A DNA stretch of 64,000 nucleotides from NCBI RefSeq assembly GCF_030388325.1, contig NZ_CP103794.1, forward strand, positions 4,526,001 through 4,590,000, in the 5' to 3' direction. Of this stretch, positions 1 to 64,000 are shown piece after piece (the first letter of the stretch is position 1; every line of letters begins with the position of its first letter). The notes below the pieces were generated by a model. That model saw nothing but the letters and a program-made list of their open reading frames with translations, was not told the DNA's origin and made no database searches. Source of the stretch: Flavobacterium johnsoniae (GTDB lineage Bacteria; Bacteroidota; Bacteroidia; Flavobacteriales; Flavobacteriaceae). A program made the translations under genes and the position numbers.

Positions 1-1007
1 AAATCTCTTCCATGTTTCCCCATCATTTCTAACAGCATTGTAGGTGAATTGAAAACTTTAAATAATGCTTTTTCTAAATTTGCAACCGACAAATCGATCC
101 ACCAGCCACATTTATGTATTTCTAAATCTTCCCAAGGTGTTCCGTGAGTTGTAATTACCGGAACTGCAACTGCAAGAGCTTCTGCTACAACAATTCCAAA
201 ATTTTCACTATGTGTAGGTAAAACCATTACATCTGCAGATCGAAGAAAATCCCATTTTTCTTCGCCATATTTTGCTCCAACAAAATGTACGTTTTTTAAA
301 TCCTGAGTACTTTGCAGAAGACTTTCTATATATTCTTGTTCACCACTTCCAGCAATTTCAAGCGTCCAGTCTTCAGTATTGCTTGTACGCCAAGCATCTA
401 AAAGCAATTCGATTCCTTTTTTAGGATGGATTCGAGACATGAATATCATTTTTTTAGTTCCGTAATTTTCCTTGATTTTTTTCACATCTTTTAAGTGAAT
501 TCCATTTGGAATAATGTGAATTGGATTTTTAAAACCCAGCGCCTGAATATTTTCCGCCTCCATTTTTGCTGTTGCATGAAGACATATTGAGCGCTTAAGA
601 GCCGTTTTTTGATATAACAATAATGCTATTTTTTTCTTTATCGGATTATGAGCCATAATCCAAGGCTCTAGCATACCATGTGGAGATACGATTACTTTTA
701 TTCCTAATTTTTGAGCTTCATTTTGAAAAACCCAATTTTGAGGAGTCCAAATACCATTAATGTGAACAATATCTGGAGCTTCATTTTTCAAAAAAATGCG
801 ATACTCATTAATTAAAGAAAACCAGCGAGATATTTTATTATTAAAAAATTTCACAGGAACTCCTTCTATCGAAATTGGATCTTTAGAAACGCCTGTTGCA
901 ATACTAAAAGTGGTATCCTCTTTTAGCTCTTTACTTAACAAACGAATATATTCTGTTGTTCCTCCGCCGCTCTTATCAATACTGGCTATGTAATGAATTA
1001 CTTTCAT
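1..1007 (-). CDS. Glycosyltransferase family 4 (partial, C-terminus off the left edge)
   Basis: Reading leftwards from the ATG at 1007 gives 335 uninterrupted codons that run off the window. The N-terminus (MKVIHYIASIDKSGGG) is the GT-B Rossmann start with a glycine-rich donor-proximal loop. Further along are SPHGMLEPW (about residue 105), HIIPNGI (about 165), FMSRIHPKKGIELLLDAW (about 185) and an EX7E-like segment ENFGIVVAEALA (about 265). These are hallmarks of retaining GT4 enzymes that add a sugar from a nucleotide donor to a lipid-linked glycan at the cytoplasmic face of the inner membrane. The start overlaps the stop of the upstream gene by 4 bp (ATGA), which indicates translational coupling. 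Donor and acceptor cannot be told from sequence. The locus clearly continues beyond the window. Confidence 0.85.
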   Translation of the reverse strand, partial: MKVIHYIASIDKSGGGTTEYIRLLSKELKEDTTFSIATGVSKDPISIEGVPVKFFNNKISRWFSLINEYRIFLKNEAPDIVHINGIWTPQNWVFQNEAQKLGIKVIVSPHGMLEPWIMAHNPIKKKIALLLYQKTALKRSICLHATAKMEAENIQALGFKNPIHIIPNGIHLKDVKKIKENYGTKKMIFMSRIHPKKGIELLLDAWRTSNTEDWTLEIAGSGEQEYIESLLQSTQDLKNVHFVGAKYGEEKWDFLRSADVMVLPTHSENFGIVVAEALAVAVPVITTHGTPWEDLEIHKCGWWIDLSVANLEKALFKVFNSPTMLLEMMGKHGRD

Positions 1008-2176
1008 ATATCTTGTAAAATTTCTTTATAAATGGTTTCGATCGAATTGACGAAACCTTGAGCAGAAAACTCTTTTGAGCGCAAAATTGATTTTGATACA
1101 GCATCTTTACGTTCTTCTGGACTAAACTGAATTATTCTTTCTAATTCTTTAGCAGCAATCAATTTCCACTCTAATAATTTTTCTGAATCACTAGGTTTTT
1201 TTGGAATATAAAAACCTGCATCTGATGCAACTTCTTTCATCGGATCTTCATTTGTTGTAATAACCAAAGTGCCAGAAGCCATTGCTTCTACGATTGGCCA
1301 TCCAAAACCTTCATATAAAGAAGGAAAAAGCATTACAGAAGCACCTTGATAAAACTGTTGCAATTGTACATCGTCAATATTATTTATAAAATAAATTGAT
1401 TCTGAAGCGATCGAATTTTCCTTAAAAGCAATCATCTCTTCAGTCGGATTTTCTCCAGCCAAAATCAAGGGCAATTCTATTTTAAAATCGTTAGCCCATT
1501 GATCGTAAATTTGTAAAACTCCTAATTTGTTTTTATAAAAAGCATTACCGCCAACATGCAAAACATATCCTTTAGATAAATCGATGTTATGTTTTTGGGA
1601 CAATTTTTCTCTAATAAATGAACAATCTTTTGCGGGTTCAAAATTCTGATTCATACCGTTGTAGACTACTTTAGAAACTACGGGTTTTCTGTTTAATAAA
1701 GAATGCAGATCAATTTGAGTTTTTTTAGAAATCGATATAAAATTTTTCGCTTTACTATAACCTAAAAAAATAAACTTTTGGTAATACTTTCCGCTTAATC
1801 CTGTTTTATTTTCTTGCAATAAACCAAAAGCCGATTGTTGGGCTAAAAAGTCATGGCAATGCACTACATGAAATCTTTTTTTTACTAATGGAACCCAAGG
1901 ACCTAGCGCATTATCAGAAAAAACAAAAAGTGTTTCTTTATTATAATTAAGTAATCTGAATTTTACTTGGATTGGAAAAACAATATACTGATCCAGATAA
2001 CCAAGCCATTTTTCAAGAAACGGTTTCTTAAACGAAAGTTTAAAAAAGAATGCTTTTGGGCTCCATACTGTTAGCTCATGCCCTTTTTCTTTCATCCCAG
2101 CAATTATCATTTGAGCAAATCGAGGCATGCTTTTGTGTCCTAAAAAAGAAGGATGAGTAAATAATACTATTTTCAT
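1004..2176 (-). CDS. Glycosyltransferase family 4
   Basis: 390 residues of GT-B type. The N-terminal acceptor domain begins MKIVLFTHPSFLGHKSMPRF. The C-terminal donor domain begins near residue 205 with YVLHVGGNAFYKNKLG. The EX7E motif is in EGFGWPIVEAMASG near residue 290, where the two Glu residues normally contact the nucleotide sugar. The length is usual for the family. It overlaps both neighbours by ATGA (1004-1007 and 2173-2176), so three genes are translationally coupled. It is expected to add one sugar of the repeat unit on the undecaprenyl carrier. The sugar specificity is not readable. Assignment to GT4 is firm; the exact role is inferred from the locus. Confidence 0.88.
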   Translation of the reverse strand: MKIVLFTHPSFLGHKSMPRFAQMIIAGMKEKGHELTVWSPKAFFFKLSFKKPFLEKWLGYLDQYIVFPIQVKFRLLNYNKETLFVFSDNALGPWVPLVKKRFHVVHCHDFLAQQSAFGLLQENKTGLSGKYYQKFIFLGYSKAKNFISISKKTQIDLHSLLNRKPVVSKVVYNGMNQNFEPAKDCSFIREKLSQKHNIDLSKGYVLHVGGNAFYKNKLGVLQIYDQWANDFKIELPLILAGENPTEEMIAFKENSIASESIYFINNIDDVQLQQFYQGASVMLFPSLYEGFGWPIVEAMASGTLVITTNEDPMKEVASDAGFYIPKKPSDSEKLLEWKLIAAKELERIIQFSPEERKDAVSKSILRSKEFSAQGFVNSIETIYKEILQDI

Positions 2177-3471
2177 CTATCTTGACTCAAATTCATTTTT
2201 AAACTTGCTACTAAAAGACCAACCGTAAGAACAGCACAGCCTAACATACTTGGTTGAGCCCATTGTCCGAGAACAATTAAATATAAAGCTGTACCACAAA
2301 ACGTTAGTGGTAATAATCTATCTTCTTGCGGTAATCTTATTGACTTGACAAATAAGCTAATTGCCAGAACCAATCTTAAAAAAATAAGTCCGCCACCTAA
2401 AATAAGTCCTTGTTCACCACCTACTCTACCCAGTTCATCTTCAGCAATTAAGAAAGTATTACTTCCTGAAAGCATTTGTGCACCCGCATTGGTTCCCATT
2501 CCTAATTTACCCACAAAAAAGGGCATTTTTAGTAAATTTGCTATTGGTCTCACAAAATCTCCCACAACTCTCGAGAAAAAAGATTGTTCGAAACCACCGC
2601 TTTGACCGCTGGCAGTATCTACTCTACTCATAAAGACTTCTGTTCCTAAATTAAAAATTGTTGTAGTATTTTGTAAAATGAAAAATAACACGAATAGTAT
2701 CAAAATAGTAAATGCCACTTTCAGTAATTTTTTCACACTTGTCGCAGAACCGATAAAAGCAAAAACTCCTACTAATGCAACTCCTCCAACGGCTGTTCTA
2801 CTTACTGTTAAGGGTAAACTAAATATCAAAGCCAGCGTACTTGCATACAATAGAATCTTAGAAACACGCTCTTTCGATAACCAAAAATAAAACACATAAA
2901 CAGAAACCATAATATAAAAGGAAGCCAATCCTGTTATGAAAGAAAAAGTTCCTGGTGGTCTGAAATATCCCATTGCACCAGAAAAACCAGCGCTTCCTTC
3001 TCCACCTAAACCTCTATTGATAAAGGCTGTCTGTGGGCTAATAAATTGTAAATAGACAATTAATGTCATTATTATGTTTGCGACTAGCAAAGCATGTCCC
3101 ATCTTGAGAACATCCTGTTTGGTAAAAATTGATCCGATAATAAAAATTAATGGAAAATGAACCAGCATTATTCGAGCGCCATATATTCCGACAAATAAAT
3201 TACCGTGACCAAAAGTAAGCGTAACAATTAGAGCCAAAAGTGTAATAATGTATGCAAAAACTACATATCCGTTAAAGAATTTCACATTTAAACTAATTGC
3301 TTTAATGATGATGAAAATTGCAATAGGATCTCGCACAATTAGTAATGGTGTTGCCAAACTTGGCAAAACCCATTTACGCAAAGCACCTTCAAAAATCCAT
3401 AAGAAAAAATACAGCCAAATTGCTATTTTTATCGAATTAAATTTTTCAATATCAGTAATATTTTCTTTCAT
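2173..3471 (-). CDS. O-antigen polymerase/ligase-like membrane protein (Wzy/WaaL type)
   Basis: 432 residues, dominated by about ten to twelve hydrophobic spans starting with IAIWLYFFLWIFEGALRKWV. There is a larger hydrophilic stretch around residues 280-345 (FMSRVDTASGQSGGFEQ...), in the position of the periplasmic loop of Wzy polymerases and O-antigen ligases. No soluble enzymatic motif is seen. Within a polysaccharide locus with a flippase this is the natural candidate for repeat-unit polymerase, acting on the outer face of the inner membrane. Sequence similarity in this family is poor, so polymerase versus ligase versus a general exopolysaccharide protein cannot be decided by reading. It overlaps the downstream glycosyltransferase by ATGA and lies 6 bp after the upstream gene. 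Confidence 0.7.
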   Translation of the reverse strand: MKENITDIEKFNSIKIAIWLYFFLWIFEGALRKWVLPSLATPLLIVRDPIAIFIIIKAISLNVKFFNGYVVFAYIITLLALIVTLTFGHGNLFVGIYGARIMLVHFPLIFIIGSIFTKQDVLKMGHALLVANIIMTLIVYLQFISPQTAFINRGLGGEGSAGFSGAMGYFRPPGTFSFITGLASFYIMVSVYVFYFWLSKERVSKILLYASTLALIFSLPLTVSRTAVGGVALVGVFAFIGSATSVKKLLKVAFTILILFVLFFILQNTTTIFNLGTEVFMSRVDTASGQSGGFEQSFFSRVVGDFVRPIANLLKMPFFVGKLGMGTNAGAQMLSGSNTFLIAEDELGRVGGEQGLILGGGLIFLRLVLAISLFVKSIRLPQEDRLLPLTFCGTALYLIVLGQWAQPSMLGCAVLTVGLLVASLKMNLSQDR

Positions 3472-3477
3472 TTAAAT

Positions 3478-4719
3478 TTAATTACTTTTAGAATTTAGTA
3501 CATTACAGATTTTACTTGCATAGTTATCCCAGCTGTAAGTATCAGCAAGTTGTTTTGCTTTTTTCCCCATTTGAAAAATTTTGCTTCTATTATCTAAAAA
3601 CCAATTTATTTTTTCTGAAATGGCTTCAGGATTTCTAATTGGAACCAAAAAACCCGTTTCTTCTGCTTCAACTAAATCTTCTGCTCCTGTATTGGGCGTA
3701 ATAATTATTGGCAAACCCTGACTCATAGCTTCTTGAATAACCAAAGCTCTACCCTCTACAATAGATGGAAGGCAAAAAACATCGCAACTTCTCATCAATT
3801 CTAATACTTTGTCATGCGATCTTGTAGGTTCATAAGTAAATTGTACCTGATCACTATAAAAAGAAAGTGGCGCAGCTAAAGAACCCAAAACAACCAATTC
3901 GACTTTTGAAGAATCTACTAGTTTTATAGCATCAAATAAATCGCCTAATCCTTTACGTTGTGTCATGGAACCAACAAATAAAACTCTTAACCTTTTGTTG
4001 GTATTCTTTTCTTGTAAATCAAATTGGTTGGAAGAAAAAGGCGTACCGAAAGGAGATTGAATAACTTTTTTGTCTTTTGCCCATTCTGGTAATGATTCTC
4101 TAACAAAATCACTTGCAACTACAATGGTATCAGCTAGTTCTAATTCTTTTCTTTTTCTTTCTAATTTTTGATTACTATCATTAATTCCTCCGCCTAATGT
4201 AAATGCCCAATTAGGTTTTCTTAGAGCTTCTTCATGCAGCAATTCTTGCAGAAGAGTATGATAGGCAATTGGCAAATCATAAATACATTCTAGCCCTAAT
4301 TTCTTTGCCGCTTTAAAAGTTTCTAATGCTCCATCTTCATACGCATAAACAGCTGTTAAACCATTTTTTTTTGCGCTTTGAAGTTTTCTTGAAATTTTTC
4401 TATCCAAATTTTGATACACTCTATCTACACAGAAAATACCTGTTTCTGCTTTTGTTAAAGAATGCAAACTTAATTTTGAAGCAATCATTCTACCCAATTC
4501 ATTTATCGGGTAAACTTCTGTATAGCTCTGCAAACCAGAATCATAAGAACGTCTTTTGATATCGCCTAAACCTTTAAAATTTGCTATTTTATGCCAGAAA
4601 TTATTCGGAAATACCGCTATAGATGTATGAAATTGATATAATAATCCTTGAGTTAGAAACCCTTTTGCAATAGCACGTACATTACTATTTCCTGAAGGAT
4701 GGGAAATAAGAATTTTCAT
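3478..4719 (-). CDS. Glycosyltransferase family 4
   Basis: 413 residues. The donor-binding domain starts near residue 245 with RVLFVGSMTQRKGLGDLFDA. The EX7E signature is EGRALVIQEAMSQG near residue 318, followed by PIIITPNTGAEDLV. The acceptor-side half (residues 1-230) is less conserved and contains a polar helix-rich region. Family assignment is firm from these motifs. The gene is coupled to the upstream gene by a 4-bp overlap (4716-4719) and lies 6 bp from the polymerase-like gene, so it is part of a continuous operon. It probably transfers a sugar during repeat-unit assembly in the cytoplasm; the substrate is unknown. Confidence 0.87.
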   Translation of the reverse strand: MKILISHPSGNSNVRAIAKGFLTQGLLYQFHTSIAVFPNNFWHKIANFKGLGDIKRRSYDSGLQSYTEVYPINELGRMIASKLSLHSLTKAETGIFCVDRVYQNLDRKISRKLQSAKKNGLTAVYAYEDGALETFKAAKKLGLECIYDLPIAYHTLLQELLHEEALRKPNWAFTLGGGINDSNQKLERKRKELELADTIVVASDFVRESLPEWAKDKKVIQSPFGTPFSSNQFDLQEKNTNKRLRVLFVGSMTQRKGLGDLFDAIKLVDSSKVELVVLGSLAAPLSFYSDQVQFTYEPTRSHDKVLELMRSCDVFCLPSIVEGRALVIQEAMSQGLPIIITPNTGAEDLVEAEETGFLVPIRNPEAISEKINWFLDNRSKIFQMGKKAKQLADTYSWDNYASKICNVLNSKSN

Positions 4720-5795
4720 GAGATGGATATTGATTTTATAAACTGATTTGCAACGCTATTCAAATCAAAACCTTGAACTGGTATTGGATTTAATTGCAAA
4801 TTATTTCTTTCGTACTTAATAATGTTTGGAATATTATACTGCCCTTTTGTAGGTGTCCAATCTCTAGACACGCAAATAGCATTTATTTGATGTTCTTTAT
4901 ATGCAGCAAAAACACCACTTTTTTCACTCTGATAATAAGGAGTTGTAGAAATCCCGAAATCACTATTACTCAATACCTGAGATATCACATATTCTGGCTG
5001 AATACCTAAAACTTCGTAACGAATATTATAACTCTCCAATACCATTGTATAATGAGCCAACTCAGGGCCATTTTTACCAATGAAAACAAATTTTATAGGT
5101 TTATTAAATTGCCCAGAATTATTCATTAAATCTTCAATAAAATCTTCAAAAGGAGCTCCATTATGAATCGTTCCGAATAAAACAAACTGTTCAAATTCTC
5201 TAGCATCTTTTTTTATAGCCGTTAGCGGAATGTTACCACAAATTGGTAAAATTTCTGCATTAATATTCTGAGACTGAAGAAAGAATTGATATAATTTATT
5301 TTGTGTATTAACAAAATGCGTTTTAGTATTTTGAATTATTTTTTTTGCTATTAATTGCTGTAATCTACCAATACATTTATGTTTTAAAGAAGATTCTGCA
5401 TCTATGCCGAGCCATAATTCATGAAACATAATATGCCATTTATGATTTCCTCTAATTTTTTTTAAATAAGAAGGCAACCAAAATGGTAATCCTTTTGGAT
5501 TAAAACTGTAAGGAACATATTGTAATGAAATCCAATCAGGTTCAAAATCTTTTAAAATGGCTTGCAACCAAATTAAACGTTGCTTATTGGCAGTAGAAGC
5601 TGGAATTCTGTGTACCGTCACGGGAGTATCTTCAACAACCTGACTTTCTGTACTGTAATAAATAATCTGGTCACATAAAGCTAAAATTTGCGCCTTATGA
5701 CCTGACTTTATAAGTTTGCCGCATAGTCGACGAGTATAGTCGCCTACGCCATCATTTCCAATTTCGGCAGAGCCACAAATAAAGAGAATGTCCAT
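4716..5795 (-). CDS. Putative glycosyltransferase (GT-B like)
   Basis: 359 residues. The start, MDILFICGSAEIGNDGVGDY, resembles the acceptor domain of GT4 enzymes, in which a GxGDY loop follows the first strand. A second Rossmann-like half begins around residue 205 (FEQFVLFGTIHNGAPFEDFI) and contains FVFIGKNGPEL. The usual EX7E motif is not clearly present; the corresponding region reads SDFGISTTPYYQSEKSG. It is therefore a divergent member, or one whose catalytic Glu pair has changed. It lies inside the operon, overlapping the next gene by ATGA and separated by 19 bp from the gene upstream. A role in polysaccharide assembly is inferred from context. Confidence 0.65.
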   Translation of the reverse strand: MDILFICGSAEIGNDGVGDYTRRLCGKLIKSGHKAQILALCDQIIYYSTESQVVEDTPVTVHRIPASTANKQRLIWLQAILKDFEPDWISLQYVPYSFNPKGLPFWLPSYLKKIRGNHKWHIMFHELWLGIDAESSLKHKCIGRLQQLIAKKIIQNTKTHFVNTQNKLYQFFLQSQNINAEILPICGNIPLTAIKKDAREFEQFVLFGTIHNGAPFEDFIEDLMNNSGQFNKPIKFVFIGKNGPELAHYTMVLESYNIRYEVLGIQPEYVISQVLSNSDFGISTTPYYQSEKSGVFAAYKEHQINAICVSRDWTPTKGQYNIPNIIKYERNNLQLNPIPVQGFDLNSVANQFIKSISIS

Positions 5796-5814
5796 AGTAT
5801 TGTGTACGTAAAAA

Positions 5815-6786
5815 TTAAACTTTATAAAATCTTCCTAAAAATTTACTCATATTGATTGCCAATTGCTTTTTGCGTATTTTGGTCTTAGAATGTGCCGAAA
5901 TCGGACTTTTACTATTTCTCCAATAAGCAACATCTTCCTTTCTAGGAATTCTTCCGTTAAAAAGTCTCGCAAAATGATTTACTTTCCAAGGTTTTAGACT
6001 TCCTAATGCATGAAACATGATTGCTTCTCCAGAAACGAACCCCATTCCGTCTTTTCCGACATAACTTACAGGACGATTGTAAGCTTCAATAGTCGCATTT
6101 AATGCATCTTGATCTGATTTATCAAAAAACTGAAAACCTTCCATTTTTACAATGGTTGAATTATGAGTTTGATTTAAGAAAATAGATTTATCCAGTCCGC
6201 CTATTGCATCTCCCATACTTTCTTGCAGTTTAACCCATAAGTGTAAGAATGCTATATTTTTTTTGACAACGCCAACAAAACCGCCATTTACATAAATTTG
6301 ATTTTTGTACGTCAGGTCAATATTATAATTTTTAAAATAGTTTCTCCAACCTTGTCTGCGCGGGTGAAATTCTTGCAATGGCGAATTAATATCTTCACAA
6401 ACTGCGACACCGCAATTAGCCCATTGTTCAAAACAAGCCCAAGAATCAATTACAACAATATCTGGATCAAAATAAAAAAGTGCTTCTGCATCCTTTGCTG
6501 GACCTTCCCACAATTCCAACATAAAATCAGGCTTGTAATTTGTTAAGCTATATCCTGTAGTTAATTCTAAAAAAATAAGTTGAATACCTTCAATAGGATT
6601 TAAAATAATGGCTTCATTCCATTTACCAATAGTTTCTTTTTTGCCTTCTAATGCCCAGCTAGGCAATACTCCTCGATAACCAACATAAATAGTACCTCGA
6701 AATCCTTTGTTATATAATGAATTCGAAAGTGCCGCTACCCCATAATGGTAATGTCCTTCAAATAATGTGCAAACAGATGAAATCAT
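5815..6786 (-). CDS. GT-A type glycosyltransferase-like protein
   Basis: 323 residues. The segment EALFYFDPDIVVID near residue 105 carries a DxD motif preceded by hydrophobics, as in metal-dependent GT-A enzymes. YVNGGFVGVVKK near residue 165 resembles the conserved NGG region of GT8-like nucleotide-diphospho-sugar transferases. The N-terminus (MISSVCTLFEGHYHYGVAAL) matches the style of this poorly characterised group. The final 40 residues are basic. No membrane span or signal peptide is seen, so a cytoplasmic location is likely. It is followed by a 131-bp gap before the next upstream gene, the longest gap within this part of the locus. The linkage formed is unknown. Confidence 0.62.
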   Translation of the reverse strand: MISSVCTLFEGHYHYGVAALSNSLYNKGFRGTIYVGYRGVLPSWALEGKKETIGKWNEAIILNPIEGIQLIFLELTTGYSLTNYKPDFMLELWEGPAKDAEALFYFDPDIVVIDSWACFEQWANCGVAVCEDINSPLQEFHPRRQGWRNYFKNYNIDLTYKNQIYVNGGFVGVVKKNIAFLHLWVKLQESMGDAIGGLDKSIFLNQTHNSTIVKMEGFQFFDKSDQDALNATIEAYNRPVSYVGKDGMGFVSGEAIMFHALGSLKPWKVNHFARLFNGRIPRKEDVAYWRNSKSPISAHSKTKIRKKQLAINMSKFLGRFYKV

Positions 6787-6917
6787 ATTTTATGCTCTTT
6801 TTTTTATGAAACTGGCAGGGTTCTGCCTAAAAATGAATTGTCAGTATTTATTAATTTGATACTAAAACTATTGCTCTAATTAAGATTATAACTCAATAGT
6901 TTTTAATTTATATTTTC

Positions 6918-7898
6918 TTATACTGAAGTAGGATAATAACCAATTTTTCTAGCTAGTCTGCCCACATTATAATATATAGAAGAGGGCTTTTTTGAGTATA
7001 ACATTTTTTTTAGCAACCAATCTTTATCAATTATTTTCATCGATTCCTTAAGAAACAGATTAGAGTTGGCTTCCTCACCTAATAAACGTTTAAAATATCC
7101 TTCTCTATCTTTAAAATCATTAATCAACCAAGTTAAAATAACTCCTTTTGATCTTTTAAAAGCTTTATTTGAAAGTGATTTGTCTATTGAAAATAATTTC
7201 TCTTGAGCTGATTGAAACATCAAAGGCCAACAATCTGTAGTTATCGATTGTGATTTTACTGCATCTTGATCAGGGTGTCTTCTCCAATAATTTATTGTTT
7301 CTTTTGTAGCGTATAAATTAAAATTCATTGCATTAGAATAGATCCAGAGCCAATCATTACCGCTATGAGGACTCGAAACGAATGGATATTTTAGTAGTGT
7401 GCTTCTTCTTGTAATAGTTAGTACAGGAAAACGTGGACCATTCAAAATCGCATCTTGCAATAATTCCTTTCCTTTCATCGGTCCTGGTTTGAAATGACGA
7501 TAATAGATTGCATCTTTTTTATCATTTGAAAAAGTTGCAAACGAACCAAAAAAGACATCAATATTATTCTTTTTATTATACGCCTCTTCAAATAGTTTAT
7601 ATGCATTTGGCTCTATTAAATCATCACTGCATAAAATAGAAACAAAATCACCGGTTGCTTTTTGAATGCACTTGTTCCAATTAGCAAAAAGCCCAGCATT
7701 TTCTTTATTTTTAAAATACTTTATTCTATCATCATTAAATGAATTACAGATTCTCTCAAACTCGTCATGATTTGAATTATCATCAACAACTAATATTTCT
7801 GTAACTCCATCTACTAATAGTGCCGATTCTAAAGCGTTCTTAAATCCAAGAATTCTCATGTAAACCGGAATAGCAATTGTATATGTTGGTGCTTTCAT
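6918..7898 (-). CDS. Glycosyltransferase family 2
   Basis: 326 residues with the canonical GT2 N-terminus: YTIAIPVYMRILGFKNALES, then EILVVDDNSNHDEF (first Asp cluster, about residue 35), then GDFVSILCSDDLIEPNAYKL near residue 90, which supplies the DxD-like metal-binding site. These features define an inverting GT-A fold enzyme using a nucleotide sugar. The region after residue 200 is alpha-helical and basic, without clear membrane spans. It sits 33 bp downstream of the flippase gene and is presumably co-transcribed with it. The sugar transferred is not predictable from sequence. Confidence 0.88.
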   Translation of the reverse strand: MKAPTYTIAIPVYMRILGFKNALESALLVDGVTEILVVDDNSNHDEFERICNSFNDDRIKYFKNKENAGLFANWNKCIQKATGDFVSILCSDDLIEPNAYKLFEEAYNKKNNIDVFFGSFATFSNDKKDAIYYRHFKPGPMKGKELLQDAILNGPRFPVLTITRRSTLLKYPFVSSPHSGNDWLWIYSNAMNFNLYATKETINYWRRHPDQDAVKSQSITTDCWPLMFQSAQEKLFSIDKSLSNKAFKRSKGVILTWLINDFKDREGYFKRLLGEEANSNLFLKESMKIIDKDWLLKKMLYSKKPSSIYYNVGRLARKIGYYPTSV

Positions 7899-7931
7899 AA
7901 TAGTTTTTATTTAAGAGAAATATTAATGAAC

Positions 7932-9248
7932 TTAATTATCTAGTTTAAATATTTTTAGAAAAGTAAATGTTCCATAAATTACAAGCCCCCATAGAGAACT
8001 AAATAAACTTAGCATCAATACTCCGTTAATAGTCGAAACATCAACAAAAAAAAGAGGAAAAACTGTACCGAAAATATTAAAAACCATAGTTAATATCGGA
8101 TTGATAACCCAACCTCTAGAAGAAGAAAAAGATATAAAAATGCTAATACCTAAATTAACACAGCCAATTAAAACACTCAATATCATCTCATAAGATAAAC
8201 CTTTATAGGATTTTCCTAAAACCATAAGTATTTGTTCTGGAAATATTGCGACCAATAAAAGTAAAATGCCACTAAGCAAAAGAATCAAACAAATTGTGTA
8301 TAATACTTTTTTTAGCAAGTCATTTCTTTTTGGTGCTAATCTTGCAAATCGAGGAACGATTAATGTATTTATTAGTACACTAACAATATTTAATAGAACC
8401 GCTAATCTGCCTAAAGCTCCTAATTGTGCAACAGCTGTTGTATTTCCAAAAACAGAAATTAACCAAATTGTAATTTGTCCTGAAATACAAAAATAAATAG
8501 CTCCTGGAAGAATTTTTTTTACAATTTGCATTACTTCCTTTTCAACAGCAGGATCAGATTTTTGTGTTTTGTCTGCAAACTTATCTGCTATTTTTCGCAA
8601 TTTAACGTTACCAATTACACGAGGTATTCCGTTAGCCAATAAAGCAATAAACGCCCAAGGAAAAATAAACATTGTTAATCCAAGAAACAAAAACCTCACA
8701 ATACCAACTGAAACCTGATTTTTTTGTAACGATACAATATCTTGATGAAGTTTAGGAACAATTTCTAAAAGAGAATCTGATAAAGCTGCAAAGAATGCAG
8801 GAATCAAAGCACCAACAATAAGTAATGTAGTCAACCAAGAAGCATTATTATGAAGTAATAAATACATCAAAACTGGTGTAGCTACTAGTAAACTGCCAAC
8901 GGCAAACTTACGGCGCAAATAAAGTCCAGTTGCAAGAACGGCACCTAATTTTTCTTTGTCTTGCCACACCTTTGCTCCTTGCGACATAATACCTGTAGAA
9001 ATTCCTCCATCTGCCAAAATAGTCATCGTTCCTAACATCGTATTAGCTAGAGTATATAAAGCATATTCTTCTACAGGAAGTAAGCGTATTACTAATATTC
9101 CCGAAGCAAATCCTAAAGCTTGTATAAGAATTTGTGCGCTTCCTGTAATAGAAATCAATTTTCCCCAACTAATGATTGTTTCATACTTGGGATGCTGTTT
9201 TAATTTAATCAAAGTATCTTTCAAGAAAGTAGATTTAATAACGTTCAA
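7932..9248 (-). CDS. Wzx-type oligosaccharide flippase (MOP superfamily)
   Basis: 438 residues with about twelve to fourteen hydrophobic spans. The segment ITGSAQILIQALGFASGILVI near residue 33 is the typical start of the polysaccharide-biosynthesis (PST) domain, and TLANTMLGTMTILADGGIST near residue 65 is the usual second conserved segment. Such proteins move undecaprenyl-diphosphate-linked repeat units across the inner membrane. Its presence with a polymerase-like protein points to a Wzx/Wzy-dependent pathway rather than an ABC exporter. It is 29 bp downstream of ugd. A soluble N-terminal extension of about 30 residues precedes the first membrane span. Confidence in the family is high; the carried glycan is unknown. 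Confidence 0.87.
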   Translation of the reverse strand: MNVIKSTFLKDTLIKLKQHPKYETIISWGKLISITGSAQILIQALGFASGILVIRLLPVEEYALYTLANTMLGTMTILADGGISTGIMSQGAKVWQDKEKLGAVLATGLYLRRKFAVGSLLVATPVLMYLLLHNNASWLTTLLIVGALIPAFFAALSDSLLEIVPKLHQDIVSLQKNQVSVGIVRFLFLGLTMFIFPWAFIALLANGIPRVIGNVKLRKIADKFADKTQKSDPAVEKEVMQIVKKILPGAIYFCISGQITIWLISVFGNTTAVAQLGALGRLAVLLNIVSVLINTLIVPRFARLAPKRNDLLKKVLYTICLILLLSGILLLLVAIFPEQILMVLGKSYKGLSYEMILSVLIGCVNLGISIFISFSSSRGWVINPILTMVFNIFGTVFPLFFVDVSTINGVLMLSLFSSLWGLVIYGTFTFLKIFKLDN

Positions 9249-9277
9249 AAACTTATTCTTTTTTCAAATGAAAAATT

Positions 9278-10690
9278 TTAGCCTTTTCCAATTCCTTTTA
9301 TTTGGAAACCAATAGCTTTTAATTTTTCTGAATCCAGAATATTACGCCCATCAAATACAAAAGCTGGTTTATACATGTTGATATAAATCGAATTCCAATC
9401 GTATGTTTTAAATTCGTCCCACTCGGTCAAAACAGCTATTGCGTGTGCTTGATGTACAGCTTCTTCTGGTGATTTATATACAAAGATCTGTTTCAATTTC
9501 GATTCAATTTTTTGATCCGTAAATCCCTTTAATTCCCACAGATAGCTCATATCTGCTTTGACTTTTTCTTCAGAAACTTTAGGATCATAGACATGAATTT
9601 CCGCGCCATCTTCAATTAAATGTTCCGCTACATAAATTGCTGCAGATTCACGAGTATCATTAGTGTCTTTTTTAAACGCCCACCCTAAAAAAGTTATTTT
9701 TTTACCGCTTACAGTATTAAAAAGAGAAGTAATTATTTTCTTAGCAAAGCGGTATTTCTGATAATCGTTCAGAATTGTTATCTGTTCCCAATAATTTGCC
9801 ACTTCAGGTAAATTAAAATAACGGCACAAATACACTAAGTTTAAAATATCTTTTTGAAAACAAGATCCTCCAAAACCAACTGATGCTTTAAGAAATTTAG
9901 GTCCAATACGACTATCCGTTCCAATTGCTGCGGCTACCTCATCGACATCAGCTTCTGTCGCTTCACATAAAGCGGATAAGGCATTAATTGAAGAAATTCT
10001 TTGTGCCAAAAATGCATTAGCCGTTAATTTAGATAATTCTGAAGACCAAACATTTGTAGTTAAGATCTGTTTAGGAGAAAGCCAATGTGAATAAACATCA
10101 ACTAGAGCCTGAATCGCTTTTTTACCGCTTTCAGTTTGATTTCCACCTATTAAAACGCGATCAGCATTCAGTAAATCTTCAATAGCTGTTCCTTCTGCTA
10201 AAAATTCAGGATTAGAAAGCACTTCAAACTTAACTCCGTTTCCTGTATGATCTAAAATAGTTTGTAAAGTTTCAGCCGTACGAACAGGAAGAGTTGATTT
10301 TTCTACTATAATTTTATCATTTTTAGCTATTCTGGCAATTTGTCTTGCGCATAATTCGACAAATTTTAGATCTGCAGCCATTCCTTTTCCTTCTCCGTAA
10401 TTTTTTGTTGGAGTATTTACGGCTATAAAAATCATGTCTGCAGCTTCGATTGCGCTATCAACATCAGTAGAAAAAAATAAATTACGTCCTCTTGCTTCTT
10501 TTACAACTTCGGCAAGTCCTGGCTCATAAACTGGTAATTTATCTAAATCTTCTTCGTTCCAAGCAGCAATTCGATTTTCGTTTAAATCGACTACAGTTAC
10601 TTTTATTTCAGGACATTTTAATGCAATTACAGACATTGTTGGACCGCCTACGTAACCTGCGCCTAAACAACAAATATTTTTGATTTTCAT
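9278..10690 (-). CDS. ugd: UDP-glucose 6-dehydrogenase
   Basis: 470 residues; oxidises UDP-glucose to UDP-glucuronate with two NAD+. The N-terminal Rossmann motif is [17 protein letters not shown] (residues 8-24), followed by [12 protein letters not shown]. The catalytic cysteine is in [14 protein letters not shown] near residue 276. The C-terminal UDP-binding domain starts around residue 330 with [20 protein letters not shown]. The 470-residue length and the two-residue shift of motifs resemble the longer, animal-type UGDH form found in many Bacteroidota. It implies glucuronic acid, or a sugar derived from it such as xylose or galacturonate, in the polysaccharide. It lies 50 bp from gmd and 29 bp from the flippase gene. 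Confidence 0.95.
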
Positions 10691-10740
10691 TTAATTATCT
10701 TTTACGAGGCAAAAAATGTTTGTTTTCTTTTACTAATTTA

Positions 10741-11865
10741 TTATTCAAAATAATTCATAATCGTAAAACCAGATTCTCTCAAAAGCTGTTCTTTTCTCAT
10801 TAGCTTTATATCCGATTCCATCATTTCTTTAACTAATTCAGACAATTGATATTCGCATTCCCAGCCTAATTTTGTTCTAGCTTTAGTAGGATCTCCGATT
10901 AGTAAATCAACTTCTGTAGGTCTAAAATAATTCGGATCTACAGCCAATACTTCTTTCCCGATTGGCAATTGATAATCAGGATTACTGCAAGAAACAACAA
11001 AAGCTTTTTCTTCAATACCTTCTCCTTTAAATTCTAATTCAATACCAACTTCGGCAAAACTCATTCGTACGAATTCACGAACTGGAGTAGTTTTTCCGGT
11101 AGCAATTACAAAATCTTCTGGTTCATCTGCCTGAAGAATCATCCACATCATTCTAACATAATCTTTAGCATGTCCCCAATCACGTTGTGCATCCAGGTTT
11201 CCTAAGTATAATTTGTCTTGCAATCCTAAAGCGATTCTTGCTGTTGCTCTTGTAATTTTTCGAGTTACGAAAGTTTCTCCACGAATTGGCGATTCGTGAT
11301 TAAATAAAATTCCATTACAAGCGTACATACCGTAAGCTTCTCTATAATTTACAGTAATCCAAAAAGCATACATTTTTGCAACCGCATAAGGCGATCTTGG
11401 GTAGAAAGGCGTAGTTTCTGATTGCGGTACTTCTTGAACTTTCCCGTACAATTCTGAAGTTGATGCCTGATAAATACGAGTTTTCTTTTCTAAACCTAAC
11501 AAACGAACAGCATCAAGAATTCTTAAAGTTCCTAATGCATCCACGTTTCCAGTATATTCCGGAGTTTCAAAAGAAACTGCAACGTGACTCATAGCAGCCA
11601 AATTATAGATTTCATCTGGTTGAATTTCCTGAATTAAACGAGTTAAATTCGTACTATCACTCATATCACCATAATGAAGAATAAAATCTCTATTCTCTAT
11701 ATGTGGATCTTGATACAAATGATCAATTCTATCGGTGTTAAACAATGATGTACGTCTTTTTAATCCGTGAACGATATAACCTTTTTCTAATAAAAATTCA
11801 CTTAAATAAGCTCCATCTTGTCCTGTCACTCCTGTTATAAACGCTGTTTTTCGTATTGGATTCAT
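10741..11865 (-). CDS. gmd: GDP-mannose 4,6-dehydratase
   Basis: 374 residues, a short-chain dehydrogenase of the extended type. The NADP-binding motif is [20 protein letters not shown] (residues 10-29). The catalytic serine/threonine region is ASTSELYG near residue 135, and the YxxxK pair is in PRSPYAVAK near residue 162. [14 protein letters not shown] near residue 228 is characteristic of GMD. The enzyme converts GDP-D-mannose to GDP-4-keto-6-deoxymannose, the substrate of the fcl product encoded just upstream in the operon. The length matches the family. A 95-bp gap separates it from fcl, with no clear terminator in it. Confidence 0.96.
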
Positions 11866-11960
11866 AATATTATTTAAGGCACAAAGGCATTATACTGCAA
11901 TGTTGCAAAATTGATAAAATGTTAATTTTAAAGTCTTTAATTAAGTTTATAGATTACGTC

Positions 11961-12914
11961 TTAGTAACTTTTTTCTTTTAAACTTTCTATGTTTTCCAGA
12001 AACCAATTGTAGGTTTTTTGAATTCCTTCTTCCAAATCTACTTGGTGTTTCCATCCGATATTATGCATCTTAGAAACATCCATTAATTTTCTTGGCGTTC
12101 CATCGGGCTTGCTGTCATCCCAGATGATTTCTCCAGTATGACCGACAATTTTCTGTATTGTCGAAGCTAACTTTTTGATGGTTAAATCTTCTCCAGTTCC
12201 AACATTATATAAATGCTCTGGCAATTTGTTTTCTAAAGCAAAAACTACTGCTTCTGCCATATCGTCAACAAATAAAAATTCTCGCATTGGGGTTCCGCTT
12301 CCCCAAAGTATTACCGACGCATTATTGCTTTCTTTGGCTTCGTGAAATTTGCGAATCATTGCTGGCAAAACATGAGAACTGCTTAAATCAAAATTGTCAT
12401 GAATACCGTATAAGTTGGTTGGCATTAAACTCACATAATCTTTATTGTACTGTTTGCGAATAGCCTCGCATAATTTTACACCAGTAATTTTAGCTAAAGC
12501 ATACCATTCATTAGTTTTTTCTAAAGAAGCAGTCAATAAATAATCCTCTTTTAAAGGTTGTGGAGCCAGTTTTGGATAAATACAAGAACTTCCTAAAAAA
12601 ATAAATTTATCTACATCTAAATTGTAAGCTTCACTAATTAGATTGTTTTGAATCTGCATATTTTCCATCAAAAATTGATACGGAAAATCATTATTTGCCA
12701 GAATCCCTCCCACTTTTGCAGCCGCGTCTATAATTACATCCGGCTTTATTTTTTGAAGAAATTCTCGAACTGCATTTTGATCTCTCAAATCTAATTCTTT
12801 ACTAGATGCACCAACAAGATTGCTGTAACCTTTTGCAGTTAAGCTTCTCCAAATGGCACTTCCAACCATCCCTTTATGTCCAGCAATATATATTATCGCG
12901 TTTTTATTAATCAT
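11961..12914 (-). CDS. fcl: GDP-L-fucose synthase (3,5-epimerase/4-reductase)
   Basis: 317 residues. The N-terminal motif IYIAGHKGMVGSAIWRSL (residues 9-26) carries the GHKGMVGS signature specific to this enzyme. The catalytic triad is visible as Ser in FLGSSCIYPKLAPQP (near residue 108) and YxxxK in WYALAKITG (near residue 137). It makes GDP-L-fucose from the product of Gmd, so the manC-fcl-gmd set supplies activated fucose to the glycosyltransferases. It starts 22 bp after the stop of the manC-like gene and is presumably in the same operon. Nothing unusual in length or motifs. Confidence 0.95.
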   Translation of the reverse strand: MINKNAIIYIAGHKGMVGSAIWRSLTAKGYSNLVGASSKELDLRDQNAVREFLQKIKPDVIIDAAAKVGGILANNDFPYQFLMENMQIQNNLISEAYNLDVDKFIFLGSSCIYPKLAPQPLKEDYLLTASLEKTNEWYALAKITGVKLCEAIRKQYNKDYVSLMPTNLYGIHDNFDLSSSHVLPAMIRKFHEAKESNNASVILWGSGTPMREFLFVDDMAEAVVFALENKLPEHLYNVGTGEDLTIKKLASTIQKIVGHTGEIIWDDSKPDGTPRKLMDVSKMHNIGWKHQVDLEEGIQKTYNWFLENIESLKEKSY

Positions 12915-12936
12915 TGTTTTTTTTTATTATTTACAA

Positions 12937-13938
12937 TTACAATAATGGTGAATCGATAGATTCTAATTGCTGATAAACCTGTTTTACTTCTTGAGAATTT
13001 TCCTTTTGTAATACCATCAAAGCATCGGCAGTATAAATCAGAATACAATTTTTTACTCCTATAAAAGTTGTATGCATCGAAGTTCCAATTACAATATTTC
13101 TATTAGAATCTATTGGATGACCTTTTTCAACCAAATAATCATAAACCGATTCAAAAGAACCAAGATCAGACCATTCAAATTGTGCAGGAACAACTTTAAT
13201 TGCGTCGCTTCTTTCCATAACAGCATAATCTATGCTTATTGATGGTATATTTAAAGACAATTCATAATCTAGAAAACCGTCTTTATTTCCTTCCCAAGCC
13301 GTTTTTGACGCCCAATAAACTTCAGGTTCCTGACTAACAAGCTCCGCTAAAAACTTGCCAGCTTTGAAACAAAATAGTCCACTGTTCCAGAAATAATTTC
13401 CGTTTTCCAGATATAATGATGCTGTTGTTAAATTTGGTTTCTCATGAAATGCTATAACATTTTCATCTTCAAATTCGATATAACCATATCCAGTTTCTGG
13501 TTTAGTTGGTTTAATACCAAAAGTGACTAAATAATCTTGACTTGCAAGTGCAATTGCTTTTCGCAGAGCACTACTGTACAAATCATTACCATCGATAATA
13601 TGATCAGACGGAGTAATTAATAAAATATCGTCTGGTTCTGATGCAAAGGCTGCAAATGCAATTGCCGCTGCAGTATTACGAGGAAGAGCTTCTACAATAT
13701 GAGTAAAAGGTTTCTCGAATTTAGACATAATATCATTGCTCATTCTGTAATTCTCAATATTGCCAACTACTATAGTTTTATCAGAAATATTTAAATTACG
13801 AGCCACCGTTTTTTCAAAAAGCGACTCTCCGTCAAAAAGTTCAAGATATTGCTTAGGCAATGTCTTTCTGGAGAGAGGCCATAATCTACTTCCTACTCCT
13901 CCAGTTAAAATAACATGTGTAACGGTATTAATTTCCAT
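12937..13938 (-). CDS. manC: Mannose-1-phosphate guanylyltransferase
   Basis: 333 residues. The nucleotidyltransferase signature is ILTGGVGSRLWPLSRKTLPK (residues 10-29). ITPSDHIIDG near residue 108 provides the metal-binding Asp, and FHEKPNLTTA near residue 157 is the sugar-phosphate pocket. The enzyme makes GDP-mannose from GTP and mannose 1-phosphate, the precursor for Gmd and Fcl. The protein ends at about the point where bifunctional ManC/AlgA enzymes would continue into a cupin-type isomerase, so it is the monofunctional form; the isomerase must come from elsewhere. Its start lies inside the last 11 bp of the upstream gene, implying translational coupling. Confidence 0.92.
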   Translation of the reverse strand: MEINTVTHVILTGGVGSRLWPLSRKTLPKQYLELFDGESLFEKTVARNLNISDKTIVVGNIENYRMSNDIMSKFEKPFTHIVEALPRNTAAAIAFAAFASEPDDILLITPSDHIIDGNDLYSSALRKAIALASQDYLVTFGIKPTKPETGYGYIEFEDENVIAFHEKPNLTTASLYLENGNYFWNSGLFCFKAGKFLAELVSQEPEVYWASKTAWEGNKDGFLDYELSLNIPSISIDYAVMERSDAIKVVPAQFEWSDLGSFESVYDYLVEKGHPIDSNRNIVIGTSMHTTFIGVKNCILIYTADALMVLQKENSQEVKQVYQQLESIDSPLL

Positions 13939-14362
13939 TCGAATGCACTAAAACCTCTCTTTGATAAACTTCATGACGTAAATTAGTACTCGAAAATCGA
14001 TGATCTCTAGTATTAAAATACAATTCAATTCCTTTTTCCTCGCAGTAAGTTCTGCCAGTAAAATCTCTCTCTTTATATTCGTCTCCTAAAATGCGCACAT
14101 CAATAGCAAAGGCTTTCAAAATGTCCTCTAAATCTTGTTCTGTTGCATAAGGTACAATTTCATCAACAAACTTACATGCCTTAAGCTGTATGTATCTTTC
14201 GACAACTGTCTGAGTTGGTTTGTTTTTGGTCGGACGATCTAATGTTGGGTCCGTTTGCAAACCAACAATTAAGTAATCACAATGTTGTTTTGCTTCTTCA
14301 AGCATTTTAACGTGCCCTGCATGTAACAAATCAAAAGCACTAAATGTAATTCCGGTTCTCAT
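13928..14362 (-). CDS. Cytidylyltransferase-family protein (TagD/RfaE-like)
   Basis: 144 residues, the usual size of glycerol-3-phosphate cytidylyltransferase-like proteins. The HxGH nucleotide-binding motif is in FDLLHAGHVKMLEEAK (near residue 13), followed by YLIVGLQTDP, RYIQLKACKFVDEIV and RILGDEYKERDFTGR. The usual RTxxISTT signature near the C-terminus is replaced by RFSSTNLRHEV, so the serine/threonine pair is kept but the context is altered. It should activate a small phosphorylated alcohol or sugar with CTP or ATP. The substrate is unknown; a glycerol-phosphate-like decoration of the polysaccharide is one possibility. It is the first gene of the minus-strand locus visible here and overlaps manC by 11 bp. 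Confidence 0.8.
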   Translation of the reverse strand: MRTGITFSAFDLLHAGHVKMLEEAKQHCDYLIVGLQTDPTLDRPTKNKPTQTVVERYIQLKACKFVDEIVPYATEQDLEDILKAFAIDVRILGDEYKERDFTGRTYCEEKGIELYFNTRDHRFSSTNLRHEVYQREVLVHSNGN

Positions 14363-14964
14363 ATGCTTAATGTTTTAAATTAAAAAAATATGCTTGTTAA
14401 TGTTGAATGCTTAGTAAAATTAACCATTTTATTATGTTTACAGGGCTTTTTTTTAAATTTTAAAAAAGGGTTCCCCGTGAATAGTTACATTATAACTACT
14501 CAAAAAATCAAATTATAAATGGTAAAAAAATCAAATTATCATCGATTTTGACTAACTGAAAATGATTAAAACTTCTAGAAAAAAACAAGAAATTTTGGTC
14601 ATTATTATAGCACTAATTCTCAATAATAATTTGAGATAAAATTATAATAATAGGGCTAATCGAAAATCTCATTTTTGTTGCTAAATGTCCTTAATAAGGA
14701 CAATTTAGTATAAAACTCATCTATTGTTTTCGTGTCTTAGATTTAAATTTACCACTTAGTTTACAGACCGAAAGTCTTGTAGATATTGACAATTTATAAA
14801 AAACTCTTATTTACATCGATTGCGAAATATTTCTTTTCTAAATGTTTGTATTTTAAAAAAGCAGTTACATAAAAGAATATCGTTTTTATAAAAATTTGAA
14901 AGAATACAAAAAGAGTTAAAAACAACATTTTCTATTAAAAAACTATTTAAAATTTTTACAGAAT
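14363..14964. other. Divergent regulatory intergenic region between polysaccharide locus and upxY
   Basis: 602 bp of AT-rich DNA without a credible gene. It must hold the promoter of the leftward polysaccharide operon and of the rightward upxY-like gene. Visible elements are a 17-bp palindrome at 14686-14702 and a weak promoter-like pair on the plus strand: TTG near 14724-14726 followed by TAAATTTA at 14744-14751, which is close to the TAnnTTTG consensus but ends in A. That would give upxY a leader of about 200 nt. No convincing TAnnTTTG box was found for the leftward operon. Long A/T runs are present throughout. Confidence 0.6.
14686..14702. promoter_or_regulatory. 17-bp palindrome, candidate operator
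   Basis: TGTCCTTAATAAGGACA has perfect 8-base arms around one central A. The symmetry extends outward as CTAAA on the left and TTTAG on the right with one extra base, giving about 27 bp in all (14681-14707). It is too A/T-centred and lacks a U-tract, so it does not look like a terminator. Its position in the divergent region suggests a dimeric regulator site. A related core, TCCTTATTAAGGA, occurs at 20619-20631. The binding protein is unknown. Confidence 0.45.
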
Positions 14965-15462
14965 ATGAAATGGTATGTAGTGTACACAAAACCTAAATGG
15001 GAAAAAAGAGCCGCAGAACAATTAACCAAATTCAATATAAACTGTTATTGTCCTGTTATAAAAAAGATACAGCAAAGATCAGACAGAAAGGTTAAGGTTG
15101 AAGTTCCGTTATTCAACAACTACATATTCGTGCAACTGCAAGAAAAAGACAGAAATTTAATATTTGATTCTCCTGGCGTGGTAAGATATTTATTTTGGTT
15201 AGGAAAACACGCAATCGTAAAAGATCATGAAATTGCGACTATTAAAGAGTGGCTTGATAGTGGAGATACTTCTCAAGAAATATCTGTTATGCAATATCAA
15301 ATTGGTGATAAGGTACACTTAAATTCTGGACCTTTTTGTGATCAAAATGCTGTCGTAAAAGATATTACGAAAACACACTATGTATTGATTTTAGAATCTC
15401 TAGGTTATGTTTTAAAATTAAAAAACATAAATAATAAATCAGAAAAGAAAGAGCTGATTTAA
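14965..15462 (+). CDS. UpxY-like transcription antiterminator (NusG family)
   Basis: 165 residues. The N-terminal NGN domain begins MKWYVVYTKPKWEKRAAEQL and includes NNYIFVQLQEKDRNLI near residue 51. A KOW-like segment, QIGDKVHLNSGPFCDQNAVV, lies near residue 112. Specialised NusG paralogues of this size in Bacteroidota (UpxY) bind RNA polymerase and allow it to read through the leader of capsule operons. The usual arrangement places upxY as the first gene of the polysaccharide operon in the same direction. Here it faces away from the adjacent locus and is followed by a terminator-like hairpin and opposing genes. The family is clear; whether it acts on the locus at its left is an inference from adjacency. 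Confidence 0.88.
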   Translation: MKWYVVYTKPKWEKRAAEQLTKFNINCYCPVIKKIQQRSDRKVKVEVPLFNNYIFVQLQEKDRNLIFDSPGVVRYLFWLGKHAIVKDHEIATIKEWLDSGDTSQEISVMQYQIGDKVHLNSGPFCDQNAVVKDITKTHYVLILESLGYVLKLKNINNKSEKKELI

Positions 15463-15481
15463 AAGAATCATAAATCTTTTT

Positions 15482-15510
15482 CATTCTTTTTTTTATAAAA
15501 AAATAGAATG
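15482..15510. terminator. Bidirectional terminator-like hairpin
   Basis: CATTCTTTTTTTT pairs with AAAAAAATAGAATG, leaving a few-base loop. It lies between the convergent upxY-like and small XRE genes, about 20 bp from each stop. The T-run within the arm and the A-run on the opposite arm could serve as U-tracts for either strand. Stem stability is low because most pairs are A-T, so this is a moderate call. Confidence 0.5.
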
Positions 15511-15525
15511 ATTATATCTAAAATT

Positions 15526-15729
15526 TTAATTTTCTAATTGAAAAATTTGACTTTTTTTGATGCCAAGAATCTTAACTAATCGATCTAGTTTTGACAACTT
15601 AAGGTCGACCATTCCGTTTTCGATTTTCTCGTATGTTTTTACACTCATTTCCATTTGAATAGCTACATATTCAGGAGTATGATTATTCTGCAACCGATAC
15701 TCTTTAATCTTTAAGTAGTAATTTTCCAT
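15526..15729 (-). CDS. Small XRE-family helix-turn-helix protein
   Basis: 67 residues, almost entirely an XRE-type HTH domain: IKEYRLQNNHTPEYVAIQME forms helices 1-2, MSVKTYEKIENGMVDLKLSK the recognition helix region, and LDRLVKILGIKKSQIFQLE the closing helices. There is no effector domain, which is normal for compact dimeric repressors or activators. It converges on the upxY-like gene and is preceded, 70 bp upstream on the same strand, by a second protein of the same design. The targets are unknown; the palindromes in the flanking intergenic regions are plausible sites. Confidence 0.82.
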   Translation of the reverse strand: MENYYLKIKEYRLQNNHTPEYVAIQMEMSVKTYEKIENGMVDLKLSKLDRLVKILGIKKSQIFQLEN

Positions 15730-15799
15730 GATTTTATTTTTTTTTATTTTAACCTATTAGCTTTATAACTTTAATAATTAATAAATTACCCAAGAAATA

Positions 15800-16030
15800 T
15801 CATCTAGTTTCACTAAAAAAAATGGAAACATCGAATTTAAATATGAACTCAATTGAGACCTCTAAAACTTTTGAAATTTCTATCAATTTAGAAACTGTTA
15901 AATCAACATCACCTCTTTCGATTTTCCCGTAACCGCTGGTGCTCATTTTTAATTCCGCAGCTACGTACTCTCGGGTGAAGTTTTTTAATTCTCTTATTTT
16001 TCTAATATTTTCGTATACACTATATTTCAT
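15800..16030 (-). CDS. Small XRE-family helix-turn-helix protein (paralogue)
   Basis: 76 residues. It has an XRE-type HTH: ENIRKIRELKNFTREYVAAE, then LKMSTSGYGKIERGDVDLTV, then SKLIEISKVLEVSIEFIFKF. It aligns clearly with the neighbouring 67-residue protein, sharing the pattern EYVA-E-MS---Y-KIE-G-VDL--SKL, and the two genes are probably a tandem duplication that has diverged. The last ten residues (DVSIFFSETR) extend past the domain. It is likely a DNA-binding regulator. No promoter with a perfect TAnnTTTG box was found upstream. Confidence 0.8.
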   Translation of the reverse strand: MKYSVYENIRKIRELKNFTREYVAAELKMSTSGYGKIERGDVDLTVSKLIEISKVLEVSIEFIFKFDVSIFFSETR

Positions 16031-16763
16031 AAAAAATAAAAAAGTATAAATAATTCATATTTTAAAGCTACTGTCATCATAAAATAAAACTCTAAAAGGT
16101 TTCAAATTACATTCGCCTTATTATTTGTAAATAAATCACCTTTTAACAGTAACTATTCAATTATTAACAACGTTTAAAGCTAAATGACAGTTTTTCTTTA
16201 TCATTCATTTTAATTTTCGATCAAAAATATAGAATGTTTTGACCATATAATAATAAATCTGTTCAACGGATTTTAAAATCCGATAAAATACACCATGTTG
16301 AGTTTTACGGCTTCTAGATTAGGTCAAAAATGACCGAAAAATATATTTTATAAGATAACAACCACGTAGTTTTACCTATGCAAAAGCCCTAAATCACTGG
16401 ATTTTCGCACGAAAAATATTAGAAAATGAAATAGGAATTAAATTATCTCAGAATGACGATCTAACAATTTAAAATAAAACTGCATTTAAGAAAAACGATG
16501 TATTTGAAGATAAAGTCATTTAATGCATTTTACAGATCAATTTAATAAAGCAGAAAATCATTAAATACATCTAGTTTTATCTCGACCATTTAGAGCGTAA
16601 ATAAATCTTCTAAAGGAAAAATTAATCTCTACTGAAGCAAAAAAGGTTCAATTTAAGCTATCTTAAATTGAACCTTTATTCTTTATATTATATTAACGTC
16701 TTTAGTTTATCAAAATCTTCTAACTTAATTTTGCTAAAAAAAACAATGCTAACAATACTTTAT
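16031..16763. other. 733-bp intergenic region with three palindromes
   Basis: AT-rich and without a credible coding frame on either strand. It contains a perfect 16-bp palindrome CGGATTTTAAAATCCG at 16267-16282, a short dyad GGTCAAAAATGACC at 16322-16335, and a strong terminator hairpin at 16642-16677. The leading part must hold the promoter of the two XRE genes. No tRNA or decayed gene is recognisable. The middle part (16340-16600) has no feature I can name. Confidence 0.55.
16642..16677 (-). terminator. Rho-independent terminator of the beta-helix operon
   Basis: A perfect 16-bp stem, AAAGGTTCAATTTAAG against CTTAAATTGAACCTTT, closed by the loop CTAT. On the minus strand the stem is followed by a run of six T (including stem bases), as expected for intrinsic termination. 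It lies 87 bp past the stop of the beta-helix gene, so it ends the three-gene minus-strand operon. Confidence 0.85.
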
Positions 16764-18950
16764 TTATTGTGTAACCAAAAATTGAGGATATGAATCTGAT
16801 GATGAATTAATTATTACTGTTGGAACACCTGATTTTACATTAACTAGCAATTTGCTTAATGTTGGATTCGATAAAAATGTGCTATTCACATATACAGCAG
16901 ATTCTAATCCGTATCCTTTATTTGCAGGAATATTAGTTACCACATTTCCTGTAATTGTTGAATTTACAATATGATTATTTAAGGTGTTATATACAACCGG
17001 AGAAAACATTGGAGAATTGTCTAAAAATTGGCATCCCTCAATATTGGTACTAATTGAATTAAATGTTGAACCCGTAATTCTATTATTATATATTTTAGAA
17101 TTATAAATACAGAAAACATTACTTGTTATAATATTTGTACCTGTAAAATTTGTAAAATCACAATTTGCTGCTAAAGGAGCATTTTGCGCATTTAAAGCAA
17201 GCGCTATTTTACCGCCATCAAACTTGCAGTCTACCCATGCATCTAAATTATCTGCTCTTGTTGCTAGCATAGAAACCGATGTACCGCAATTTATAAATTG
17301 ATTTTTATAGAACATTGTTTTGTCAACAAAGCTAGAAGTATCAATATCGTTGGCATAAGGAGTACGAGGATTTTGAAAGAATCCAATATTACAATTCACA
17401 AATCCTAGATTATCAAGGAAGTTATTGTCAAATCCTTTAATTTCCTTTAATTGTATACCATAATTTTGATCTCTAAAAACTACAAATTTCATGCTTTCAT
17501 AAGACATATGCTGAGATCCGTAATCTTGCGACGCATATACTCCAACACTCCCGCCTTGAAGCGTCAAGTAACTTAAAATAAAGTTAGCATCTTGTCCGCC
17601 TGTAAGAGAGATTAAAGGAAAATCATCTGTTAAGCCCACGATAACTGTTTTACCTGTACCTTGACCTACAATACCATGATTAGAATCTACAGGAAGTTTT
17701 AAAGTAGAACCGATATAAAAGATTCCTTCAGGCAAGTCAGCCACTCCTTTAGTATTGATTAAATTTTGAAGATAACTTGTCTGATCAGGTTTACCTATCC
17801 TATTTGTTTTCCAATTCGCTCCCAGAGGATCTGGCAAAGTTTCCCATGATGGTCTAGCCCACGGAGTATATTTAGTTCCTAAAATAGAACTACTAAGATT
17901 TGCCAATATTGTAGAGTTAGATATTGCCGCTACCTGTTCAACACCATTATACTTTACTGTATTGCTTCCGTTTAGGTTTCCTTGCAAATCAAATCCTGTT
18001 ACAGTTCCTGATTTTCTCACATAAGTTCCTGCTCCATTAACTACAAACATATTGGCTCTCGTAGACAAAACATCTGTTGGAAAATTCATCGCCTTATCTA
18101 AAAAGAAAACATTCGCAGCATCAATATCAAAAGATGGTGTTTTAACGGCAGAATAACTATTAGCACCATTAAAAGCTGTTATTTTTACGTTTCCTACATT
18201 ATTAGCACTAATCATTGCTTTTGTTCCTTCTCCAGCAAGATTCCATCCTTCAGCATCTAAACCTACAAAAGTAAGCGAACGTAAACCATCAATATCAGTA
18301 GTATTTCCATGAGGAGTAAGGAAATTTGTATGCAAACTTACATTACCATAACTCGGTGTACTGCTATTTCCTTTCAGAACCAACATATTAGAACCACCTT
18401 GTGATTGGTGTTTGATAATTTTAGTATTCCTAATATAACCAGACTGACTGCAATCAATTCTAATAGGTCCGCTCATATTAATAAATGTATTGTTCTCCAG
18501 CATTACATTTGTACCTACTAAAGTTGCCCATTTAATTGATTTAAAAGTAATATTAGAAATTAATCCGCCAGATTGCAATGTAATTGTTTGATCTACAGGC
18601 GCAACAGATTCTAAAACTATGCCTGTACTACCTGCAGCAATTGTAACGGCAGAAATTCTGCTTTGTGTTGGATGCCCATATAATCTCTGATTACTTTTCA
18701 TGACAATATTAACACCAGAATAATCACCTTTTTCTAATCTTACAGCACCATATTTATCCAATGCTTGCTGAATAGTTGCTTTTTGCGTTAAAGGCAACAA
18801 ATAAGCACTAAAATAAGCTGTTTCTTCAACTTGATTGTTTACAACTGGTGTTTCAGGAGTTGTTTTAACCGGAGCCTCATCTATTGCATAATGATAATTC
18901 TGAGAAAAACCAACCGTTGAAAGAAGTAAAAAATAAATTAAATGTTTCAT
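16764..18950 (-). CDS. Secreted tandem right-handed beta-helix protein (pectate-lyase-like)
   Basis: 728 residues. A signal peptide MKHLIYFLLLSTVGFSQ is followed by a Pro/Thr linker. Two beta-helix units are apparent. The first starts near residue 60 (IQQALDKYGAVRLEKGDYSG, then SNQRLYGHPTQS). The second starts near residue 385 (YLQNLINTKGVADLPEGIFY, then NHGIVGQGTGKTVIV). Both have the layout of pectate-lyase-3-type folds, with many N-rich turns (NTFINMSG, NTKIIKHQSQGG). Such folds occur in polysaccharide lyases, tail spikes and passive surface proteins; no catalytic set can be assigned. No type IX C-terminal domain is seen. The start overlaps the preceding gene by ATGA, so the two are coupled. 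Confidence 0.75.
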   Translation of the reverse strand: MKHLIYFLLLSTVGFSQNYHYAIDEAPVKTTPETPVVNNQVEETAYFSAYLLPLTQKATIQQALDKYGAVRLEKGDYSGVNIVMKSNQRLYGHPTQSRISAVTIAAGSTGIVLESVAPVDQTITLQSGGLISNITFKSIKWATLVGTNVMLENNTFINMSGPIRIDCSQSGYIRNTKIIKHQSQGGSNMLVLKGNSSTPSYGNVSLHTNFLTPHGNTTDIDGLRSLTFVGLDAEGWNLAGEGTKAMISANNVGNVKITAFNGANSYSAVKTPSFDIDAANVFFLDKAMNFPTDVLSTRANMFVVNGAGTYVRKSGTVTGFDLQGNLNGSNTVKYNGVEQVAAISNSTILANLSSSILGTKYTPWARPSWETLPDPLGANWKTNRIGKPDQTSYLQNLINTKGVADLPEGIFYIGSTLKLPVDSNHGIVGQGTGKTVIVGLTDDFPLISLTGGQDANFILSYLTLQGGSVGVYASQDYGSQHMSYESMKFVVFRDQNYGIQLKEIKGFDNNFLDNLGFVNCNIGFFQNPRTPYANDIDTSSFVDKTMFYKNQFINCGTSVSMLATRADNLDAWVDCKFDGGKIALALNAQNAPLAANCDFTNFTGTNIITSNVFCIYNSKIYNNRITGSTFNSISTNIEGCQFLDNSPMFSPVVYNTLNNHIVNSTITGNVVTNIPANKGYGLESAVYVNSTFLSNPTLSKLLVNVKSGVPTVIINSSSDSYPQFLVTQ

Positions 18951-19675
18951 TGTCCTGATATAATATAGGAGTTTGTTCCCGTTTTTCTAAGAAATCCAAA
19001 TCTCACGTTTCCAGCTGTACTTGTAAATTTAGCGCTTCCTGATGCAGTGTAATTTAGTGTAACTCCAGAAGCTGCCTGTACCGTCAACACTGCACCATTG
19101 TGAGCTTCTAAGTTAATGGTTTCACCAACTGCCATGCTTCCAAAATCTGCTGTTAAAGTCAAAGTTGATGCTGTTGTACACTCTATTGTATTATTTACAT
19201 CACCAGCAGCAATATTTCTTGAAGAAGTAAATGCCACGATAGCAGATCTAAACGGAGTGCTTGAAGTTCCTCCCGCAGTTTTAGCATACAAAGCATACGG
19301 AACACTTAAAAGTTGTGTAACTCCAGTAATATTAAAATTACTTCCTCCTTTTACATCCACTTGTGTTTCTATATAATAAGGACCTTTATCCCAAGCTATT
19401 TTACTAAAATCACCTGTTACAATAGTTCCAGTTCCTATTTCTAAAGAAACCAAACCATTCGCGTTTGTAGTTGGAGAATGTGTTTCCTGATAAACAACGG
19501 TTCCCGTTGCGGTGCTTTGATGCACAATCACTTTTAGGCTTATCTTCGAATTAACAACCAAGCTATTATCTTGTGCACGAATGATTGCCTGATAACTCAT
19601 TTTTTCAGGTGATTGTGCAAATACCTTAAGCGATACAGTTATAAATAATAATATGAGGGTATGTGCCAGTTTCAT
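18947..19675 (-). CDS. Secreted tail-fibre-like protein of unknown function
   Basis: 242 residues. The signal peptide MKLAHTLILLFITVSLKVFAQ is followed by MSYQAIIRAQDNSLVVNSKI and VPYALYAKTAGGT. This is a common Bacteroidota surface-protein module that usually precedes fibre-like or collagen-like repeats. The C-terminal 100 residues (FTSSRNIAAGDVNNTIEC to the end) are Thr/Ala/Gly-rich, beta-strand-like, and resemble a small trimeric fibre or phage-tail head domain. No enzymatic motif is seen. It lies 13 bp downstream of the T9SS-sorted gene and overlaps the beta-helix gene by 4 bp, so the three products probably act together at or outside the cell surface. Confidence 0.65.
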   Translation of the reverse strand: MKLAHTLILLFITVSLKVFAQSPEKMSYQAIIRAQDNSLVVNSKISLKVIVHQSTATGTVVYQETHSPTTNANGLVSLEIGTGTIVTGDFSKIAWDKGPYYIETQVDVKGGSNFNITGVTQLLSVPYALYAKTAGGTSSTPFRSAIVAFTSSRNIAAGDVNNTIECTTASTLTLTADFGSMAVGETINLEAHNGAVLTVQAASGVTLNYTASGSAKFTSTAGNVRFGFLRKTGTNSYIISGQ

Positions 19676-19688
19676 TAGATCTTCCGTT

Positions 19689-20210
19689 TTAATTTTTAAT
19701 TATTTTAAATGATTTCAAAATCTTATTATCCACATATACTACAAGTATATATATAGATGGGCTAAGATTATTTAAACTGACTTGGGTATCAGCTTGATTG
19801 ATTGTATTTTGTTTTAAAAGCCTTGCTTGGATATCGTAAAGTCTGTACGATCGCTGTCCACCTTCCAATTCTATTCCATTCATACTTATATTAACAAAGT
19901 CTGCGGTCGGATTTGGGTAAACAAACATTTCAGCTTTAGCAGGTTCTTCTACATCTGGGGTGTCTAATGTTTCGTCTTTAACTTGCTGTTGAATTCCTTG
20001 AGCTACATTGTAAACGGCATCCACTCCCATATAAGTGTAAAATACTTGCCCGATTGAATAAGCTACTGTTCCAGAAGTTCCCGTTGCATTGTTTCCAGAC
20101 GTAATTATAGTTTCCATTAAATTATCATTACTTTGACTAATTCCTACAAAAGGAACGAAAAACATCATTATAATGATTAGGTTTATATGTCTCAAGCGCG
20201 GATACTTCAC
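19689..20210 (-). CDS. Small secreted protein with type IX secretion sorting domain
   Basis: 173 residues. A hydrophobic N-terminal segment (INLIIIMMFFVPFVGISQ) is a signal peptide. Residues 28-85 form a small domain, including ETIITSGNNATGTSGTVAYS and QVFYTYMG, that often precedes sorting domains in Flavobacteriia. From about residue 95 comes a type A T9SS C-terminal domain: MFVYPNPTADFVNISM, YRLYDIQARLLK, LSPSIYILVVYVDNKILKSF. It should be exported to the periplasm by Sec and across the outer membrane by type IX secretion. It is the first gene of the three-gene operon, with a TATTTTTG -7 box 31 bp upstream. Its function is unknown. Confidence 0.82.
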   Translation of the reverse strand: MKYPRLRHINLIIIMMFFVPFVGISQSNDNLMETIITSGNNATGTSGTVAYSIGQVFYTYMGVDAVYNVAQGIQQQVKDETLDTPDVEEPAKAEMFVYPNPTADFVNISMNGIELEGGQRSYRLYDIQARLLKQNTINQADTQVSLNNLSPSIYILVVYVDNKILKSFKIIKN

Positions 20211-20240
20211 AGTTTATTATTCTTAGATTATTTTATAGTG

Positions 20241-20248
20241 CAAAAATA
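20241..20248 (-). promoter_or_regulatory. Promoter -7 box of the T9SS/beta-helix operon
   Basis: On the minus strand the bases read TATTTTTG, a match to the Bacteroidota -7 consensus TAnnTTTG, 31 bp before the first ATG of the operon. No TTTG element is present about 19 bp further upstream, so only the -7 part is supported. Confidence 0.5.
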
Positions 20249-20618
20249 TTTAATTTCAAAAAATAATCGATATAATAAAACTTATTTCCGATAATCTGCA
20301 TATAATGTAGTATTTTAGTGACTATTTACTTACATTGAAAAAGTTAAAAAAACGCTTAAAATTTTTGATTCGCCATTTTGAAAATCACAATCCGATTCAG
20401 ATAAATTGTAACACTAAATATTCTTTGGCTTTTAATCTTTAGTAGGAAGATTTACAAAATAACGACGATTTATTTGTTTAATTATACACATCCATGCTTT
20501 TTATTTAATTTTTAATACAGGTACTTATATTATCTGAATTTGATAATATTTAACCATTAAAATCATAAATAATTCACTCAAACACTTTCTATCTAATTGA
20601 TTTACAAATATTTAAATT

Positions 20619-20631
20619 TCCTTATTAAGGA
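20619..20631. promoter_or_regulatory. 13-bp palindrome, candidate operator
   Basis: TCCTTATTAAGGA has perfect 6-base arms around a central T. It shares the half-site TCCTTA with the palindrome at 14686-14702. It lies in the long divergent region, about 390 bp from the leftward operon and 500 bp from the NRPS start. It could be a site for one of the nearby XRE proteins; this is inference only. Confidence 0.4.
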
Positions 20632-21128
20632 TATTTCGTCCTGATTTGTACAATTGATCACTTTTAGTAGATTTTAGTAAAAGAATAAGAGACGAAAAGA
20701 AGTGAAAAGTGCTTTAGAAAGGACTAAATAAACATCAAAAGGAGGCAATTAAGACAAAAATTAGTTTTGAAATTCTACTTCATATTTTTTAATAAAACTT
20801 GTCCTATTCAATTCAAAATATGCCATTCATCGAGAATAATGGCTTTATATAGAAAATGCGCGTTTTACTGAAATATTTTTCCTTTTTTTGATCATCTTAT
20901 TGAATAATAAGTGATAAAATCTATTTAAACATAGAAATAAAATAAAGGCCAAAACTAATTAAATTCTTACATGAAGTAATTGATAAGCGAACAAAGCTTT
21001 AATGAAAAATGTAATCTTATTCCGCTAAATAATTAAAAAAAACACGATTAAAAGTCTTGTTTCTTTTTTTAGTCCAACGCCAATATTACCATTTTATTTT
21101 ACTCAACTTTAATTTTAAGACAATTAAA

Positions 21129-24100
21129 ATGAAAAGATCTAACAATGACAATTCAGACAAAGAGATAAATGGAGCAAAGATGGTGTATCCAAAAAATGCC
21201 CTCCATGAACTTTTTGCTCTGCAAGCGGAAAAATCACCAAGTGATATAGCATTAGAATTTGGTGATGAAAAGATTACATATGCATCATTAGCAAATAAGA
21301 CTAATCAGATAGCGAATTATTTTTTAGCGCAAGGATTAAGTCCTGGACAATTTGTTGCAGTATCGATGGACAGAAGCCCCAATTTAATTGCTTCACTTTT
21401 GGCTATTTTGCAATGCGGAGCGGCTTATTTACCATTGGATCCTAAATTTCCAACAGAAAGACTAGAATTTATGCTTGAAGATTCTGAAGCCGCATTTTTG
21501 CTTACTACAGAATCTCTTTCTCATTCTTTACCAAAAAGTTCAAAAACTATATTAATTGAGGATATATTATCTTCATTAGAACAATATCCTTCTACACCAC
21601 TATCAATTACGGTTGCACCAGAAAAAGTTGCTTATATAATGTATACTTCTGGTTCTACCGGAAAACCAAAAGGTGTAACTGTAACGCACAAAAATTTAGT
21701 AAACTTTCTTTTTAGCATGGCAATTGAGCCAGGTATTGAACCAGCAGATAAACTGTTATCGATTACAACCATCTCATTTGATATTGCAGGATTAGAATTA
21801 TTTTTACCATTAATTAAAGGTGCGTCTGTAGTTTTTGCTGATTACGAAACTACACGCGACGGTCAGCTTTTATTCAATCTTTTACAGAAAAAAGAAATCA
21901 CAATATTACAGGCTACACCAACTACATGGCAATTGCTTTTAGATTTTGGCTGGAATACGCCTCTTCCTATAAAAGCTCTTTGCGGCGGAGAAGCTATGCC
22001 TTTAAATCTTGCACGTTCTTTAACTGCAAGATGTAATTCTCTTTGGAATATGTATGGCCCGACTGAAACCACGATTTGGTCTGCCGTAAAACAAATTAAA
22101 GCCGAAGACGAATTAATTACAATTGGATTTCCTATTGCAAACACGCAGATTTATTTATTAGATGAAAATCGTAAAGTTGTTGAAGATGGAGAAATCGGAG
22201 AAATTGTAATTGGCGGAGACGGAGTTGCAGAAGGTTATTGGAAACGTGACGAACTTACTGCTGAAAAATTCATCCAAAATCCGTTTTCAGATAAAAAAGA
22301 TTCTATTCTTTACCGCACTGGTGATTTAGGAAAATTACTTCCGAATGGCGAATTGCAATGTTTAGGCCGTATCGATCATCAAGTAAAACTTAGAGGACAC
22401 CGAATTGAATTGGGCGAAATCGAAGCAACTTTAAATACAATTTCTGGCATTAAACAATCTGCCGTAATTGTAAGCAGACATTTTGGAAATGAAGATAAAC
22501 TAGTAGCTTATCTGAAAACCAGCGGAGAATCTGGAGATGAAAAACAGATTCAAGAAGCGCTTTCTAAAGTTTTACCAGATATTTTAATTCCATCAAAATA
22601 TATTTGGGTTGAAGAATTTCCAATAACACCAAACGGAAAAATCGATAAAAAGAATCTTCCTCTTCCAGAAAATACCAGATCAGATTCTGCTGTTCTTTAT
22701 AAAAAACCAACTACTAAATTAGAAAAAGAGATTGCAAAAATCTGGAGCGAAGAATTAAAAATAACAGAAATAGGCATTGACGATGATTTCTTTGATATTG
22801 GAGGAAGTTCTATTCTTGCTCAAAAAGTAACAACATCTATGAAACAGCTTTTATCTGTAGATGTTCCTGTTTCAAAAATCTATATTCATCCAACAATAAA
22901 AGAACTTGCTTCTATTTTAGAAGAACAAAATGGCACAGAAGAATCATTTGAATTTAAAGCACCAAATCATTATGGAGGCTCTGCAGATATTGCCGTAATT
23001 GGTATGGCAGGAAGATTTCCTGGTTCTGATACGATAGAAGAATTGTGGGAAAATCTTAGAGATGGTAAAGAAACTATTTCATTATTTACAAAAGAAGAAC
23101 TAGACAGCAGTTTGCCAGAAAGTCTTCGAAATGATCCGCTTTATATTGGTGCAAGAGGAGTTTTGCCTTCTGCAAAAACATTCGACCCAAGTTTCTTCGG
23201 ATTAAATCCGCAGCTTGCCGCAGCAATGGATCCGCAAATCAGAGTATTTTTAGAAATTTCATTTGAAGCACTAGAACAAGCTGGACATCTTCCTAAACAT
23301 TATAAAGGAAGCATTGGCGTTTATTCTGGAAGCGAAATCAATACCTATTACGAAAACAATATTTTTTCGAACAAAGAACTAAAAAGTTCGATCGGAGAAT
23401 TACAAATTTATACTGTCAACGGAAAAGACTTTATTGCACCGCGTACTTCTTACCATTTAAATTTAAAAGGACCTTCTGTAAGTGTTCACTCTGCTTGTTC
23501 TACTTCTTTATTGGCTGTTGCCGAAGCTGTAAAAGCAATCAGAACCGGAATGTGCGATGTAGCTCTTGCAGGCGGATCGAGCGTAACTTGTCCTATAAAT
23601 AGCGGACATCTTTATGACGAAGGTTTTATAAAAAGTCCTGATGGTTCTACTCGTTCTTTTGAAGCTTCTGGAAAAGGAACCGTTTTTAGCGATGGCGCTG
23701 GAGTTGTTTTGCTTAAAAGATTAGAAGAAGCAGAAAAAGATGGCGATATCATTTATGGTGTAATTAAAGGTGTTGGTGTAAATAATGATGGCGGAGACAA
23801 AGGAAGTTTTATGGCTCCAAGTCCAAAAGGTCAGGCTGGCGCTATAATTAATGCATTTAATGATGCGCAAATTTCGCCTTCTACAATTTCTTACATGGAA
23901 GCGCACGGTACTGCAACGCCAATTGGAGATCCTATAGAAATTGAAGGTCTTAAAATTGCTTACGGAAAACAAGAAAAAAACAACTATTGTGCTTTAGGAT
24001 CTATAAAAAGCAATATGGGGCACACGACGGCTGCTGCTGGTGTCGCTGGATTAATAAAAGTATTATTAGCCATGCGTCATAAACAAATACCGCCAATGGT

Positions 24101-26432
24101 GAATTTTGAAAAACCAAATCCTAACATTGATTTTGATAATAGTCCTTTTTATATCAATAATAAATTAATAGAATGGAAATCTGATGGAATCAGAAGAGCT
24201 GGAGTTAGTTCTTTTGGAATTGGAAGCACAAATGTTCATGTTATTGTTGAAGAATATGACAAAGAACCTATACCTTCTTCAACTGGAAGACCAATGGATA
24301 TTTTAATGTGGTCTGCAAAAAGTCAAAATAGTTTGTTAGGCTATGAAAATACATTAGGTCATTTTATTGATAAATCTAAAGAAACACCTTTAGCAGATAT
24401 TGCTTATTCTTTAAACATTACAAGAGACGATTTTAATCATAGAAGTTTTCTACTTGCCGATTCTACAACAGATGCGGCTGAAAAATTAATTTCATTAAAA
24501 GCCAAAAATACTAAATCTTCAATATTAAAAAGTGTGCCTAGCGAATTAGGATTTCTTTTCCCTGGACAAGGATCACAATACTTGCAAATGGGCAAAACGC
24601 TTTACGATAACGAAAAAGTTTATCGCGAAGCCGTAGACAAATGTGCCGAGATGTTAATGGCAGAATTAGGATTAGATATTCGTGAAGTTCTTTACCCGAA
24701 AGACCATTTTACTGATGCAGAAGAACTTCTTAGAAATACTCGTTTAACGCAACCTTCTTTGTTTGTTACCGAATATGCTTTAGCGCAATTATGGATGAGC
24801 TGGGGAATAAAACCAACTTTCCTTTGTGGTCATAGTATAGGAGAGTTTGCTGCAGCACATTTAGCCGGAATTTTAAATCTAAAAGATGCATTGCATATTG
24901 TCGCTGTAAGAGGAAGATTAATCAGCCAATTGCCAGGCGGATCGATGCTGATTGTTCGTGTGCCAGTAGAAACATTGAATGAATTAAAACCAGATACACT
25001 TTCTATTGCGGCTATAAACTCAAAACAGTTTTGTGTTGTATCTGGAAAAAAAGAAGATATCGCAAGCTTTAATCAAGAACTTGAAGCTAAAGAAATTCCA
25101 AATAGACTTCTTAACACAAGTCATGCCTTCCACTCTTTTATGATGGAACCGATTTTGGATGACTTTAGAAATGAGTTAGAAAAAATAAAATTGAATATTC
25201 CTAGATTACCAATTATTTCGACTGCAACAGGAACTTGGCTTACCGATACAGAAGCTACAGATCCGACTTATTGGGTAAATCAGTTAAAAAACACGGTTCA
25301 TTTTGCGGATGCAATGGACACAGCATTCGAACTAGAAGATTTTGTTTTATTAGAAGTTGGTCCTGGACAAACTTTGATTACTTTGGCGCGTCAGCAGGCT
25401 GCTGGTAAAATTATACCTGCATTTCCGAGTATCAATTTCCCTAAAGATGAAAATGATAATGAATACACTACATTATTAACTGCGTTGGGCGAATTATGGT
25501 TACGAGGCATAAATCCTGACTGGAAATCATTTTACGGTCAGCAACAAAGACAAAAAATAGAATTGCCAAATTATATTTTTGACCGTAAACCTTGTTGGAT
25601 CGAACCTTTAGGCATTGTAGAAACAATAGTTCCTCAAAAAGAAGTTGTTTCTGAAACACCAATTATTTCAATAGAAACAGAAAATAAAACAGCCGATTCT
25701 CAACATTCTAGAAAAGACGAAATTCTTTCTAAAATTTCAGATATTATAAAAAATGCATCTGGAATAGTGTATGAATCGGAGTCTTCTTCAAATACTTTCT
25801 TAGAGTTAGGTTTAGATTCTTTATCGCTTACGCAATTATCAGGTAAACTGAAAAAAGAGTTTGATTTGCCAATTACTTTTAGACAATTAAACGAAACTTA
25901 CTCAACTCCTTCGCTTCTAGCAGATTATATAGAACTTAATCTTCCTCAAGAAGTTACAGCTGTAGTAAAAGAAGTCGAAAAAGTTGTAGAAAATGTTGCG
26001 ACTCCAAAAGTTTCACAAAACGGTACACAATTATCATCAAATCAAAGTCAGATTTCTTTAGAACAAATTGTTCAGCAGATTCAGCTTTTGAGTCAGAAAG
26101 TAGATCAGCTACAGAATTTTCAAAGTACTTCTGTAAACGGAAATTCTTCATTTGTAAATCTAAAAGCAGAAAATTTTGATGTTTCTAAATTCAACAATGA
26201 ACTCAAACCCGAAACCAATGGTTCTGCAAAAACTAACGGAAATTCTGCGAATATTTCGGCATTTCATGATCAAGAGCGATTTGAAAACAACAATTATGAA
26301 AAGAAATATACGATAAAATCAAATGAACCGCCAGTGCAAGGAAGCAAACTCGGAAGAGATGAAAGCGGAAATCCTGCATGGTTTATAGAAGATCCAAATG
26401 AGAACGGAAGTTTCGTTAAGATTAAGCTATAA
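21129..26432 (+). CDS. Hybrid NRPS-PKS, A-PCP-KS-AT-ACP
   Basis: 1767 residues from ATG 21129; an in-frame ATG at 21057 would add 24 atypical residues. The adenylation domain shows YIMYTSGSTGKPKGV (167), NMYGPTETTIW (305), RGHRIELGEIE (420) and NGKIDKK (501). Specificity positions read by eye as D-I-L-Q-C-G-M-I-W-K, a glycine-type code. The peptidyl carrier is FFDIGGSSI (558). The ketosynthase has VIGMAGRFPGS (620), active Cys in HSACSTS (790), HGTATPIGDP (925) and KSNMGHT (960). The acyltransferase has FPGQGSQ (1144), GHSIGEF (1234) and HAFH (1331), indicating malonyl-CoA. The acyl carrier is LGLDSLSL (1560). A Gln/Asn-rich tail ends in GNPAWFIEDP. There is no condensation, ketoreductase or dehydratase domain, so it should load glycine and extend it with malonate to a beta-keto thioester. 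Confidence 0.93.
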   Translation: MKRSNNDNSDKEINGAKMVYPKNALHELFALQAEKSPSDIALEFGDEKITYASLANKTNQIANYFLAQGLSPGQFVAVSMDRSPNLIASLLAILQCGAAYLPLDPKFPTERLEFMLEDSEAAFLLTTESLSHSLPKSSKTILIEDILSSLEQYPSTPLSITVAPEKVAYIMYTSGSTGKPKGVTVTHKNLVNFLFSMAIEPGIEPADKLLSITTISFDIAGLELFLPLIKGASVVFADYETTRDGQLLFNLLQKKEITILQATPTTWQLLLDFGWNTPLPIKALCGGEAMPLNLARSLTARCNSLWNMYGPTETTIWSAVKQIKAEDELITIGFPIANTQIYLLDENRKVVEDGEIGEIVIGGDGVAEGYWKRDELTAEKFIQNPFSDKKDSILYRTGDLGKLLPNGELQCLGRIDHQVKLRGHRIELGEIEATLNTISGIKQSAVIVSRHFGNEDKLVAYLKTSGESGDEKQIQEALSKVLPDILIPSKYIWVEEFPITPNGKIDKKNLPLPENTRSDSAVLYKKPTTKLEKEIAKIWSEELKITEIGIDDDFFDIGGSSILAQKVTTSMKQLLSVDVPVSKIYIHPTIKELASILEEQNGTEESFEFKAPNHYGGSADIAVIGMAGRFPGSDTIEELWENLRDGKETISLFTKEELDSSLPESLRNDPLYIGARGVLPSAKTFDPSFFGLNPQLAAAMDPQIRVFLEISFEALEQAGHLPKHYKGSIGVYSGSEINTYYENNIFSNKELKSSIGELQIYTVNGKDFIAPRTSYHLNLKGPSVSVHSACSTSLLAVAEAVKAIRTGMCDVALAGGSSVTCPINSGHLYDEGFIKSPDGSTRSFEASGKGTVFSDGAGVVLLKRLEEAEKDGDIIYGVIKGVGVNNDGGDKGSFMAPSPKGQAGAIINAFNDAQISPSTISYMEAHGTATPIGDPIEIEGLKIAYGKQEKNNYCALGSIKSNMGHTTAAAGVAGLIKVLLAMRHKQIPPMVNFEKPNPNIDFDNSPFYINNKLIEWKSDGIRRAGVSSFGIGSTNVHVIVEEYDKEPIPSSTGRPMDILMWSAKSQNSLLGYENTLGHFIDKSKETPLADIAYSLNITRDDFNHRSFLLADSTTDAAEKLISLKAKNTKSSILKSVPSELGFLFPGQGSQYLQMGKTLYDNEKVYREAVDKCAEMLMAELGLDIREVLYPKDHFTDAEELLRNTRLTQPSLFVTEYALAQLWMSWGIKPTFLCGHSIGEFAAAHLAGILNLKDALHIVAVRGRLISQLPGGSMLIVRVPVETLNELKPDTLSIAAINSKQFCVVSGKKEDIASFNQELEAKEIPNRLLNTSHAFHSFMMEPILDDFRNELEKIKLNIPRLPIISTATGTWLTDTEATDPTYWVNQLKNTVHFADAMDTAFELEDFVLLEVGPGQTLITLARQQAAGKIIPAFPSINFPKDENDNEYTTLLTALGELWLRGINPDWKSFYGQQQRQKIELPNYIFDRKPCWIEPLGIVETIVPQKEVVSETPIISIETENKTADSQHSRKDEILSKISDIIKNASGIVYESESSSNTFLELGLDSLSLTQLSGKLKKEFDLPITFRQLNETYSTPSLLADYIELNLPQEVTAVVKEVEKVVENVATPKVSQNGTQLSSNQSQISLEQIVQQIQLLSQKVDQLQNFQSTSVNGNSSFVNLKAENFDVSKFNNELKPETNGSAKTNGNSANISAFHDQERFENNNYEKKYTIKSNEPPVQGSKLGRDESGNPAWFIEDPNENGSFVKIKL

Positions 26433-26507
26433 GAATCGAAAAAAAAAGATAGTTAATATTTTAAATTACCAATTAAAAATTGCAATTACATTTAAAATAG
26501 GTGCAAA

Positions 26508-29500
26508 ATGAAAAATCAACCTCAAATACAAATAGAAATGGAAGCTGAAACTAAAATTCAATTTAATCCATTTTCCCCTGAAATCGAAAGAGTAATTCAT
26601 ACCACAAATTCGCAGCAGGAAATATGGACTGATTGCATTTTTGGCGGGATTGATGCTAACAAGGCTTACAACTTATCTGTATCGATAAATTTTAAAGGAA
26701 ATTTAATCATTGAGATTTTTGAGAAAGCTGTAAAAACTTTAATCGATCGTCATGAAGCTCTTAGATCTTCTTTTAGTCCAGACGGTCGCTTTATGTGTAT
26801 TTATAAAGATTACAACATCAAAGTTTCTCAAAATGATCTTTCTGAAGCGCCTCCAATTGAAAAAGAATCTTCTATAGACAAACATATTAGAGAACAAGTT
26901 AGCGAGCTTTTTGATCTAGTAAGCGGTCCATTATTTAGAGTTAATTTGCTTAAAATTGATGAATTTGAAACAATTGCGACATTAACAATTCATCATATTG
27001 TAGGCGATGGACTAAGTATCGATATCATTCTAGAAGAACTCGGCGTACTGTATTCTGCTTATCTTGAAAACAAAGAATACGAACTGCATGCTCCAGAAAA
27101 ATTTAGTGAATTTGCCGAAAAGATAAATTCTTTTATGGAAAGCAGCGATTACAAACCATTAGAAGATTTTTGGATTGATATTTATAAAGAATCTGTTCCA
27201 ACTATCGAATTACCAATCGACTTTGTAAGACCTTCATTAAGAACATACAACAGCAGCCGTCTTGATTTTGCTTTTGATGATGCTATTATTAGTGAATTAA
27301 AAAATATCGGAATAAAAACGAGCAGCAGTTTAGTTACGACTTTACTTGCCGCTTTTGAGATTTTTCTATGCAAACTTACCGGACAAAATGATCTAGTAGT
27401 AGGTTTTCCTTCTTCTGGAAATACATTATACGGTATGAAACAGCTTATTGGAGATTGTGTAAATCTTCTTCCTCTTCGCAGTAAAATCAATTCTGACATT
27501 AGCTTTCTTGACTATTTAAAACAAAGAAATACCCAATTATTTGATGCTTACGAACATCAGCAAGTTACTTTTGGGCATCTTTTAAAGAGTTTCGCTATTG
27601 CGAGAGATCCGTCTAGAATTCCTCTGGTTCCGGTTATTCTTACTGTAGATTTAAGCAGAACTATCGAAGATGATTTTTCATACAAAGGTCTTACTCATAG
27701 CTTTAAGCCAAATCCTAGAGAGTACGGAACGTTTGAGATTCAGCTGCATATTTTTAGAGCTAAAAGCGGTCCTTCATTTCAATGGACTTACAACACGACT
27801 TTATTCAAACCAGAAACTATAACAAAAATGATGGCTTCTTTTGAAGAAATCATTAAGGAAGTCATTGTAAATCCTACAAGTCCATTGTCTGATATTGTTG
27901 GCGGTAATTATTTAGCAGATTATGCTGAATTAAATAATACCGAAATGGCTTATCCTGATATTACTCTAACAGAGTTACTTAGAAAACAAGCAGAAATTAC
28001 ACCAAATAAAACAGCCGTAGAATTTCATGAATTAAAAACTACTTATAAAGAATTACACGAAAAGGTAAATCAAATGGCGCATTATCTGAAAGATCAAGGC
28101 GTTCAATCTGGCGATTTTATTGCCGTATCTTTTCCTAGAAGTCCAGAATTACTATATGCATTACTTGCTATTATGCAATGTGGTGCAGCCTATTTGCCAT
28201 TAGATCCGGATTATCCAAAAGAGCGTTTAGAATTTATGCTTAAAGATTCTAATGCAAGAGTTTTATTGACTACTAAAACCCTGTTTGCATCTTTGCCATC
28301 ATGGCCGCAAACACTTTTTATAGAAGATGCTACAGAAACATTAAATAAGTATTCTGCATTACCGCTTCCGTTTATGGTTAATTCAGAAAATAACGCTTAT
28401 ATTCTTTATACATCGGGATCAACAGGAAATCCGAAAGGTGTTCCAATTACGCATAAAAATTTAGTAAACTTTCTTTGCAGCATGGCATTGGAGCCAGGTA
28501 TTAGCGAAAATGACCGATTACTTTCTATCACAACAATTTCTTTTGATATTGCTGGATTAGAACTGTATTTACCATTGATGAAAGGCGCGACATTGATACT
28601 GGCTGATCAAGAAACGGCAAGAGACGGAAGACTTTTACTTGATTTGGTAAAGAAAGAAAATATTAATTTCCTGCAAGCAACTCCAACAACTTGGTCAATG
28701 CTTTTAGATTCTGGATGGTCTGAAAAACTGCCACTTAAAGCATTATGCGGCGGTGAAGCAATGCCAGTAGATCTTGCCAACGAACTTCTATCTAAATGCG
28801 ATACGCTTTGGAATGTTTATGGCCCTACAGAAACTACGATATGGTCGTCTGTAAAACAAATAAAAGCCGAAGATAAATTGATTACCATTGGAAAACCGAT
28901 TGGAAATACTCAAATTTATTTAATTGATACCCAAGGTCAACTTGTTGCGCCTGGAAATATCGGAGAGATTGTTATTGGTGGCGATGGTGTTGCAAAAGGT
29001 TATTGGAACAGACCAGAACTTTCATCAGAAAAATTCATTTCGAATAGATTTTCTTCAAACAAAGAAGATATAATGTATCGTACGGGTGATTTAGGAAAAT
29101 TACTTCCAAACAATGAAATAGAATGTTTAGGACGTCTAGATCAGCAAGTTAAAATTAGAGGTCACCGTATAGAACCTGGAGAAGTTGAACAAGCATTAAT
29201 GTTATTAGACGGCATAAAATCTGCCGTAGTTCTAGCCGATGAAAATTTCTTAATCGCTCACATTGTTCCAGAAACAAGCATAGAAGAAGCTGAAAGTCTA
29301 GTTGCTTCTTGGCGAGAAACTTTAAGCACTCGATTACCAGCGCAATTAATGCCTCACGATTTTAATATAATCGAAAAAATACCAACAACTTTAAACGGTA
29401 AAATTGATCGTAAGGAATTAGCAAAATACAAAGCCAATAAAAAAATCTCTTATACGGCACCTCGCACTGAAGAAGAAAATATTGTAGCGACGATCTGGAA

Positions 29501-30518
29501 AGAAAGCTTAAATCTAGAGAACATAGATATTTTTAGTGATTTCTTCGAAATGGGCGGACATTCGATAAAAGGTGTTAAAGTGATGATTGAAATTGAAAAA
29601 CATACTGGAATCCGAATTCCGTTGTCTTCTCTATTCAAATATTCAACGGTTGAGAAATTTGCTAAACTATTAAACACAGGAACAGAAATTTATTCTGATT
29701 GTTTAGTTCCGATAAAACCTGCTGGAAACAAAGTGCCTCTTTTCATAATTCATGGAGCAGGATTGAATGTTTTAAACTTTATGAATTTGAGTAAACATTT
29801 TGATGAAGATCAGCCTATTTACGGAATTCAAGGTACTAAACCAAAAGGTTTTGACGGATGGTATGAATCAATTGAAGCTATGGCTGCGCATTACATTGAT
29901 GCTATTATCAAAGTAAATCCGAAAGGTCCTTATGCTTTGGCTGGTTTTTCTTTTGGAGGTATTGTTGCTTTTGAAATGACACGCCAATTGAAAGAACAAG
30001 GAAAAGAAGTAAGCTTAACTGGCCTACTCGATTCTTATGTTGATTCTTCTTATTATTATGGAAGTTACAGAAGAAAACAACTTGTAAGATACTTCGATTT
30101 AACTCATAAAAGATTAGACTTTTTAAAGGAAATGTTATTAAGCTGGAAAGCTTTCAAAATGCGTATTAATGGAAAAAGAGAATATATACTGCAAAGACAT
30201 TTTGGAAAAAAAGTCGAAATGACCGAGCAAGAAGAATTAGCATTGCAGCAATTTATTGAAGCCGATCGTATGGTGAAAAAAATTGTTGATCTCTATCATC
30301 TTAAACCTCAAAATTTTAGAGTGGATTTATTCCGATCAAAAGATGATGAAAATTACAAATTAGATCCGACGCATTTAGGATGGAAAAAAGCGGCTTTAGG
30401 TGGTGTTACAATTCATAGCATTTCAGGAAATCACCTCAACATTGTTGCTCCGCCAAATGACAAAGTTTTAGCGAGATTACTTCAAGATATACTAGATGAA
30501 AACCATGAAAACCTCTAA
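26508..30518 (+). CDS. NRPS with terminal thioesterase, C-A-PCP-TE
   Basis: 1336 residues. The condensation domain begins with TTNSQQEIWTDCIFGG, the style of hybrid C domains that accept polyketide chains, and has the catalytic HHIVGDG at 161. The adenylation domain has YILYTSGSTGNPKGV (630), NVYGPTETTIW (770), RGHRIEPGEVE (882) and NGKIDRKE (962). Its code reads D-I-L-Q-C-G-V-I-W-K, again glycine-like. The carrier serine is in FFEMGGHSIKG (1016). The thioesterase has FIIHGAGLNVLNF, nucleophile motif GFSFGGIVAFE (1146), DSYVDSS and a terminal SGNHLNIV histidine (about 1306). It is the terminating module, adding one residue and releasing the product. It lies 75 bp after the first synthase and overlaps the PPTase gene by 23 bp. 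Confidence 0.93.
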   Translation: MKNQPQIQIEMEAETKIQFNPFSPEIERVIHTTNSQQEIWTDCIFGGIDANKAYNLSVSINFKGNLIIEIFEKAVKTLIDRHEALRSSFSPDGRFMCIYKDYNIKVSQNDLSEAPPIEKESSIDKHIREQVSELFDLVSGPLFRVNLLKIDEFETIATLTIHHIVGDGLSIDIILEELGVLYSAYLENKEYELHAPEKFSEFAEKINSFMESSDYKPLEDFWIDIYKESVPTIELPIDFVRPSLRTYNSSRLDFAFDDAIISELKNIGIKTSSSLVTTLLAAFEIFLCKLTGQNDLVVGFPSSGNTLYGMKQLIGDCVNLLPLRSKINSDISFLDYLKQRNTQLFDAYEHQQVTFGHLLKSFAIARDPSRIPLVPVILTVDLSRTIEDDFSYKGLTHSFKPNPREYGTFEIQLHIFRAKSGPSFQWTYNTTLFKPETITKMMASFEEIIKEVIVNPTSPLSDIVGGNYLADYAELNNTEMAYPDITLTELLRKQAEITPNKTAVEFHELKTTYKELHEKVNQMAHYLKDQGVQSGDFIAVSFPRSPELLYALLAIMQCGAAYLPLDPDYPKERLEFMLKDSNARVLLTTKTLFASLPSWPQTLFIEDATETLNKYSALPLPFMVNSENNAYILYTSGSTGNPKGVPITHKNLVNFLCSMALEPGISENDRLLSITTISFDIAGLELYLPLMKGATLILADQETARDGRLLLDLVKKENINFLQATPTTWSMLLDSGWSEKLPLKALCGGEAMPVDLANELLSKCDTLWNVYGPTETTIWSSVKQIKAEDKLITIGKPIGNTQIYLIDTQGQLVAPGNIGEIVIGGDGVAKGYWNRPELSSEKFISNRFSSNKEDIMYRTGDLGKLLPNNEIECLGRLDQQVKIRGHRIEPGEVEQALMLLDGIKSAVVLADENFLIAHIVPETSIEEAESLVASWRETLSTRLPAQLMPHDFNIIEKIPTTLNGKIDRKELAKYKANKKISYTAPRTEEENIVATIWKESLNLENIDIFSDFFEMGGHSIKGVKVMIEIEKHTGIRIPLSSLFKYSTVEKFAKLLNTGTEIYSDCLVPIKPAGNKVPLFIIHGAGLNVLNFMNLSKHFDEDQPIYGIQGTKPKGFDGWYESIEAMAAHYIDAIIKVNPKGPYALAGFSFGGIVAFEMTRQLKEQGKEVSLTGLLDSYVDSSYYYGSYRRKQLVRYFDLTHKRLDFLKEMLLSWKAFKMRINGKREYILQRHFGKKVEMTEQEELALQQFIEADRMVKKIVDLYHLKPQNFRVDLFRSKDDENYKLDPTHLGWKKAALGGVTIHSISGNHLNIVAPPNDKVLARLLQDILDENHENL

Positions 30519-31287
30519 GCTCTCTATTTCGTTTTTAGAGATAAAAGGTGTTGATTTTAGTCCAGAAAAAGGGTATTCTTTAGATAGTGATGATATTGTT
30601 ATTTACACTATTTATTTGCCCAATTTCATGGATATGAAATCAGATTTATCTCAATTTCTAAATTCTATTGAACTCAAAAGAGTCAAAAGATATTATAAAG
30701 AAATTGACAAAGATAGATTTATCATCTACCGATCTATTTTAAAGCTCATTTTAGCAGCTTATACAAAACTAAATATCAAAAACATTTATCTTGATTATGA
30801 CTTTAATAAAAAACCGTATTTAGCTTCGCATCCTTGGCTGCATTTTAATATTTCTCACTCAGAAGACTTTGCAACGATTGCGGTTTCTAGAAAAAAAGTA
30901 GGTTTAGATATTGAATATATGAGCAAAGATTTCAACTTTACAAGTATGCTGCCAGATGTTTTTAACGATGATGAAACAAAAATAATTGAGAATGCCAATG
31001 ATAAAAAAAATACTTTTTACACTTTATGGACAAGAAAAGAAGCCTTTGTTAAAGCTTTAGGAAAAGGTATCGACGAAGATTTTAAATACATTCCTTGTCT
31101 TGATGGCGAACATAATCTTGATTTTTCATTAATAAAAAACTCTCAAAACTGGCAAGTAAGAAGTTTTGATCTAGCAGATGATTATTTGGGCGCGATAGCT
31201 TTTGAAGGTTTGCCAACAACTTCTGTAAACATAAATTTGTATAATGTATCGCAAAATATATTTTCATTGTTAGAAATGGTCAAATAG
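30496..31287 (+). CDS. Sfp-type 4'-phosphopantetheinyl transferase
   Basis: 263 residues from the first ATG; an ATG at 30505 is an equally possible start. Sfp-family signatures are in order: LHFNISHSEDFATIAVS (near 115), VGLDIEYM (near 135), and WTRKEAFVKALGKGI (near 177), which supply the CoA- and magnesium-binding residues. The enzyme transfers phosphopantetheine from CoA to the carrier-domain serines of the two synthases, making them active. The start lies inside the end of the thioesterase-bearing gene, so translation is coupled. It is the last gene before a terminator, which fixes the operon as three genes. No dedicated exporter or resistance gene follows. Confidence 0.92.
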   Translation: MKTMKTSKLSISFLEIKGVDFSPEKGYSLDSDDIVIYTIYLPNFMDMKSDLSQFLNSIELKRVKRYYKEIDKDRFIIYRSILKLILAAYTKLNIKNIYLDYDFNKKPYLASHPWLHFNISHSEDFATIAVSRKKVGLDIEYMSKDFNFTSMLPDVFNDDETKIIENANDKKNTFYTLWTRKEAFVKALGKGIDEDFKYIPCLDGEHNLDFSLIKNSQNWQVRSFDLADDYLGAIAFEGLPTTSVNINLYNVSQNIFSLLEMVK

Positions 31288-31336
31288 CATCATTTCTTCA
31301 TTCTATGAAATAAAAAAAAATTAAATATCAGATTTA

Positions 31337-31364
31337 AAAGCTGCTTTATTAAGTGGCTTTTTTT
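31337..31364 (+). terminator. Rho-independent terminator of the NRPS-PKS operon
   Basis: AAAGCTGCTT pairs with AAGTGGCTTT (two G-T pairs allowed) around the loop TATT, followed by a T-run. It is 50 bp after the PPTase stop and separates the biosynthetic operon from the ECF/SusCD block. Confidence 0.75.
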
Positions 31365-31542
31365 ATTTGCTTTATGTTAAATAAATACTATATCGATTTT
31401 TCTTTTTCACTTTTATGAATGTTAGCTATTTGCAAAGCAACTCAAAAACCAATTTTAACAAAATTATCGCCATTATTTTGACCATATCTTTGAAAATCAT
31501 GCGAAATAATCGAAAAATTATTCCATTTACTGATAAAAGTTA

Positions 31543-31550
31543 TAGATTTG
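31543..31550 (+). promoter_or_regulatory. Promoter -7 box before the ECF sigma gene
   Basis: TAGATTTG matches TAnnTTTG and lies 33 bp upstream of the ATG at 31583. No TTTG at the ideal spacing was found, so only the -7 element is claimed. It suggests that the sigma gene is read by the housekeeping polymerase. Confidence 0.5.
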
Positions 31551-31582
31551 TTTCAAAAAACAATAGCAATTTTATTCCTTAA

Positions 31583-32128
31583 ATGGAGAATACCTCAACA
31601 GATATTTTATTATGGCAACAGATAAAAAAAGGTGATATTACCGCCTTTGAAAAGCTGTATGATATCTATGCTGATGTTTTACTTACTTTTGCTTTACAAT
31701 ATACTAACGAAGAATCTCTTGCCAAAGATGCGATTCATGATGTTTTCTTAGACATTTACAAATACAGAAGCGGTCTCGCCGAAAATGTAAATGTAAAATC
31801 GTATTTGTTTAAAATTACCCAGAGAAATGTTTTCAAAAAGAATAAAGCATCTCAAAAAATATTTTCTTTAAGTTCTGATTATGATTCGGTTATACTAAAA
31901 GAACTTTCTTTTGAAGACACCTTAATCGAAGAAGAAAATAATACTGCCCTAAATTCCAAACTGGCTTTTGCAATGCAGGAACTTACCGAAAAGCAACGCA
32001 AAGCATTGTTCTACAGATTTAATGAAGACAAACCTTATGAAGAAATTGCATCTATTTTAGACATTTCTATCGAGTCTTGTAGAACACTGATATACAGATG
32101 TTTGAAAGAACTCAGAAAAAAACTTTAA
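31583..32128 (+). CDS. RNA polymerase ECF sigma factor
   Basis: 181 residues. Region 2 is recognisable from DILLWQQIKKGDITAFEKLY through AKDAIHDVFLDIYKYR (residues 45-62). Region 4 is recognisable in MQELTEKQRKALFYRFNEDK, then PYEEIASILDISIESCRTLI, then YRCLKELRK (residues 130-180), with its helix-turn-helix. Such sigma factors in Bacteroidota are held by a FecR-like anti-sigma protein and released when a SusC receptor with an STN domain binds its ligand. All those partners are encoded immediately downstream in order. The expected target is the promoter of the susC-like gene. The ATG at 31583 gives the normal family length. Confidence 0.93.
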   Translation: MENTSTDILLWQQIKKGDITAFEKLYDIYADVLLTFALQYTNEESLAKDAIHDVFLDIYKYRSGLAENVNVKSYLFKITQRNVFKKNKASQKIFSLSSDYDSVILKELSFEDTLIEEENNTALNSKLAFAMQELTEKQRKALFYRFNEDKPYEEIASILDISIESCRTLIYRCLKELRKKL

Positions 32129-32203
32129 AAAAAGGTTATTTTTTATGTCTATGTTTTACAAGAGTTGTTCTCTTAGTATTATATACCCCATAAAAACATC
32201 GCC

Positions 32204-33265
32204 TTGCAAATTAATTTTAACAAAATATCGAACGATGAAAAAGATTCTTTAAAGAATCAAATTCGTCACGGACTGATCGAACTTCAGCAAAAAGAATCTA
32301 GACGCAGGAAAAAGAAAAGATTTCTTGCTTACGGAGCTGCTGCGAGTGTCGTTTTATTAGTCGCTTTATTTATGAATCAGAATTCATCAGAAAGCGCCAA
32401 ACCTCTAACAGCATTAGAGCAATTTGCCCAAAATTCTAAATCGACAGAATCAAACCTAGATTTAGAGAATATTTCTCTTGTCTTGCAAGATCAGAAAACT
32501 ATTTCGGTGGAAGATAGTACTGTAATTAGCTACGGAAAAAACGGCGAAAAAGTTACTGTTGGTCAACAAGCAATAAACACAAATTCTAATAGCGCTTCGG
32601 CTTTTAATACGGTTAGAGTTCCTTACGGTAAAAGAACACAAATCGTTTTGACTGACGGAACAACTGTTTGGCTAAACTCGGGTTCTTCGCTAATTTATCC
32701 GACTCAGTTTGATGGATCTATTCGTGAAGTATACCTAACTGGTGAAGCCGCTTTTGATGTGGCTCATAACAAAGCCAAACCATTCTTTGTAAAAACAAAA
32801 GAATGCAATGTAAGAGTGCTTGGAACGGTTTTCAATGTGAGTTCTTATCCAGAAGATGAAACGGTGCAAACGGCTTTATTGCAAGGAAAAGTTAGAATTA
32901 CTTACAACAAAAAAGGATTCTTAAACAATCAGGAGCTTCAGGAAGATTTGACACCAGGAATGATTGCTACAATCAATAAAGATAAAAAACAGCTAAAAGT
33001 AGAACATAAAGATGTTGCTTCGATTCTGTCTTGGCGAGAAGGTTATTTTACTTTCAAAAGTCAGTCTTTGAATACCATTTTGAGCAAGCTTTCAAAATAT
33101 TATAAAATAGAATTCATTAAGGGATCAAACCTAAATCTGGATGCTAATTATTCGGGTTCTTTCGCATTAAATGAAAATCTTAATTCGCTGGCAAATACAT
33201 TATCCAGCATTACAAATAACAGCTGTACTGTTAACGCAAACCAAAGAACTATTACAATTAAATAA
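32204..33265 (+). CDS. FecR-family anti-sigma factor
   Basis: 353 residues from a TTG at 32204. A TAG lies 28 bp upstream in frame and the next Met is inside the membrane span, so TTG is the only reasonable start. Residues 1-41 are a short, basic cytoplasmic segment (ELQQKESRRRKKKRF). Residues 42-60 are one membrane span (YGAAASVVLLVALF). The periplasmic FecR domain holds VPYGKRTQIVLTDGTTVWLN, LTGEAAFDVAHNKAKPFFV and VLGTVFNVSSYPED. The last 70 residues (SLNTILSKLSKYYKIEF) are a DUF4974-like tail that should contact the STN domain of the receptor. The cytoplasmic part is shorter than the roughly 80-residue anti-sigma region common in this family. Confidence 0.88.
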   Translation: MQINFNKISNDEKDSLKNQIRHGLIELQQKESRRRKKKRFLAYGAAASVVLLVALFMNQNSSESAKPLTALEQFAQNSKSTESNLDLENISLVLQDQKTISVEDSTVISYGKNGEKVTVGQQAINTNSNSASAFNTVRVPYGKRTQIVLTDGTTVWLNSGSSLIYPTQFDGSIREVYLTGEAAFDVAHNKAKPFFVKTKECNVRVLGTVFNVSSYPEDETVQTALLQGKVRITYNKKGFLNNQELQEDLTPGMIATINKDKKQLKVEHKDVASILSWREGYFTFKSQSLNTILSKLSKYYKIEFIKGSNLNLDANYSGSFALNENLNSLANTLSSITNNSCTVNANQRTITIK

Positions 33266-33358
33266 ATAAAAAAATCAATTCAAAAACCGTAAATGCCTAT
33301 GATATAAAACCAAAAATAAACATATCAACCTTATTTGTAAAAACTAACCAAAAAAAAA

Positions 33359-33385
33359 CCAAAAGATGTTGGAACCATCTTTTGG
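33359..33385. promoter_or_regulatory. Hairpin in the leader of the susC-like gene
   Basis: CCAAAAGATG and CATCTTTTGG form a perfect 10-bp stem around TTGGAAC. On the plus strand no U-run follows, so it is not a plus-strand terminator. On the minus strand it would be followed by eight T, but no minus-strand gene needs ending here. Because it lies 57 bp before the receptor gene, it may be a leader-RNA structure or part of the ECF promoter region. Confidence 0.45.
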
Positions 33386-33441
33386 CATTGTAGAACGGTA
33401 GTCAACGCTAATTGACTAACTCTTAAATTCAAAACAAAATT

Positions 33442-36400
33442 ATGAATAAAAAACATAATTCAGAAAAGTATTTTTCTGGACGATACCACTATTACCTATA
33501 TCTGCTGCTTATGAGATCTGTTACTGCATTTATCTGGATAAGTATGTGTAGTTTATATGCGAACCCTTCTTTAGGACAAAATAAAATACATGTTCGTTTC
33601 AAGAACACTCCGCTAACTGAAGTTTTTTCTACTTTAGAAAAACAGACTAATTATGTCTTTTTCTATAATGATGACGTTTTAAAGTCTGCCAATACCATTA
33701 CTTTGGATAAAGACGCAACTATAGAAGAAATCTTAAACAACGCCTTAAAAAGCAATAATTTAACTTTTGATATTATTGATAAACAAGTTGTTGTAAAAAG
33801 AAATAAAAAGAAAGCAGAACAATTAGAATATGAACTAACAGGAAAAGTTACCGATAAAAAAGGCGCTCCGCTTATTGGTGTAAACGTAATCTTAAAAGGA
33901 AAACAAAACTGGGATATTACCAGAAAAGAAGGAGAATATAGAATGAGAGTTTCTCCTTATGATACTATTGTTTTCAGTTCTTTAGGTTTTAAAACCGTTA
34001 CAGTTGCTGTAAACAATAAAAGAGTTATTGACGCAACATTAGTACCAGATGTTATGGAACTTCATTCTGTAGAAATCCCAGTATCAAATGGTTATACTGA
34101 AATTCCGAAAGAAAGAGTTACTGGAGCAATTGGCGTAATGACTGCAAAAGAATTGGCAGAAGTTCCAACAGTTGACATTCAGTCAAGATTAGAAGGAAAA
34201 ATGGCAGGTGTAAATGTCGATCCAAGAACTGGTTCTATCAGTGTTCGAGGAACTAATAATTTTAGCGGAACGGGATCGCCGTTGATAGTTATTGATGGTT
34301 TTCCGCAATCTAGAGAAGATTTCGCCTTCTCTAAAAGAGGTGTTCCGGGATCTTCTATTTTAAGTTTTCTTAACCCAGACGATGTAGAAAGCATTACCGT
34401 TTTAAAAGATGCTGCTGCAAGTTCAATTTGGGGATCAATGGCTGCAAATGGAGTTATTGTCATTACAACCAAAAAAGGTAAAAAAGGCGAGCCAACAATC
34501 AATTTTAACACCACTACAAGCGTTGGAGAAAAAATCGATTTGGGAAAACTTCGCGTTATGAATACTGCTCAATATATTGATTACGAAAAAGACCTTGTAA
34601 ATGGCGGATTCGTTGTTGACAATATTTCAAACTGGCAGGCGCTTAATCCGAGTGCTGCACAAGAAATAATGTTTAGACAAAAAAGAGGTGAAATCACTGT
34701 TGCTCAAAGAGATCAATTGTTGGCACAACTTGGACAAAATGATAATTTAGGACAGATAAACAGATATTTGTTAAGAAATTCACTTACAACTCAATATGAT
34801 TTATCCATAAATGGAGGAAATGAAAAAAGCACGTATTATTTGTCTTTAGGATATAATAAGGATCAAGCAGCAATGCAAGGAAATGATTCTAAATCTTATA
34901 ACATTACATTAAACAACTCTTTTCAGCTTAAAAGCTTCTTAAAGTTAAACACAGGAATTAATTACGTTCCAACAACGTATCAAACTAATACAGTTGCAAA
35001 CGAAGCTTTGTCTAATGTATCGGCTACGGCTTTACGTCCTTACGATATGATTGCCGATGAAAACGGAAACGGAATTGATCGTTATTATCTTTTTAGACCA
35101 GAAGTTTCTAAAGGATTTGAAGCAAAAGGATATCTGCCTTGGTCTTACAATTTTTTAGATGAACTAAATTATTCTAATGTAATAACAAAAGGTGCAAATA
35201 TCAGATTAAATGCAAGTTTAACAGCAACTGTTACAAATTGGTTAAACTTTGAAGCATCTGGAATGTATACTTCTATTACAAACAAAACCAAATCGTTAAG
35301 CGAGTTAGATAGTTATTATACTCGAAATATGATTAACCAGGCAACATCTGTTAATACAGCTGGAAAACTAGTTTATGGTATACCGTTGGGATCTTATTTA
35401 TATAATACGAACACTAACAACGATAATCAAAGTATGCGTTTTCAAATGAATATCAATAAGAATTTTAACGAAAATAATAGTTTACATTTCTTAGCGGGTA
35501 CAGAAGTTAGAGAAGAACGCAGAGAAGGTTCTAGCCAAAGATATTACGGATATAATATTGACACTAATTCTGGACAATCTGTAAACCCAACAGTTTATTA
35601 CAATACGGTTTACGGATGGCAAAGTATGATTGGAACTTCTGATAATAGTATCAGTATATCAAGAAGTCGTTATTTATCTTACTACGGATTGGGTTCTTAT
35701 GATTTTATGAACCGTTACCATGTTTCAGGAAGTATTCGTTTTGATGATGCAAACATAATTGGAGCTTCTAGAAAAAATAGAGCATTGCCACTTTGGTCTG
35801 CAGGAGGTAAATGGGATATTAATAAAGAATTTTTCTTAAGAGATGTAAACTGGCTGAGCAATTTAGCTTTTAGAATTACTTATGGTAAAGGCGGAAGTTC
35901 TCCAAGCGGCGGATTTGGAAGCCAAAGTCCTGTAATTAGTATCGGAAGTGTAGATTTTAATACGCAATTGCCAACAGCTTCTATCTCGATACCAGAAAAT
36001 CCTGAAATTAAATGGGAAACAACAACAACGTTAAATTACGGTTTAGATTACGGTTTCTTCAATAATCGTTTAAGAGGAAGTGTTGATTTCTATTATAAAA
36101 AAACTGAAGATATTTTAGCAAATCTTCCTTTCAATCCAACTTACGGATGGTCTTATGTAAATTATAATACAGCAACTCTAAAAGGACACGGCGTAGATGC
36201 ATCTCTTTCGGGAACTGTAATAAATGCGGCTTTTAAATGGAACAGTAGTATAAATTTCTCTTATAATACTAATGAAGTTACAGACTCTCGATATGTATTA
36301 AATAGCACCAATCAGTATTTTGGTTCATCACCAATGGTTGGAACAAGTATCGGAACAATCTATGCTTACAAATGGGCTGGTTTAGATGCAACCGGACAAT

Positions 36401-37002
36401 CTCAAGTTTATAAAAAAGACGGCACAATTGTAACTTCTAATCAAGGTATTGCATCAATTGATAAAGACGACCTGAAAAAAATGGGAACTTCATTTGCTCC
36501 TTATTTTGGAGGATTTATGAATGATTTCTCTTTTAAAAATTTCAGATTAGGAGTACAGATGACTTATTACGCTGGACACGTATTTAGAAATACAGTATTA
36601 CAAAATTATCCTTCTTATTCTGGAGTACAATATGGAGCTGTTGCTAAAGATGAACTTGTTGCACAAAGATGGAGACAAGCTGGAGACGAAGCTACTACAA
36701 ATGTACCTGGTTTAACAAATATCAGCTACAACAGCTTAAACCGTTATCAATATGCAGATATTAATGTACTTCCAGCAGACAATATCAGATTGCAGCAGGT
36801 TTCATTAGGATATAATGTACCATCAGAATGGTTACAAAAAACATTTATTAAGTCGTTAAGTTTCAATTTTGCGGCTAGAAATTTAGGGTTATTATGGGTT
36901 AAAAATGATTTAGGAATCGATCCACAATACCTATCAAACGGTAACTATAATACACTTGCGCCACAACGCAACTATACATTACAGTTTAATTTCAGTTTTT
37001 AA
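33442..37002 (+). CDS. SusC/RagA-like TonB-linked outer-membrane receptor with STN domain
   Basis: 1186 residues. A long polar n-region precedes a hydrophobic signal segment (SVTAFIWISMCSLYANPSLG); an internal Met at 33511 could be the true start. Next comes an STN domain (KIHVRFKNTPLTEVFSTLEK, then LTFDIIDKQVVVKR, residues 47-132), which signals to FecR. A carboxypeptidase-D-like repeat follows (LTGKVTDKKGAPLIGVNVIL, near 138), then the plug (GAIGVMTAKELAEVPTVDIQ, GSPLIVIDGFPQ, near 230-290) and a long beta-barrel ending in the aromatic YTLQFNFSF. With SusD it forms a gated pore that imports a ligand using TonB energy. The STN domain marks it as a transducer that also controls its own synthesis through the ECF pair. 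The ligand is unknown. Confidence 0.94.
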   Translation: MNKKHNSEKYFSGRYHYYLYLLLMRSVTAFIWISMCSLYANPSLGQNKIHVRFKNTPLTEVFSTLEKQTNYVFFYNDDVLKSANTITLDKDATIEEILNNALKSNNLTFDIIDKQVVVKRNKKKAEQLEYELTGKVTDKKGAPLIGVNVILKGKQNWDITRKEGEYRMRVSPYDTIVFSSLGFKTVTVAVNNKRVIDATLVPDVMELHSVEIPVSNGYTEIPKERVTGAIGVMTAKELAEVPTVDIQSRLEGKMAGVNVDPRTGSISVRGTNNFSGTGSPLIVIDGFPQSREDFAFSKRGVPGSSILSFLNPDDVESITVLKDAAASSIWGSMAANGVIVITTKKGKKGEPTINFNTTTSVGEKIDLGKLRVMNTAQYIDYEKDLVNGGFVVDNISNWQALNPSAAQEIMFRQKRGEITVAQRDQLLAQLGQNDNLGQINRYLLRNSLTTQYDLSINGGNEKSTYYLSLGYNKDQAAMQGNDSKSYNITLNNSFQLKSFLKLNTGINYVPTTYQTNTVANEALSNVSATALRPYDMIADENGNGIDRYYLFRPEVSKGFEAKGYLPWSYNFLDELNYSNVITKGANIRLNASLTATVTNWLNFEASGMYTSITNKTKSLSELDSYYTRNMINQATSVNTAGKLVYGIPLGSYLYNTNTNNDNQSMRFQMNINKNFNENNSLHFLAGTEVREERREGSSQRYYGYNIDTNSGQSVNPTVYYNTVYGWQSMIGTSDNSISISRSRYLSYYGLGSYDFMNRYHVSGSIRFDDANIIGASRKNRALPLWSAGGKWDINKEFFLRDVNWLSNLAFRITYGKGGSSPSGGFGSQSPVISIGSVDFNTQLPTASISIPENPEIKWETTTTLNYGLDYGFFNNRLRGSVDFYYKKTEDILANLPFNPTYGWSYVNYNTATLKGHGVDASLSGTVINAAFKWNSSINFSYNTNEVTDSRYVLNSTNQYFGSSPMVGTSIGTIYAYKWAGLDATGQSQVYKKDGTIVTSNQGIASIDKDDLKKMGTSFAPYFGGFMNDFSFKNFRLGVQMTYYAGHVFRNTVLQNYPSYSGVQYGAVAKDELVAQRWRQAGDEATTNVPGLTNISYNSLNRYQYADINVLPADNIRLQQVSLGYNVPSEWLQKTFIKSLSFNFAARNLGLLWVKNDLGIDPQYLSNGNYNTLAPQRNYTLQFNFSF

Positions 37003-37019
37003 TTTTAAAAAATAGACTT

Positions 37020-38375
37020 ATGAAATTTCTAAAATCTACATTATATATATTCCTCCCTTTACTTTTACTAAACTCATGCCGAGATTATGTTGAAGTGGAA
37101 CAGGTTGGAAACAACAGAATTTTAAAATACACCTCTGATTACAGAGCTTTGGCAAACAATTATAACGATATGACTTCTTCTGGAGGAATTTATCTTATTG
37201 CAAATGATGATGTTGAATTTCCAACAACGTATCAAAATGGAGTTACTACTATTTGGGGTAACAGTTACACTTGGCAAGACAGAATATACGATCCTTCTCA
37301 AGGCGATTCAGACTGGACAGGATTATACAAAGCGGTGTATTACAGCAATGTAATTCTAGATGGCGTAATGGGCAGTGAAAAAGGAACAGACGCAGAGAAA
37401 AAAGAAATCACTGCTGAAGCTTACGTTCACAGAGCATTTGCTTACTTACAGTTGGTAAATACTTACGGACCACAATTTGATCCAACTTCTGCGAATTCAG
37501 AAAAAGCAGTTCCGCTATTATTAAAACCAGAATTATTTTCTTCTTTAGAAAGAAATACAGTTGGGCAAGTTTACGATCAGATTATATCAGATTTAAAAAG
37601 TGCTTTGGATAATGGCATTCAAAACGATCCTCAATTCAATGTGCTTCCTTCAAAAAGAGCCGTTTATGCATTGCTTGCAAGAACGTATTTGTTAATGGGA
37701 CAATATCAATTGAGTCTTGAAAATGCTGATAAAGCTTTACAGATGCAAAACAGTTTAATTGATTTTAAATCATTAGCTACAGCTTACAGTTATCCAGTTT
37801 TAATTCAGAATCCTGAAGTTATATTCTCAAAAACGTTGCTTTTGACTTATAACGGAGCGCCATTATCCACAGAGCTTTTAAATAGTTTTGGAGCCAATGA
37901 TTTACGTTACAATTATTACACAGCTCCAGGAACTAGCTTCTATCCTACTTACACTGGAAGAGGTTTCGGAATATACACTTACAGCTATACAAACGGAATT
38001 AATATCGGAGTTTCTGTTCCTGAAATGTATTTAATTGCTGCTGAATGTTATGCAAGATCAGGAAAAATTGCAGAAGCGGTAAACTACCTAAATATTCTAA
38101 GAGCAAAACGTTTTAAATCGGGAACAGCTTATACTGTTTCGGCAACAACAAACAAGGAAGCTTTAGATTTGGTTTTAGCTGAAAGAAGAAAAGAATTCAT
38201 CGGACGTGGCTTCCGTTGGTTTGATCAGCGACGTTTAAACTTAGATCCAGTTTATCAAAAAACATATACCAGAGTTTTTAAAGGTCAGACTTACACTCTT
38301 GCGCCAAACAGCGATGGTTATGTATTCCCAATCAATCAAAATTATATCGATTTAAGCCCTGAGTTAGGGAAATAA
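37020..38375 (+). CDS. SusD/RagB-like surface lipoprotein
   Basis: 451 residues. The lipoprotein signal ends in LLLLNSCRDYVEVE, with the lipidated Cys near residue 20. Typical SusD features are a helical TPR-like core (GLYKAVYYSNVILDGV, AEAYVHRAFAYLQLVNTYGP, SKRAVYALLARTYLLMGQY) and a C-terminal RagB segment with AERRKEFIGRGFRWFDQRRL. It is the lid protein that captures ligand for the SusC-like pore 17 bp upstream, with which it is certainly co-transcribed. Specificity cannot be inferred; the peptidase genes downstream favour peptide or protein ligands over glycans, and no glycoside hydrolase is nearby. Confidence 0.94.
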   Translation: MKFLKSTLYIFLPLLLLNSCRDYVEVEQVGNNRILKYTSDYRALANNYNDMTSSGGIYLIANDDVEFPTTYQNGVTTIWGNSYTWQDRIYDPSQGDSDWTGLYKAVYYSNVILDGVMGSEKGTDAEKKEITAEAYVHRAFAYLQLVNTYGPQFDPTSANSEKAVPLLLKPELFSSLERNTVGQVYDQIISDLKSALDNGIQNDPQFNVLPSKRAVYALLARTYLLMGQYQLSLENADKALQMQNSLIDFKSLATAYSYPVLIQNPEVIFSKTLLLTYNGAPLSTELLNSFGANDLRYNYYTAPGTSFYPTYTGRGFGIYTYSYTNGINIGVSVPEMYLIAAECYARSGKIAEAVNYLNILRAKRFKSGTAYTVSATTNKEALDLVLAERRKEFIGRGFRWFDQRRLNLDPVYQKTYTRVFKGQTYTLAPNSDGYVFPINQNYIDLSPELGK

Positions 38376-38386
38376 AAAAACTTACA

Positions 38387-40363
38387 ATGTTTACAAAAAT
38401 TAAAAATATCAAATTATTGGTATTGGCGTTCTGCGCCTTTACCTTACAAGTTACAAGTCAAGAAGTTAAATCGAGATTACAAGGAATGGTCGACATTCCA
38501 ACTCCTGGATTAACTTTCAGCATGACTTACGATCCAAAAGGCGGACCATTAGAAAACGTGAAAAATATCAGCGGTTATGCCTATGTTTTCAACGATTACA
38601 GATGGCAAATCGAAGATCTTAAAATGAAAAAAAATGGCGCTGTTTACAGCGCCGATTTTACAGTTCCAAAAAACTGTGCTTTTATGGCTTTCAAATTCTA
38701 TGGCAATACAGAAAATGGTTTAGTTACCGATACAAATCAAGACACAGGATATATGTTGGTTGCTTTTAAAGAGCCAAAAGTAAAAATGCCTGGAGCAGAT
38801 TTGGCTTGGGCTACTTTTAGAAACAAAGATTTCAATGGTCAGTTTGGCGGTTATTTTAAAGATTTTTCTATTGATGGAGATGCTACAGAATATTGGTTAA
38901 AAAAGGAAGTTTCAGCTAACGGAAATAGATTTCCTGAATTTTTTGATACTTATTTTGATGTTTTGAAAAAACAGAAACCTGAAAAATTCGAAGAATTGGG
39001 AAGTAAATTTTTGGGTGACTTTACGAAAAACATGAAAGGACTTCCTGAAGAAGTGTACACAAAAGTACACCACATTTATTTATTCGATTTAAAGAATAAA
39101 ACAAAGGCTGATTCTCTTGAAACTGTAATCACAAAACAATTTCCAAAAGGAGCTTTTGTAAGACAAAAAGCGTATCAAAAAATTATGCCGATTGCCGATG
39201 CTGCAGAAAGAAACAAAGTAATGACGCAGTTTTTGGCTGATTTTCCATACAGTTCTGAAGTTCCGCCATCACAGCAGTACTTCTATGATAATATTGCCAA
39301 AATGCAGTTTACTTACTATTTCGAAAACAAAGATTACAAAACGATTTTGTCAATGATTCCGACAATGAATTTTGCTAATCTAAACGATGCTTATCATCAA
39401 AATATTTCGAAAGCATTGTATTTAAAAGTAGTTGATCCTGCGGTTATCGAAACTATGGCAGTACCAATGATTCAGCAAATGCAGAAAAAAGTAAACGACA
39501 TGTCTTACATGCAGGGAATTTACTGGTCGCCAAATCAGGCAACTGAAAATGCAAAAAATCAGCTTAACAACGAATTGGTAATTCAGATTCGTATGTACGA
39601 TATTTTGAAAAAATACAAAGAAGTTCTAGAAACTTTCGAATTGCTTCCTTTTGAAAAACGTTACGAAAAAGCAAGTATCAACGATATTCATATCAAAGCT
39701 TTAGAAGCATTCAATAAACCAATTATCGAGGTTCTAAAAAACGCCGCAAGAGCAAATACTTTATCAGAAGCTTCAACTGCAAAACTAAAAGAATGGTTTT
39801 TGAAAGAAGGTAAAAAAGAAGCTGATTTTCCTGCTTACTTAGAACAATTGAAAAAAGAAAACAAAGCAGAAGAAAAAATTGCCTTGATTGATATCGCAGC
39901 TCCTGCAATTAAAGTGCAATCTGCAGACGGAAAAACAAAAGATTTAGCTTTAAACAGCGGAAAAATTATTGTAATTGATTTTTGGGCAACTTGGTGCGGA
40001 CCTTGTAAAAAAGCGTTTCCAGCAATGCAACAATTGGTAAACAATTTTAAAGAAGACAAACAAGTCGAAATTAATTTTATCAGTACTCAAGAAACTAAAG
40101 AAGGTTATAAAAAAGAAGCTTTAGCTTATCTTAAAGAAAAAGGTCTAAAAATCACTACTTATTTTGATTTAGTTAAAAAAGGTGGTGGAACAAATAATGC
40201 TTCTTTTACCAACTATGCTCAAATCTTTAAATCAAGCGGAATTCCTAGAAAAGTTGTCATCAAAGACGGAAAAATCCGTTTTACATCTGAAGGTTATTCT
40301 GGAAATCCAGGACAGTTAGTTGATGAACTTACAAACGTTATTAATGCTTTAAAAAGCGAATAA
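38387..40363 (+). CDS. Exported TlpA-like thioredoxin-domain protein with large N-terminal domain
   Basis: 658 residues. A signal peptide (LLVLAFCAFTLQVTSQ) precedes about 490 residues of unassigned, partly helical sequence that begins with a beta-sandwich-like portion (residues 20-130). The C-terminal 150 residues are a thioredoxin fold with VIDFWATWCGPCKKAFPAMQ, catalytic pair C537-G-P-C540, and a cis-Pro region SGIPRKVVIKDG near 620. It should act in the periplasm as a thiol reductase or isomerase. Proteins of this architecture often follow SusC/D pairs in Flavobacteriia. Its place between SusD and two peptidases suggests that it prepares disulfide-containing peptide or protein cargo. It starts 11 bp after susD. 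Confidence 0.85.
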   Translation: MFTKIKNIKLLVLAFCAFTLQVTSQEVKSRLQGMVDIPTPGLTFSMTYDPKGGPLENVKNISGYAYVFNDYRWQIEDLKMKKNGAVYSADFTVPKNCAFMAFKFYGNTENGLVTDTNQDTGYMLVAFKEPKVKMPGADLAWATFRNKDFNGQFGGYFKDFSIDGDATEYWLKKEVSANGNRFPEFFDTYFDVLKKQKPEKFEELGSKFLGDFTKNMKGLPEEVYTKVHHIYLFDLKNKTKADSLETVITKQFPKGAFVRQKAYQKIMPIADAAERNKVMTQFLADFPYSSEVPPSQQYFYDNIAKMQFTYYFENKDYKTILSMIPTMNFANLNDAYHQNISKALYLKVVDPAVIETMAVPMIQQMQKKVNDMSYMQGIYWSPNQATENAKNQLNNELVIQIRMYDILKKYKEVLETFELLPFEKRYEKASINDIHIKALEAFNKPIIEVLKNAARANTLSEASTAKLKEWFLKEGKKEADFPAYLEQLKKENKAEEKIALIDIAAPAIKVQSADGKTKDLALNSGKIIVIDFWATWCGPCKKAFPAMQQLVNNFKEDKQVEINFISTQETKEGYKKEALAYLKEKGLKITTYFDLVKKGGGTNNASFTNYAQIFKSSGIPRKVVIKDGKIRFTSEGYSGNPGQLVDELTNVINALKSE

Positions 40364-40386
40364 TTGCTTTTGAAAATCAAAAAAAT

Positions 40387-42984
40387 ATGAAAAAAATAGT
40401 TTTACTATGTGCGCTCGCTTTGGGTGCGCATAGTTTATCAGCTCAGAAAAAAGCAGTAGACGAATCGGCTTATCAATCTTGGAAAAGAATTAATTCTAAA
40501 GCTTTATCTTATAATGGAAAATGGATGTCTTACACTACCGTTTTTCAAGATGAAGAAAAAGAAAACAATAAACAGATTATTATTCAGGAAGCTCCAAAAG
40601 GAAAACGTTTGGTTTTGGAGAATATTAGCGATTTAAAATTCATCGGGAAAAAAGACTGGATTCAGTACAGCAAAAACGACAGTACACTTTTGCAAAATTT
40701 AAAAACAGGAGCAAAAAAACTTTGGAAAAGCAAGCATTACACGAATCCGCTTGAAGGAACTGATTTTCTATATTACACGCGTCCAGAAACGCCAAAAGGC
40801 CAAATCTTTTTACAACGTTTGGTTTGTTATAACTTAGAAAGCAACGACAGTATTTTTGTAAACAATATTAAATCGTCTCGTTTTTTAAAGAACAAGTCGA
40901 TTGTGTATTTACAAGTTGAAAAAGATCAAATATTTCTAAAGCACGGAACAATCGGCGGAAAACAAGAAACTGTTTACAGTGGAAAAGCTTCTGATTTTGG
41001 AGATTTTCAATTAAATGATAAAGAAAACGGAGGAACTTTTACTTTAAAAGGAAGCAACAGTTCTGAATTCAATATGGTTTATTATTTCAATTTGAATACG
41101 AATTCGACGAAAGCTTTATTCAATTATGATGAAATTGCTTTAAACGATCCTAATTTTTCGATTTCAAAAACCGCTTATGGTTTAAACGAAAATGCTCAAT
41201 TTATTTCTTTATTGATAAATTCGAACAAACGTCCTGAAAATACTCAGATTGCAAAATCAAATGTTGAAATATGGAAATCGAATCAAGGAACTATGGAACG
41301 TAGACAGGAATTGTTGAGAAGTTCTAAAACGCTTCCAAGTGAACAAAAATTCATTTATGACATTCAAAATAAAAAAGTTATAAAAGTAGCTTCAACTGGC
41401 GAATTTGATCAGGTTTTAATTCCAGAATCTGGCAATTTTAAAGGAGTTTTTGCTATTGATAAAAAACCTTATACAGTTGAAGTAGATTGGACTTTTAACG
41501 AAAGAAGCGATATTTATTGGATTGATGCTGAAACAGGAAAATCAACCAAAGTGCTTACAGGTGTTTTTGGAGGTATTTCATGGAATCCCCAAGGAAGTTT
41601 TGCGGTTATGTATGATGAAAAGCAAAAAGTTTGGACTGTATTTGATTCAGATTCAATGCAGTTTAAAAACATTAGTTCGCAAATTCCTTTTCCGGTTTCA
41701 GACGAAAACGTAGACATGAAATCTGCTAATACTGCTTACGGAATTGCAGGCTGGTTAAATAACGGAAATACGGTAGTTTTATACGATCAGTTTGATTTGT
41801 GGGCAATCGATCTTACGAATCAAAAAAAGGCTTATTCTCTGAGTCAAGGTTACGGAAGAAAAAACAAAGTTGAACTTCGCTATGGTGAAGAAGGTTTTAT
41901 TGGTAATTTAGATCAAAAGAAAACAGTTACTTTAGTTGGTTTTGATTTCGATCATAAATCCAATGGCGTTTACAGATTAATCAACAATAATTCGGTAACA
42001 AAAATATTTGCCAATCCAGATTACAATGTTCGCGTTGAAGCCGTTTCTGGAGATAATTCAAGTGTTTTATTTTCAAAATCAAGCTATACTATTTTTCCTG
42101 ATTTGTGGTGGGGAACTTCTAGTTTTGGATCACAGTCTAGAATGACAGATATCAATCCGCAGCAAAAAGAATATGCTTGGGGAACTACAAAGGTATTGAC
42201 TTGGAAAAGTTTTAACGGAAAAGAAAATCAAGGAAATCTATATCTTCCAGACAATTATGATAGCAAAAAAACATATCCTGTAATTGTTCATTTCTACGAA
42301 AAACACACAACCGATTTTAATACGTATCAATTGCCAGAAGTAAGTTCTTCTAATATTAATATTCCAAGTTACTTAAGCAGAGGTTATATCGTTTTTCAAC
42401 CAGACGTACATTATGTTTATGGCGATGTTGGAAACAGCGTTTACAATGACGTAATGAGCGGAGTTGAATATTTAATTGCAAATGGCATTACCGAAAAAGG
42501 AAAAATCGGAATTCAAGGACATAGTTTTGGAGGTTACGAAACTTCTTTCTTAACAACTAAAACAGATCTTTTCACTTGTGCGATTGTAGGTTCTGGCGTA
42601 AGTAATTTTACGGCAAATTATCCTGTAATGCGATCAAATGGTATTTCGACTATGTTTAAATACGAAGCCGATCAATATCGTATGGGAAGTTCGATGCACG
42701 ATAATCTTGACGGATACATTAAAAACTCGCCTTTATTTTCTGCGAAAAGCATCAAAACACCAATTTTGATTTTCCATAATGATAACGACCGTGCAGTTCC
42801 TTATCAAGAAGGACAATCTTTATTCTTTGCACTTCGTCGTTTAGGAAAACCTGCTTTATTAGTGAATTACAAAAAAGAAGGACATACTTTAGACGATGCC
42901 GCAAACAGAAAAGACTGGACAATCAAAATGCAACAATATTTTGATTACTACTTAAAAAGTTCAGCAAAACCAGACTGGATGTAA
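40387..42984 (+). CDS. Secreted S9 family peptidase (prolyl oligopeptidase type)
   Basis: 865 residues. Signal peptide MKKIVLLCALALGAHSLSAQ. Residues 25-590 have the irregular beta-propeller style of S9 peptidases. The alpha/beta-hydrolase domain starts around residue 610 (NQGNLYLPDNYDSKKTYPVI). The catalytic triad is visible: S713 in GIQGHSFGGYE, D801 in HNDNDRAVPYQEG and H833 in KKEGHTLDD. These enzymes cut short peptides, typically after Pro or by removing dipeptides. A periplasmic location is expected. It lies 23 bp after the thioredoxin gene, so it belongs to the same transcript. It would degrade peptides imported through the SusC/D pair. Confidence 0.92.
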   Translation: MKKIVLLCALALGAHSLSAQKKAVDESAYQSWKRINSKALSYNGKWMSYTTVFQDEEKENNKQIIIQEAPKGKRLVLENISDLKFIGKKDWIQYSKNDSTLLQNLKTGAKKLWKSKHYTNPLEGTDFLYYTRPETPKGQIFLQRLVCYNLESNDSIFVNNIKSSRFLKNKSIVYLQVEKDQIFLKHGTIGGKQETVYSGKASDFGDFQLNDKENGGTFTLKGSNSSEFNMVYYFNLNTNSTKALFNYDEIALNDPNFSISKTAYGLNENAQFISLLINSNKRPENTQIAKSNVEIWKSNQGTMERRQELLRSSKTLPSEQKFIYDIQNKKVIKVASTGEFDQVLIPESGNFKGVFAIDKKPYTVEVDWTFNERSDIYWIDAETGKSTKVLTGVFGGISWNPQGSFAVMYDEKQKVWTVFDSDSMQFKNISSQIPFPVSDENVDMKSANTAYGIAGWLNNGNTVVLYDQFDLWAIDLTNQKKAYSLSQGYGRKNKVELRYGEEGFIGNLDQKKTVTLVGFDFDHKSNGVYRLINNNSVTKIFANPDYNVRVEAVSGDNSSVLFSKSSYTIFPDLWWGTSSFGSQSRMTDINPQQKEYAWGTTKVLTWKSFNGKENQGNLYLPDNYDSKKTYPVIVHFYEKHTTDFNTYQLPEVSSSNINIPSYLSRGYIVFQPDVHYVYGDVGNSVYNDVMSGVEYLIANGITEKGKIGIQGHSFGGYETSFLTTKTDLFTCAIVGSGVSNFTANYPVMRSNGISTMFKYEADQYRMGSSMHDNLDGYIKNSPLFSAKSIKTPILIFHNDNDRAVPYQEGQSLFFALRRLGKPALLVNYKKEGHTLDDAANRKDWTIKMQQYFDYYLKSSAKPDWM

Positions 42985-43000
42985 TTTAATGCTTAAAAAT

Positions 43001-43118
43001 TAGACGCGGATTTTACGGATTCGCTATCGCGAAGACGCGGATAAAAACGGATTTAATTTAAAAAAAAATCTGTGTAAATCCGCGTCTTCGCAAGGCGAAT
43101 CTGTTTAATCCGTGTTCC
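43001..43118. repeat. Imperfect inverted repeat of about 118 bp
   Basis: The left arm contains GCGGATTTTACGGATTCGC and GCGAAGACGCGGAT. The right arm, read on the opposite strand, contains CGGATTAAACAGATTCGCC and GCGAAGACGCGGAT, so arms of about 50 bp pair almost throughout around an A-rich centre. It sits between the S9 and M16 peptidase genes and contains no frame. Copies of this style (CGCGGATT, AATCCGTG) are common in flavobacterial intergenic DNA in my recollection. It may attenuate transcription before the M16 gene. Confidence 0.65.
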
Positions 43119-43217
43119 ATTACAACTGTTTTTTGAAGATTTCAAATAAACAGCAGGGACTTTTTATACCTTTTTCAAACTAAAATTCAATCAAAAAAAG
43201 AACAATAACTATCAAAA

Positions 43218-46013
43218 ATGAAAGCAAAATTAATTTTAGCGCATTTCTTATTTCTGGCTTTAACTCAGGTTTCGGCGCAGTTTAAAACCACTTTTCCGTT
43301 ACCCAAAGAAGTGGTACACGGAACATTGCCAAACGGAATGCAGTATTTTATTATGCATAACGAATGGCCAAAAGACAGAGCCGATTTGTATTTCGTGCAA
43401 AATGTTGGAGCAATTCTAGAAAACGACGATCAGGACGGATTAGCGCACTTCTTAGAACACATGGCTTTTAACGGAACGGAACATTTTAAAGGAAAAGGCA
43501 TCATCAATATGCTCGAAAAGCAAGGTGTTTCTTTTGGGAAAGATATCAATGCTTATACGGCTTATGACGAAACGGTTTATAACATCAGTAACGTTCCTGC
43601 GGACAATAAAACCTTATTAGATTCTTGTATGTACGTGTTGCATGATTGGTCTGGATCTCTGCTTTTGGCAAATAATGAAATTGATGCCGAAAGAGGTGTA
43701 ATTCGTGAAGAATGGCGTACGAGAAGAAATGCAGATTACAGAGCGGGAGAAAAAATTGACAAAGTAGTTTTTGCAGGTTCTAAATATGCAAAACGAAATG
43801 TAATTGGAGATTTGAATGTTATCAATAATTTCAAATATCAGGTTTTAAGAGATTATTATAAAAAATGGTATCAACCGCAAAATCAGGCTGTCGTGATCGT
43901 AGGGGACATCGATACGGCTTTAATCGAAAAAAGGGTTAAAGAGATTTTCGGTTCGATACCAACTCCAAAGAAAATCAACAAAAGAGAATACGAAAAAATT
44001 CCTGTTCAAAAAGAAAACCGTTACGTTCTGGCAACAGACAAAGAATTACAGCGTTCGGGAATTTCACTTTCATACACTCAGTCAAAACCTTTGGTTCAAG
44101 ATGAATCAAAAATGACAAAAAGTATGCAAGAAAGCTTGGCGATGCAATTGATGAATATTCGTTTTGGAGAATATATCATTAACAATGAAACTGCAGGTTT
44201 ATCTTTTGGAGTTTCTAACAATAATCTTTCTAGGTTAGCAAGTAAATTTTCGATAAACATTACACCAAAAAAAGGCAAGTTTTTAGAAGCATTTTCAGAA
44301 GCTTATAGAGAATATGAAAGAGCAATTCAAAACGGATTTACGCAACAGGAATTAGACCGTTTAAAAACTAAAATGCGCAGTAGTTATGACAATCGTCTGG
44401 CTAATAAAGATAAAATCAGCAACGGATCTTGGGCAGAGCAACTGCAAATGTATTTCTTAGAAGCCAGTCCAGTAATGACAATGGACGAAGAATACAAATG
44501 GATGAATAACTTTCTGGATAAAGTTACATTTCAGCAAATTAATAGTGTTTTTAGAGCTTTAGAACCTAAACAAAATTTAATCTTATCCGTTTCTGCTCCA
44601 GAAGATGCGTCAACTAAGTTTCCTGAAGCAAATGATTACTGGAATGCGATGAAAATCATTTCCAACAGCAAATTGGAACCTTATAAAGAAGAAGAATTAA
44701 CAGCTTCATTAGTAAAAGAACAATTGACAGAAAAAGCAATTGCAAAAACAAGCGACATTAAAGCATTCGCGAATGCGAAAGAATTTACTCTTGCAAACGG
44801 CGCAAAAGTGATTATTTACCCAACAACTTTAAGCAAAGATCAGATTTTATTTTCTGCTTACAGCTCGGGAGGAAATTCACTTGTAGATTGGCAAGAACTT
44901 CCGTCGGCACAAATTGCAACGGCTGTGGCATCTTATTCTGGTTTGGGCGATTATAAATTTACCGATTTAAAAAAGAAACTGACTGGAAAAACAGCAAGTG
45001 TTAGTCCGTATATTGGAGGTTTATATGAAGGTTTTAACGGAAGCAGCAACAAAGAATCTTTAACAACTTTACTGCAGCTGACATATTTATATTTCCAGCA
45101 TCCGAGATTTGACACGACAACTTTTGATAAAATAAAAGAACAATATCAAAACAAACTAAATAATGCTCACAACAGCAATGAAAAAGCTTTAAACGATACT
45201 ATTTCGGTTTTAAACACCAATTACAGCAAACGAAATTGGGCATTAAATCAGGATTTTATCAATGCTTTTGATTTGAATAAAGCGAAGAAATTCTACTCTG
45301 AACGTTTTTCTAATGCAGGAGATTTTACCTTTTTATTCGTCGGAAGCATTTCTGAAAAAGATATTGCTTTAATTAATACTTACTTAGGAAATCTTCAGTC
45401 AACTTCAAAAACAGAAAAATACGTTGATCATAAAATTTATATGAAAGACGGAAAAACGGAAAAAACCATTTTCAGAACAATGGATACGCCAAAAACAACG
45501 GTTTATCTTCATTTAGAAAACAAAGATGTTGTGTATTCTAAAAAGAATAAAATTCTGAGTTATATGGTTTCTGAATGGCTTACGAAACGTTATTTGGAAA
45601 CAATTCGTGAAGAAGAAGGCGGAAGTTATGGTGTTCAGGTTGGAGCCAATTTATCGCAATCACCTACTCCATTATTTTCTTTAGAAATCAATTTTGACTG
45701 TAATCCTGACAAAGCAGATGCATTGGTGAAAATTGTACACGCAGAATTGGCAAGAGTGCAAACAGAAAACATTCCGTCAAATATGTTAGAAGACATTAAA
45801 CAATCTATAATCAAGAATAATCAGGAACAGTTAAAAGAAAATAGTTACTGGCTGAGTGCGCTAACTTCTTACGTTCGCAACGACGAAATGCCTCTTGATA
45901 TTGAACTTCTTAAAAATACATTAAACACTATTACAGCAAAAGATTTAAAAGAATTTACCGTAAATGCTTTAAAAAAATCTAACAGCGTACAAGTGCTAAT
46001 GAAAGCAAAATAA
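43218..46013 (+). CDS. Secreted M16 family zinc metallopeptidase (two tandem M16 units)
   Basis: 931 residues. Signal peptide MKAKLILAHFLFLALTQVSA. The active unit has the inverted zinc motif H77-F-L-E80-H81 in GLAHFLEHMAFNGTEHF, and the downstream zinc-binding Glu in NNEIDAERGVIREEW near residue 155. The second half (from about residue 520, AFANAKEFTLANGAKVIIYP) is an inactive-type M16 domain without HxxEH, giving the clamshell arrangement of pitrilysin-like enzymes. It should degrade oligopeptides in the periplasm. It is separated from the S9 gene by a 233-bp gap with a palindromic repeat, but no clean terminator was seen, so it may still share the transcript. Confidence 0.92.
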   Translation: MKAKLILAHFLFLALTQVSAQFKTTFPLPKEVVHGTLPNGMQYFIMHNEWPKDRADLYFVQNVGAILENDDQDGLAHFLEHMAFNGTEHFKGKGIINMLEKQGVSFGKDINAYTAYDETVYNISNVPADNKTLLDSCMYVLHDWSGSLLLANNEIDAERGVIREEWRTRRNADYRAGEKIDKVVFAGSKYAKRNVIGDLNVINNFKYQVLRDYYKKWYQPQNQAVVIVGDIDTALIEKRVKEIFGSIPTPKKINKREYEKIPVQKENRYVLATDKELQRSGISLSYTQSKPLVQDESKMTKSMQESLAMQLMNIRFGEYIINNETAGLSFGVSNNNLSRLASKFSINITPKKGKFLEAFSEAYREYERAIQNGFTQQELDRLKTKMRSSYDNRLANKDKISNGSWAEQLQMYFLEASPVMTMDEEYKWMNNFLDKVTFQQINSVFRALEPKQNLILSVSAPEDASTKFPEANDYWNAMKIISNSKLEPYKEEELTASLVKEQLTEKAIAKTSDIKAFANAKEFTLANGAKVIIYPTTLSKDQILFSAYSSGGNSLVDWQELPSAQIATAVASYSGLGDYKFTDLKKKLTGKTASVSPYIGGLYEGFNGSSNKESLTTLLQLTYLYFQHPRFDTTTFDKIKEQYQNKLNNAHNSNEKALNDTISVLNTNYSKRNWALNQDFINAFDLNKAKKFYSERFSNAGDFTFLFVGSISEKDIALINTYLGNLQSTSKTEKYVDHKIYMKDGKTEKTIFRTMDTPKTTVYLHLENKDVVYSKKNKILSYMVSEWLTKRYLETIREEEGGSYGVQVGANLSQSPTPLFSLEINFDCNPDKADALVKIVHAELARVQTENIPSNMLEDIKQSIIKNNQEQLKENSYWLSALTSYVRNDEMPLDIELLKNTLNTITAKDLKEFTVNALKKSNSVQVLMKAK

Positions 46014-46092
46014 GAATCTCTTATAAACCAAGTTTCCAGATGGTTTATAATATTCTTATCGATTTTTTTATTTTTTATTTTAATTAGTTTTT

Positions 46093-46126
46093 AAGGGCTG
46101 TCTATTTTAGACAGCCTTTATTGTTT
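46093..46126 (+). terminator. Rho-independent terminator after the M16 peptidase gene
   Basis: GGCTGTCTA pairs with TAGACAGCC around TTT, extended by AAG/CTT, and followed by TTATTGTTTTTTT. It lies 80 bp beyond the M16 stop and marks the right end of the uptake and peptidase module. Confidence 0.85.
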
Positions 46127-46257
46127 TTTTAATTAAGATATTTTAATTGATGGCACAATCGTGGCTCTTTGTATAAACAAAGAAATAACATGGAAAAAAC
46201 AATTCTTTTATGTTGCGTCTGAATTCGTATATTCGGCCTTTATTTTGAAAAAAGAGA

Positions 46258-47520
46258 ATGATTGCAAAATTGAATGAAAGAAAATCCTATCCATGGATTG
46301 TTGTTGGCCTGCTATGGTTTGTTGCTTTATTGAATTATTTAGACCGACAAATGCTTTCCACTATGAAATCAGCGATGATGGATGACATTCCTGAATTGGC
46401 TAAAGCTGAAAATTTCGGTCTTTTGATGGCTGTTTTCCTTTGGATTTATGCGCTAATGAGCCCTGTTTCTGGAATTATTGCGGATCGGTTTAACCGAAAA
46501 AGAATCATCATAGGCAGTCTTTTTATCTGGTCTGGAGTGACTATGGCAATGGGTTATGCCACAACTTTCAATCAGATATATATTCTGCGCGGTATTATGG
46601 GTTTTAGCGAAGCCTTTTACATTCCTGCTGCCTTATCCTTAATTGCAGATTACCATCAGGAAAAAACGCGCTCTTTTGCAATTGCAATTCATACCACTGG
46701 AATTTATTTAGGACAAGCACTCGGCGGTTTTGGTGCCACTATTTCTAAGTATTTTTCCTGGCATTTCAGCTTTCACTCCGTAGGTTTATTCGGTGTACTT
46801 TACAGTTTAATACTTATATTTTTTATACAAGAAAAGAAAACTTATTTCTTAGATCCCACAAAGAAATCATCTTTACGCAATGAATTCAAACAGATGTTTA
46901 AAGGATTGGGAATATTATTCGGTAATATTTCTTTTTGGGTTTTACTTTTTTATTTCTCTGCACCAAGTTTACCAGGCTGGGCGGCCAAAAACTGGTTACC
47001 CACCTTATTTACTGAAACTTTACATTTAGACATGTCTATGGCTGGACCAATTGCAACGGTAACCATTTCGATGTCTTCCTTTTTTGGTGTTTTAATTGGA
47101 GGTGCCATTTCAGACAGATGGGTGATGAAACATATTAAAGGAAGAATTTACACCAGCGCTATCGGATTGTTTCTTACCATTCCGGCATTGTTTTTATTTG
47201 GCTATTGCTGTGACATAACCGCTATTGTTTTTGGCGCTGTCCTTTTTGGACTTGGATTTGGAATATACGACACCAACAACATGCCTATTCTCTGCCAGTT
47301 TGTTGCTCCCCGCTACAGAGCTACGGGATATGGAATTATGAATTTTGCAGGTATTTCTGCTGGAGCCGTTATTACAGAGTTTTTAGGAAAAGCCGCTGAT
47401 AATGGCGGAATGAGACACGTTTTTGTACTGCTATTATTTGTTGTTCTTACTGCAATAGTTTTACAGTTAGTGAGCCTACATCCAAAAACAATAGATATGA
47501 AAGAGGATAATGAAGTTTAA
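46258..47520 (+). CDS. Major facilitator superfamily transporter
   Basis: 420 residues with twelve predicted membrane spans. The MFS signature between spans 2 and 3 is GIIADRFNRKRIII near residue 77. The first span region (YPWIVVGLLWFVALLNYLDR) has the NYLDRQ sequence of the anion:cation symporter group, which transports organic acids such as hexuronates. The second-half equivalent is GGAISDRWVMKHIKGR near residue 280. It is a single-gene unit, separated by a terminator from the M16 gene and followed by opposite-strand genes. The substrate is unknown; an organic anion is most likely. Location: inner membrane. Confidence 0.88.
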   Translation: MIAKLNERKSYPWIVVGLLWFVALLNYLDRQMLSTMKSAMMDDIPELAKAENFGLLMAVFLWIYALMSPVSGIIADRFNRKRIIIGSLFIWSGVTMAMGYATTFNQIYILRGIMGFSEAFYIPAALSLIADYHQEKTRSFAIAIHTTGIYLGQALGGFGATISKYFSWHFSFHSVGLFGVLYSLILIFFIQEKKTYFLDPTKKSSLRNEFKQMFKGLGILFGNISFWVLLFYFSAPSLPGWAAKNWLPTLFTETLHLDMSMAGPIATVTISMSSFFGVLIGGAISDRWVMKHIKGRIYTSAIGLFLTIPALFLFGYCCDITAIVFGAVLFGLGFGIYDTNNMPILCQFVAPRYRATGYGIMNFAGISAGAVITEFLGKAADNGGMRHVFVLLLFVVLTAIVLQLVSLHPKTIDMKEDNEV

Positions 47521-47653
47521 GCACACAAACATATAACTACTTCTCTTCTGCTTTCTGGACTGTTTTGTACTTTTTCTAAAATAGTTTTTTGCTGTAAATG
47601 CATTATACAATGATTAACAATCAACACATTTTATGCATTAGGATTAGTTACAT

Positions 47654-48025
47654 TTAATTCTGCCGCAAAAGATAAAGTATAAGTCCAAAAAGTACAGTTG
47701 AAAATAACGCATACAATTTATATATGCGCAATGTATACTTAGGAATTCTTTTTTTTATTTGTTTTTTATCTCTTGCATTTAATTTTTTGTACCATAGAAA
47801 ATTAAATACAAGGACGATAATAGAACCAGCAATCATAGCATATAAATAGTATACCAATTCAAGATTAACTATTTTGCAAAATAAGCACAAAATAGTATTT
47901 AAATTTATAGATTGAATAAATGAGACATGCATAAAAATGTCTATTTCAGGATCAGAATCATACTTCTTTAATTTATTATATCTTGCTATGGAATAATCAA
48001 GCCAAAATTCTTTAAAACTAATCAT
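47654..48025 (-). CDS. Small membrane protein of unknown function
   Basis: 123 residues. Two hydrophobic spans are visible: LELVYYLYAMIAGSIIVLVF (about 54-73) and YKLYALFSTVLFGLILYL (about 102-119). They are separated by a basic loop (WYKKLNARDKKQIKKR) that should lie in the cytoplasm by the positive-inside rule. The N-terminal 50 residues contain a further moderately hydrophobic stretch. I do not recognise a family. The next gene on the same strand upstream is 107 bp away, so an operon with the protease is possible but not shown. Confidence 0.6.
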   Translation of the reverse strand: MISFKEFWLDYSIARYNKLKKYDSDPEIDIFMHVSFIQSINLNTILCLFCKIVNLELVYYLYAMIAGSIIVLVFNFLWYKKLNARDKKQIKKRIPKYTLRIYKLYALFSTVLFGLILYLLRQN

Positions 48026-48132
48026 TGCCTAAAATTTTACTTTTTTACCAATACGATCCATTAGTTATGATATTGAACAAATTAAAAGGTTTTATTTTTT
48101 TACAAAATACATTACAACACAATATAATAGGC

Positions 48133-48876
48133 CTATTGTTTAACATACCTTCTATTTTCCAAAAAAGCTGCTAAATTCGTTACCGAGCATGGAGAGAAAA
48201 ACTTCTTATTTGAATCTGGATCAACCGTCCCATTTGAGACAATCCCGACAAGTAAACCATTTTCATCTACTAATGGAGCTCCACTAAGTCCTCCGAATTT
48301 CTCCGGCACAAGAATATCTTTTAATAAAATACGATTTGCAATTGTTTTATAATATTCAAATTCATATACCCTTTGAGGACCATTTTCCATTGTTCTGGTC
48401 CAGCCTACAACATATAATTTTTCTCCCTGAGTTAAAGGAGTCTTTCTTATTTCCAAAGGTATAATATTGGAAGAGCTTTCTTTTATGGAAAATACCAGCC
48501 AGTCATTGTCATAAGTTGACTTGGCTTCCAATTTCTCAGACTTGTCTTCATTTAATAATTTATCACAAATTACAATTTCGGACTTATTGTTTAATGGGTA
48601 TAATGCCCAATTTTTAATATAGCTTTCCAACGACAAAGTTGTCATCCCCTCGGGCTTAATAATCTTAAGTAGATGTTTTGCTGTAACAGCAAATGTTTCA
48701 TTATTATATTTTAAAAGAAAGCCGCAGCTGAATTTTGGCTGATCATATTTCGGGTTTGTAAATTCGATTCCATTCACCAAAGCTATTTCTTTGAATACTT
48801 TATTTGAAGAAATCTCCTGTCCGAAGCAACCTGCTGTCCATAAAGTTGCAATAGCAAAAAAAAATTTAAATTTCAT
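48133..48876 (-). CDS. Trypsin-like serine protease, exported (probable lipoprotein)
   Basis: From the ATG at 48876 the protein begins MKFKFFFAIATLWTAGCFGQ, a signal peptide with a lipobox-like TAGC. The in-frame ATG at 48900 would add eight residues before the signal and is less likely. The catalytic set of a chymotrypsin fold can be placed: His in FAVTAKHLLKI (about residue 67), Asp in YDNDWLVFSI (about 120) and Ser in FGGLSGAPLVDENG (about 195). The length of about 247 residues fits a single protease domain. It probably acts in the periplasm or on the outer membrane. The substrate is unknown. Confidence 0.75.
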   Translation of the reverse strand: MKFKFFFAIATLWTAGCFGQEISSNKVFKEIALVNGIEFTNPKYDQPKFSCGFLLKYNNETFAVTAKHLLKIIKPEGMTTLSLESYIKNWALYPLNNKSEIVICDKLLNEDKSEKLEAKSTYDNDWLVFSIKESSSNIIPLEIRKTPLTQGEKLYVVGWTRTMENGPQRVYEFEYYKTIANRILLKDILVPEKFGGLSGAPLVDENGLLVGIVSNGTVDPDSNKKFFSPCSVTNLAAFLENRRYVKQ

Positions 48877-48972
48877 AATACTTCCAAATTTAGAGTTCAC
48901 TATCAGTCAATACAAAAACTTTTGTTTATGCAAATTTTCATTTCTAATGCCTATACATATTTTAGTAGCTAG

Positions 48973-49758
48973 TTATAAAGAGTAGGCTTGCAATGTTTTT
49001 CTTGCCCATTTCCCCCAGTCTTTCAAAGCATCCAAAAGTATTTTGTTTAGTCCTTTATTGTCAGTAGGTTTGCCTTTAATTGGTGGAGCTAAATCTTTGT
49101 CAGAAACTGGAATTTCAGTAACTTTTGTTGCAAACCATGTCATATTTTCATGTGGCATAGCCAAGCCTAAAATTGTTCCGGGTAAGCCTGTAAAAGATTC
49201 AGGACCGCCTGAGAATGGAATTTGAATAGTGTAATAAGCAACAACATAAACAGAATCAATAATTATGGCATTTGCTCTGCGGCATTCATAACCTGCGATT
49301 TCTCTGGTCTCATCGGTAATTTTCCAGTCAATTTTGCGTAAACTATCTTTTACTAAGTATAAATCATCGTAAACATTTTTTTGTGTAATACTGGTTTGCG
49401 TATCAAGATCTGTGGCGATAACATTTTTTAAATTAGCCATTGCATCATCTGCAATCCAAGCATTGTTATTTGCTGATTGATTTGTTTCTTCCCATTTGTA
49501 TAAACTCTTGTTTTTTGAAAAGCTGAGTGTACTTTTTACGGTTTTAAATTGCGGATTGTTTTTTTTATAACTTTCAAAAGCAGCTTGATAATAACTATCA
49601 GTTTCACCTTTTATTTTTTTGGTAATCAAAGCATACATATTTGATTTTTTCTCAAATTCGATTACGCCATTTTCAACAAAGTGATCATTTTGTGCAAAAG
49701 TATTGCTGCTTATCAATACAATTATTAAAATTAAAATGCGATTTATTATTGTTTTCAT
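48973..49758 (-). CDS. GLPGLI family protein
   Basis: 261 residues. Signal peptide near the N-terminus (ILILIIVLISSNTFAQ). The family-defining motif appears as GPESFTGLPGTILGLAMPHE near residue 190, preceded by EIAGYECRRANA and VVAYYTIQIPFS. The family has no known biochemical role. It is typically encoded next to an outer-membrane beta-barrel with a carboxypeptidase-like repeat, exactly as here, where the barrel gene ends 4 bp upstream. A periplasmic partner of that barrel is the natural inference. Confidence 0.88.
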   Translation of the reverse strand: MKTIINRILILIIVLISSNTFAQNDHFVENGVIEFEKKSNMYALITKKIKGETDSYYQAAFESYKKNNPQFKTVKSTLSFSKNKSLYKWEETNQSANNNAWIADDAMANLKNVIATDLDTQTSITQKNVYDDLYLVKDSLRKIDWKITDETREIAGYECRRANAIIIDSVYVVAYYTIQIPFSGGPESFTGLPGTILGLAMPHENMTWFATKVTEIPVSDKDLAPPIKGKPTDNKGLNKILLDALKDWGKWARKTLQAYSL

Positions 49759-49762
49759 GGTT

Positions 49763-52558
49763 TTAGTTTTGTTTAATTTCTCCTCCGCCCATTTTGCTAA
49801 AATCCCAGCTTACAGAGAACATAAAGTATCTTTGAATAGTGGTATAAGTACTTTGACTGATGTTTCCATTATAAGCCGAACGATTAAATCCTACATTTTG
49901 GTTCAAAAGATCTCTTCCCGTTATAGAAACTCTTAAATTATCTGATTTTAAGAATTTTTTGGTTATAGATGCATTCCAAATAAAACGTTCAAAAGTTTCC
50001 TGAATCACTTGCGTTTTTCCATTATATTGATAATTACCATCTGTGCTAATTTCTAGTTTGAAAGGTAATTCTACACTAGTCCAGAAATTTCCATTAAAAC
50101 CCCAACCATTACTATCACTATTTTCGTTTATACTTGCATCGGCAACATTGTAAGTAGGTCCGAAGCTGGTATTAAAATTATATTTTTTTTCTTTATACTT
50201 TGATAAGTTTAAATTAAAGGAATAAGTTGAATTTTTAGTTTTATTCAGTTTAGTATTAATGTAATTATAGTTTACATTTTTGTTGGCGCTTAAACCAATT
50301 CCTGCTGTCATGTCTATGGCTTTTATTGTTCTGCCAAAATTACTATTCAAATAATAACTTGTTGTCGCTTTGTTTTCTAGGTTTACAAATTGAGAAATAC
50401 TTTCTCCTCTATCATTTGTAGCCACATTACTTATTATTGGATTTATCGTAAAATTATACGATCCGTTAACCGAAAAATATTGATTGGTGAGCACTTTGTA
50501 GGAGTAATAACTACCTCTAAAAATATTTCTAAAAGAAGGATCTAAATTTGGATTACCTACAATTGTATTTAATTGGTTTTGATTGTTTCGGATAGGCTGC
50601 AACTGATCTAATGTAGGCTGATCCGTGTTTCCGTTATACGACAAACGTAGTGATTCTCTTTGTTTAAAATTATATTGATAGCTTATCTGAGGCATGTAGT
50701 TAACAAATTTTTGCTTAAAATAACTATCTGTATAAACATCATATTGTTTAAAGTTTACACCACTAAATTTGGAACCAAAAGAAAAAATAGTTTTATTTTT
50801 CTTGTAATTAAAAATCGCTCCAACCTGGTTTATTGTTTGGTCTAATTCATAATTATTACTAAAGATGGAATCCAAAACATTATAATCGCCACTTGAAGAT
50901 TGATTAAAAGATTTACGATCTGCTTTTCCGTTACTGATATTGAATCCATAATTAAGAATTAAAGATAAGCTTTTGGATAAAGGTTCGGTATAGATTAAAT
51001 TTGATTTAAAAGCCCTATTGCTAATATTATTGACTTTGTTTTGATCCACTACTTTGGTGCTATCTGGACTAATTACGGCTGGTGTAAAAAATTCAGCCCT
51101 AGAATTTAAGTAACCATTACTTTTGCTATCTGTACTTGATTGGCTTAAATTAATAGATAATGTTCTACCCGTTTTTTTTAGTCTTTTGGTTAACAAAGTA
51201 TTTATATTAAATGCTTTATCATCAACATCGTTTGTAGTTGTCTGTTTCAAATTATTCAATTGGTTACCTTGTTCGTCAGTACCTTTTCGCATTTCTGCTT
51301 CACTTGAATTACTTTTTTTAAATAATCCATCAACATTTAATTTTAAAGTTAAAGTAGTATCAATTTTAATTTCATAAGCAAGATCAAGTTTGTTTTTAGT
51401 CATGTTTTTTTCAAAACTCTTGTCTGAAGTATTATAAATGCTGCTAGAACTTAAATTTTGCTGGTTAATATCATTGCGATTTCCTGAAAGTTTGATATCG
51501 CCAATTTTGTAATTTGCATTGATAGATTCTTTATCCTTGTTCCATTTATTGTCAAAATGTATTCCTCCAGTTTGAACTACTGGAATTCCCTCACCATTAA
51601 ATTGCCCGTCCCAACTATCAAACTCATCATTTCCATTGTTTGAAAAATAAATACCGCCATCATCAGTTACCTGATAACCGCTTTGGCCATATTTGTCTTT
51701 ATCTCCCCATCCTAATCCTACTTGTCCTGTGTTGCCTAAAATACCATAAGCTGCTAATTTTTTCTTATCCCAAAACTTATTAAACATGGCTTGACCTTTG
51801 TAAAAATTATCAGTTCCGCCTCCGAGTTCTACTTTTCCGAAATGACCATTTTTTTTGTCTTCTTTAAGTTTAACATTCAGCGTTTTGGTTTTCTGGCCAT
51901 CGTCAATTCCTGTAAAAGCGGCTTGGTCACTTTTTTTGTCATACAATTGCACTTTATCAACCATGTCCGCACGTAGATTTTTTGTAACTAAAGTCGGATC
52001 ATCACCAAAAAATTCTTCACCATCAACCAAAACTTTGGTAACAGTTTCGCCTTGAGCGGTAATTTTTCCATCCTTATCAATTTGTATTCCTGGGAATTGT
52101 TTTATCAGATCTTCCACTTTTGCATTAGGCTCAATTTTAAATGCTTTTGGATCAAATTCTAACGTATCTCCTTTGATTTTCATCGCGGCTCTATTGCCTT
52201 TTATAATTATTTCGGATAATATTCTTCCTTTGTCAGCCAAATTAATTTTACCATAATCTTTGATTAACTTCGTGGAATCAACAGAAAATTGATCTACAAA
52301 ATCAGCATATTTGGGATAAGAAACCAATAAAATAAATTTACCGGCTTTAATATTATTCAACTCAAAATAACCATTTTCTTTGACTCTGGTAAATTTTACT
52401 AAAATGGAATCTTGTGCTCTTAACAAAGAGACTGATGCTTTCGTTAAAGTAGAATTGTTTATAGTATCTTTTACATATCCTTTAACTGTGCCAGATATTT
52501 GTGCCTGTAAAGCGTTTGATAAAAAAAAAAGCGATAATACTAGAATTGTTTTTCTCAT
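49763..52558 (-). CDS. Outer-membrane beta-barrel protein with N-terminal carboxypeptidase-like repeat
   Basis: 931 residues. Signal peptide MRKTILVLSLFFLSNALQAQ. Residues 22-110 are a carboxypeptidase-D-like regulatory domain (GTVKGYVKDTINNSTLTKAS, FELNNIKAGKFILLV). A plug-like section follows (KVEDLIKQFPGIQIDKDGKI, VLVDGEEFFGDDPTLVT, near 145-185). The rest is strand-rich, with many Asn/Ser/Tyr, ending in FMFSVSWDFSKMGG. This is the TonB-receptor-like barrel family that pairs with GLPGLI proteins, not a SusC. The cargo is unknown. The two genes form an operon with a 4-bp gap. A dyad lies 105 bp upstream of the start. Confidence 0.88.
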   Translation of the reverse strand: MRKTILVLSLFFLSNALQAQISGTVKGYVKDTINNSTLTKASVSLLRAQDSILVKFTRVKENGYFELNNIKAGKFILLVSYPKYADFVDQFSVDSTKLIKDYGKINLADKGRILSEIIIKGNRAAMKIKGDTLEFDPKAFKIEPNAKVEDLIKQFPGIQIDKDGKITAQGETVTKVLVDGEEFFGDDPTLVTKNLRADMVDKVQLYDKKSDQAAFTGIDDGQKTKTLNVKLKEDKKNGHFGKVELGGGTDNFYKGQAMFNKFWDKKKLAAYGILGNTGQVGLGWGDKDKYGQSGYQVTDDGGIYFSNNGNDEFDSWDGQFNGEGIPVVQTGGIHFDNKWNKDKESINANYKIGDIKLSGNRNDINQQNLSSSSIYNTSDKSFEKNMTKNKLDLAYEIKIDTTLTLKLNVDGLFKKSNSSEAEMRKGTDEQGNQLNNLKQTTTNDVDDKAFNINTLLTKRLKKTGRTLSINLSQSSTDSKSNGYLNSRAEFFTPAVISPDSTKVVDQNKVNNISNRAFKSNLIYTEPLSKSLSLILNYGFNISNGKADRKSFNQSSSGDYNVLDSIFSNNYELDQTINQVGAIFNYKKNKTIFSFGSKFSGVNFKQYDVYTDSYFKQKFVNYMPQISYQYNFKQRESLRLSYNGNTDQPTLDQLQPIRNNQNQLNTIVGNPNLDPSFRNIFRGSYYSYKVLTNQYFSVNGSYNFTINPIISNVATNDRGESISQFVNLENKATTSYYLNSNFGRTIKAIDMTAGIGLSANKNVNYNYINTKLNKTKNSTYSFNLNLSKYKEKKYNFNTSFGPTYNVADASINENSDSNGWGFNGNFWTSVELPFKLEISTDGNYQYNGKTQVIQETFERFIWNASITKKFLKSDNLRVSITGRDLLNQNVGFNRSAYNGNISQSTYTTIQRYFMFSVSWDFSKMGGGEIKQN

Positions 52559-53261
52559 TAATGGGTTGCGGTTTTTTGAAAAGAGGCATTATAATTCTAT
52601 TCCATTTTTTTAGAAATAGAAATAAAATGCATTTGTTGTGAGATTTTTTTTAGGTAAGCAAAATTGTAGATTGCAGATTCTACAATAGAAATTGCAATAG
52701 TATCTTTTGATCTAGACCTACTGAAGGATAGCGGCTTAATTTTATGAAATTCATGTTCTTTTTGAGTGGTTTTGTTGTTAGCAGTTTGAATTTTAATGAT
52801 TTTAATTAATAATTATTACTATAACAGTTAAATATCAATATGGCTCAAAAATAAATAAAAATACTACAATATTTAAAAAAAAAGAATTTACTTATAATTT
52901 CATGATTAATTATTTACATCAGCAATAATATTTATTGCCAATTTCTTCTGACTAGTTCAGAAAAATGTCGCAACTCATAGACTTTATCGCTGTATAAACC
53001 CATTCAAAAGAGAACATTATTTTAGATTTTTTTTCTAATCTTACTCAGCAAAAAGACGAATATTAACAAATACACAAGAAATATAAAATTACCTCCAAAA
53101 ATGACGAATCAATTTTGGAGGTCTGGTGAATGAAGAGGAATTGCAACTATAGGTCACAATCCTTGTCTACTCTATGTTTTAAGTATATTTCAAAAATCGT
53201 TTGGCAAAATTTTGCCACATTATTTTTATCGATTTTAAAAACAGTTAAATATAGAAAACAA
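52559..53261. other. About 700-bp intergenic region with several dyads
   Basis: No credible gene on either strand between the barrel gene and the end of the tRNA operon. It contains a dyad ATTGTAGA-N8-TCTACAAT at 52663-52686, a hairpin ACCTCCAAAA/TTTTGGAGGT at 53091-53122 with a 12-base loop and no U-run, and a perfect 16-bp palindrome TGGCAAAATTTTGCCA at 53202-53217. A TATTTTTG box on the minus strand near 52845 could be a distant promoter for the barrel gene. No repeat family member was recognised. Confidence 0.5.
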
Positions 53262-53288
53262 AAAAGCCACTCGATATGAGTGGCTTTT
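53262..53288 (-). terminator. Terminator of the tRNA operon
   Basis: An 11-bp perfect stem, AAAAGCCACTC against GAGTGGCTTTT, with loop GATAT. On the minus strand it is followed by further T. It begins 5 bp after the 3' end of the tRNA-Arg gene, the last of the three. Confidence 0.88.
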
Positions 53289-53292
53289 GTTG

Positions 53293-53366
53293 TGATCCCA
53301 GAAGGATTCGAACCTTCGACCTACGCATTAGAAGTGCGTTGCTCTATCCAGCTGAGCTATGGAACC
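53293..53366 (-). tRNA. tRNA-Arg (TCT)
   Basis: The minus strand folds as a cloverleaf of 74 nt: acceptor GGTTCCA/TGGGATC (two G-U pairs), D arm GCTCAGCTGGATAGAGC, anticodon arm CGCACTTCTAATGCG with anticodon TCT, and T arm GAAGGTTCGAATCCTTC. CCA is not encoded. It reads AGA/AGG codons and is the last gene in the tRNA operon. Confidence 0.96.
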
Positions 53367-53398
53367 ATTTCTTTTTAAACTTTATGGCAAAGTTTCTG

Positions 53399-53473
53399 TC
53401 GGGGTGGCAGGATTCGAACCTGCGGCCTCCTGCTCCCAAAGCAGGCGCGATAACCGGGCTACGCTACACCCCG
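53399..53473 (-). tRNA. tRNA-Pro (TGG)
   Basis: A 75-nt cloverleaf on the minus strand: acceptor CGGGGTG/CACCCCG, anticodon arm CCTGCTTTGGGAGCAGG with anticodon TGG, and T arm CGCAGGTTCGAATCCTGC. The C1-G72 pair is typical of bacterial tRNA-Pro. CCA is not encoded. It is the middle gene of the tRNA operon, 32 bp from tRNA-Arg and 13 bp from tRNA-Ser. Confidence 0.96.
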
Positions 53474-53486
53474 AGGCAAATTTAAG

Positions 53487-53570
53487 CGGAGAGACAGGGA
53501 CTCGAACCCTGGCGACGGTTACCCGTCGACAGATTAGCAATCTGCTCCATTACCGCTCTGGCACCTCTCC
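53487..53570 (-). tRNA. tRNA-Ser (GCT)
   Basis: An 84-nt class II tRNA on the minus strand: acceptor GGAGAGG/TCTCTCC (first and last bases as usual), anticodon arm CAGATTGCTAATCTG with anticodon GCT, a long variable arm (TCGACGGGTAACCGTCG), and T arm CAGGGTTCGAGTCCCTG. It reads AGC/AGU and is the first gene of the operon. Confidence 0.96.
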
Positions 53571-53602
53571 TTGCTCAAGGAATTGCTTCCGTTTTGCGAG
53601 TG

Positions 53603-53634
53603 CAAATGTATAACAACATTCCTTTTCTCACAAG
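53603..53634 (-). promoter_or_regulatory. Promoter of the tRNA operon
   Basis: On the minus strand CTTG, a 20-bp spacer and TACATTTG are found, matching the Bacteroidota TTG/TAnnTTTG promoter. The -7 box lies 33 bp upstream of the mature tRNA-Ser 5' end. Confidence 0.7.
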
Positions 53635-53752
53635 CTTTTTTTTGAGTTTTTTTAGTTTTTTTTTATCTTTTTTCAAAAACACTTCACAATCAAACAAATA
53701 GAATTAACAAAAATTTGACTCAAATTTAAAATCTACCCTATTCTACACAAAA

Positions 53753-53783
53753 TTTGAATTTATTCAAATAAAGAGTAAATTTG
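53753..53783 (+). promoter_or_regulatory. Promoter of the thiolase gene
   Basis: TTTG at 53753-53756, a 19-bp spacer, and TAAATTTG at 53776-53783. Both elements match the Bacteroidota housekeeping consensus at the preferred spacing, and the start codon follows 24 bp later. This is the clearest promoter in the window. Confidence 0.8.
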
Positions 53784-53807
53784 CTTTATAACTAATATTA
53801 ACAGAAA

Positions 53808-54986
53808 ATGAACAAAAGAGTTGTTATCGTTTCTGCCGTTAGAACACCTATCGGAAGTTTCATGGGAGGGTTATCTACCGTACCTGCACCAAAATTAGGC
53901 GCTGCCGCTATTAAAGGAGCCCTTTCTAAAATTAACCTAGACCCAAAATTAGTTGATGAAGTTTTCATGGGAAATGTAATTCAGGCAGGCGTTGGACAAG
54001 CTCCGGCTCGTCAAGCAGCGCTTTTTGCTGGTTTGTCTGAAGAAGTTGCCGCTACAACTGTTAACAAAGTTTGCGCTTCTGGAATGAAAGCTGTTATGTT
54101 TGCTGCTCAGGCAATCGCATGCGGAGACGCTGAAATTGTAGTAGCGGGCGGAATGGAAAGCATGAGCTTGATTCCTCATTATGTACAAATGCGTGCTGGA
54201 AATAAATTTGGCCCTGCAACTATGCTTGACGGAATGCAAAAAGACGGTTTGACAGATGCTTACGATAACAACGCAATGGGAGTTTGCGCTGATTTATGTG
54301 CAACTGAATACAACATCAGCCGTGAAGAACAAGATGCTTTCGCTATTCAATCTTACGAAAGAAGTGCAAAAGCTTGGGATGCCGGAAAATTTAACAACGA
54401 AGTTGTTCCCGTTGAAGTTCCGCAAAGACGCGGAGAACCGATTATCTTTTCAAAAGACGAAGAATATACTAATGTTAAATTAGATAAAATTCCATCTTTA
54501 GGCGCTGTTTTTACAAAAGACGGAACAGTTACTGCTGCAAATGCTTCTACAATCAATGATGGAGCGGCTGCTTTAGTTTTAATGTCTGAAGAAAAAGCAA
54601 ATGCTTTAGGTTTAAAACCTTTGGCTTACATAAAAGGTTACGCAGATGCTGCACAAGAACCAAAATGGTTTACAACAAGTCCTGCGAAAGCTTTACCAAA
54701 AGCTTTAGACAAAGCTGGAATCTCAATTTCAGATGTCGATTTCTTCGAATTCAACGAAGCGTTTTCTGTAGTAGGATTAGCCAATGCAAAAATCTTAAAT
54801 TTAGATAATAACAAAGTAAACGTAAACGGCGGTGCAGTTTCTTTAGGGCACCCTCTTGGAGCATCAGGAGCACGTATTATTGTAACTTTACTAAATGTTT
54901 TAGAACAAAACAATGCAAAAACTGGAGCTGCTGCAATTTGCAACGGTGGCGGTGGAGCATCAGCAATTGTTATCGAAAGAGCTTAA
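53808..54986 (+). CDS. Acetyl-CoA C-acetyltransferase (thiolase)
   Basis: 392 residues, the standard thiolase length. Catalytic residues are in place: nucleophile C89 in TTVNKVCASGMKAV, the base His in SLGHPLGASGARI near residue 348, and the second Cys in CNGGGGASAIVIE near residue 378. NEAFSVVGLA near residue 320 is also typical. It condenses two acetyl-CoA to acetoacetyl-CoA or runs in reverse in fatty and amino acid breakdown. It is preceded by a strong promoter and followed after 69 bp by the NlpC/P60 gene, with which it may be co-transcribed. Confidence 0.95.
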   Translation: MNKRVVIVSAVRTPIGSFMGGLSTVPAPKLGAAAIKGALSKINLDPKLVDEVFMGNVIQAGVGQAPARQAALFAGLSEEVAATTVNKVCASGMKAVMFAAQAIACGDAEIVVAGGMESMSLIPHYVQMRAGNKFGPATMLDGMQKDGLTDAYDNNAMGVCADLCATEYNISREEQDAFAIQSYERSAKAWDAGKFNNEVVPVEVPQRRGEPIIFSKDEEYTNVKLDKIPSLGAVFTKDGTVTAANASTINDGAAALVLMSEEKANALGLKPLAYIKGYADAAQEPKWFTTSPAKALPKALDKAGISISDVDFFEFNEAFSVVGLANAKILNLDNNKVNVNGGAVSLGHPLGASGARIIVTLLNVLEQNNAKTGAAAICNGGGGASAIVIERA

Positions 54987-55055
54987 AAACAATATCAATA
55001 AAAATCAGGAGTTATAATACATAATTCCTGATTTTCAACTTATAATTTTCCATAC

Positions 55056-55817
55056 ATGTTCGGAATTTGCAATCTTGCCATAGCACCCGTTCGATCTGAA
55101 CCAAGCGACAGAAGTGAAATCGTCACTCAACTCTTGTTTGGTGAACACATCGAAATCTTAGAACGCCAAAATCAATGGGCTAAAATAAGAATTCAATATG
55201 ACGACTATGTTGGCTGGATGGATTCAAAACAATATCAGGTAATTTCAAAAGAACAATTTGATCAACTGAGTAAAGAAGCAATTATCTTAAACGCAGATTT
55301 AATTGATTATATCACTGCTCCAAATAACTTATTACTTCCTATTCCGCTTGGAGCATCTTTATCTTTTTTGAATAATAGCGAAATCAATACTTCGAATTTT
55401 GATTTTGAAGGAACCAAAACGAGTGGCATCAAACCAAAAAGCGCTATTATAAACACAGCATTTATGTATTTGAACGCGCCTTATCTTTGGGGCGGAAAAA
55501 CTCCTTTTGGAATTGACTGTTCCGGATTTACTCAAATGGTTTATAAATTAAACGGCTATAAAATTCATCGCGATGCTTCTCAACAAGCGCTTGAAGGCGA
55601 TCCGTTAAGTTTTATCGAAGAATGCGAAGCTGGTGATTTAGCTTTTTTTGATAATGACGAAGGAAATATTACTCACGTAGGAATTATAATGGACAATAAT
55701 TATATCATTCACGCAAGTGGAAAAGTTCGTATTGACCGTTTAGACCACACTGGAATTTATAATCCAGAATTAAACAAGCACACTCACAAACTTCGCGTAA
55801 TTAAGAAGATTATTTAA
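55056..55817 (+). CDS. NlpC/P60 family (C40) peptidase with SH3-like N-terminus
   Basis: 253 residues. The N-terminal 65 residues are SH3-like (PVRSEPSDRSEIVTQLLFGE, then QNQWAKIRIQYDDYVGWMDS). A linker follows. The C-terminal domain has the catalytic Cys in GGKTPFGIDCSGFTQMVYK (near residue 155) and the His in EGNITHVGIIMDNNYIIHAS (near 206). These enzymes cut peptidoglycan stem peptides between D-Glu and the diamino acid. No signal peptide is visible at this start, so it may act in the cytoplasm on recycled muropeptides, as other leaderless C40 proteins do. Confidence 0.9.
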   Translation: MFGICNLAIAPVRSEPSDRSEIVTQLLFGEHIEILERQNQWAKIRIQYDDYVGWMDSKQYQVISKEQFDQLSKEAIILNADLIDYITAPNNLLLPIPLGASLSFLNNSEINTSNFDFEGTKTSGIKPKSAIINTAFMYLNAPYLWGGKTPFGIDCSGFTQMVYKLNGYKIHRDASQQALEGDPLSFIEECEAGDLAFFDNDEGNITHVGIIMDNNYIIHASGKVRIDRLDHTGIYNPELNKHTHKLRVIKKII

Positions 55818-55824
55818 AAACACA

Positions 55825-55941
55825 AATTTGCTTCGCCCGTTTGCTGTAGCTCGGGTCACAAATTACCACAGATTAAAAAATCCTTTAATCCGTGAAATCT
55901 ATGGCAAAAAAAATTCGTGCAAATTAGTGAAATCCGTGTTT
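55825..55941. repeat. Degenerate intergenic repeat
   Basis: The gap between the convergent NlpC/P60 and AraC genes contains phrases such as CACAGATTAAAAAATCCTT, AATCCGTGAAATCTATGGC and TGAAATCCGTGTTTTTAAG. These match in style the inverted repeats at 43001-43118 and 59101-59180. The arms are eroded and no clean palindrome can be drawn, so this is a tentative repeat remnant. Confidence 0.4.
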
Positions 55942-56787
55942 TTAAGCACTCAATCGAATTGACTTTCTAAACTCAGATGGACTATAGCCCTTTTGCTTTC
56001 TAAAAAACTTATTAAAGTGGCTTTCATCCGTAAAACCAAATTCATAAGCAATTTCATTAATACGCTTTTCGCTAAATTGCAAACGATGTTCAATCAGTTT
56101 TGTTTTGTAATTGCTGATATATTGTTGCATCGTTTCGCTGGCATGTTTCTTAAAATAACGCCCTAAATAGGTATTCGAAATTCCAAAATAATCGCTAATT
56201 GATTCTGCTTTGATTTTCTCTGGATAATAAATATTGTTCTGAATATATTGCAGAATATCCATCGCTTTTGCTTCTGTAGAAATATTTACTTGTTCTGGAA
56301 GGTATTTTGCAATATTTCTCGCTACAATAATAATAAGTGTGTTTACCAATTGCTGAATCAATTCTTGATTGTAAACATCCTTATCCTGATGTTCACGGCA
56401 AATCGCTTCAATCATTACTTTTACCAAACATTTATCAGGATCATTTTTAAGAATACATCCCGGCTGATGATTGGCATTTTGAAGAATATATTCTAATCGC
56501 TGAATATTTTCATTCTGAAGGCTCGAATTTTTCAAATAAATATCATTAAACCTTAAAAAGAAAAATTTCGTTTCGGTTTCAATGGTAAAATTATGACAAT
56601 CCTCAGGCGTTAATAAGAACAAATGACCAGGATCATATTCAAAAATATTCTTATTAATACACTGTCTTCCTGTTCCTTCCAGAATGTAAACCAATTCGAA
56701 AAAATTATGACGATCTCCCACATCTGGATATTCATTCAGCGTTTCAAAAGAAACCGTAAAAGGCTCATATAAGTTTTCTTTTTTCAT
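55942..56787 (-). CDS. AraC-family transcriptional regulator
   Basis: From ATG 56787 (MKKENLYEPFTVSFETLNEY), 281 residues. The N-terminal half is a cupin-like sensor domain (HNFFELVYILEGTGRQCINK, then HLFLLTPEDCHNFTI). The C-terminal 100 residues carry two helix-turn-helix motifs: AESISDYFGISNTYLGRYFK, then INEIAYEFGFTDESHFNKFF and RKQKGYSPSEFRK. A longer start at 56811 is possible, but a TATATTTG promoter box at 56809-56816 overlaps it, so the shorter start is preferred. It is divergent from the aldo/keto reductase gene and probably controls it; the ligand is unknown. Confidence 0.9.
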   Translation of the reverse strand: MKKENLYEPFTVSFETLNEYPDVGDRHNFFELVYILEGTGRQCINKNIFEYDPGHLFLLTPEDCHNFTIETETKFFFLRFNDIYLKNSSLQNENIQRLEYILQNANHQPGCILKNDPDKCLVKVMIEAICREHQDKDVYNQELIQQLVNTLIIIVARNIAKYLPEQVNISTEAKAMDILQYIQNNIYYPEKIKAESISDYFGISNTYLGRYFKKHASETMQQYISNYKTKLIEHRLQFSEKRINEIAYEFGFTDESHFNKFFRKQKGYSPSEFRKSIRLSA

Positions 56788-56808
56788 AATTCCATTTATT
56801 TGAAGATG

Positions 56809-56835
56809 CAAATATACCTAAAAAAGACAAATATA
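56809..56835 (-). promoter_or_regulatory. Two tandem -7 boxes before the AraC gene
   Basis: TATATTTG occurs twice on the minus strand, at 56809-56816 and 56828-56835, spaced 19 bp apart. The proximal copy places a transcript start about 15 nt before ATG 56787 and decides that start codon over 56811. The second copy may serve as the upstream TTTG element or as an alternative promoter. Confidence 0.55.
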
Positions 56836-56862
56836 TACCAAATAAGAATCATAAAAACAGTA

Positions 56863-56870
56863 TAATTTTG
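56863..56870 (+). promoter_or_regulatory. -7 box of the aldo/keto reductase gene
   Basis: TAATTTTG fits TAnnTTTG and lies 33 bp before the ATG at 56904. No TTTG at the preferred spacing was found; activation by the divergent AraC protein would be consistent with that. Confidence 0.5.
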
Positions 56871-56903
56871 CCTCATCAATTTTAAACGAAATAAATCATT
56901 ATC

Positions 56904-57890
56904 ATGGAATATAGAAAATTAGGCAACTCAGAACTTGAATTATCAGCTATTACATACGGCGCTTTTGCCATTGGAGGAACAATGTGGGGCGGAACAGAAA
57001 AGAAAGATTCAATAGCATCTGTTCAGGCTTCAATTGACCACGGCGTTACTACAATCGATACTGCTCCTTTTTATGGATTTGGCTTAAGCGAAGAAATGAT
57101 TGGCGAAGCTATAAAACCTTACGATCGTTCTAAAATTCAATTACTTACAAAATTCGGTTTGGTTTGGGACGGAAGCAACAACGAAAAAGGTGATTTCTTC
57201 TTTGATGCAGACGATAACGGTAAAAAAGTTCCGATTTACAAATATTCATCAAAAGAAAATGTAATCAAAGAAATCGAAGAAAGCTTAAAACGTCTTCAAA
57301 CAGATTATATTGATTTGTTGCAAATTCACTGGCCTGACTCAACAACGCCAATTTCTGAAACAATGGAAGCCGTTGAAACCTTAATTCAACAAGGAAAAAT
57401 CAGAGCTTTCGGAGTAAGCAATTATAATGTTGCACAAATCCAAGAAGCACAAAAAACGATTCAAGTGTCTTCAAACCAAGTAGCTTACAGCATGCTAAAC
57501 CGCTCAATCGAAGCAGATTTAATTCCGTTTACAGTTTCAGAAAACATCGGAATCATTGCTTACAGTCCAATGGAAAGAGGTTTGTTGACTGGGAAATATT
57601 TCACAGACAGCAAATTAAAAGAAAACGATCACAGAAACGGTTATTTCGGAAAATTCGATTTGCAGCAAGTAAAAACTTTAATTGAAGAATTGAGTTCATT
57701 AGCACATTCAAAAAACATTTCAATTTCGCAATTGGTTTTACGCTGGACAACTTTACAAAAAGGAATCGCAATTGTATTAGCTGGAGCAAGAAACGCAGAA
57801 CAAGCTATTTCAAACGCCAAAACTATGGATTTCGATTTATCAGCTTCAGAATTGGAATTTATCAATCAGGCAATTGCTAAAATAAAATAA
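56904..57890 (+). CDS. Aldo/keto reductase
   Basis: 328 residues with the AKR barrel and the complete tetrad: D52 and Y57 in TTIDTAPFYGFG, K84 in LLTKFG, and H142 in LLQIHWPD. The NADPH-binding end is IVLAGARNAEQAISNAKTMD. It reduces aldehydes or ketones, or oxidises sugars, using NADP(H). The closest resemblance is to the general AKR11/12-type bacterial enzymes. The gene is divergent from the AraC regulator across a shared intergenic region, an arrangement typical of inducible detoxification or sugar use. The substrate is unknown. Confidence 0.93.
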   Translation: MEYRKLGNSELELSAITYGAFAIGGTMWGGTEKKDSIASVQASIDHGVTTIDTAPFYGFGLSEEMIGEAIKPYDRSKIQLLTKFGLVWDGSNNEKGDFFFDADDNGKKVPIYKYSSKENVIKEIEESLKRLQTDYIDLLQIHWPDSTTPISETMEAVETLIQQGKIRAFGVSNYNVAQIQEAQKTIQVSSNQVAYSMLNRSIEADLIPFTVSENIGIIAYSPMERGLLTGKYFTDSKLKENDHRNGYFGKFDLQQVKTLIEELSSLAHSKNISISQLVLRWTTLQKGIAIVLAGARNAEQAISNAKTMDFDLSASELEFINQAIAKIK

Positions 57891-57923
57891 TGCTCTTTTT
57901 ATAGACACAAAATCTGCGCAATC

Positions 57924-58026
57924 TTGTCATTCCGAGGAACGAGGAATCTTCGCGAGAAACTCCGCAAAGCTTGGCATTCTCTATGCGGAGCTACCAACGG
58001 AGATTCCTCGTTCCTCGGAATGACAA
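57924..58026. repeat. Palindromic intergenic repeat, family 1, copy A (103 bp)
   Basis: It begins TTGTCATTCCGAGGAACGAG and ends with its reverse complement (CTCGTTCCTCGGAATGACAA). The inner part holds ATCTTCGCGAGAAACTCCG and GCGGAGCTACCAACGGAGAT. It has the same plan, near-identical length and inner phrases (ATCTTCGC, GGAGAT) as the copies at 60688 and 62243, but is the most divergent of the three. Confidence 0.8.
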
Positions 58027-58082
58027 ACTTTGATAATCTATGTGTTAAAAAAAAAAAATCTCAAAAATTTAAATAATTAGAA

Positions 58083-58178
58083 TTTGGGCGTTTTGCGCGG
58101 CGAACCGGGCTATTCGTTCCAATCTTTTATTCCGAACCCCGGCACAAAAGGATTTCCACTGCTATCCCTCACGCATCC
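58083..58178. repeat. GC-richer intergenic block, probable second repeat family
   Basis: The stretch starting TTTGGGCGTTTTGCGCGGCG and ending CTGCTATCCCTCACGCATCC is clearly richer in G+C than all its surroundings and has no reading frame. Internal pairing (GGGC...GCCCC-like, GGATTTCC) is partial. Its layout recalls a repeat scattered between genes in Flavobacterium genomes, from memory only. It directly follows copy A of family 1, before the mdaB-like gene. Confidence 0.5.
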
Positions 58179-58204
58179 ATTTTTATAAGAAATAACAAAT
58201 TAAA

Positions 58205-58810
58205 ATGAAAAAGATATTTATAATAAATGGCGGACAGAAATTCGCACATTCAGGAGGAAAATTCAACAAAACCGTTCAAGATTGGACAATTGAATTTCTT
58301 TCTAAAAATAATAATTACGAAATAAAAACAACTCACATTGAAAACGAAATTGATCTTCAGGAAGAAGTTGAAAAATTCGTTTGGGCAGATTTAATTATCT
58401 ATCATACACCAGTTTGGTGGTTTCAATTGCCGAACCTTTTCAAAAAATACATCGATGATGTTTTCACGCAAGGACACAACAACGGAATTTATAAAAGTGA
58501 TGGAAGAAGCCGCGTAAATCCAGACATTAATTACGGAACTGGCGGACTTTTGCACGGACGCAAATACATGTTGACTACAAGCTGGAATGCACCTGCAACT
58601 GCTTTTACGCTTCCTGGCGAATTTTTCGATGAAACCTCTGTTGATGACGGCGTAATGTTTGGTTTCCACAAAATGAACAAATTCACAGGAATGGAAAAAA
58701 TAAACGGATTTCATTTTCATGATGTAGAAAAAGGCGCAACACCAGAAAATATTATTACCTTTAAAGAACAATATACCAAACACTTAGAGCAAACTTTTAA
58801 AAATCTATAA
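58205..58810 (+). CDS. mdaB: NAD(P)H quinone oxidoreductase, MdaB-like
   Basis: 201 residues, flavodoxin-like fold. Characteristic segments are INGGQKFAHSGGKFNKTVQD (phosphate loop), IIYHTPVWWFQLPNLFKKYI (near residue 62), the YGTGGLLHGRKYMLTTSWNA region (near 106-125) and FTGMEKINGFHFHDVEKGA. These match MdaB, an FAD-dependent two-electron quinone reductase that avoids semiquinone formation. The next gene starts 2 bp after its stop and encodes an ABM-domain protein, the same pairing as mdaB-ygiN in Escherichia coli. Confidence 0.88.
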   Translation: MKKIFIINGGQKFAHSGGKFNKTVQDWTIEFLSKNNNYEIKTTHIENEIDLQEEVEKFVWADLIIYHTPVWWFQLPNLFKKYIDDVFTQGHNNGIYKSDGRSRVNPDINYGTGGLLHGRKYMLTTSWNAPATAFTLPGEFFDETSVDDGVMFGFHKMNKFTGMEKINGFHFHDVEKGATPENIITFKEQYTKHLEQTFKNL

Positions 58811-58812
58811 TC

Positions 58813-59091
58813 ATGATCTCAATTACAGCAATTTTAAAAAGTAAACCAGAGCATCTAATTGAAGTTCAGAACCTTCTGACGCATTTAGTAACCGAAACTA
58901 GAAAAGAAACTGCCTGTATTCGTTACGATTTACATACTTCAGAAAATGTTTTTATTCTATGGGAAGAATGGAAAGATCAGCCAGGTTTAGATTTACACAA
59001 CAGCCAATCTTATCTTCAAGATTTCATTAAAAAAACAGAAACGCTGGTTTCTAGTCCAATTCAGGTTTACAAAACTGCACAGACTTTATAA
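58813..59091 (+). CDS. Antibiotic-biosynthesis-monooxygenase (ABM) domain protein, YgiN-like
   Basis: 92 residues forming one ABM domain: ITAILKSKPEHLIEVQNLLT, then ETACIRYDLHTSENVFILWE, then HNSQSYLQDFIKK. Small dimeric proteins of this family include YgiN, a quinol monooxygenase reported to work with MdaB in a quinone redox cycle. The 2-bp spacing to the MdaB-like gene supports a joint role in quinone handling. The His and Tyr/Trp positions expected in the pocket seem present, but the chemistry cannot be confirmed by reading. Confidence 0.82.
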   Translation: MISITAILKSKPEHLIEVQNLLTHLVTETRKETACIRYDLHTSENVFILWEEWKDQPGLDLHNSQSYLQDFIKKTETLVSSPIQVYKTAQTL

Positions 59092-59100
59092 CTTTTGTTT

Positions 59101-59180
59101 GCCACGAATTACACGAATTAGCACTAATTTTCATTAAAACAAGAAAAAAATCATTCGTAAAAATTCGTGTAATTCGTGGC
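59101..59180. repeat. Inverted repeat with perfect 19-bp arms
   Basis: GCCACGAATTACACGAATT at 59101-59119 is exactly reversed and complemented at 59162-59180. The A-rich loop contains further imperfect pairing (CACTAATTTT, ATTCGTAAAAATTCG). It fills the space between the convergent ABM and methyltransferase genes and could also act as a two-way terminator. Confidence 0.85.
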
Positions 59181-59189
59181 GAATAAAAC

Positions 59190-59897
59190 TTATTTAATTC
59201 CGCCAAAAGCTCCGAAACACATATTTTTATGTAAAATTTCAACTTTTGAAAAACCTACTTTTTTCATCAAATCCAATTGATAATTCATAGATCTCGGAGA
59301 ATCTTCTTTTTCAATATAATCCAAAACTTTCTTACGATATTCCTCTCCTCCAATTCCTTTTAAATAATCACCGTAACGCTGCCAAGTATATTCATTCAAT
59401 AATTCTGTGTCTTGCGTAATCAAATCAGAAATCATCAAGCAACCGCCTGGTTTCAATAATTTAAATAATTTTATAAAAGTCGTTTCCCAATCCTGATCCT
59501 CTCGTAAATGATGCAAAACTGCGCCAGCCAAAATAATATCAAAACTATTTTCTTTTAAATCCACTTCACGAATATCGCCCTGTTTTATTTCTACTTTTCC
59601 GTTTGTTTCAGCTGAAACCCTTTCAAAAGCACGATTCAACATTGGCAAACTCAAATCGACCAAAGTGCAATCTAGATTTGATAATTTAGATAACATTTTT
59701 AAAGCATAATTTCCTGCGCCACAACCAACATCTAAAATAGTTGTAGCATTAGGAACAATGCGTTTTGAAGCTTCAGTTATTAATTCTAAAGAAATTGTAG
59801 CATCAATTGTTGCCACTTGTCCTGTTTCTAAATTAGAAAATCGTTCGACATCATTGTCAAATCGTTCTTTGATTTCTTCAATAGTTGATTTTTTCAT
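59190..59897 (-). CDS. Class I SAM-dependent methyltransferase
   Basis: 235 residues. The SAM-binding motif is TILDVGCGAGNYALKML (near residue 68), followed by DCTLVDLSLPMLNRA (acidic ribose contact) and KQGDIREVDLKENSFDIILA, then GAVLHHLREDQDWE. These are motifs I to IV of the methyltransferase-11/25 type. The C-terminal quarter holds an accessory segment (LNEYTWQRYGDYLKGIGGEE) near the acceptor site. The acceptor is unknown. It is divergent from a damaged LysR-type regulator gene that probably once regulated it, with an inverted repeat between them. Confidence 0.88.
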   Translation of the reverse strand: MKKSTIEEIKERFDNDVERFSNLETGQVATIDATISLELITEASKRIVPNATTILDVGCGAGNYALKMLSKLSNLDCTLVDLSLPMLNRAFERVSAETNGKVEIKQGDIREVDLKENSFDIILAGAVLHHLREDQDWETTFIKLFKLLKPGGCLMISDLITQDTELLNEYTWQRYGDYLKGIGGEEYRKKVLDYIEKEDSPRSMNYQLDLMKKVGFSKVEILHKNMCFGAFGGIK

Positions 59898-59912
59898 GTC
59901 TTTGTTTTTTTA

Positions 59913-60030
59913 TCTCTCGCAGACAAAGCAGATTGAGCTAATCTTTTTGCTATTATATGATTGGAAATTATTATGATTAAGATGATTTATCTAAAATTAA
60001 TAATTTGCCTTATCCGCAAATCTGCGAGAG
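59913..60030. repeat. Inverted repeat in the methyltransferase/LysR divergent region
   Basis: TCTCTCGCAGA at 59913-59923 is reversed and complemented at 60020-60030 (TCTGCGAGAGA). Further pairing is partial (AAGCAGATTGAGCTAATC, TTGCCTTATCCGCAAATC). It occupies most of the 216-bp gap, which must also contain both promoters. Confidence 0.6.
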
Positions 60031-60097
60031 AATTATTCTTTTTTCAAAACTATCTTTTTCATAAATACTTTAAAAATACTATTTTTATCAATTAATA

Positions 60098-60112
60098 ATA
60101 CCTTAAAAGTAT
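60098..60112. promoter_or_regulatory. LysR-type binding-site-like dyad at the LysR start codon
   Basis: ATACCTTAAAAGTAT has ATAC/GTAT ends around an A/T centre and touches the ATG at 60114. The similar half sequence AATACTTTAAAAATACT begins at 60064. Such interrupted dyads upstream of a LysR gene are consistent with autoregulation; the assignment is tentative. Confidence 0.35.
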
Positions 60113-60113
60113 C

Positions 60114-60650
60114 ATGGAATTACGTCATTTAAAATATTTTTTGGCTGTAGCCGAAGAACTGAACTTTACCAAAGCTTCAGAAAAACTTTTTATTTCCCAA
60201 CCTCCATTAAGCCGCCAGATTGCTGAACTGGAAGACGAACTTCAAGCAAAACTTTTCATCAGAAATAATAAAAAAGTAGAACTTACCGAAGCTGGAAAAT
60301 ATTTCGAAAAAGAAGTTAAATCTCTATTTCAGAATTTGGAACGCATTTCATTAAAAACAAAAAAAATAGCAGAGAATGTGTCAGGCGAACTTTGCGCTTT
60401 TTATGGCTTTACGCCGAAAATTATTCACGAAGCCAATAACATTAATTCAATTGTACAGTTAGTCAAAAACGGTTTAGGAATTTCTATTGTTCCGTCGAAC
60501 ATTGCCAAAAACAATCAAGATTCTGAAATTGGTTTTATCGAATTGAAAAAGGTTAATCTATATACAAATGTCTCGTTAATTACATCAAAAGAGGATCATT
60601 CTGAAATTACTCGATCTGCTGTTGAGTTTTTATTGCCACAAAGACGCTAA
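60114..60650 (+). CDS. LysR-family regulator with internal deletion of the sensor domain
   Basis: 178 residues instead of about 290-300. The winged HTH is intact (MELRHLKYFLAVAEELNFTK, ASEKLFISQPPLSRQIAELE, through EAGKYFEKEV), with the linker helix to about residue 92 (NVSGELCAFYG). The sequence then jumps directly to what is normally the last third of the effector domain (NINSIVQLVKNGLGISIVPS). About 110 residues covering most of the inducer-binding domain are missing, and the frame is kept. It may still bind DNA but should not sense its ligand normally. I treat it as an in-frame degenerate gene rather than a designed short regulator. Confidence 0.75.
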   Translation: MELRHLKYFLAVAEELNFTKASEKLFISQPPLSRQIAELEDELQAKLFIRNNKKVELTEAGKYFEKEVKSLFQNLERISLKTKKIAENVSGELCAFYGFTPKIIHEANNINSIVQLVKNGLGISIVPSNIAKNNQDSEIGFIELKKVNLYTNVSLITSKEDHSEITRSAVEFLLPQRR

Positions 60651-60687
60651 GATGCTAAGTTTTTTCTACTACACATTATCCATGTAG

Positions 60688-60791
60688 TTTGTCATTTCGA
60701 CGAAGGAGAAATCTTCGCAAGTAGCTCCGCATAGAGAGGCCAATCTTTGTAGAGCTTCTCGTGGAGATTTCTCCTTCGTTGAAATGACAAA
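60688..60791. repeat. Palindromic intergenic repeat, family 1, copy B (104 bp)
   Basis: It starts TTTGTCATTTCGACGAAGGA and ends with nearly its reverse complement (TCCTTCGTTGAAATGACAAA). The inside reads ATCTTCGCAAGTAGCTCCG and CTTCTCGTGGAGATTTCTCC. It is the same length as copy C at 62243 and shares most of its bases. It is located downstream of the LysR gene. Confidence 0.9.
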
Positions 60792-60935
60792 AATGAGAGA
60801 AATCTTTTTTAATCATTATAATCTGTGGCAATAAAAAAAATTCGTTACAAATTAGTACAGAAATCCACATCATAAAAAGAGAACTTTTAAATATCTTAGC
60901 AAATTCAAATTCTACAATAAAAATTTCAATATAAA

Positions 60936-62150
60936 ATGGCTGAGCAATCTTCAATTCAGTGTCCAAACTGCGGAACTCCTATCGACGTAAATGATGTCTT
61001 AAAGCATCAATTGGAAGATAGTATCCGTAAAGAATTTCAACAAAAAGCTACTATTCAAAATAAAGAATTAGAGCTTAAAAATGAGCAGTTTGAAAAAGCT
61101 AAAGCCGAATTTGAAGCAAAGAAAAAGCAGGAAAACGAACTTTTTGCCGAGCGTTTGGAGCGTGAAAGAAAAATTGCGGAAAAAGAAATTTCGGAAAAGT
61201 TGAAAACAAAACTTGAAGAAGAAAACAAAGATCGTTTACTCTTAATGGAAAAAGAACTCTCTGAAAAATCGGAAAAAATCAGGGAATTAAATAAAATGGA
61301 AGGTGAAATCGCCAAATTACAGCGCGAAAAACTGGAAATGAAAGATGCCATTCAAGCCGAAGCTGAAAAGCAATTGAATGTTCAACTGACTTTAGAACGT
61401 GAAAAAATTAGAAAACAAGAAGACGATAAAAACGAGTTAAAATTTAAAGAGCTTCAAAAACAGCTTGAAGAACAAAAAAAGCTTACTGAAGAAATGAAAC
61501 GCAAGCAAGAGCAAGGTTCTATGCAATTGCAAGGCGAAGTAATGGAATTAGCGATTGAAGAATGGCTGGCAAACAACTTTCCTCTTGACAGTATTGACGA
61601 AGTTAAAAAAGGTGCAAATGGCGCTGATTGTCTTCAAATTGTAAATACGCGCGAACATCAAAATTGTGGTTCGATTTATTACGAAAGCAAGAGAACAAAA
61701 GCGTTTCAGCCTTCATGGATTGAAAAATTTAAAAATGATATTAGAACCAAAAGAGCCAATATTGGAGTTCTGGTTACAGAAGTAATGCCGTCTGGAATGG
61801 AAAGAATGGGCATGCGAGACGGGATATGGATTTGCACTTATGAAGAATTTAAAGGTTTAAGCGCCGTTTTACGTCAATCTTTAATTCAGATCAATCAAGC
61901 AGTTCAGGCACAAGAAAACAAAGGCGATAAAATGTCGATGTTATATGATTTCTTGACTAGCAACGAATTCCGTTTACAAATCGAAGGAATTGTAGAAGGT
62001 TTCACCCAAATGCAAAGCGACTTAGATTCTGAAAAAAGAGCCATGCAGAGAATCTGGAAACAACGTGAGAAGCAAATCGTTCAAAGTTCATACTTTTTAG
62101 AATGTACGGCTCGATTCGTGGAATCGCTGGAAATGCCGTTCAGAGTGTAA
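60936..62150 (+). CDS. DUF2130 protein, C-terminus lost by frameshift
   Basis: 404 codons to the stop. The N-terminal zinc-ribbon half has SIQCPNCGTPIDVNDVLK. A long Glu/Lys-rich coiled coil covers about residues 30-190. The C-terminal domain (GEVMELAIEEWLANNFPLDS, GANGADCLQIVN, GSIYYESKRTK) has the D...ExK spacing of a PD-(D/E)XK-type nuclease fold and continues to QREKQIVQSSYFLE-like sequence near residue 388. After codon 389 the frame leaves the expected sequence. The -1 frame from 62102 continues with MYGSIRGIAGNAVQSV, the normal end of this family. The function of DUF2130 is not established; nuclease activity is inferred from the motif. Confidence 0.8.
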   Translation: MAEQSSIQCPNCGTPIDVNDVLKHQLEDSIRKEFQQKATIQNKELELKNEQFEKAKAEFEAKKKQENELFAERLERERKIAEKEISEKLKTKLEEENKDRLLLMEKELSEKSEKIRELNKMEGEIAKLQREKLEMKDAIQAEAEKQLNVQLTLEREKIRKQEDDKNELKFKELQKQLEEQKKLTEEMKRKQEQGSMQLQGEVMELAIEEWLANNFPLDSIDEVKKGANGADCLQIVNTREHQNCGSIYYESKRTKAFQPSWIEKFKNDIRTKRANIGVLVTEVMPSGMERMGMRDGIWICTYEEFKGLSAVLRQSLIQINQAVQAQENKGDKMSMLYDFLTSNEFRLQIEGIVEGFTQMQSDLDSEKRAMQRIWKQREKQIVQSSYFLECTARFVESLEMPFRV

Positions 62151-62218
62151 AAGCATTAGAATTGGATTTTATTGAAGGTGAATCGGAAGATGAAGAACCT
62201 AAGGAATTGTTTGAATAA
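62102..62218 (+). pseudogene. Out-of-frame C-terminal segment of the DUF2130 gene
   Basis: Reading from ATG 62102 gives MYGSIRGIAGNAVQSVKALE and ends ...EEPKELFE at the TAA at 62216-62218. It is in the -1 frame relative to the main gene, which ends in an unrelated 15-residue tail. Loss of one A in the GAAATG context, or a base in the preceding T-run, would explain it. Whether it is a real mutation, a sequencing error or a programmed -1 shift cannot be told here. Confidence 0.75.
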
Positions 62219-62242
62219 TTTTATTCAAATTAAAACGCCAAG

Positions 62243-62346
62243 TTTGTCATTTCGACGAAGGAGAAATCTTCGCAAGTAGCTCCGTTCCCATAAGTCAATC
62301 TTTGTAGATCTTCTCGTGGAGATTTCTCCTTCGTCGAAATGACAAA
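62243..62346. repeat. Palindromic intergenic repeat, family 1, copy C (104 bp)
   Basis: It starts TTTGTCATTTCGACGAAGGA and ends with the exact reverse complement TCCTTCGTCGAAATGACAAA. Inner phrases ATCTTCGCAAGTAGCTCCG and CTTCTCGTGGAGATTTCTCC are shared with copy B; the loop CCCATAAGTCAATCTTTGT differs. It lies between the convergent DUF2130 and META-domain genes. Confidence 0.9.
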
Positions 62347-62370
62347 AAATGTGTAAAAAAGATATAAATG

Positions 62371-63144
62371 TTAATCGACTTTCTTCAAAACCGCTAATTT
62401 CCCAGAAGGATTTGACAACGTAAGCCTATTATTTTCAATAGAATAAGTTGTTGTGCTTTGCAATGCTTTTAAAAAATCTCCTTCTTTATTTCCAGGTGCG
62501 CAAGCCATTAAAGTCGAAACCACTTTGGTAAAACGCAAAAGATCTTTTTCGTAAAAAATTTGTCCTGTAATCGAATTACAACCTCCAAAACCTGAAAATC
62601 TGTTTTCGGTTGAATTAATTTCAAGTCTCGGAAATTCTTTCTGGAAATCGGTTGCAAAAACTTTATATCCGTTCAATTCTTCCAAAACCCAAATATCATG
62701 AAGACGATAATCTGTAATAAATTTTCCGCATCCGCTCAATTTTTTCGTTTCTAATTCTGAATTGTTTTTAATCTCAACCTTGACACTATAAGGCGAAATT
62801 GCACCAGACATAGAATCTTGACAGTCTAATTGCTGAATTGTTATAGTTGCAGAAGCAGTTTCGTTACTTACTTTATACATTCGAACATTTGCATCCATAG
62901 CTCGTATTGCCTCAACGGCAGGAAAAGTAATACTTTCTTTTCCTGCAATTAATGAGGTGAAAATAATTTGATCATTTCCTATTTTAATTCCCCAAAACGG
63001 CTCATTTCCAGTAGCTTTAAAATAAAAATTCAAATCGTCTTGAGATGTTCCTGAAGGTGTTTTATCTTTTGATTCTTTGCCCGCTGTACTTTTACAGCCT
63101 ATCATTAAAACTGATAATAGCAATATTGAAAGGATTCTTTTCAT
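62371..63144 (-). CDS. META-domain (HslJ-like) lipoprotein
   Basis: 257 residues. The lipoprotein signal is MKRILSILLLSVLMIGCKST, with Cys17 lipidated. Residues 40-140 form a first domain (DDLNFYFKATGNEPFWGIKI, then ESITFPAVEAIRAMDANVRM) resembling the COG3650-type putative lipoprotein domain. Residues 150-255 form a META domain (IWVLEELNGYKVF, then ENRFSGFGGCNSITGQIFYE, then STLMACAPGNKEGDFLKALQ). HslJ-type proteins are linked to heat and antibiotic stress in enterobacteria, with no enzymatic role known. An envelope location is expected. It is a single-gene unit, convergent with the DUF2130 gene. Confidence 0.88.
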   Translation of the reverse strand: MKRILSILLLSVLMIGCKSTAGKESKDKTPSGTSQDDLNFYFKATGNEPFWGIKIGNDQIIFTSLIAGKESITFPAVEAIRAMDANVRMYKVSNETASATITIQQLDCQDSMSGAISPYSVKVEIKNNSELETKKLSGCGKFITDYRLHDIWVLEELNGYKVFATDFQKEFPRLEINSTENRFSGFGGCNSITGQIFYEKDLLRFTKVVSTLMACAPGNKEGDFLKALQSTTTYSIENNRLTLSNPSGKLAVLKKVD

Positions 63145-63365
63145 AGTATTTCTGTTTAAAAAATGTTCTTCTTAAGAAAAACAACCATAAAATTCTTATG
63201 AATTTACGACATTTTTTTGAAAAGCTTATTTAGAATCTTTTCAAATTTATAAAAATATCAATTCGCCAAATTCATCTAAAAGCCGTACTACGTAAAAGAT
63301 TACGACAAAATACGTAGTCATGAAAACTTCAATCTACTCAAAAAATATTTTTATTACGTATTTTT

Positions 63366-63388
63366 ATAAGTACAAATACTTATATTTG
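63366..63388 (+). promoter_or_regulatory. nirB promoter: palindrome overlapping a -7 box
   Basis: TATATTTG at 63381-63388 matches TAnnTTTG, 27 bp before the nirB ATG. Directly overlapping its 5' edge is the perfect dyad ATAAGTACAAATACTTAT (63366-63383; 7-base arms around CAAA). A regulator bound there would compete with or contact RNA polymerase, so it is a likely operator for nitrogen-source control. ACGTA-containing motifs recur upstream (63294-63318, 63355). Confidence 0.6.
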
Positions 63389-63414
63389 CGTAGTAATACT
63401 TAATTAAAAAAATC

Positions 63415-64000
63415 ATGATTAGAGTAATAGTAGTTGGAAACGGCATGGTTGGTTATAAATTTTGCGAAAAATTCATTGCAAAATCAGGACAAGAAAAGTA
63501 TCAGATTACTGTATTTGGTGAAGAACCAAGACGAGCCTACGATCGCGTTCACTTAAGTGAATACTTTGGAGGAAAAACAGCAGATGATTTATCATTATCT
63601 ACAACCGAATGGTACTTAGAAAACAATATTATTCTAAACACATCTGAATTAATTACAGATATTAATCGTGATGTAAAAACAATTCACACGCACTTAGGAA
63701 AAACACATACGTACGATTACTTAGTTTTAGCTACAGGTTCTTCGGCATTTGTTCCGCCAATTGAAGGTGTAGAAAAAGAAGGTGTTTTTGTTTACAGAAC
63801 CATCGAAGATTTGGATGCCATTATGTCTTACGCCAAAAAAATAAAAATAAAAGGTGCAACAGAAGCTGCAGTTTTGGGTGGCGGTTTATTAGGTCTTGAA
63901 GCAGCAAAAGCCGTTAGAGATTTAGGATTGAATCCGCATGTGGTGGAATTTGCTCCACGCTTAATGCCAAGACAATTGGATCAAGGTGCCAGCGATATGC
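63415..64000 (+). CDS. nirB: Nitrite reductase [NAD(P)H] large subunit (partial, 5' end)
   Basis: 195 codons from ATG 63415 to the right edge. The FAD-binding motif is VIVVGNGMVGYKFCEKFIAK. It continues with YDRVHLSEYFGGKTADDLSL, LVLATGSSAFVPPIEG and the NAD-binding motif AAVLGGGLLGLEAAKAVRDL, then RLMPRQLDQGASDM. This order and the YDRVHLSEYF segment are specific to the NirB flavoprotein half of assimilatory or siroheme nitrite reductase; simple NAD(P)H:nitrite or rubredoxin reductases share the fold but less of this sequence. The rest, with the siroheme and iron-sulfur domains, lies outside the window, so those could not be checked. Confidence 0.85.
   Translation, partial: MIRVIVVGNGMVGYKFCEKFIAKSGQEKYQITVFGEEPRRAYDRVHLSEYFGGKTADDLSLSTTEWYLENNIILNTSELITDINRDVKTIHTHLGKTHTYDYLVLATGSSAFVPPIEGVEKEGVFVYRTIEDLDAIMSYAKKIKIKGATEAAVLGGGLLGLEAAKAVRDLGLNPHVVEFAPRLMPRQLDQGASDM

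Follow-up and report, generated by a model that had tools for sequence, protein, structure and literature searches.

The window analysed here, a stretch of 64,000 nucleotides from Flavobacterium johnsoniae, carries three same-strand genes at 21129-31287 that encode, by Pfam, an A-PCP-KS-AT-ACP protein (ORF1), a C-A-PCP-TE protein (ORF2), and a PPTase (ORF3). A first-pass annotation of this DNA had proposed this domain order together with a dedicated PPTase, and our Pfam data bear both out. Their spacing, with 75 bases between ORF1 and ORF2 and an overlap of ORF2 and ORF3, suggests a single operon. The genes, their domains, and three neighboring genes on the opposite strand are as follows.

16764..18950, minus strand: u728; signal peptide by eye, no match in Pfam or NCBIfam, predicted parallel beta-helices (pLDDT 90)
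18947..19675, minus strand: u242; signal peptide by eye, sub-threshold match (43 bits against a cut-off of 60) to a chimeric fibre N-terminal model
19689..20210, minus strand: u173; T9SS type A sorting domain (domain search), divergent from ORF1
21129..26432, plus strand: ORF1, 1767 aa, A-PCP-KS-AT-ACP-tail, loading and malonyl-extension module (Pfam, motifs); ATG start at 21129, in-frame TTG also at 21057
21216..22640, plus strand: A1 loading domain (aa 30-504), code DILQLGMIWK, predicted Gly (Pfam, code alignment)
22728..22913, plus strand: PCP1 (aa 534-595); Ser kept in 29/29 AMT-less rows (Pfam, alignment)
22986..24110, plus strand: KS (aa 620-994); Cys, His, and His kept in 29/29 AMT-less rows (Pfam, alignment)
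24552..25397, plus strand: AT (aa 1142-1423), malonyl type (Pfam, motifs)
25701..25928, plus strand: ACP, Ser1564; second Pfam PP-binding stretch, bounds by eye
26310..26429, plus strand: retained post-AMT tail, PPVxGxKLGRDExGNPAWFIEDP (alignment); the missing AMT would sit just upstream
26508..30518, plus strand: ORF2, 1336 aa, C-A-PCP-TE (Pfam)
26604..27896, plus strand: C domain (aa 33-463), HHIVGDG (Pfam, motif)
27978..29402, plus strand: A2 (aa 491-965), code DILQLGVIWK, predicted Gly (Pfam, code alignment)
29484..29672, plus strand: PCP2 (aa 993-1055) (Pfam)
29736..30458, plus strand: TE (aa 1077-1317), Ser-Asp-His, with Asp and His assigned by motif (Pfam, alignment)
30496..31287, plus strand: ORF3, 4'-phosphopantetheinyl transferase (Pfam ACPS)

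Domain content and predicted substrates

We found no KR, DH, ER, or aminotransferase (AMT) domain by Pfam in ORF1-ORF3, in keeping with the earlier view that a ketoreductase is absent, and the AT motifs (GHSIGE and HAFH) are of the malonyl type, as had also been proposed. An unreduced beta-keto module feeding C-A-PCP is present at the locus (Pfam), and a single condensation domain was found in the whole genome (5.32 Mb, single contig). The TE carries the motif GFSFGG plus Asp and His. ORF3 matches Pfam ACPS, with named NCBIfam models matching below cut-off only. The operon holds no tailoring, export, or resistance gene, a point that the first-pass annotation had correctly made. We considered the downstream ECF sigma/FecR locus (31583 onward) as part of the cluster and rejected it, as the genes at its start are present in 4 of the 20 loci (F. 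johnsoniae and named Flavobacterium-clade loci) that reach beyond the PPTase gene; five others end there.

The ten specificity-code positions, which we placed on the ORF1 and ORF2 motifs from what we take to be the corresponding positions of GrsA, read by alignment DILQLGMIWK in A1 and DILQLGVIWK in A2. The glycine-like call made earlier for both A domains stands; the C assigned at position 299 does not, the alignment giving L. Across the 28 loci of the AMT-less clade (the F. johnsoniae locus, L002-L024, L028, and L128-L130), A1 reads DILQLGM[IV]WK in all but L019 (27 loci), and A2 is of the DILQLG[VLM] type in all but L021 (again 27). In PMC12283262 the exact code DILQLGMIWK occurs in four Gly-activating MOX-associated domains, and in PMC5466765 DILQLGVI in the nocamycin NRPS is assigned a Gly prediction that agrees with the structure. 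Glycine is the predicted substrate of A1 and A2 from these codes, with the caveat that substrate calls of this kind can fail.

Relatives with an aminotransferase and the origin of the AMT-less line

Our search for homologous loci returned 75, of which 50 were analysed with the F. johnsoniae locus and 25 more distant ones were left out of the architecture analysis. ORF1 proteins that end in an AMT occur in Maribacter, Robiginitalea, Croceivirga, Hymenobacter, Pedobacter, a Chitinophagaceae MAG, and others. They are approximately 2180-2255 residues long with a class III aminotransferase at the end (exceptions are L042, at 1994 residues, and L036, fused to ORF2), and the best PDB match of this domain is the AMT of the mycosubtilin synthase MycA (6kfm, E 8.6e-101 for the piece from L025). 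The F. johnsoniae line and this AMT-bearing Bacteroidota family share homologous ORF1 and ORF2, arranged in the same order with a PPTase gene alongside; among the 29 AMT-bearing ORF1 rows of our KS-AT tree, most are followed by C-A-T-TE and PPTase genes. Nine of the 32 genomes of the genus Flavobacterium that carry the NRPS family have the AMT at 75-81% identity.

The A1 code DVQFMAQVVK is found in 13 of 25 A1 domains of AMT-bearing ORF1s, the remainder being varied, and DVQF[MI]AQVVK in 4 of 13 rows of a second, family-level set, three rows of which duplicate loci already counted. We take this code to be putatively proline-like; none of DVQFMAQVVK, DAMWLGIVCK, DIFVWCLIFK, and DIFEFTLIWK had a match in the open-access literature searched. 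Outside Flavobacterium we counted 18 AMT-bearing loci, leaving out L043 and L044: 12 have a DILQLG-type A2, five lack one, and in L042 it is the first of two.

Alignment of 20 ORF1 proteins revealed that an AMT block of approximately 440 residues is absent from F. johnsoniae-type ORF1 and that the tail following it (PPVxGxkLGxDExGNPAWF...) is kept at the C-terminus. In the KS-AT tree, from which L126 and L127 (duplicates) and L047, L050, L058, L070, and L125 (distant or broken) were dropped, 28 of the 30 rows without an AMT fall together in a single clade that sits within AMT-bearing rows (SH-aLRT 99). The other two, L115 and L123, likewise lack the AMT and keep the tail, with KS-AT regions that fall among AMT-bearing Flavobacterium; L115 has a proline-like A1, and L123 is an apparent mosaic with an A1 (tree) and, by eye, a C-terminus of the AMT-less type. 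L150 and L153, from other genera, show the same absence and the same tail at separate tree positions. A family-level tree, without 19 near-copies and outliers, needs five state changes of AMT presence, four of them forced by well-supported branches. Our data indicate that AMT loss with tail retention recurs, and that the F. johnsoniae line is, as judged from these trees and alignments, a derived AMT-less branch of an AMT-bearing Bacteroidota family. The retained tail is probably a docking element.

We asked whether another aminotransferase is encoded elsewhere. The AMT query gave four matches in the F. johnsoniae genome at 29-37% identity, namely HemL, ornithine transaminase, an ArgD-like protein (below its cut-off), and a transaminase-like protein of 397 aa (32% to the AMT; no model match at 1e-100). 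No close AMT homologue was found in the 18 genus genomes with the AMT-less line, where matches at E<=1e-40 reach just 35-37%, and AMT matches elsewhere in the L150 and L153 genomes are only 34-36%. Since no KR is present and the AMT has been excised, the beta-ketone should stay and the chain is likely 4-amino-3-oxobutanoyl-glycine, the structure put forward in the first-pass annotation and still the best reading. The line could still be served in trans by a reductase or by an aminotransferase from a different family.

The adenylation domain of ORF1 has a separate history. In a tree of 94 A domains (141 rows less near-identical loci and rows labelled as other), A1 groups with A2-type domains and apart from the proline-like A1, and a single group of Gly-type and proline-like A1, a grouping chosen after the first tree was seen, was rejected (p-AU 2.4e-87, 53 rows). 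Residues 81-440 of ORF1 are 60-72% identical to its own A2 (42% in one 40-residue block) and 11-55% to proline-like A1; the two identities are even over residues 441-480, and over 481-600 the order flips to 35-60% for proline-like A1 and 22-40% for A2. The core (approximately aa 81-440) resembles the A domain of ORF2, and the part past approximately aa 480 resembles ORF1 of AMT lines. It seems, from these identity profiles, that the A core alone was replaced, with the switch near the core/sub hinge. The Gly-type A1 domains have as their sister group a DAMWLGIVCK set that includes A1 of AMT-bearing lines, and the A1 of L111, of this type, is 26-72% identical over the ORF1 core stretch. Because ORF2-type A cores also occur in AMT-bearing lines, the core swap may predate the AMT loss or may have been repeated.

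Glycine-like A1 is found together with an AMT in Maribacter L030 and L035 and Croceivirga L033 (code DMVQ[LI]GMIWK), and F. aquicola L019 has no AMT, yet its A1 code is DPFAIGLVAK; L115, L150, and L153 also lack the AMT and have A1 codes other than the Gly type. L019 on one side and L030, L033, and L035 on the other show that a Gly-like A1 is not strictly tied to loss of the AMT and that the two changes are separable.

Conservation and the divergent surface-protein genes

ORF2 orthologues at 76% identity or more are present in 18 of 398 genus genomes and, at 50-65%, in 14 further ones (13 near full length, one in contig-cut pieces), which excludes chance; the AMT-less line recurs in at least 18 of the 398 Flavobacterium genomes sampled. 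Of the 24 named loci, 23 have ORF2 at 72-95% identity and L021 has it at 61%, and the motifs HHxxxDG, GGxS, and GxSxGG are kept in 65 of 65 C-A-T-TE proteins (two duplicates). The KS Cys, His, and His, the AT Ser and HAFH, the PCP Ser, and the ACP Ser are intact in alignment columns of all 29 AMT-less rows checked (L123 in, L115 out; L036, L043, L044, and L050 were also left out of the alignment used here and for dN/dS). Between F. johnsoniae and eight orthologues, dN/dS is 0.02-0.17 in A, KS, AT, and ACP at dS of 0.4-1.6, and selection on ORF1 is, by this measure, purifying. The intact catalytic residues and low dN/dS argue that the line is maintained and not decaying. The line is real and conserved, and probably of the Gly-malonyl-Gly type.

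The genes u173, u242, and u728 adjoin the line in all 24 named Flavobacterium-clade loci and are also found at the AMT-bearing loci L113, L116, and L118. We found u728 in 31 of 398 genus genomes, all within the 32 that carry the NRPS family; the one without it is a 64% complete assembly (G247). In 30 of the 31 genomes u728 shares a contig with an NRPS-family gene, the exception, G234, being split over contigs, and the co-occurrence is probably explained largely by physical linkage. A hypergeometric value for it takes no account of relatedness, and we set it aside. In G005, u728 lies approximately 25 kb from the ORF2-PPTase pair with polysaccharide genes between them and no ORF1 in the 39 kb read, and in G282 the u-genes and ORF2-PPTase are present with ORF1 absent from the stretch read. 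Of 21 Flavobacteriaceae genomes from other genera that match ORF1, 20 lack u728; the other, G536, has it on the same contig. Foldseek returned weak fold matches of u728 to GH55 glucanases, PL6 lyases, and phage tailspikes, and we accepted only a predicted right-handed beta-helix, as TM-scores on query length were low (0.14-0.26 in the 15 best rows). A polysaccharide cluster with GDP-fucose genes (1004-15462) adjoins u728.

Proposed biosynthesis and alternative products

We propose that ORF3 would prime the carrier domains and that A1 would load glycine onto PCP1. Assuming colinearity, the KS would join the glycyl unit with malonyl from the AT to give 4-amino-3-oxobutanoyl-ACP. In relatives the AMT would convert the beta-ketone to a beta-amine at this stage; F. 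johnsoniae ORF1 would keep the ketone. The retained tail may then dock ORF1 onto ORF2, whose C domain would couple the chain to PCP2-bound glycine. The TE would free 4-amino-3-oxobutanoyl-glycine (C6H10N2O4, 174.064), most likely by hydrolysis, which is the simpler inherited activity and our conservative guess. Being both an alpha-aminoketone and a beta-ketoamide, this product could yield a pyrazine by dimerisation or a Knorr-type pyrrole by self-condensation. The best explanation of the whole, with a probability of roughly 0.6, is in our view a PKS-NRPS line of the Gly-malonyl-Gly type that descends from an AMT-bearing ancestor.

The first-pass annotation had suggested that the TE could instead release a tetramic acid. 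Dieckmann closure by the TE would give 3-glycyl-tetramic acid (C6H8N2O3, 156.053), a minimal 3-acyl tetramate, and the substrate predicted here, a beta-ketoamide that carries an activated glycyl thioester, is of the right type. Nocamycin, moreover, is a tetramate with Gly last, although PMC5466765 proposes a separate cyclase for it, NcmC, and the F. johnsoniae operon, which has no further enzyme gene, lacks an NcmC-like cyclase. The TE has the usual Ser-Asp-His and belongs to a family common to AMT-bearing lines: it shares 54-79% identity with 16 of the 17 TEs from AMT-carrying Flavobacterium loci (42% with the other; Cys replaces Ser in two of the 17, both in short additional A-T-TE copies) and 28-43% with AMT-line TEs outside Flavobacterium. 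Since the beta-amino intermediates of AMT lines should lack an acidic methylene between two carbonyls, their substrates should not cyclise in this way, the ancestral TE was probably no Dieckmann cyclase, and Dieckmann closure would be a gain. We find tetramate release by the TE unsupported and regard it as unlikely.

Replacement of the lost domain by an aminotransferase or ketoreductase in trans, yielding 3,4-diaminobutanoyl-Gly or its 3-hydroxy analogue, is quite unlikely in our view. The AMT was ancestral, the genome encodes the 397-aa transaminase-like protein, and housekeeping FabG-type reductases exist in nearly every bacterium; against this, the 24 named Flavobacterium-clade loci have no neighbor in common apart from the u-genes, with the limits that five end just past the PPTase gene and annotation is partial. 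The amine of 4-amino-3-oxobutanoyl-ACP might also attack its own thioester, a chemically favored five-membered ring closure, so that pyrrolidine-2,4-dione (C4H5NO2, 99.032) leaves before ORF2, which would then handle little or another chain. The identity of ORF2 across loci and the C-A-T-TE motifs kept throughout, both given above, make such early off-loading highly improbable. Hydrolytic release of 4-amino-3-oxobutanoyl-glycine is the reading we prefer. We further entertain, as speculation of low probability, that AMT excision and the A-core swap turned a beta-amino-peptide line into a maker of the smallest 3-acyl tetramate (3-glycyl-pyrrolidine-2,4-dione) or of an aminoketone-derived pyrazine, and that this small molecule acts, in Flavobacterium, alongside the T9SS surface proteins inherited with the line (16764-20210).

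Reutericyclin and pyreudione are tetramates from very short NRPS/PKS routes in which the first amino acid is acylated; in the F. johnsoniae line, the first glycine amine would be free. Nocamycin NcmB has a Gly A domain with the same eight-letter code as A2 and joins a polyketide chain to Gly, and differs in that its proposed Dieckmann cyclase is separate, whereas the F. johnsoniae line has only an in-line TE of the AMT-line family (PMC5466765 for nocamycin). The AMT of MycA, which represents the family of the domain lost from F. johnsoniae ORF1, aminates an ACP-bound beta-ketothioester beside an NRPS module (PMC3870968); with this domain absent in F. johnsoniae, the ketone should persist. A table row of the same source lists Pedobacter heparinus C6XWU5 as A-CP-KS-AT-CP-PLP with predicted core Nrp-Mal-Gly-Pk, so the AMT-bearing architecture was already known. 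F. johnsoniae ORF1 shares this domain order up to the ACP but is without the aminotransferase, and its A core is of the glycine type. The literature searched gave no product for the AMT-bearing Bacteroidota architecture, and the open-access literature, judged by titles and abstract starts, no paper on this cluster or its product. The line is an AMT-less variant of a known Bacteroidota family that is, as far as we found, uncharacterised.

What we add to the earlier view is a cut-down AMT-bearing PKS-NRPS, its recurrence at genus level, and the surface-protein genes that travel with it. Nature has here run an engineering experiment, one assembly line with and without an in-line aminotransferase, and the kept tail and the A-core change near the core/sub hinge mark where such lines can be cut and regrafted. 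The product prediction can be checked by simple labelling. In one case, F. micromati (L021), the AMT-bearing and AMT-less assembly lines lie side by side.

ORF1 lacking the aminotransferase domain

The aminotransferase (AMT) domain of the MycA type, which ends ORF1 in relatives of the line and is missing from the window, is also lacking in a species of another genus. In Confluentibacter sediminis (P0115), ORF1 is AMT-less and carries the starter code DILQLGMIWK, the glycine-type code of the first adenylation domain in the window, so the window's type of ORF1 extends beyond Flavobacterium. By eye, this protein has two ACPs in tandem. Flavobacterium micromati contains two adjacent copies of ORF1 (L021, 4592-21328), one AMT-bearing and one AMT-less.

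Terminal modules and additional genes in related lines

We found that in five related loci (L019, L111, L112, L113, and L121) one ORF1 is followed by two C-A-T-TE genes in succession, each with its own thioesterase. The adenylation codes differ between the tandem genes in four of the five (e.g., DIFVWCLIFK); these genes are possibly alternative terminal modules. A-T-TE fragments in which Cys replaces the thioesterase Ser are also present in L111, L117, L123, and L124.

The interval between ORF1 and ORF2 holds a gene of approximately 300 amino acids in L031, L116, L118, and L121-L123, which encodes a cupin_8/JmjC-like protein in L031 and L116; that of L123 appeared transposase-like by eye. In Maribacter (L025), a methyltransferase gene lies upstream of ORF1.

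Genomic neighborhood of the line

Features of the window outside the line are as follows.

1004-15462, polysaccharide (capsule/EPS) cluster: NusG-like regulator, GDP-fucose pathway, NDP-sugar dehydrogenase, glycosyltransferases
16764-20210, - strand, three surface-protein genes divergent from ORF1, u728 (16764-18950) among them
31583-37002, genes for an ECF sigma factor and FecR, followed by a large ORF, outer-membrane-receptor-like by eye
58099-58182, - strand, Flavo-1 RNA (Rfam RF01705, 53.4 bits)

The ECF sigma/FecR locus adjoins the line in just 4 of 20 testable loci, namely the window and the named Flavobacterium-clade loci reaching past the PPTase gene, where five others end. Upstream, u728 is found in 31 of 398 genomes of the genus, all 31 among the 32 that contain the NRPS family, a co-occurrence that is probably accounted for mostly by physical linkage. 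Genes resembling the polysaccharide cluster of the window were seen by eye adjoining the surface-protein genes (u-genes) in six genomes (G005, G204, G269, G273, G282, and G326).
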